IMG/VR virus record: IMGVR_UViG_3300022074_000318
Location: 1-26,487 of that record
Origin: a virus
DNA: 26,487 nt
Reading direction: 5' to 3' (one strand)
This document shows, in pieces, positions 1 through 26,487 of this stretch. Position 1 is the stretch's first letter. The number at the start of each line of letters is the position of its first letter. Made by a program: the position numbers and the translations under genes. The notes under the pieces were generated by a model. The model made no database searches, had not been told where the DNA came from, and was given only the letters and a program-made list of their open reading frames with translations.

Positions 1-3000
1 GTTAAAGCAGTTTTCATAGCAGAAATTGCTCTTTTTCTTCCGCCGTTTGTGCTTAAATCAAAACCTATATTCGTTTCAGCATTAAAACCTTTCCATACGT
101 TCATAGCGGGCATACCACCTTGCTCTTTAAAATTTGGTATACCAGCTAAAGTTTGTAAAGCAACATCATCAGGCTTAACTATTTTGCTAGCTAAAACAAC
201 ACCGTGTTTTTCTTTAAATAATTTAGCGGTAGCTTTATCTTTTTTAGCGTACTCTATTCTTTTTTCATTGCCAATTCCTCTGGCTATTGCACTATTTAAT
301 GATTTTTTACGATCGCTTCTAGTAGAAGTTTTTTCATTTTTTGCCTCGTAATAATCTAAAAAATCTTCGTTGCTTGGAGGATTGTCAATATCCCAAGAAA
401 CAGCAGGCCCGCCACCTTTTTGAAAATCAATATTTGATAAAGCAATATCTTTTAAATCATCAATATTTTTCTTTATAAATTTAGAAAAATCTTCTGAAGT
501 TTTGGTGTTTTTGCCTAATACTTCTGAAATATCTTTAAAAAGTTGCTTACTAAATAAATCATTAAATGCTTTATTACGAGAATTTACTTTTTTAAGATCT
601 GATATATTTTTACCTGTTAAAGTTTTATCGGCTTTAATTGTAGCAAGTTCGGCCAGCTTATCTGATTTGTCGTTTAATTCCTTAGGTAAATTAAATTTTT
701 CAAATACATTTCTAGTATCAGTTATTTCTGTTTTTTGGTCTTCAGCTACAACTTCTTTTGATTCGGGCGCATCTAATGTTTGCGCACCCTGCGTTACTTG
801 CCCCCCAACTCTTTCATCTAAAACTCTTATAGCTCTATTTGCTAATTGGCTTTTAGCATAACCCCCAAAAGAACCCACCTCCGGATTGTATGTTTTAGCT
901 AAACCTAGCAAAGAACTCGCTTTATTACGTTCTGTACCAAAAGTAAGGTCTGAAACAATATCTTGCTTGTTTTGATTATCAGCAAGATAATCCATTATAA
1001 ATTGATCTTGTTCTTTACTTATACCTAGTCCAACTTTGCTTATTCTATCAACAACCGCTTGCGCTAAAGGTTCATAAGCTATAGCTGCTTCCGCTTGAAA
1101 CGATTCAGGAGCATTATTTATTTTTCCGTCGTGTTTGTAGTTTTGAAATTCATTATTAACGGACCCTTCTTCAAACGCTAAATTTTCAACTATTTTAGAA
1201 GCTTCAACACCTTCTTGATCTTCCGGCTGAGATGTTGCGCCTAAATTAATTTTTTTGCCAGAAACAATTTTTCTATTAAAGTTTTTAATAAACTCAAATG
1301 CTTGTTCTCCGGTGTTAATTTTAAATTCACTCGCCTCATTAGGGTTAACAAAAGTATTTATAGAAGATTTTATATTATCTCTTAGTTTTGATAAAAAATC
1401 TTTACTTTCTTCTCTTATTATATCTTGATTTATTAAATCACTAATTACAGTAAAAAGTTCTTCTGACTGATCTTTTGTTTCATATAAAGATAACTTAGCT
1501 TTTATATTGTTTAATTGATCATTAGTAATATTGCCCTCGCCTTGCTCCATCTCAACCTGCAACATTAAATCATCTTTTACAGCGTCAAAAGCTTTTTTTG
1601 TAAGGCCTTTTGCTAGGAAAGCAGCATGCATATACTCGTGTATTGCTGCGGCTCTATTTGTTTTAGGCGCTATATCTGTAAACACCACGGCAGTTTTTGA
1701 ATCTTTGTCAAAGAACCCATCATTGCCCGCTACGTTTTCTAATATTACTCTAGCTTCTTCCTTGTTTATAGTATCACCAGCGTCTGTAGTCATCGCAGGG
1801 CTTTCGCCCTCTATAAAAGAATTTAATTTAGAAATATCATTATTAGATACTCCTAATACTTTATTAGCCCATTTTGTTTTTTTATTATGGATCTTTACTT
1901 TTTGTAAATTTGTTTGAGTAGTTAACGCATTCCTATATATATCTCCCTCAGATAATCCTTCTACTGCTTCCAAAGATTTAAATCTTTTATCTGCGGAGTC
2001 TATTAAATCTCGTTTTTGCTGTTGTAAAGAATTAAATTCTTGCTCTAATTCTTTTCTTAATATATCCTTACTTTTTTCAGATATAGAAGGATCTGACGCT
2101 GCACTAGTCCAGTTACTGTTTATTTTTCTTGATTGCCTATCTAATTCAAATACTTGTTTTTGTTGCTCTTCAGATAGCCTTAAAAACCTAGCGGAAGTGA
2201 TGTCTTGATTCTCGCTAATTGATTTTATTTTTTTAGTTATAATTTCACCAATTTGGTTTTTACGGTCAGTGGTTGTATTTTCATTTTTTAATTCTAAGGT
2301 AAGTTCAGATATTTCAGAAAGCCTATTTGCTATATCTTGCTTTTCTTGCTTAGAGGAAATTACATTGAGCATTGCAGCTCTACCAACAACACCTCCTTCG
2401 GCAACTCTAAAGCCTGTTCCTATTAAAGCACCTTGAGCCATAGCCTCATCCATGCCTTCCGTATAAGATTTTTCTTGACCGTCTATGTGTATATCAGCTA
2501 TGTTTTGTGTTAAAGTTGTTAAGCCTTCCGTACCCCCCTCTATAACAGCACCACCGGGTAAACGGGCTGCTGATTTACTTATAGCTTCTTTATATGAAGA
2601 AACAGGTATTGCCTTTCTAGCAGCCTTAAGATCATTTATAAGTTTAACAGTACCTAATCTTTCAAAAACACCTTCTGCAGCACCATATATACCACTTGTA
2701 GCTAGTTTAGTAAGATTATTAGTGTTAATTACATCATTATATTTATTTATTTGCTCAGTTATTTTATTTTTTTCGAGCTGGTCAGTTGTATTTTCTAACT
2801 GTTCTTTTAGTTTTGGTAAATTTTTTATAGCTTCTGCTTCGTTTACCGCATATTCAGAAATTCTACTAGTATATCCTGTAGTAAAAAATAATGGCAATGC
2901 AGCGGGTCCTGATGCAGCCATTATACCTGACGGCACAAAATTAATTAAAGCATCGCCCACCCACTCTGAAAATTGAGAAATGTTAGATACTGCCCCAATA

Positions 3001-4001
3001 GCAACAGGTTTTGCTAAATTTTCTTGTCTATTTTTAGCAAGCTCTTGGCTTAAATTTATTAAATCTTTTGTATACGATTTAGCTTTACCTTCTTCGCTTT
3101 TAAGCATGTCAAGCGTATAATTTACGCCTAACGCAATATCAATTCCTGTTTTAGCTAAAGTATTTTCTAACATATCTAAGTCGCTATAACTGCGCTTAAA
3201 TGCGTCATAAATGCCTTTTGTCTTATTTAAATCAGATTGTTTTGCTATAATATCAGTGCTTCTTTCTTTTAAATCTTTAAGATTAAGCTGTAGCTCTTCA
3301 ACCTCTTCAGGGGTTGGGTTTACACCCATATCAATGCTTATGTTTATAGCCTTTACTTTTTCTTCGTAAGCATTAAGATTGTCTGTAAATTCTAATTCTG
3401 ATTGAGCATACGAAGCCTCTTGTTCTTCTTTTCTTTGTCCAAGCTGTTGTTTCAATTCTTGTTGAGCATATTCTGGAACATCTTCCATGAAGTCTCTTTC
3501 TTTTGTGTCAAACTCCTCTTGCATTTTTTCAGCAAGTGTTTCATCAGGTATTTCAAGATCTACACTTGGATTTTGCAGATATTCCTCATAAAGCTCACGC
3601 TCATTAGATTTAAATTCGCCTTGTTCAAAATTATTTTTTAATTGTTGCTGAAGATTTTTTTTCTTTGTACTAATATCCTCTATAGATGTTGCTTTATAGT
3701 ATTCTTCTTCTAAATTATTTATTAACTCTTGTTTATTATCAGCTATTAAAGCTAATTCTTTTTGACGTGTTTGTTTTCTAACACTTTTGCGGGGTGATTC
3801 CAAAGAACCACTTTCCGACTGTAAACCCATATCTACGGGCTTTTCTGCCGCCGCAGGCACAGTCTCCTCCACAACGGCATTCGCCTTTCCCGCATTAGAA
3901 TCAGGATTTGATTTTTGATATTCAGCTATTACAGCATTTATATTTTCTTCGGGTTGCCCCTCATCAAGCATTTGCTGTACAATTTGTTCTAATTCGTTCA
4001 T
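1..4001 (-). CDS. Giant internal virion (polyvalent) protein, partial, with HEXXH protease motif and sigma-like region
   Basis: The reading frame is open from ATG at 4001 to the left edge without a stop, giving at least 1333 residues; the C-terminus lies outside the window. The start overlaps the preceding stop as ATGA, so the two are probably translationally coupled. Visible in order: an N-terminal helix (MNELEQIVQQMLDEG); long charged coiled-coil stretches (about 80-300); a hydrophobic glycine/alanine segment near 340-375 that could insert in a membrane; another Gly/Ala-rich segment near 500-540; a zinc-protease motif HEYMH at 788-792 with a possible third ligand at E847/E848; a stretch at about 1038-1067 (YNPEVGSFGGYAKSQLANRA) resembling sigma-70 region 2; then unrecognised sequence. 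Giant phage proteins that mix peptidase and other effector domains and are packaged in the capsid are known. Position after two internal-protein-like genes supports ejection with the DNA. The protease and sigma roles are inferences from motifs. Confidence 0.75.
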   Translation of the reverse strand, partial: MNELEQIVQQMLDEGQPEENINAVIAEYQKSNPDSNAGKANAVVEETVPAAAEKPVDMGLQSESGSLESPRKSVRKQTRQKELALIADNKQELINNLEEEYYKATSIEDISTKKKNLQQQLKNNFEQGEFKSNERELYEEYLQNPSVDLEIPDETLAEKMQEEFDTKERDFMEDVPEYAQQELKQQLGQRKEEQEASYAQSELEFTDNLNAYEEKVKAINISIDMGVNPTPEEVEELQLNLKDLKERSTDIIAKQSDLNKTKGIYDAFKRSYSDLDMLENTLAKTGIDIALGVNYTLDMLKSEEGKAKSYTKDLINLSQELAKNRQENLAKPVAIGAVSNISQFSEWVGDALINFVPSGIMAASGPAALPLFFTTGYTSRISEYAVNEAEAIKNLPKLKEQLENTTDQLEKNKITEQINKYNDVINTNNLTKLATSGIYGAAEGVFERLGTVKLINDLKAARKAIPVSSYKEAISKSAARLPGGAVIEGGTEGLTTLTQNIADIHIDGQEKSYTEGMDEAMAQGALIGTGFRVAEGGVVGRAAMLNVISSKQEKQDIANRLSEISELTLELKNENTTTDRKNQIGEIITKKIKSISENQDITSARFLRLSEEQQKQVFELDRQSRKINSNWTSAASDPSISEKSKDILRKELEQEFNSLQQQKRDLIDSADKRFKSLEAVEGLSEGDIYRNALTTQTNLQKVKIHNKKTKWANKVLGVSNNDISKLNSFIEGESPAMTTDAGDTINKEEARVILENVAGNDGFFDKDSKTAVVFTDIAPKTNRAAAIHEYMHAAFLAKGLTKKAFDAVKDDLMLQVEMEQGEGNITNDQLNNIKAKLSLYETKDQSEELFTVISDLINQDIIREESKDFLSKLRDNIKSSINTFVNPNEASEFKINTGEQAFEFIKNFNRKIVSGKKINLGATSQPEDQEGVEASKIVENLAFEEGSVNNEFQNYKHDGKINNAPESFQAEAAIAYEPLAQAVVDRISKVGLGISKEQDQFIMDYLADNQNKQDIVSDLTFGTERNKASSLLGLAKTYNPEVGSFGGYAKSQLANRAIRVLDERVGGQVTQGAQTLDAPESKEVVAEDQKTEITDTRNVFEKFNLPKELNDKSDKLAELATIKADKTLTGKNISDLKKVNSRNKAFNDLFSKQLFKDISEVLGKNTKTSEDFSKFIKKNIDDLKDIALSNIDFQKGGGPAVSWDIDNPPSNEDFLDYYEAKNEKTSTRSDRKKSLNSAIARGIGNEKRIEYAKKDKATAKLFKEKHGVVLASKIVKPDDVALQTLAGIPNFKEQGGMPAMNVWKGFNAETNIGFDLSTNGGRKRAISAMKTAL

Positions 4002-6307
4002 TTACCTTGATTATAATTATTTATATATTGCTTTGCATCAAAATTTGTAGATGGTAAGTTATCTGGAAATGCAATTTTATTAGATTGTATAATTAAATCT
4101 AATTGGGTAGCTATTTCTTCAGGCGAAGATGTAATTGGAATTCTGGCTAATACATCACCTCCACTTGTCCTAGTTGACAAACCACCATCTTTTCCCTGGG
4201 TGGTAGCTGATTTTTGAGTTGATCTAATTACTAATTCACCATCTTCAACTATTGGTTCTTGAAGGTTAGGTGCTAAGCCTATTTTCTTTATATTAGGATA
4301 GCTTGCAAAAAACGTTTCTTCTCTTGATGGAGGAGGAGTGGGAGTTTGTTTTTCCAAGCGGGGCTCTAATGCGGTATCACCTAAAGCTAGATTTAGTTTT
4401 GGATCACTAGGAGTTGCCGGCAGCTGTACTTTCGTAGCAAAATAATCAGCAGGGTTTGTAGTTTTAGTTTCTTGACCATCTGTGTTACCGGTGGTTCCCG
4501 TAGCTCCTGTAGCCCCACGAACTGTCGATGCCAGTCTTGTAGTTTCCGTAGTGTTAAAGTAAGGTGCTAATAGATCGCGTGCTACTTCGTTAAATTTTGT
4601 TTTAACAAAGTTTTCAGGAGATTTAGATTTGTCATTAGCTGATAATTTAACAGCTAGATTAAAATCTTTAGCATCCATTCCGTCTCCGTCCCAATTATTC
4701 TTACTAGCATAAGCTCTTATGGTTGTGTTGTCATCAAGCTCTGCATCAAACATTCTATTTAAATAAGGAGATAACTCTTCAAAAGTCATAGGGCGCTTGA
4801 CTTTAACGCCGTTAACATCTTGATAAGTTGTAGAATATTTATCTGGGTCTTTTCTAATCATATCAACAACCCCGTTAACATAATCGAATGCGTTTTTTTT
4901 GGTAATATATTTAGGACCTTTGCCATCAGCAAGCATAGCTTTTACGGATTTTAAATAAGGCATTCCGCCTCTAGTTGAGCCTGCGAGCATAGTTTGATTT
5001 TCAACGTCTATTACACCTAGTACACTGCCTCCCCTGGTGATAGTCATAAGCTCATCTGTTTGTTCAGAAGTCATTGCTCCAAAGTCTATATTGTCTGCTT
5101 CGTAATCTTTGGTAAAATTAGTAATAACACCTTTAGTGCCTTCAACTAAGCTTAATATTTCATTCGGTACTTGTTTAGCATTATTATACTTAACAGTAAA
5201 CTCACCTTCTCTACCTTCAGCATAGTATTGTTGTCGTTGTTGCAACAACTCAACTATTTCTTTTTTCTTATTAGTCAAAAGCTCTTTTACAGAATTATCA
5301 AATATGTCATTTCCAGTTCTACCCGCTACTAATCCAGAAAATTCTTGAGTGTAATAATCTTGCAAATCGGCGCTAACCTGGGCATCATAATTTTCTCTAT
5401 CAACCCCTATATTATAGCCTTCTGCAGCAGCTGCACCAATTCCCATCCACGCAGGAGCAGACATTCTTTGTTTTTTCTCAACAAAAGTTCTGCCTTCTTG
5501 AAATTGTGACTGTTGGCCTCTACTGATAACATCAGAAGCTACACCTCTTTTTCCAACTAAATAGCTTGTTTGAGACGTACTTCCGCTACTTCCACTACCT
5601 CCCCCATATACAGTAGCTAAACTTCGCTGTGAACTAGGTCTTCTATTATAAGTTTGCCTAGTTCTTCCAAGGGGTGTGCTTTTTAAACGCGTAACACCAG
5701 AGCTACCAAGAGTTGTTGAGCTTTCTATTTCAGGCTTTCCAATAGCAGATCCTGTAACATATTCTCCTTCATCTGTTCTTGTTACATTTACAACATTATT
5801 AACACCTTTAACTTTTCCAGTAGGGTCTTTGGTGCCGTGCTTTTTAACATTATAAGCTTTAGCTTCAACAACTACATTTTTAGCGTGCGCCTCAGCTTGA
5901 GCCATAGTAGCACCGGGGTTATTCTTTAAAAAAGTTTGTCTAGCATCATTTTCAAGCATAGAGTAACTATAAACCTCATTCCCGGTAGTAGCAGTAACTG
6001 GGCGAGGATTTAAAGTTGCAAGTTGTAATTTTTTCGGCTTGGTTTGGTCTTGTATTGGTTTTGCCAAAATATCACTCGCTTGGTTTTCTATACCACTATC
6101 CTCTAGGTTTTGAAGAGTATCTGTTGTTATTTGTTCAATAGTCTTATCATCTTTAGCTACTTTATCTGCTTTTTTCCGAGCATCATCTAATGCTTTTCCA
6201 ATTGCATTTCCAGCCCCTAAAATAGCTTCTCCTAGTATATTAGGGGTTGTACCTGCTGCTGCGTATAAATCAAGGTTTATATCACCTCTTACTAACTGTC
6301 TTGCCAT
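3998..6307 (-). CDS. Putative internal virion / cargo protein (769 aa)
   Basis: I do not recognise a named family. The protein starts MARQLVRGDINLDLYAAA and soon has an amphipathic Gly/Ala helix (about residues 22-43), then long low-complexity polar regions rich in Thr, Ser and Gln. A further Ala/Gly patch (GIGAAAAEGYNIG, about 286-298) resembles the glycine-zipper segments of proteins ejected through the tail. The middle part (about 300-590) is mixed helix and looks globular. A short collagen-like run (GATGATGTTGNTDG) lies near 594-607, and the C-terminal third is proline- and threonine-rich. It sits between a small internal-protein-like gene and the giant polyvalent protein, and its stop overlaps the next start as ATGA. 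An ejection or cargo role is inferred from position and composition only; a minor tail protein is the main alternative. Confidence 0.6.
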   Translation of the reverse strand: MARQLVRGDINLDLYAAAGTTPNILGEAILGAGNAIGKALDDARKKADKVAKDDKTIEQITTDTLQNLEDSGIENQASDILAKPIQDQTKPKKLQLATLNPRPVTATTGNEVYSYSMLENDARQTFLKNNPGATMAQAEAHAKNVVVEAKAYNVKKHGTKDPTGKVKGVNNVVNVTRTDEGEYVTGSAIGKPEIESSTTLGSSGVTRLKSTPLGRTRQTYNRRPSSQRSLATVYGGGSGSSGSTSQTSYLVGKRGVASDVISRGQQSQFQEGRTFVEKKQRMSAPAWMGIGAAAAEGYNIGVDRENYDAQVSADLQDYYTQEFSGLVAGRTGNDIFDNSVKELLTNKKKEIVELLQQRQQYYAEGREGEFTVKYNNAKQVPNEILSLVEGTKGVITNFTKDYEADNIDFGAMTSEQTDELMTITRGGSVLGVIDVENQTMLAGSTRGGMPYLKSVKAMLADGKGPKYITKKNAFDYVNGVVDMIRKDPDKYSTTYQDVNGVKVKRPMTFEELSPYLNRMFDAELDDNTTIRAYASKNNWDGDGMDAKDFNLAVKLSANDKSKSPENFVKTKFNEVARDLLAPYFNTTETTRLASTVRGATGATGTTGNTDGQETKTTNPADYFATKVQLPATPSDPKLNLALGDTALEPRLEKQTPTPPPSREETFFASYPNIKKIGLAPNLQEPIVEDGELVIRSTQKSATTQGKDGGLSTRTSGGDVLARIPITSSPEEIATQLDLIIQSNKIAFPDNLPSTNFDAKQYINNYNQGK

Positions 6308-6334
6308 ATTACTACTTTAATTATATTACTTAAT

Positions 6335-6910
6335 TTAAAGGCCAAATATACCCCCTGCTCCTTGAGCCATCTGGCCTATACCCCCCACGAGCTGTTCTGT
6401 TGCGGTAGCTCTAGCTTGATCCGCAGCAACTTTACGGGCGGAAGCCATGTTTAAAAGCTCTCCTTGCTGTAGATACTGTTGGGATTGAATATCCTCTTCT
6501 CCTTGTGCTTCTAATTGTTGGAGCTTTGCCTGTTGATTTACTCTAGCCGCCATGTTGGCTTGTTCTTGTCTTGCTATATCCGCAGATATTCCAGCTTTAG
6601 ACCTTAATGCGGCCTGCGCAATAGCTTGTGCCCCTCCTGGAGCCCCGCCTGTCAGTGTCGCAGCTTGTAATGATTGAGCAAGTGCTGCATCAGTTTGCTG
6701 CGCTTGAAACTGTGCTGCATCTTGATTTATAGTTAAATCTTCAGCAACATTTTCTAAACCTCTAAATGGATTAGTAAATGTAAAATCTTGAAAAGCTTGT
6801 TTTTGTGCAGCAAATTCAGCGTTTGCTCGTTTTTGTTCTTCTCGGCGCCTTCTGCCTCCAATCATAGATCCTGCGATGCTAGCTGCTCCTCCTATAAGTT
6901 GTCCTATCAT
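6335..6910 (-). CDS. Small internal virion (ejection-type) protein (191 aa)
   Basis: The N-terminus is a glycine-zipper hydrophobic helix (MIGQLIGGAASIAGSMIGG) followed at once by a basic patch (RRRREEQKR). The rest is Ala/Gln-rich helical sequence with a segment NPFRGLENVAEDL and a second glycine-rich end (GGIGQMAQGAGGIFGL). This architecture, with a membrane-active glycine zipper at each end and an Ala/Gln helical body, is typical of small proteins packaged in phage heads and ejected to help form a DNA channel; I recall similar NPY/FRGLENVAEDL proteins beside tail genes in marine phages. The gene lies directly before two larger candidate internal proteins, separated from the next by 27 bases. 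The start is preceded by AATAATTAAAA and has no Shine-Dalgarno site. Function is inferred from composition and context. Confidence 0.65.
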   Translation of the reverse strand: MIGQLIGGAASIAGSMIGGRRRREEQKRANAEFAAQKQAFQDFTFTNPFRGLENVAEDLTINQDAAQFQAQQTDAALAQSLQAATLTGGAPGGAQAIAQAALRSKAGISADIARQEQANMAARVNQQAKLQQLEAQGEEDIQSQQYLQQGELLNMASARKVAADQARATATEQLVGGIGQMAQGAGGIFGL

Positions 6911-6920
6911 TTTTAATTAT

Positions 6921-9900
6921 TTAAGTTTGACTAATATAATATTCTGAACTTACAGCAAATAATTCTTTTGCTGTTGTAGATGAATTTCTAAGTCTTGTTT
7001 TTTGAAAAAATCCTTTAGTACCTGAAATATCTTCAGTGCTTCCCGTTGCTTGTAACACAAAATCTGTTAATGAATTAGCTTGGCCGGCTTGTATAGCGTA
7101 TAAAGGTTGCGTACCAACAATAGCCCCGTGATACTTACCCTCTTTAAAGAACCAACCTAAAAATCCAGATTCATCTGAATCAAGCAATCGTACATTTGTA
7201 ATATTATAAGTGCCATCTTGGTCACCTATTATTTCTACAGCTTCCCAGCCTTCACCGCCTTCATAATTTAAAGATAACCAATCTGAAATAACCGTAGGAT
7301 TATCGTTAAATATTACTTGCACTTCTGAATTATTAGCTACACCATAAAAGTTATTCCTATTAGCTGTGTTGGAATTATGTAAATAAACTTTGCCATTTTT
7401 AAAAGTATAAAATCTATTATTAAGAGTTACACCTGTTTCAGGTATATAACTATACCTTGATGCCCAGCCCTGCGAAGCTAAACTATAGCCCGCAGTAATT
7501 TCGGTTGTTTCATTGGGTATTGTTTCTGTACCTATAGACGCATGACCAGAGTCATATCCCTGTATAGATAATACATACATTTTTTTATAACCGTTATATA
7601 TACCTATAATTTTATTAGAAGTGTTTAAAGCCCCTAATCGGTCTCTAAAAAAGTTACTCATGCCATTTCTACTAATGGGAAATAATTGTCCGTTAGAAGG
7701 CGTTAATTGCATTACAGAGCCACGCTTAGCGTCTGTAAAGAATATATTATTGTTAAAATAAGCAAAAGACTCAGGATGGGTGCTAATTCCATAGTTACCG
7801 CCAAAGCCCATTGCTTGGCCTAATACTAAATTTGTAGCGGTTACATTAACACCATCATCTGCATTAAACAACGCATCTTTATCTGCTAATATTTTAAATA
7901 CTTTATCTTCGCAGAAAGCTAATAAGTTTGTATCCAGCGCAAAAAGTTTTTGTATGCCGCCGTAATTAGGTTCGAGATCTTTTGTAATTCCGTCTGTTAA
8001 ATTAAATTTATTTAATTCATTTATACCAGTTCTAGAATTATATAATCCAGAAAATATTAAACCGTTTTTTCTCCGTTCTTCGCCATAGTTAGCTTCAGGG
8101 GTGTTGACCCGGATCCCTTTAACCATGGAGGTAGAGTTAAATTTATCTTGTATCTTTACAGATTCTAAATAAGTTTTATTATTTGTACCACCTATTGTAG
8201 CTATACAGTTAGACCAAGGAATAACATTTGTATCTCCGTGGTCTTCATTAATTGAAAATATCTTAGATGCTTCCCAATATAAATTAAGATTTGAATCATC
8301 ACCTGGTTCAGTTTCAAAATCTAAAAATTTTATTTCTTTAAGATCTCCCTCTTCATCTAATTCAGTCTGTTCTACAGGTATTTGAGCAAAAGACTCAATA
8401 TCTGTTTTTCTAGGAACTTTTACAAAAAATGAACCCTTTAGCTTTTTTTGACCTGATTCAGATAAACCTAATCTAAAAAATTTTAATACAGGTTGCGGGA
8501 TTTCATTAAAATTCCAGTCACCATAACCTTTGCTTTGACCATATGTGCCGGTTCCTGGGACTATATCAATTCCTTTTAAATTAGTTACTATGTTATCATC
8601 ATCTAACCTATCTCCAACAACAAATTTAAGAATATTTTTTTCATTTTGTGCGCTTCCATCATTACTGTTCATCCCGAAAGTAATTGATTCAACTAACATT
8701 TTTTTAGTTTCAATCGTTTGTCCGGCTGGAAGTCCATTATGTCCTTGCTTCAAGGCTATTTGCACGCAAAGTCTTTCTGCAAAATTTTGCATATTTACAA
8801 CAGTAGTTGTGCTAGTCAAATCAGTTTTATTAAGCGTAGTTGTACCTCCTTGAGACGTAATATATCTGTTTATAGCAGAAATATTTAAACACGCAACGTT
8901 ATTTGGATCCATCTTCCTGCTCATAATAAAAAACTCCTGGTTATTAGCTGAGTTTGAATTAACAGGAATAAGTTGGTTAGATGAGGACGCAGTAGAACTT
9001 AGACTTTGATTAAAATTACTAACGCTGGTTGTATTACCACTTCCGATTTCAAATTGTTTTATAGTCTCTCTTTCAATAACTTGAGACTTAACTACATCAG
9101 GTGCCTCATTTTCAATGTCTAAAACAGGCAATCTTGAAAGCTCTTCTAGGGTAACACCCCTGCTGTCTGTACCCGACATACCATCTCTTCTGGGCATTAA
9201 AAAAGAATCTTCTGTTACTTTATTTCTATCCTTAGAATCAAACTGTAAATATACATTAGCTGTTTCTGTGTCGCCTGGTTCTCCATCTAAATACGTATTA
9301 AACGCAGTTAAGTTAAAAAAGTCGGTTGAAACGTCTTTAACATAGTACTTATAATATCTTGCCCATTCAGGAGGTGCGCTAGCAATTTTTGCCGCTAATT
9401 TTATTCTGCTTTTATAACAAAAAGCTGTTTTTATTAAAGAAGTATTATCTGTGTTTTTTCCTGTAGTCTGTGTTAATAAACCACCTTGCCTGCCATACTT
9501 GTCTAAATAAGACACGCCAACATCATAAGTTCTGTTTGTTTTAACAGAAGGCCCTGAAACTGGATCTAATTGGCCTGAAAGGCTAACCGCTACTTCAAAA
9601 CCTTTACCACCTAAATCATCTTTATTTTGATTATATTTAGATAAATAATTACCATACATTATTCTATTAGCGGTAAATTCTTGAGATTTAGCAGACCTTG
9701 GAACAGAATCAAATTGTCTAGTTAGTTCTGTATCTGGAAGAGCCGCACCAAATGCTCTTTTGGATATTATTATACCGTTTAAAGTACCTTGGCCTCTTTC
9801 GGAAGGATCTATTTCTATTGTTTTTAATATGTAAACAGTGCTGGAAATAGACTCTGTATATAAAATATCAATAGATACAACATCTTCTCTGCCTTTAGGA

Positions 9901-10112
9901 ATGTCGTTGATTATGATGTTTTCTAAATCATTTATCATAGAAACATTAAAACCTTTTTCATATCTATCATTTAATACAGTTGTATCTTGTTTTTTTGAAA
10001 CAAATTGCACTTCTGTAAAAGGCGCGTATGGTGAAAACTCTCCATCATCATATTTGTATCTATAGCTAATGTAAGGAAATATTTTTTCAAAAGGCTTTTG
10101 TTTTTCTGCCAT
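6921..10112 (-). CDS. Tail nozzle/stabilisation protein (P22 gp10-like, crAss muzzle-like), third and main piece
   Basis: At 1063 aa this holds the central and C-terminal part of a protein family that forms the distal nozzle of podovirus tails. The family's usual mid-protein signature stands here at the very N-terminus (PYISYRYKYDDGEFSPYAPF, about 13-32). Further in are GGIQKLFALDTNLLAFCEDK (about 716-735) and GISTHPESFAYFNNNIFFTD (775-794), typical of the beta-propeller part of the family, followed by ISRNGMSNFFRDRLG. Family members normally have about 200-500 residues before the YRYKYDDGE motif; here they are missing and are found instead in two upstream genes (15657-16283 and 10126-14274). 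The start has AATTAATAAAAAAAT before it, like the other genes, so it looks like a real initiation site. It should sit at the tail tip, closing the DNA channel and contacting the receptor. Family membership is from remembered motifs; the exact name is uncertain. Confidence 0.75.
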   Translation of the reverse strand: MAEKQKPFEKIFPYISYRYKYDDGEFSPYAPFTEVQFVSKKQDTTVLNDRYEKGFNVSMINDLENIIINDIPKGREDVVSIDILYTESISSTVYILKTIEIDPSERGQGTLNGIIISKRAFGAALPDTELTRQFDSVPRSAKSQEFTANRIMYGNYLSKYNQNKDDLGGKGFEVAVSLSGQLDPVSGPSVKTNRTYDVGVSYLDKYGRQGGLLTQTTGKNTDNTSLIKTAFCYKSRIKLAAKIASAPPEWARYYKYYVKDVSTDFFNLTAFNTYLDGEPGDTETANVYLQFDSKDRNKVTEDSFLMPRRDGMSGTDSRGVTLEELSRLPVLDIENEAPDVVKSQVIERETIKQFEIGSGNTTSVSNFNQSLSSTASSSNQLIPVNSNSANNQEFFIMSRKMDPNNVACLNISAINRYITSQGGTTTLNKTDLTSTTTVVNMQNFAERLCVQIALKQGHNGLPAGQTIETKKMLVESITFGMNSNDGSAQNEKNILKFVVGDRLDDDNIVTNLKGIDIVPGTGTYGQSKGYGDWNFNEIPQPVLKFFRLGLSESGQKKLKGSFFVKVPRKTDIESFAQIPVEQTELDEEGDLKEIKFLDFETEPGDDSNLNLYWEASKIFSINEDHGDTNVIPWSNCIATIGGTNNKTYLESVKIQDKFNSTSMVKGIRVNTPEANYGEERRKNGLIFSGLYNSRTGINELNKFNLTDGITKDLEPNYGGIQKLFALDTNLLAFCEDKVFKILADKDALFNADDGVNVTATNLVLGQAMGFGGNYGISTHPESFAYFNNNIFFTDAKRGSVMQLTPSNGQLFPISRNGMSNFFRDRLGALNTSNKIIGIYNGYKKMYVLSIQGYDSGHASIGTETIPNETTEITAGYSLASQGWASRYSYIPETGVTLNNRFYTFKNGKVYLHNSNTANRNNFYGVANNSEVQVIFNDNPTVISDWLSLNYEGGEGWEAVEIIGDQDGTYNITNVRLLDSDESGFLGWFFKEGKYHGAIVGTQPLYAIQAGQANSLTDFVLQATGSTEDISGTKGFFQKTRLRNSSTTAKELFAVSSEYYISQT

Positions 10113-10125
10113 ATTTTTTTATTAA

Positions 10126-13100
10126 TTATAAAGTAGGATAACTTAAAATACCCGACGTATCATATCTAACCTCAATTATTTCTTGTGCGTTTTGTAATAA
10201 CCAACCCCCTTTAAGATAATAGTGTGTTGGAAGATTTTTATAATTTCTAGGATTAGTAGAAAAAGCAAACTTTTTTAAATCTAAAGAGGCAGGAAAAATA
10301 TAAATATTATATCCTCCTTTTATATGCCTTTCTGAACCATTAAAAGGTAGTTGATCATTTATAAAAGTTCGTCCAAAGTCAGTATTTCTTGCCTTAGGTG
10401 CATATATCTTTAACGAATTTCCAGACCTAACTACAGTAGCACCATCGGGACCAGTTGCACCATACAGTGAAACCGCTCCACCACCACCACCACCATCATT
10501 CGCCCCAAGATATGTTCTTTGATTTTCTGTCCAATTAGCCTCTTGGAATTCATTTTGCATCCATGTGGAGTTGTCTGCATACTTGCCAGTTACATATTGC
10601 CATTCAACATTAGAATTTATGTTTATTTGAACATAAGGCGGAAAATATAAACCGGCAGCAGCACGTCTTTTTACATCAGCGTGCACAAACATACCTGAAG
10701 GAGATCCATTTTTAAAAACACCTGCTAAACCACCAAACGGCGCATGAGGGCTCCAATATACCGCGTCGTTAGTAGCTTCTATTTTAGCCTCAATAGGAGC
10801 GGGATCTTCCATGTGAAAGTCCCGTACTGCATCACCTAGTTGAGTTTTCACCGGGTCTACATTATCAAATTTATATGTAAAATAAGGCAATATGTAAAAT
10901 TTTTTTCCCACAACAGCGCTGGGGAAATTATCAAAAAACGGCAAATAATTACTATATGAGCCGCTTGTCCCTAAACTATCTGCACTAGTTGGAGCTAATT
11001 GAGAATAAGCTTTAACATTATGCTTATTCCAGGCGTTACTAGAATCATTATATTGAGTTAAAAAATTGTCCGGTGAGCTAGGCTTTGACAAACTAGAGTT
11101 TTCTAAAAAGTAAAAACCGTATTCAATTATCTGCGGAATAGGCTTTCTTTCATATGCAAATTCGGCTTTAAGTCTATTTTTAGACCTAGCCGAAGCTTGT
11201 TCGCCTGAAATTCCAGGATTTAAAATAAACCCAGAAGTATCTGGAGGTATTATATCAAAATATATAATTTCTGGAACTTCAATGTTCGCATTAATAGAAT
11301 TATTTATTAATTTATAATCTGAAATAACAGTATGAGAATTACCATTATAGCTGTATTCAATAAAACCAGCTGCGTAATAATCTACCTGCTCTATGTTCCT
11401 AACTATACGAAAACTATCTGCTGTTGAACCTTTAAAATTATTAAGAGATATAAAATTCCCCAAAGAACTTCCTGCACCAAAAATATCTTCGTAGTCTACT
11501 CTAATTCTATTAGTAGCACTCGCCATTGTTGCAGCATTACCTGATTGATCTGCAAATGGCTGTGGAAATAAGGAAGCCTTTTTAACAAAAATTCCTGCGT
11601 CTGTTATTGAAGAAGCTGTTCCACTTCTAAAACTATATTCAAAATCAACTCTAGCTTCAATTTTTGATTTTAAGTATACATCTTTTACAAAAACTGTAGG
11701 AGGATGTAAAACATTAGTAGTATTTTGAGCCGTATTAAAACTTTGTAAAGATCCGTAATGATTAGAATTAATTATAGCATTTAAGGTTTCAGATCCATTA
11801 TAAGAAATATCTCCGCTTACGCTTGTTGTTTGTACAGGTTTTACATAAGGCACGTAATAATATACACTTTTAGGGTTTAATCCTGTTATATCTGCTTTAA
11901 AATCTAAAAAATCATTTGTTGATTGATTTATATGATTATTTGCTGTGGTCGTGTTTACATCTGTAGAAACATATTTTGTCGCACCAGCTATCCAAGCATC
12001 TAAATCAGGGTTTCTTGAATCCGATAAAGACCTAGGAACACTAATATTTGTTCCTGCGACTGCAGCCGCCGGCGGTTTAACTGTGCTTACATAAAAACCT
12101 ATCTCAGATATATCTTTACCTGTATTATTAATACTTGAGTTTAATGTAACAGTACTACTAGTAATACTTGTAGCATCTTGCTCTAGCGAATTCTTATTTA
12201 AAACTATTGGTGCTCCTATAACATTTTTAGTTAATTTATCTTTTACTTTAGTATTTGAAGCGCCTGAATCTATGTTAAATGCATCTGTATAATGCGTTTT
12301 GCCGTCTACTACCACATAACCAACAGCTGCCCAATTTTCCCCTAGGGGTTTTATATTATTATTAGACATGTGGTTAAACTCATTATTTGTTAGACCAGGT
12401 ATCTCTATAGCGTTTGTAACCGTATATCTGCCTTTATTGTTGCTACCTGCATGAGGCGAAAATGTAAGCTCGCTTTTAGAGATCTGTATACTGGTTGAGT
12501 TAGAAGAATTTATAATTTCTTCAACTGTATCCCATTTTCCATCTTTACTATTTGCTATTTCTTGCGCGGTAAAAGGTTTTGAAACTATGATCCCTATATC
12601 TTCTAATGTTTTTGTGTCATCAAACTTAATAAGGTCTAATTCATATTTAACTTCTATATCTTTAATACCTGCATCAGAGGCTGAATTAGCTTTAGTATCC
12701 CACGTGGAGCTTGTTATAGCAATCGTAGGATTATTAACAGTATTTACTGGAACTTTAAAATAATTTACTCCAGCTGCCTTTTCATTACTTCCAGCAAACC
12801 CGGTGTGTTTTATATAAGCAACATATGCTACTTGCTCTCCCTGTGCCAAATTACCTGGTAGAAAGCTAGCAATATCTAAACTAAACTGTCCCCCCTCTTC
12901 GAAATCATAACCTGTTACAGGAACTTTAAATGTATCCGAAGTATTTTTTAATGGGCTACCAGAAAAAGGACCTTTAATAACATCTTGTTGTATTGTAAAA
13001 TCAGGAGAATTTCTAAAATAAAAACCAACTTCTGTAACTTCCATTTTGGGGTGAAGCATTTTTCTATTTCTAACATTACTATAAGTATAGCCTGAAATTA

Positions 13101-14274
13101 CAAGAGTGTTAGCATTAGTTGTATCTCTTGCACCGGTAGAATAAACGGTGGGAGGCAGTGTTGTTTGCGACTTAAACTTTTTTATTGCTTGGTTTGAAGT
13201 CGTTAAAGCCTCACCATAAATAATACCATTTTTATTTTCAGCATAAGGAACGTAGTAGTAAAAATGATTTGGCTTGGGCGCTTTTGTAATATATATTTCA
13301 TTTGGATCTCTATAATCTGCGGGAAAATTATGCCCGCTGTCGATTATTTCTTGTACAGTAGGGGCAGGATCGTTGTCATTTAGTCTTCCTTCGGCTACAT
13401 AAAAGCCTGCTCTAGTTATGGGCGAGCCTCCATCGCTTAAATACTTAGCTGAAAATTCATAATCCGTTTGACTTATTTTTTTTTCTGGTTGAGTGACTAA
13501 ACTAGTGGGCGCAGTTGAAGATACAACTTGGTTATATACATTTATTGTTTTTACAGGGCTATAGATTATTTCTTCTTGTCCTCTTAGCTTTATAAAAGCA
13601 ACAGCACAAAATTTACCAGTTGTTAAAGAAGAGCTATAGTATGGGGAGTTTGTATCAATACCTTCTATATTAAATACAGAAGTAGCGCTGCTACCATCTA
13701 ACACATAATCACCTGTAACTTTTGTAGAAGTAACGCCTTGGTTTTTTATTAAGTCTTCTATACTGCTATCTGTTTGAGAATATATAAACCCTCCATCCAC
13801 TAAAGAGCCGCCTCCAAAAAAAGCTTTTGCTTCCATCTTAACTAAATCTATAGAGGTAGCTTTAAAATCTAATTCAACTCTTCCTTTAGCGGGGTCTTCT
13901 TGTTTTAAAGCACTTTCTCCATCAGCTATTTCTAGTTCTTCTACAGTAACATCATTAATAGTTAGATCATCTCTTCCAATACCAAAATTTTCTGTTACAA
14001 CAGCTGTAGAAAGCTTTTTATCAGAAATACCAGCGTGATCTTTTATCACGGTTATATCTCTTTCTTCAAAAGGTCTTCCATATATATGAGTTGTTCCAGA
14101 AGAGTGGTCAACTTTTACATTTAAAAATTCTCCAGTTGTGCTATCTCCTCTAAACTTTTCTATGTTAATTTTTTTAGGCTCTGTAACACCGTCTGAATAA
14201 AATAACATATTATCTACTATATTAATAGCTGTTATTAAACGCGTTGGATCAAATTGTAATATATTACTTGCCAT
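10126..14274 (-). CDS. Nozzle protein second piece fused to FN3-like repeats and a putative adhesin tip (1382 aa)
   Basis: Residues 1-80 carry the segment that in relatives follows the first propeller blades (RLITAINIVDNMLFYSDGVT, then EPKKINIEKFRG, then ERDITVIKDHAG). After this come about seven irregular beta-sandwich repeats of roughly 100-155 residues (about 140-245, 255-368, 372-508, 512-668, 690-848, 858-990, 1000-1150). Each has a 'GFYV/GFYF/GIFV' strand and most have a later 'YYYVPY/YVAYI/YILPY' strand, as in fibronectin-III-like repeats of Bacteroidota surface proteins. The C-terminal 220 residues are Trp/Tyr/Gly-rich with a hexaglycine run (1261-1266) and YGATGPDG, which suggests a receptor-binding tip. 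The gene lies 13 bases before the third nozzle piece. The likely role is to decorate the tail with host-binding arms anchored to the nozzle. The anchor is inferred from residues 1-80; repeat borders are by eye. Confidence 0.7.
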   Translation of the reverse strand: MASNILQFDPTRLITAINIVDNMLFYSDGVTEPKKINIEKFRGDSTTGEFLNVKVDHSSGTTHIYGRPFEERDITVIKDHAGISDKKLSTAVVTENFGIGRDDLTINDVTVEELEIADGESALKQEDPAKGRVELDFKATSIDLVKMEAKAFFGGGSLVDGGFIYSQTDSSIEDLIKNQGVTSTKVTGDYVLDGSSATSVFNIEGIDTNSPYYSSSLTTGKFCAVAFIKLRGQEEIIYSPVKTINVYNQVVSSTAPTSLVTQPEKKISQTDYEFSAKYLSDGGSPITRAGFYVAEGRLNDNDPAPTVQEIIDSGHNFPADYRDPNEIYITKAPKPNHFYYYVPYAENKNGIIYGEALTTSNQAIKKFKSQTTLPPTVYSTGARDTTNANTLVISGYTYSNVRNRKMLHPKMEVTEVGFYFRNSPDFTIQQDVIKGPFSGSPLKNTSDTFKVPVTGYDFEEGGQFSLDIASFLPGNLAQGEQVAYVAYIKHTGFAGSNEKAAGVNYFKVPVNTVNNPTIAITSSTWDTKANSASDAGIKDIEVKYELDLIKFDDTKTLEDIGIIVSKPFTAQEIANSKDGKWDTVEEIINSSNSTSIQISKSELTFSPHAGSNNKGRYTVTNAIEIPGLTNNEFNHMSNNNIKPLGENWAAVGYVVVDGKTHYTDAFNIDSGASNTKVKDKLTKNVIGAPIVLNKNSLEQDATSITSSTVTLNSSINNTGKDISEIGFYVSTVKPPAAAVAGTNISVPRSLSDSRNPDLDAWIAGATKYVSTDVNTTTANNHINQSTNDFLDFKADITGLNPKSVYYYVPYVKPVQTTSVSGDISYNGSETLNAIINSNHYGSLQSFNTAQNTTNVLHPPTVFVKDVYLKSKIEARVDFEYSFRSGTASSITDAGIFVKKASLFPQPFADQSGNAATMASATNRIRVDYEDIFGAGSSLGNFISLNNFKGSTADSFRIVRNIEQVDYYAAGFIEYSYNGNSHTVISDYKLINNSINANIEVPEIIYFDIIPPDTSGFILNPGISGEQASARSKNRLKAEFAYERKPIPQIIEYGFYFLENSSLSKPSSPDNFLTQYNDSSNAWNKHNVKAYSQLAPTSADSLGTSGSYSNYLPFFDNFPSAVVGKKFYILPYFTYKFDNVDPVKTQLGDAVRDFHMEDPAPIEAKIEATNDAVYWSPHAPFGGLAGVFKNGSPSGMFVHADVKRRAAAGLYFPPYVQININSNVEWQYVTGKYADNSTWMQNEFQEANWTENQRTYLGANDGGGGGGAVSLYGATGPDGATVVRSGNSLKIYAPKARNTDFGRTFINDQLPFNGSERHIKGGYNIYIFPASLDLKKFAFSTNPRNYKNLPTHYYLKGGWLLQNAQEIIEVRYDTSGILSYPTL

Positions 14275-14276
14275 AT

Positions 14277-14525
14277 TTATATTTCTGTATATTGTACTAT
14301 AACAAAACCGTCATTTTGTTTAACCTGATTTATAACTTCTAATTCATCAATTGAAATACTATTTTCTATGTATATTGTTTCCCCTAAGTTAATAACATCT
14401 TCTTCTTTAAAATTTAAATTTAGCATGTATTTATTTTTTATAGAATCTATTTTTATTTTAGCGGGTGCTTCAAAAATAGTTTTTGAGTTTATTTCATTTG
14501 AAGGGTGTAAAATTATTTCTGCCAT
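14277..14525 (-). CDS. Small hypothetical beta-rich protein between nozzle pieces (82 aa)
   Basis: Not recognised. It begins MAEIILHPSNEINSKTIFE and alternates short beta-strand-like stretches (KIKIDSIKNKYMLNLNF, GETIYIEN, GFVIVQYTEI) with acidic residues; there is no signal peptide or membrane segment. Its ATG shares one base with the stop of the preceding FN3-like gene (TAATG), and it ends two bases before the 1382-aa nozzle/adhesin gene, so all three are almost certainly translated from one message with coupling. Being embedded between tail-adhesin genes suggests a small structural or assembly partner of these proteins, but nothing in the sequence shows this directly. Confidence 0.6.
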   Translation of the reverse strand: MAEIILHPSNEINSKTIFEAPAKIKIDSIKNKYMLNLNFKEEDVINLGETIYIENSISIDELEVINQVKQNDGFVIVQYTEI

Positions 14526-15634
14526 TATGTAGTATATGTTATATTAACAGTAGGGGTGCTCCCTAATAAAGATGGTGTGCCCTCAAATATTATTCCAGGC
14601 ACTGTACCAAAAATAGAGGTAGAAGTATCTTCTACATAATAATCAAAGTCTACTCCTTCTGTTTTACCCGTTACTGTTACAGATAAATTTTCAGCATTAA
14701 AAGAACTAGCAAAAGAACTTGCACTAGTAGAGGTTATTACTGAAGTTGTATTATTTAGAGGAATTATACACCGTTCTTTTTCACCAGATAAAACTGGCCC
14801 TAATATATATGTTGCATTAGGCGCAATTGAAGTGTTATGATTGTATTCATAACTATTTATATCAGCATTAGCCACGTGTACTCCTGTTAAATTTAAAGTT
14901 AGTGTTGATGTAAAATAAGTACCCGAAGGAGCCCCGTTGTTTATTCTTATTGTTTTTGATTGAATACCGGTTATAGATGGAATAAATATTTGATAACTTG
15001 TATTAGCGGCAAAATTATCTACATATATAGACGCGGTTTTAGTATTAGATCCAGAACCATTAGCTGCTGCAAAAGTTAAACCAGACGGAGACGAAGAAAA
15101 TCCAGAAAGGCTAGAATGTAACGATGTTGTAACAGTTCCGTTTGCTCTTAAACCATCATTAGATGGAGCTGATATATTTAAATAACAATCACCACTAGCT
15201 TTAAAAAAACTTCCATATCCTAAATTTCTGTGTACTACTTCATCTGTAGCATTACCAGTAGTAACATCTGCTATAGCAGGAACAATAACATATTCTATAC
15301 CACTTATCCTATTAACAGGAGGCGGTGTTTTTGTTGTAAATGTTTGTACAGCGCCATTGCCGGTTCCTACAGAGTTAATAGCAAATCCAGCGTAACTAAT
15401 AAGTTTATTACTAGGTAAAGCAGTTATATCTTTAACGAACTTATTCCTAACATTAGAATTTGTTACAGTAAATCTAGTTATACCTGCGCCGCCGTTGATC
15501 AGTTCACTTAATGTTAAAGCCGTATTACTTGCTGTTTTATAGCCATAATAAAACCCTTCTGACGTGACATTAACGCTGTCGTTAGTCAAAGAAGCCGATA
15601 TAGTAGCGGTAGTTTCACCTATTGTTAAAGGCAT
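14525..15634 (-). CDS. FN3-like / Ig-like tail adhesin component (369 aa)
   Basis: A Ser/Thr/Asn/Gly-rich all-beta protein. Residues 1-102 match the same repeat type as the downstream 1382-aa protein: TATISASLTNDSVNVTSEGF, then FYYGYKTASN, then LPSNKLISYAGFAINSVGTG, ending QTFTTKTPPP. In Bacteroidota proteins this pattern (TATISG..V.SEGFYYG...L.N..Y.YAGFA.NS.G......FTT) is a fibronectin-III-like domain. The remaining 260 residues hold further beta-strand-rich segments (ANTSYQIFIPSITGIQSKTI) without a family I recognise. Translation starts almost directly inside the first repeat, with no anchor or leader, so it may be assembled onto the tail through other proteins. It lies 22 bases after the first nozzle piece and overlaps the 82-aa gene by one base (TAATG). 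A tail adhesin or decoration role is inferred from repeats and position. Confidence 0.65.
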   Translation of the reverse strand: MPLTIGETTATISASLTNDSVNVTSEGFYYGYKTASNTALTLSELINGGAGITRFTVTNSNVRNKFVKDITALPSNKLISYAGFAINSVGTGNGAVQTFTTKTPPPVNRISGIEYVIVPAIADVTTGNATDEVVHRNLGYGSFFKASGDCYLNISAPSNDGLRANGTVTTSLHSSLSGFSSSPSGLTFAAANGSGSNTKTASIYVDNFAANTSYQIFIPSITGIQSKTIRINNGAPSGTYFTSTLTLNLTGVHVANADINSYEYNHNTSIAPNATYILGPVLSGEKERCIIPLNNTTSVITSTSASSFASSFNAENLSVTVTGKTEGVDFDYYVEDTSTSIFGTVPGIIFEGTPSLLGSTPTVNITYTT

Positions 15635-15656
15635 AATTTACTTTTTAATAATTAAT

Positions 15657-16283
15657 TTAAAGTGTTATAACTTCTGGAGATGTTATACTAGCTTGAGTTG
15701 CAGATACGGTTCCTATTAACATTTCTCCTCCATTTTGAAATTCGCTAGGTACAATTCCTCTAACAGTTACTTTTTTTGTAGCATTAGATCCTGTTGTGTT
15801 TGGGCTAAAATTAGGTGTTAAAGACTCTACATCTACGTCAGCATCTACAGAAATTGTACCATCTTGCGCAACTCCAGCAACTGCATTAATTTCAGAAAAT
15901 AATAAAATGTTGTTTACAGTAGTTGACAAAACAGAACTGTCTAATATAATGGGCTTTGTTTGATTTGAAGATGCTGTTAAATCATATTCAAATATACCGT
16001 CCATTTTATCACCTGTAACAAAGAAATATATTTTTTCTTCTTCAGGATGTGGTATGCTACCTATAACTTTAGCATTAGGATTAGATGATGAACTTAAACC
16101 TAAAATATCTTGTCCAGCTAAAAGTTCATTACCTTTTAAATTTTCAATAGCGCCAATATTTCCATCTTCTGAAAAATCTACACTAACGTTAAGTGCGTCT
16201 CTATATTCGCCCGGCTTTAATATTTTTTCTTCAATATCTTTATTCATCCGAGCAGCCTGAAACGTTCTTTTGCTTTCTGCCAT
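15657..16283 (-). CDS. Tail nozzle/stabilisation protein, first (N-terminal) piece (208 aa)
   Basis: The first 55 residues match the well-conserved N-terminus of the phage tail nozzle/stabilisation family: FQAARMNKDIEEKILKPGEY, then YRDALNVSVDFSEDG, then NIGAIENLKGNELL. In relatives this opens a long protein that goes on to propeller blades. The first blade is here too (VIGSIPHPEEEKIYFFVTGD, FEYDLTASS), after which the protein drifts into a beta-rich stretch (KKVTVRGIVPSEF, EVITL) and stops. The sequence that should come next (LITAINIVDNMLF, EPKKINI) is the N-terminus of the gene at 10126-14274. The protein therefore looks like an independently translated N-terminal fragment, not a complete family member. 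It follows the 314-aa neck gene by 6 bases, which is the usual place of the full-length gene. The start MAESKRTFQ is set by the motif position. Confidence 0.7.
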   Translation of the reverse strand: MAESKRTFQAARMNKDIEEKILKPGEYRDALNVSVDFSEDGNIGAIENLKGNELLAGQDILGLSSSSNPNAKVIGSIPHPEEEKIYFFVTGDKMDGIFEYDLTASSNQTKPIILDSSVLSTTVNNILLFSEINAVAGVAQDGTISVDADVDVESLTPNFSPNTTGSNATKKVTVRGIVPSEFQNGGEMLIGTVSATQASITSPEVITL

Positions 16284-16289
16284 TTAATT

Positions 16290-17234
16290 TTAGTGTTTAA
16301 TCCATTTAGCTTTACCTCTTAATACTTGAGCAAGCTCTTTTAAATTATAGTTACTTAATCTTATTTTTGCATTTCTTAGCTTAGCACTAGCTTCTTTTTT
16401 ATACAAAGGTGCTAGTTGAGCGCTAGCTGGTCGAAGTTTAGACAAGTTGTATAACATATAAGCATACAACGCATCTTCTGCTAATTTAGGTATAAAAACA
16501 TTTGCTAAATTACCATTATCTGCAATACCATCAGATATATAGTCAACCGCTATTACATTAGAGTCAGCAAATGTACCATCAAAATAAATTAATCCTTCAG
16601 CTTCGCTTAAAACATAATAACCAGTAGCATTCATGTCTTGTGGATTGCCACCAAATCTTTTATTAAAATATGAAAAATTATCATTATTATAATTAGAATA
16701 ATAATATTCTTCTGCAGATTGTGGCGTATTAGCAGGGTTATTTTCATCCTGAAAACGAGTTATTGTATCTGATGAGCTAGCTACTTGCAAATCCCCGTTA
16801 CTGTCAAAAGTGTATTCGTAGTTGTTGTCCTGTAATGGTCCCGTTGGATTACCTGTGCTTCTTTTAGGTAGCAGACATTTTTTAATTCCGTCATCTCCTA
16901 CAAAAGAAACCTGTACTATTGATACATAGTCTTGCGGAAGAGGGAAGGTTTTAGCTGGTCCCAATTCTGCTTCAATGCTTTTTTGACTATGCAGCACATC
17001 ATAACTAAATTCTTGTAATCCTCTTTGTGCCCAAAAGTCTACTTCATATCTTGGGATTTTTGTTAAAGCTTTTTCTTCGCCTATATATGCAACGATAAAA
17101 TTGTTTATTACATCTTCTAAACTAGTTCTTCTATAATATCCTAATCCTAAAAAATCAGAAGGAATATTTCCCGTGTCGCCCTGATGTTTAGCGTAATAAC
17201 CTCTTTCATTATAAAGTTTTCTTGTTTCTGCCAT
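16290..17234 (-). CDS. Neck/ring (head-to-tail connector-type) protein (314 aa)
   Basis: The protein has the features I recall from a widespread structural protein of crAss-like phages and marine phages that sits in the head-tail neck: an N-terminal helical segment DVINNFIVAYIGEEKALTKI, then YEVDFWAQRGLQEFSYDVL, then FPLPQDYVSIVQVSFV (about 97-112), and a basic C-terminus ending GKAKWIKH. The middle (about 125-215) is Asn/Asp/Tyr-rich and poorly conserved. Length and gene position (after a 234-aa ring-type protein and before the nozzle protein) also fit. Its ATG shares one base with the preceding stop (TAATG). Likely role: a ring below the portal that joins head and tail, comparable in position to P22 gp4 tail accessory protein. 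The family resemblance is from memory, so the specific ring number cannot be given. Confidence 0.65.
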   Translation of the reverse strand: MAETRKLYNERGYYAKHQGDTGNIPSDFLGLGYYRRTSLEDVINNFIVAYIGEEKALTKIPRYEVDFWAQRGLQEFSYDVLHSQKSIEAELGPAKTFPLPQDYVSIVQVSFVGDDGIKKCLLPKRSTGNPTGPLQDNNYEYTFDSNGDLQVASSSDTITRFQDENNPANTPQSAEEYYYSNYNNDNFSYFNKRFGGNPQDMNATGYYVLSEAEGLIYFDGTFADSNVIAVDYISDGIADNGNLANVFIPKLAEDALYAYMLYNLSKLRPASAQLAPLYKKEASAKLRNAKIRLSNYNLKELAQVLRGKAKWIKH

Positions 17235-17938
17235 TATCTTTCAGATTGAATTATTTGTTGTTCTTTTGCTGATGCAACCTGCGCAATATCGGCTGCTCTT
17301 ATAATAACACCTGCATAAGATAATATTTTAATTACTAACTCAGGAAATTCTGAGCTATGCAGTTCAAAATCTTTATAAGTAGTCGCTGATGTATTGGCAA
17401 CTACTTGACCTGCTGTAGTACCCCCAACCCATTGCGGGTCGGCTGGCTTTCTTACATAATTTATTAATATACTAGAAATACCACTTGTTGGGTGTATTAC
17501 CACCCCACCTTCATGCCTAACATATAAAGGGTTATTTGTTGTAGGCTTCATAAGTGGTGATCTGTTTATATAGTTTAATTTTTTATTAGTAACTTCTTGT
17601 ATAGATATATTATTTGTGCCAATGCTACTTAGTCTGTAAAAGTTAGTAGGATAAGCATAATAACTAGCGGTAGTATTCCCCGCGGCGTTATTAAAAGACC
17701 CGGCTGCTATTGTTTCCTCGTTTTCAAATTCAGCAATTTTTTCCTCTATATTTTTTTTAATATCAGAATAATCCGAGTCATTAGTTATAGCATAGTTTCT
17801 TGAAGAAAAATATCCTTCAAAAATTTCACTTTGCGCTTGAAGAGCTAAGGTGTTAAACTCTCTGGGCACAATATAACCTCTGTTTTCTTTATTAAGGATA
17901 TTTAAAACTGTTTTATAAACATTATCTATACTTACCAT
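17234..17938 (-). CDS. Conserved neck/ring structural protein (234 aa)
   Basis: It begins MVSIDNVYKTVLNILNKENR, then GYIVPREFNTLALQAQSEIF, a helical N-terminus I recall from structural genes of Bacteroidota phages that lie beside the connector gene. It continues with a short beta-rich region (PLYVRHEGGVVIHP, about 139-152; LINYVRKPADPQW, about 159-171) and ends in a helical stretch with FELHSSEFPELVIKILSYAG. No membrane segment or enzyme motif is visible. The stop overlaps the next start (TAATG), so it is probably made in fixed ratio with the 314-aa neck protein. Upstream is a 56-base gap with two interlocking hairpins, which may control its translation. Assignment as a neck ring is inferred from neighbours and remembered family resemblance. 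Confidence 0.6.
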   Translation of the reverse strand: MVSIDNVYKTVLNILNKENRGYIVPREFNTLALQAQSEIFEGYFSSRNYAITNDSDYSDIKKNIEEKIAEFENEETIAAGSFNNAAGNTTASYYAYPTNFYRLSSIGTNNISIQEVTNKKLNYINRSPLMKPTTNNPLYVRHEGGVVIHPTSGISSILINYVRKPADPQWVGGTTAGQVVANTSATTYKDFELHSSEFPELVIKILSYAGVIIRAADIAQVASAKEQQIIQSER

Positions 17939-17951
17939 TTTTTTTATTTTT

Positions 17952-17987
17952 GTTTAGATGGTTATGACTAAACGAATAATCATAACC
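17952..17987 (-). promoter_or_regulatory. Leader with two interlocking hairpins (pseudoknot-capable) before the 234-aa gene
   Basis: In the 56-base gap before the ATG at 17938 the minus strand reads GGTTATGA (17987-17980), TTATTC, GTTTAG (17973-17968), TCATAACC (17967-17960), AT, CTAAAC (17957-17952). GGTTATGA pairs perfectly with TCATAACC (8 bp), and GTTTAG pairs perfectly with CTAAAC (6 bp). The 5' arm of the second stem lies in the loop of the first, so the two stems are either alternatives or an H-type pseudoknot; the two-base linker makes the full pseudoknot tight. The structure ends 13 bases from the start codon. A role in translation control or transcript processing is inference. Confidence 0.5.
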
Positions 17988-17994
17988 TAGTATT

Positions 17995-18720
17995 TTACGA
18001 AAGCTTTTTTACAATAGCTTTCATAACGTCTACACCGTCATCTGTTTTAAAGAATCTTGCAAACGCTCCATAAGGGTGTTCATCAAAAGGAACAGTCATT
18101 ATTTTTTTACCATTGGCTGCCCACTGAAATACTGTATTATCTTCTGATAATTTTACTATGCCAGCTTCAACACAACGATTAGCTAAATTACGAAGCTTAA
18201 TATCGTCGTCTTCTGCAACTTCTATAAATAACTTTGGTTCACTTTTAGCAAATAAGTAACAATCTCTTTTTATTTCTTTTGAAGACATAGTAGTTACCTC
18301 AGAACCTACTTCAGTTCTTAATATTGCTTCTAAATGTTCAACATCAAGTTCTTGTACAAGTTTCATTGCTTTTAACTCGTATTCTATAGCATCTAAATCA
18401 TCTACAGCTTCTTGAACGGGATCTAATTCTTCCCATAGTCCATTTCTTTGTGGATGATAAATAGATAAAAGCTGTTGCAATAAAGGCTGAGTACGCGGTA
18501 CTGATAGTACCCCGTTTTCAAAAACTATATGCTCAAGTCTTGCATAATTGTCCTGCTCGTCTCTAAATAAACTTTTTTGGTTTGAAGTGTATCTTATTTC
18601 TCGATTTTCATTTGTAGTTTCATCGAACCATAATATACCTTTACTTTTTATTTTGTATGTTAACGGAGACATACCATTTTTTAAAATGTATGTTCTGTCT
18701 TTTATTTCCCAATTTTTCAT
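17995..18720 (-). CDS. Conserved phage protein downstream of the major capsid gene (241 aa)
   Basis: Function unknown. It begins MKNWEIKDRTYILKNGMSPL, with a beta-rich N-terminal part (about 1-75), then an acidic helical middle (PVQEAVDDLDAIEYELKAMK, about 101-120), a basic segment SSKEIKRDCYLFAKSEPKLF (about 145-164) and a C-terminal part with VFQWAANGKKIMTVPFDEHP (about 196-215). I recall closely similar proteins (start WELKDRTY.L, later SSKEIKRD..LFAK..P.LFIE) in T4-like cyanophages and other marine phages, where they are annotated only as conserved or structural. The mix of a small beta domain and a long acidic helix would suit an assembly or head-completion role. It is set off from the capsid gene by a hairpin and from the next gene by a structured gap, so it may be expressed at its own level. 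Confidence 0.6.
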   Translation of the reverse strand: MKNWEIKDRTYILKNGMSPLTYKIKSKGILWFDETTNENREIRYTSNQKSLFRDEQDNYARLEHIVFENGVLSVPRTQPLLQQLLSIYHPQRNGLWEELDPVQEAVDDLDAIEYELKAMKLVQELDVEHLEAILRTEVGSEVTTMSSKEIKRDCYLFAKSEPKLFIEVAEDDDIKLRNLANRCVEAGIVKLSEDNTVFQWAANGKKIMTVPFDEHPYGAFARFFKTDDGVDVMKAIVKKLS

Positions 18721-18746
18721 AATATAATTTAATAAGATAAAAGTAA

Positions 18747-18774
18747 AGCTGGGGCACCCTAAGATACCCCATCT
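18747..18774 (-). terminator. Strong hairpin after the major capsid gene
   Basis: The 66-base gap after the capsid stop holds the only GC-rich hairpin in an otherwise AT-rich operon. On the minus strand GGGGTATC (18770-18763) and GGGTGCCCC (18759-18751, with its first G in the loop) form an 8-bp stem with G-U pairs around a 4-base loop (18762-18759). Outer pairing T-A, then G-C and A-T past one mismatch, may extend it (18774-18747). The bases after it (TTTACTTTTATCTTATT) are T-rich but not a pure U-run, so it may be a leaky terminator or an RNA-end stabiliser that keeps capsid mRNA abundant relative to downstream genes. Confidence 0.55.
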
Positions 18775-18786
18775 CTACATTAATTA

Positions 18787-20241
18787 CTATTTCAATAAGA
18801 AGAAGTTGTTTGCACCTTGAGTAATCAAACATCTTTCTGATAACATAGAAACTCGCATTTCGTCAGTAGTAGAAGTATAAGCTCCACCTACAGATCCAGT
18901 AATCCAAGTTTTCATTTTTCTATCATCAGCTTCAGACGCTCTATATCTGATGTGTAAGAATGGTCTTTTAATATTTTGACCTAATTCTTGATCATATACA
19001 GTTGATGTACCTGCTGGTATAATAACACCTTCAACATCGTTAAATCCACCTCTGGTTCCAAAGTCGTTTAGATATTTCCAATCAGTTTTATAGAAGTCAT
19101 AAGAACCTCTTCTAAAACCTGCAAATCCTAAATTTAAAGCCATGTCTTCTGAGTTATTAAATACCCCATAAGAAGTACCTCCAGACCCATAAGAGTTTTT
19201 AGCAGCAAGACCATCATCAATAGATAAAGATAATGCACGATCTCCGTAGATCATATTTTCCTCAATTGCTCCGTTTTTGTCTAATTGCTTTAAAATTAAA
19301 TCAAAATCAGAAAGATCCGTGTCAGAAGAAAGATCAGTAAATACATTACCTCTACCTTCTAAAGCAGCAAATAAACCTTCCGAACCAGTTACATTAGATG
19401 GAAATCCAGTTCCAGCCCCAGACGCCTTTTTAACAGCCTCTACCATAGACATTTCTAAATAGTCTTCAAATCTTTGTCTTGTTTCATGTTCGGACTTTAA
19501 ATACCATAAGTATCCAGAAGCACCATTTTCAGAAGTAACTTCAATCCAACCAATCTGAGCGGTGTCAGACCCATTGATATTGTAGTTGTCTTTTAAGATA
19601 ATAGGCTTGTTAGTATACGAACTATAAGTAGCGTCAATTGCGCCGTCCATTCCAGCTGTGCCTTTAGCAAATTCAGAACCATATACTAATACAGTTGCTT
19701 TTTCATTCGTATAACCTGAAAAGCCAGTTATAGCGTTAAAGTTAGCGGCTGTGTAACATAGAGCAGTAAACGTAGCTGTATCTCCAGCAGCAGCTGCAGA
19801 TGCTACAGTAACTACTCCTTTTAATACAGGCCCTATAGGGGTACCACTTGAATTGCCACCTTGTACCATAATAGTTTGTCCAACTCTAACTGCTGCTGCC
19901 TCACCGGCTGCATAAGCAGTACCATCAGGATTTGCCGCTAAATTTATAGTAAATACTACTGCTCCAGTACCAGCTGCAGCGTCCATTTTTACTCCAGTAT
20001 ATTTAACGTGTAATCTACCTTGCTCTACCCATCTGATTTCATCAGAAGCAGAAGGCATTTCCGCAGACACCATACGTAAAAATGAGCCAATAGATCTATT
20101 TCCATAAATCTCAGCTTCTTTTTCGTATACGTCTGGTAAAAATTGTTTTGTAAAATCGAAATCGGTAATATAATTACCTTGGAACAATTGTCCTTTGCTA
20201 GGCGAAGGGGTTAAATGTTCTATTCCAGTTGTTAATGCCAT
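18787..20241 (-). CDS. Major capsid protein (HK97-fold type, 484 aa)
   Basis: Identified by position (directly after portal and scaffold-like genes), length, and motifs resembling capsid proteins of Bacteroidota podoviruses: DFDFTKQFLPDVYEKEAEIY and GSFLRMVSAEMPSASDEIRW near the N-terminus, MIYGDRALSLSIDDG, and GFAGFRRGSYDFYKTDWKYL towards the C-terminal third. A block at about 81-190 is much richer in Ala, Gly, Thr and Val (GTGAVVFTINLAANPDGTAY) and reads as an inserted beta-barrel (I-domain-like) that would project from or brace the capsomer. The C-terminus ends LITQGANNFFLLK. No N-terminal protease-cleaved scaffold domain is visible, in keeping with a separate scaffold gene. The start has AATAAAAAATTAAAAA before it, suiting strong SD-independent initiation, and a stable hairpin follows the stop. 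Confidence 0.85.
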   Translation of the reverse strand: MALTTGIEHLTPSPSKGQLFQGNYITDFDFTKQFLPDVYEKEAEIYGNRSIGSFLRMVSAEMPSASDEIRWVEQGRLHVKYTGVKMDAAAGTGAVVFTINLAANPDGTAYAAGEAAAVRVGQTIMVQGGNSSGTPIGPVLKGVVTVASAAAAGDTATFTALCYTAANFNAITGFSGYTNEKATVLVYGSEFAKGTAGMDGAIDATYSSYTNKPIILKDNYNINGSDTAQIGWIEVTSENGASGYLWYLKSEHETRQRFEDYLEMSMVEAVKKASGAGTGFPSNVTGSEGLFAALEGRGNVFTDLSSDTDLSDFDLILKQLDKNGAIEENMIYGDRALSLSIDDGLAAKNSYGSGGTSYGVFNNSEDMALNLGFAGFRRGSYDFYKTDWKYLNDFGTRGGFNDVEGVIIPAGTSTVYDQELGQNIKRPFLHIRYRASEADDRKMKTWITGSVGGAYTSTTDEMRVSMLSERCLITQGANNFFLLK

Positions 20242-20267
20242 TTTTTAATTTTTTATTGTTTAAGTTT
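20242..20267 (-). promoter_or_regulatory. A-rich translation initiation region of the capsid gene, no Shine-Dalgarno
   Basis: Reading towards the ATG the minus strand is AACAATAAAAAATTAAAAA followed at once by ATGGCA. No AGGAG-like element is present within 25 bases. The same kind of A/T tract without purine-rich SD precedes the portal, scaffold, 241-aa, 234-aa, 208-aa, 369-aa, 1063-aa, 191-aa and 769-aa genes. This matches the SD-independent, A-rich initiation known for Bacteroidota and supports the chosen starts and the host inference. Confidence 0.55.
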
Positions 20268-21467
20268 AATTCTAAGTTTTGAACTAGAATCGCCTGAAAC
20301 AACTTTAAATTTTTGACCAGCTTTTGTTTGTATGACTCCTTCTTGCCGGGGGTTCATATCAATGTTTTTAGCATCTTTCGCACTTTGTGTTAAAGCATCG
20401 GCACGGCCTTGCTCATAAAAGTGTTGTGCTATTTTATCTGCGTTTCTTGCCGCAAATAAAGCTTTGTGGTACCCAGCAACATTGCCAATTTCACCTTTAT
20501 CATTCATAAATGGTTTGATAAAGTTAGAAATATCAGATTGCATTTTTTTTGTTTCGGCAGCATTATTTACTTTATATCGGTATTTATTGTCTCCAACTTG
20601 GAAATCAAAACCTTTAAAAGATTCGCCAAATACGTTATCTGTTCTTTCTAAAAAAACTTGGTTAAGTTGTTTGTTAGATTCTTGTCCTCTTTGATATTCA
20701 TTATATGCATCATATGCATTTACATAATCTTCAGGAATTTCATTTTTGCGGCTTAACTTAAGATCCGCGTAGTACTTTTCCTTATGACTTGTAAAAAAAT
20801 TACGAGCATTATGAAGTTCTTCTTTGTAAGCGCGTTTTTTTGCGCGTATTTCCTTAGGCTCTTCCGTTTCTTCATCATATGTGAAATTATCTTCCATATA
20901 CTCTGAAATTTCTTGCGAGTCCCAAGGTTTTGCTTGTGAATAATATTGACGCAGTAGTTCTGCATCAGATAACGTTGAAACATCTCTATTCATATTAACA
21001 TAATCCTCAAGAGACCCCCCAGTGTCATCCATAAACTTAACTAGCTTATCAATATCTTCTGGTAATTTTTGTTCAGGAGCTTTTTCTTTTGGCTCCGGTA
21101 TTTCATTTACTTTAGACGCGTTTTCATCGATTTTAGGCCCTTCAGCCTTTTCGACAACCTCATCTTCTTTGATGATTTCAATTGGCGACTCTTCTTGTTT
21201 ATCTTCTCCGGCAGGTTCTTCAACTTCCTTTTGGTTTTCTTTTTGAACTTCTTCGCTAGTTCCGGATTCGTCGCGTACAGAAATCTCATCTGCGCTTTGC
21301 TTTTGAACGGCATCTAAATTAATTTTTGGTGTTTCATCTAATTCTTTTCCCGCTGATTGAGGATCAATTTCTCCTTTTTCAACAGCTTTATCAAGAATCG
21401 CTTGTTCTGTTTCTTTTTTTGACTTAGGTTCGCTATCAGCTGTGCCTTTTACTGTCCACTTTGCCAT
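20253..21467 (-). CDS. Putative scaffolding protein (404 aa)
   Basis: The protein lies between portal and major capsid, the usual scaffold position. It has a long, highly acidic and probably disordered N-terminal half (about 1-140, rich in Glu, Lys, Pro: VQKENQKEVEEPAGEDKQEE, EIIKEDEVVEKAEGP), then helical regions with DDTGGSLEDYVNMNRDVSTL (about 147-166) and EYMEDNFTYDEETEEPKE, a basic helical stretch (IRAKKRAYKEELHNARNF), and a C-terminal segment ending GDSSSKLRIKLKQ, whose basic tail would suit contact with the capsid protein, as in P22-type scaffolds. A second reading frame inside residues 52-120 encodes a recognisable small phage protein (21107-21313), so the acidic region may be shaped by dual coding. 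It ends 11 bases before the capsid ATG. The scaffold role is inferred from position, acidity and helix content. Confidence 0.7.
   Translation of the reverse strand: MAKWTVKGTADSEPKSKKETEQAILDKAVEKGEIDPQSAGKELDETPKINLDAVQKQSADEISVRDESGTSEEVQKENQKEVEEPAGEDKQEESPIEIIKEDEVVEKAEGPKIDENASKVNEIPEPKEKAPEQKLPEDIDKLVKFMDDTGGSLEDYVNMNRDVSTLSDAELLRQYYSQAKPWDSQEISEYMEDNFTYDEETEEPKEIRAKKRAYKEELHNARNFFTSHKEKYYADLKLSRKNEIPEDYVNAYDAYNEYQRGQESNKQLNQVFLERTDNVFGESFKGFDFQVGDNKYRYKVNNAAETKKMQSDISNFIKPFMNDKGEIGNVAGYHKALFAARNADKIAQHFYEQGRADALTQSAKDAKNIDMNPRQEGVIQTKAGQKFKVVSGDSSSKLRIKLKQ
21107..21313 (-). CDS. Overprinted small basic phage protein inside the scaffold gene (68 aa)
   Basis: This frame, same strand and shifted by one base relative to the scaffold gene, encodes MPFKSKAQMRFLYA, then TNPELAKKFKKKTKRK and a Lys/Arg/Leu-rich tail ending MKTRLK. 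Its first 30 residues match a family of small phage proteins I know from many genomes (pattern MPF.SKAQ.R.M.A..PE.AK.....T), normally encoded by a free-standing gene; function unknown, probably nucleic-acid or assembly related given the charge. The ATG is preceded by AAAAATTAATTTAG, the same A/T-rich context as the other starts. The Lys/Arg-rich tail is what a shifted frame of Glu-rich sequence would give by chance, but the N-terminal motif is not explained that way. Codons such as GCG, CTG, ACG and CCG are unlike the neighbours, as expected of a frame constrained by another gene. Confidence 0.5.
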   Translation of the reverse strand: MPFKSKAQMRFLYATNPELAKKFKKKTKRKLKNLPEKINKKSRQLKSSKKMRLSKRLKGLKSMKTRLK

Positions 21468-21497
21468 AATTTAATAATATATAATAGTTTGTAAAAA

Positions 21498-23858
21498 TTA
21501 TCTTGGTTCAAACCTACTTAGATCAATTCCGCCTAATACGTCATTGCCAGAAGATTCAAACCCTTTTTTAGGCTCCGGGTTTGTTGGAGCTTTTTGTAAA
21601 TCTAATTGTTTTTTAGCATTAATATCCATTTCTTTGAGCTTAACATTTAAATCAAACTCATATTGCATAAGTTCTCTTTTAGTTGCAGCCTCTGATTCTA
21701 ATTTTTTAATGTCTAATTGAGTTTGTAGTTCTGCTAGTTTACCTTTAGCTTCTACTTTTATATTTTCTGCTTGTGCTTTAGCAAGTTCAGCAGCTTGAGC
21801 CGCCTGAGCATTAGCTTGTGACTGCGCTGCAATATTTTTTTGTGCTTTTTGTTGATCAGCAGCTTCTTTTTTAGTTCTTCTATATTTTAATAGCTGATTC
21901 GCTAGCTTTATATTTTTTATTTGTCTAATATCAATAACATCTTCTAAAAATATTTGATCTCTAGACAGTGCTGCTTGAATATTATTTTCAACAAGTTGCT
22001 TTTCTACTTCATCAGGATCTAAATCTAAAAATATACCAAAATCATGCAAATGAAGATTTTCCATTTCTTTTAAAGCCCCTACACTGAACCGTCCAATTCC
22101 GCTAATCAAAGCTTCTTTTTGCGGGTGGTATTGCAACACATCTTTTATTCTTATGGATATAGCCTCAGCAATAGTAGCTGTAATATATAAAGAACTATGC
22201 AATATGTGTCTTGTAGCTGTATTCGAATTTGCTGCAGCTAATTTTTGTACGCCTACAAGAGCATACGGGTCCGGATCTGATCCATCTCTTGCTTCATTTA
22301 GACCAGTAACATCTCTTAGCATTTGCATATAATAGTTGTACGCTTGTACTAAAAGCTGACTTTGTTGTCCACCGCCACCAGGTAATTCTTGAATCGGCAC
22401 TTTACCACTGTTCATATCCCCATCAACAGTCATAGACCTACCTATTATAGAGCCTGTTTGAAAATATAAGTTTAACGCCTCTTGAGGGTTATAATTAGTT
22501 CCATTGCCCAAATCTACCTCCGCTAGACCATCTGCATCAACATAAACTCCCGACGGCGTCATTCTTTGTATTACTTGTTGTAATTTTAGGTGAGTTAGCT
22601 GTATTAAATCAGCATAAGTTATCATACGACCTACTAAACTTTCAATACGGCCCTTATATAATCTTGGCGCGCTAACAACGTAATTCATCATTACTTTATT
22701 AACGTTTGAGTCTGGGCGAACCATATTAGTTGCTTTTTGCCATTTAAGAAGTTTATTAGCACCTAAAACCATTATACCTTCGTAAATAACCTCTCTAGCC
22801 TGTGATACTTTATTAAATCTACTTCTTTGATCTTTTGGAGGGTTAAAAGTATCATCTTTTTTTATAGCTTTACTTGCTCCTGTAGAAGTTTCTTTTATTT
22901 TATAAACACTTTTTTCCCAGCTTTTCCAGTTAAAATATAAAACGGTTAAAGTATTGCTATCAGTAGAATCGCTAGAATCATTATTTGAATAATCGTAATT
23001 ATTATAATTAGAAGATTGCTTTACAATTTGGTCAAACTCTTCATTAGATAGGTTTGGAAATAATTTTTTTAATTCGTTTGATTTTATTTGTTTTACCTCC
23101 CCAAAATAATATACATCGTCAAAATTAGGGTCTTCCGTATAGGAATATATTAAATTAGCTGGATCAACATATTCTAATTTTATACCATCTGTATTATTAA
23201 ACGTGTGCTTAGCGGCGGCTATACCTAATACTGTTTGGTCATAGTCTAATCGTTTTTTTAATTCGTTATAATTATTTCTTTTAAAAACATTATCAATAGC
23301 CTGCTCATGAGCTATCTCTATAGAGGGTTTATAACCTATTTGCATATATAGCTCTAGCTCTTCCTCTGAAGCCGGGGTGTTACCCTCAGGAATATTTCTA
23401 ACATCAAGGCCTAATGTTTTATCTATCTCTTCAATAAAATCTTTAGCAATTATGTCTTCTTGAACACTTTCAACAAAGCTCGTTCTTATTTTTGTAGACG
23501 TAGGATCTTGTGCAAAAGCTTTAACTGTAAATAATCTATCTTGCATACCGTTTACAACAATATCTACAAATTTAGGTATTATTGGCACGGGTTTCCAATC
23601 TAAATTTAAATATGATAAATCACCGTTAACGGAAAATTCATCCTTATACTTTTGAACAGATTGCTCACCTCTAGCGTATAGTCTTAATCTATGAAACTCA
23701 CGTTGATTTTGTAAAAATCTACCCGTTCCAGAATTTTTTCTGAACCATTCGTTCTGAATACCTCTGGCCACTTCCATTCCATAATCTTCGCTCGCTTTTT
23801 CTGCGTCACTTACGGATTGGCTGGGAAATTGGGTAACTTGTCCTGTAGCTTCTGCCAT
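21498..23858 (-). CDS. Portal protein (P22/crAss-like, 786 aa)
   Basis: Forms the dodecameric DNA gate at the capsid vertex and docks the terminase. Length suits the large P22- and crAss-type portals. Visible signatures: N-terminal ASEDYGMEVARGIQNEWFRK; KPVPIIPKFVDIVVNGMQDR (about 88-107), a segment common to portals near the start of the wing; KRLDYDQTVLGIAAAKHTFN; and DVTGLNEARDGSDPDPYALV (about 516-535) followed by QKLAAANSNTATRHIL, which I recall as a hallmark of portals from Bacteroidota podoviruses. From about 662 to 765 there is a long Ala/Gln/Glu/Lys-rich coiled coil (QKNIAAQSQANAQAAQAAEL), the barrel-like helical C-terminus that extends into the capsid. It starts 6 bases after the terminase stop and ends 30 bases before the scaffold start. 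Confidence 0.85.
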   Translation of the reverse strand: MAEATGQVTQFPSQSVSDAEKASEDYGMEVARGIQNEWFRKNSGTGRFLQNQREFHRLRLYARGEQSVQKYKDEFSVNGDLSYLNLDWKPVPIIPKFVDIVVNGMQDRLFTVKAFAQDPTSTKIRTSFVESVQEDIIAKDFIEEIDKTLGLDVRNIPEGNTPASEEELELYMQIGYKPSIEIAHEQAIDNVFKRNNYNELKKRLDYDQTVLGIAAAKHTFNNTDGIKLEYVDPANLIYSYTEDPNFDDVYYFGEVKQIKSNELKKLFPNLSNEEFDQIVKQSSNYNNYDYSNNDSSDSTDSNTLTVLYFNWKSWEKSVYKIKETSTGASKAIKKDDTFNPPKDQRSRFNKVSQAREVIYEGIMVLGANKLLKWQKATNMVRPDSNVNKVMMNYVVSAPRLYKGRIESLVGRMITYADLIQLTHLKLQQVIQRMTPSGVYVDADGLAEVDLGNGTNYNPQEALNLYFQTGSIIGRSMTVDGDMNSGKVPIQELPGGGGQQSQLLVQAYNYYMQMLRDVTGLNEARDGSDPDPYALVGVQKLAAANSNTATRHILHSSLYITATIAEAISIRIKDVLQYHPQKEALISGIGRFSVGALKEMENLHLHDFGIFLDLDPDEVEKQLVENNIQAALSRDQIFLEDVIDIRQIKNIKLANQLLKYRRTKKEAADQQKAQKNIAAQSQANAQAAQAAELAKAQAENIKVEAKGKLAELQTQLDIKKLESEAATKRELMQYEFDLNVKLKEMDINAKKQLDLQKAPTNPEPKKGFESSGNDVLGGIDLSRFEPR

Positions 23859-23864
23859 CTTTTA

Positions 23865-26096
23865 TTATATTATTTTACTTTTTAATCCTGAATTGTTATA
23901 TTTAGAAAATCCAAAATCTATTTTCTTTTTTTCTCTAGCACCTCTTGGCGCGTATAAATGTCTTTGACAAGCCATGATTGCTAAGCCACTACTAATGGAA
24001 GCATCATATTTTGTTCTATTATTAATATTAAATTTTGACCAATCCTGCAATGTTCTTTGAAGGTACATACTGCCGTGATCTCCACTTTCAAGCCTGCCTA
24101 CGTATGTTTCTATATAAGATTCTATAGCTGAAGCATGAGCTTGTTTTATATCTTCAGAACTATTAGGTATACCACCTAATTCTTTTTCTGTAATTGATAA
24201 CTTATTAAATAATTTATCTGGGCGGTTCATAGAGTATCCTCTATAACCTCTTCTTTTTAAATAATATAATAATCTTGGTTTATTGTTTTCCGCTAAAATA
24301 GGCATGCCATAAAAAACAATTGCCATTAAAACATCTTCAAAAAATATTTCAGCTGTTTGAGGTCTTGCAACATATTCTAAAAAGAAATGTGTGCTAGGTA
24401 CATCTTCATGCATATTAAAAGAAGTTAATCCGTGCAAAGCTCCGTTAGAGCCACCGCCGTCAACTGTACCGCTAATGTCATAACTATCACAACCAAAAGA
24501 ACCAAAGTCGGAATTGCCAGGATATTTAGTTCCATTTTTTATTTCAATAACATTTTGCATTGAAACAGGTGGTATCCAAGACAATTTAAACCTACCATGA
24601 GGATTAGGGTGCCATTCTACTGTGGTATCTTGAACACCATTTTTCCACTGAAAAGAGCCTTTGTTTATATAGCCTTTTAGCATTAACTCCTCATTATAAT
24701 CTATTTGTTCGTATATTTTTGTTAAATTAAATATAGACTCTTTTGTTTCATCTCTAAAAGCGTGCTGCTCTGTTTTTGGGAATTGCCTATAAAATTCATT
24801 TAAAGCGTCAGAATTGTTTTTAAGTCCATCTGCTTCATTCTCCCAATGCTCGATAACTCCATTGTGGATAGTTCCTCCGTCGATTCCTTTAGTAGGTTCC
24901 TCTGGAGTATCGAAGACAGGAAATCCATACTTATCGATGAATCCCTCGTAATTCCACTCCATAGGTATGAACATAGCATATAATCCACTAGAAGTCTGCC
25001 CATTGCGATTTCGCTTTGTTTTTGTGAGATCTGAGTCATCATAAAGTTTTTTAAAGTTTTCGCCCCCTTTATCAAGTGAGTTTGAGGTTGATCCCATTAA
25101 ACATTTACCAACAATCCTAGCCCCTAGTCTTAAACAAGTTTTTGTAACTCGCCAATTGTTTAAAATATTATCGGGTTTATCCCATTTGCCGGACTCGTCA
25201 TGAACTAACAGTTTTAGTTTTTCACCGTCATAAGAGTTGTCACCTGTATTTTTCCAATCTATAGTAGTATCCAAACCTTCTTCTGATTCTTCAGTTTTTA
25301 CTTTAAAACTATTTCTAGTAAGTTTAGAAGCTGGTACTCTATAAGATAATTCTGTTTTAGGTTTGTCCATTCCATCTTGTATCGGTTTAAAAAAGAATGG
25401 GTAGTTTGATGATATTGGAACTACTTTATCAGTAAACATTTTTTTAGCATCAGCACCTGATTTGGATAATATACCAAACCTTGAGTCTCTTGACGCTGTA
25501 GCCAGGTTAACAGTTTCTGATGATGCCATGAAGCTAAAGCCAGACCGTCTATTTTTGAGGTAGCACATTCCATAGCATCTTTCGTCTGCTTTACAAGCTT
25601 CCCAGAAATAGAAGAATAGCTTATTTGATTGTCTAAAGTCTGGAGCGCCAATATCGATTTTTGTCCAGTTAAGGTACATATAATGCGATCCTGTAAGATA
25701 ACACGCGGACCCATTGCACATGAACCAGTAACCATCATTACGCCTATTAAATTCAGTGTCAATATAATCGTAGTACTCTTCTTTAATATCTTCCGGTAAC
25801 GTTTTAAATTCATGAACTGATCTTATTTTTTTTAACGAAGAAGGCTTTTGTCTTCTTCTAAACACTTGTGAACTTTTGTTAAGTTCATTACCATCTATTT
25901 TTTTAGGAGCCGAGGGTAAACCTATTCTAAGACCTTGAATCTCGTATATTTCACCAATAGTTCCATCTTTACTGATTATAACACAATCGAGATCTTCGTT
26001 ATATCCGTATTTATATTTTTTGTATCTATTATTATTTTTAACTTTTTTAGAACTAAGATGCTCTAAGCTTACATTATATAATATTTGTTTATACAT
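23865..26096 (-). CDS. terL: Terminase large subunit (ATPase-nuclease, 743 aa)
   Basis: Packages DNA into the prohead using an N-terminal ATPase and a C-terminal RNase H-like nuclease. A region before the ATPase (GYWFMCNGSACYLTGSHYMY, LNWTKIDIGAPDFRQ) is typical of crAss-like and T4-like large terminases. ATPase motifs: deviant Walker A KNRRSGFS (181-188), Walker B KLLVHDE with D300/E301, and coupling motif GSTSN (335-339). Nuclease acidic residues: D537 and D540 in GCDSYDIS, E587/D588 in FFEDVLMAIVF, and D698 in KYDASISSGLAIMA. The Walker A lacks a lysine directly before the Ser; K181 or R183/R184 may substitute, as in other phage terminases with a displaced basic residue. Longer than many terminases because of a roughly 100-residue N-terminal extension. 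Its ATG shares one base with the stop of the upstream 82-aa gene. Confidence 0.9.
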   Translation of the reverse strand: MYKQILYNVSLEHLSSKKVKNNNRYKKYKYGYNEDLDCVIISKDGTIGEIYEIQGLRIGLPSAPKKIDGNELNKSSQVFRRRQKPSSLKKIRSVHEFKTLPEDIKEEYYDYIDTEFNRRNDGYWFMCNGSACYLTGSHYMYLNWTKIDIGAPDFRQSNKLFFYFWEACKADERCYGMCYLKNRRSGFSFMASSETVNLATASRDSRFGILSKSGADAKKMFTDKVVPISSNYPFFFKPIQDGMDKPKTELSYRVPASKLTRNSFKVKTEESEEGLDTTIDWKNTGDNSYDGEKLKLLVHDESGKWDKPDNILNNWRVTKTCLRLGARIVGKCLMGSTSNSLDKGGENFKKLYDDSDLTKTKRNRNGQTSSGLYAMFIPMEWNYEGFIDKYGFPVFDTPEEPTKGIDGGTIHNGVIEHWENEADGLKNNSDALNEFYRQFPKTEQHAFRDETKESIFNLTKIYEQIDYNEELMLKGYINKGSFQWKNGVQDTTVEWHPNPHGRFKLSWIPPVSMQNVIEIKNGTKYPGNSDFGSFGCDSYDISGTVDGGGSNGALHGLTSFNMHEDVPSTHFFLEYVARPQTAEIFFEDVLMAIVFYGMPILAENNKPRLLYYLKRRGYRGYSMNRPDKLFNKLSITEKELGGIPNSSEDIKQAHASAIESYIETYVGRLESGDHGSMYLQRTLQDWSKFNINNRTKYDASISSGLAIMACQRHLYAPRGAREKKKIDFGFSKYNNSGLKSKII

Positions 26097-26344
26097 TATT
26101 TAACTCGATTTTCAACACCTAAAAATTTAATAGAATCTTTTTCAGTTTCTTTTTTAGTATTATCTACTTGTTCTATTCTATCTATAATTTTAAAAGAATC
26201 TTCTATTGCTGCCCATTTTGCTTGTGCTGCAATTTTTGCTTTTTCAGGATCAAGCTCAGCTAAGTCAATTTTTTGGCGTATTACTTTATCTAACTCAATT
26301 AAAGCCATTTCAGCCGCTTCAATTATTTTCTTGCGTCTGTCCAT
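26096..26344 (-). CDS. Small helical protein upstream of terL, candidate small terminase-like (82 aa)
   Basis: The protein is almost wholly helical and charged: MDRRKKIIEAAEMALIELDK, then VIRQKIDLAELDPEKAKIAA, QAKWAAIEDSFKIIDRIEQV. I recall small proteins with a comparable 'DxDKAKNAAxAKxxAIxDxFxIxxRI' pattern directly before terminase genes in marine phages. The place fits a small terminase subunit, which recognises phage DNA and hands it to TerL, but there is no clear helix-turn-helix and the length is short for one, so the role is open. Its start lies inside the end of the GroES-like gene (26-base overlap) and its stop overlaps the terL start (TAATG), a strongly coupled arrangement. Confidence 0.6.
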   Translation of the reverse strand: MDRRKKIIEAAEMALIELDKVIRQKIDLAELDPEKAKIAAQAKWAAIEDSFKIIDRIEQVDNTKKETEKDSIKFLGVENRVK

Positions 26345-26487
26345 ATTTAATATTTACGTCATTTGATTTAATTCTATATAATTTTTTACCCTCAATATTA
26401 AATTCGTATTCAGAAGCAGGTGTAAAGCCCACTATGTCTCCTACGGATACACCTAAGGATTTTAAATAGTCGTTGCTATACACAAGC
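26319..26487 (-). CDS. GroES-like co-chaperonin, C-terminal part only
   Basis: The last 55 codons of a gene enter from the right edge and stop with TGA at 26321-26319. The residues VSVGDIVGFTPASEYEFNIE, then GKKLYRIKSNDVNIKYG, fit the end of the GroES/gp31 fold: a 'VGDxVxF' strand, a turn, 'YxFxxEGxxLYRI' and a final 'xxDVxIKY' strand, equivalent to GDIVIF ... ESDILAIVE in bacterial GroES. Phage co-chaperonins replace or adapt the host GroES so that GroEL can fold the capsid protein, which fits a gene placed just before the head block. The mobile loop and N-terminus are outside the window. The 3' end overlaps the next gene by 26 bases in another frame. The call rests on a short stretch. Confidence 0.65.
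   Translation of the reverse strand, partial: LVYSNDYLKSLGVSVGDIVGFTPASEYEFNIEGKKLYRIKSNDVNIKYGQTQENN

Follow-up and report, generated by a model that had tools for sequence, protein, structure and literature searches.

The window analyzed here, a 26.5-kb virus record, carries a block of muzzle-type genes on its minus strand. Along that strand the gene order is terminase, portal, a capsid-type gene, and two ring-type genes, with the muzzle genes following directly within the structural block, which is the position of a crAss-type tail muzzle. The name "ring protein" for the two upstream genes is taken from synteny with crAss001. Among the matches listed, the closest named relatives of the capsid protein (44-49% identity) are Maribacter phage Panino, the Flavobacterium elemo phages, and ctfjg026: phages of marine flavobacteria and one spring-water phage. 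Three other large ORFs of the window (20253-21467, 3998-6307, and 3-4001) have no significant family match, the last showing a weak PHROG match (E = 0.0095).

An earlier note on this DNA had described a tail nozzle protein divided among three genes, here called N, M, and C. We find all three ORFs as described, each with its own ATG, an A/T-rich start region, and a TAA stop; the block also includes a gene for an 82-aa protein, which the note had not counted (Table 1).

Table 1. Features of the muzzle gene block and its upstream neighbors (window coordinates)
Feature	Position	Strand	Evidence or remark
C chain, 1063 aa	6921..10112	-	phrog_14478, E 3e-85
M chain, 1382 aa	10126..14274	-	38-46% identity to middle block of one-chain relatives
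Small 82-aa protein	14277..14525	-	overlaps arm gene by 1 nt; part of muzzle block
Ig/FN3-type arm, separate 369-aa chain	14525..15634	-	81% identical to second part of 579-aa L009/L010 N-arm fusion
TAA-to-ATG restart cassette, 28 nt, separating N from arm	15632..15659	-	junction sequences
N chain, 208 aa	15657..16283	-	phrog_14478 columns 2-141, E 2e-18
Ring protein gene, upstream of muzzle genes	16290..17234	-	phrog_13977, E 2e-35, virion structural protein
Second ring protein gene, upstream	17234..17938	-	phrog_14543, E 8e-42, virion structural protein

The family phrog_14478 consists of one-chain proteins (1474 columns), and the N and C chains match it at successive columns, C in three stretches of which the best covers columns 864-1202. 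Placement of each ORF by profile search, as the note had envisaged, thus succeeded for N and C; M alone matches no library family (PHROG, Pfam) and was placed by its identity to relatives. The first ~80-90 residues of M lie precisely where one-chain relatives (L022, L024, L026, and others) pass from the N part to the C part: In L022, N 1-138 is found at residue 1, M 2-91 at residue 123, and the start of C at residue 333. M-profile E-values in the one-chain relatives are about 1e-24. Given this order and these match strengths, the pieces are collinear, well above chance. The assignment of M to the middle block of the muzzle rests on these roughly 80-90 residues.

Measured against the crAss001 muzzle protein gp44, the N chain covers gp44 1-108 (propeller blade 1 and an N-terminal extension) with its residues 1-118; what follows is an Ig-like domain and the first strand of an FN3 domain, as read from the predicted fused homolog L010. 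Residues 1-80 of M are equivalent to gp44 about 109-160 (propeller blade 2), and residues 81-1382 form a hypervariable arm. The C chain comprises IG1, IG2, a variable (crass-domain) region at 341-598, propeller blades 3-7, and the ring-joining end. Its variable region is 49% identical to that of L011, and the flanks of that region 95-99%.

Against the Pfam muzzle families the window's own chains score 21 and 18 bits, under the cut-off of 27, and their membership is based on PHROGs, close relatives, and fold. Among the selected relatives scored against Pfam, C chains of the split genes in L017, L035, and L040 pass the crAss_MUZ_C cut-off, and the one-chain proteins of L043 and L044 pass both crAss_MUZ and crAss_MUZ_C; together with the structural model described below, this bears out the placement in the muzzle/nozzle family. 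A profile of C chains found no real match among PDB sequences, and fold comparison was used in its place. Since the protein is spread over three to five ORFs in place of one polypeptide, we regard it as a variant and not as an ordinary member of the crAss-type tail muzzles.

Distribution of the split among relatives

The three signatures were expected to lie in order on one polypeptide in relatives, and N, M, C1, and C2 are indeed found on one chain in 61 related ORFs, where a median of 2 residues separates N from M. N is separate from M in 26 contigs (window included), and M is separate from C in 23 of these, a count that omits L012 and L013, which end too early, and L042, where M and C are fused. 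The split contigs include some near-identical pairs; one of them, L101, is an independent public MAG record. In a midpoint-rooted tree of the two ring proteins, whose genes adjoin the muzzle genes, all split contigs fall in one clade (support 89 with L042, 99 without), and one-chain L043/L044 is its sister. In the L043/L044 proteins N runs nearly straight into M, and M is joined to C1 by no more than a short linker. L042 is an early intermediate: N with its arm is followed by a separate 543-aa ORF and then by M and C fused in 1195 aa.

Six split-clade contigs of 48-65 kb each hold a single complement of N, M, and C pieces, which match successive parts of the one-chain protein (about 1-110, 103-190, 173-510, and 701-1338), and no second muzzle was found in them. 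Each chain starts at its own ATG after an A/T-rich stretch, with N-termini conserved among relatives, and the M-to-C gap varies among relatives, with all three values modulo 3 (0, 1, and 2) represented. Reading on in frame past every stop in the window leads to further stops. We looked for intron RNA between the pieces and found no Rfam family match in the window; the inserted genes match no PHROG or Pfam family, such as a splicing domain of an intron or intein.

N, arm, M, and C are all under purifying selection (dN/dS 0.02-0.27). The cores of the split contigs are mostly 50-100% identical to the window, and many arms are only 20-45% identical or replaced. The comparative data support gene fission with modular insertion, as the earlier note had proposed, since the split clade is monophyletic, its sister is one-chain, L042 is intermediate, and variable arms occupy both cut sites.

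Further variation in gene structure was seen across the family. In L043, L065, L084, and about 25 other N-M-C one-chain loci, the muzzle's C-terminal portion (with an end resembling KELFAV.SE.YIS) is on a separate downstream ORF of about 107-141 aa, often a few kb away: another fission site. L095:6509-18682 encodes a muzzle of 4057 aa on a single chain, in which 846 aa separate M from C1 at the site of the window clade's cut. In L092:8761-13544 the muzzle lies in three ORFs, while a near neighbor, L098, is intact; this looks like frameshift or assembly damage. Finally, L100 has a C chain of the split-clade type on a contig in a MAG labeled Woesearchaeota, probably a misbinned virus.

Cut sites, arms, and predicted fold

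With hhalign, residues 1-144 of the one-chain sister L043 align to gp44 1-150 (E = 7e-7) and a late part to gp44 1049-1281 (E = 8e-9). The fold was examined on a relative of the window, in the predicted structure of the natural M-C chain of L042 (mean pLDDT 73.5). Model residues 1-1191 align to gp44 109-1370 (Z = 15.6 over 625 residues), and the next structural match after the crAss001 muzzle has a Z of 11.4. Foldseek places two crAss001 muzzle entries on top (7qol_P, E = 5e-27), with the nozzle entries of SU10, T7, and P22 ranking below them. Propeller, IG domains, crass region, and ring-joining end are thus all present in the predicted L042 chain, which stands in for the window's own, and single propeller matches (about 1-1046) span the M block and the C blades.

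We place the first cut near gp44 residue 108/109, at the predicted blade-1/blade-2 connection, because the N-terminal part of L043 aligns there and the L042 model starts at gp44 109. The second is at the predicted blade-2/IG1 junction, between L042 strands 74-79 and 101-108, taken as the last strand of blade 2 and the first of IG1, respectively; its position as read from sequences is about 88-91. By homology and the L042 model, the propeller would receive roughly one blade from N, one from M, and the remainder from C. The predicted N-arm fusion of L010 has a four-stranded sheet at 72-116, and its residues 1-59 are of low confidence, as expected for a piece without its partners.

A hypervariable arm follows each of the two main cuts. 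An FN3-type gene had been noted in the gap after a separate N gene, and this arrangement holds in the window, L008, and L011, where it represents a further split; however, in most split relatives N and the Ig/FN3 arm after it form one protein (573-930 aa). Where these three have the restart cassette, the fused gene of L009 shows a single GAA codon. Since L008 groups with L009/L010 in the ring-protein tree (support 99), the cassette was either gained once and then lost, or moved by recombination.

The predicted L010 fusion consists mostly of confident Ig/FN3-type domains from about residue 125. Residues 200-313, which are homologous to the window's arm chain together with the end of its N chain, are predicted to fold as FN3 (Z about 12, 1.6-2.3 A over 91-97 residues); the FN3-like character assigned to the inserted arm is thereby upheld for the N side. 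For the first FN3 domain, the fold match starts at L010 residue 200-201; the end of the window's N chain falls at L010 208, inside a predicted strand at 205-213. The third cut therefore divides the first FN3 strand, so that the claim of cuts between domains stands for the two main cuts but not for this one. The geometry suggests that the N chain may hold the arm by donating an FN3 strand.

Arm domains match no Pfam family, and neither the FN arm nor the 3′ end region of the M gene (124 codons, window 10126-10500, the arm end) has a match in phage records. The arms probably contact the host surface, and we infer a receptor-binding or adhesin role, though not necessarily as the sole receptor binders. 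Homologs of the 82-aa protein (69-84 aa) are encoded immediately ahead of M in most split relatives (L008, L010, L032-L036, and others) and were not found in L017, L018, L019, L021, L037, and L040. The gene is weakly constrained (dN/dS 0.35-0.70), and its product is a possible accessory of the muzzle.

Known systems and interpretation

The nearest structural counterpart, crAss001 gp44 (PDB 7QOK/7QOL; Pfam crAss_MUZ and crAss_MUZ_C; PMC10172136), has the same order of blades, IG1, IG2, crass-type variable region, later blades, and ring-joining end, and its gene directly follows a ring-protein gene, as here. It is, however, one chain of 1371 aa, compared with three to five chains and arms at the blade-1/2 and blade-2/IG1 sites in the window clade; length variation among crAss muzzles has been described in the IG2 and crass regions (PMC10172136). 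The close named isolates Cellulophaga phi38:1 (gp97), the Flavobacterium elemo phages, and Tenacibaculum Gundel_1 have homologous N, M, and C blocks but, unlike the window, carry all three on one chain (1324-1470 aa) in their muzzle-type virion proteins. In ctfjg026 (MW202828), Cellulophaga phi19:3, and Maribacter phage Panino the muzzle is likewise split, over two ORFs, but at a different site towards the C-terminus that leaves the N-terminal parts together. The T7 gp12 and P22 gp10 nozzles share the propeller and ring-joining fold, P22 gp10 aligning from residue 77 to the end of the L042 model (Z about 9); each is one chain without the IG2/crass domain and without arms at the cut sites. In the literature searched, coverage of which is incomplete, we met with no muzzle or nozzle divided in this way.

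We propose, with a probability of roughly 80%, that these genes encode a multi-chain version of the hexameric crAss-type tail muzzle, its gene cut twice, with arms at the cuts and N, M, and C chains assembling at each position. An ancestral one-chain gene would have been cut once where blade 1 connects to blade 2 and once at the blade-2/IG1 junction, with long arrays of arm domains placed at both. Each of the six muzzle positions would then hold an N chain (blade 1 and arm), an M chain (blade 2 and arm), and a C chain contributing IG1, IG2, the crass domain, blades 3-7, and the ring-joining part. The arms would end freely, without return into the propeller, and so could be lengthened or swapped. 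In the window subclade, the N-side arm would have been cut off again inside the first FN3 strand, which N may supply. A single ring-shaped propeller must probably be put together from several chains, and that the three chains would complete one propeller is well supported by homology.

N and M might instead be tail-fiber proteins that have kept a muzzle blade as an attachment tag, with C closing a smaller propeller alone and the N and M blades docking elsewhere on the tail. Layouts with an anchor and a variable fiber are common in phages, and the N-arm and M chains are mostly arm and strongly variable; yet the blade cores are conserved, there are no replacement copies, and in the L042 model the M block joins the C blades in single propeller matches, the whole following gp44 from residue 109. 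We therefore think this quite unlikely. A single giant polypeptide after all, made by frameshifting, read-through of stops, or the splicing of an intron or intein, is very improbable. Other crAss-like phages do have recoded stops, introns, and inteins (PMC7886860), but the TAA stops backed by further in-frame stops, the varying M-to-C frame offset, the lack of an Rfam match in the window, and the conserved new gene starts led us to reject all four routes. The chance that an assembly or sequencing error broke one frame is negligible: L092 looks fragmented next to the intact L098, but the same cuts recur with conserved starts in 25 further contigs, one from an independent public MAG, which excludes such an error, in line with the earlier note.

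A different objection accepts the multi-chain anatomy and concerns its cause. The fission may be real but the cuts neutral, fixed by chance in tolerant loops, and exchangeable arms would bring no advantage. In favor of this, insertions are found at the same two sites without fission (as in the single chain of L095), and C-terminal splits recur in relatives; on the other hand, fast evolution marks the arms at both cuts, which are replaced even between relatives whose cores are conserved, and the split is kept throughout the clade. We consider neutrality unlikely.

Returning to the multi-chain muzzle, it is possible, if a little doubtful, that the blades serve as plug-in anchors: Swappable adhesin arms would each donate one blade to a shared seven-bladed ring, a further arm in the window subclade would be held by a donated FN3 strand, and the host-contacting tip would be a modular multi-chain assembly. 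A whole phage clade appears to build the seven-bladed propeller gating genome ejection from three genes. With a one-chain sister and an intermediate at hand, the stepwise fission of an essential structural protein is directly testable, and the split suggests a way of varying the host-contacting arms without disturbing the gate.
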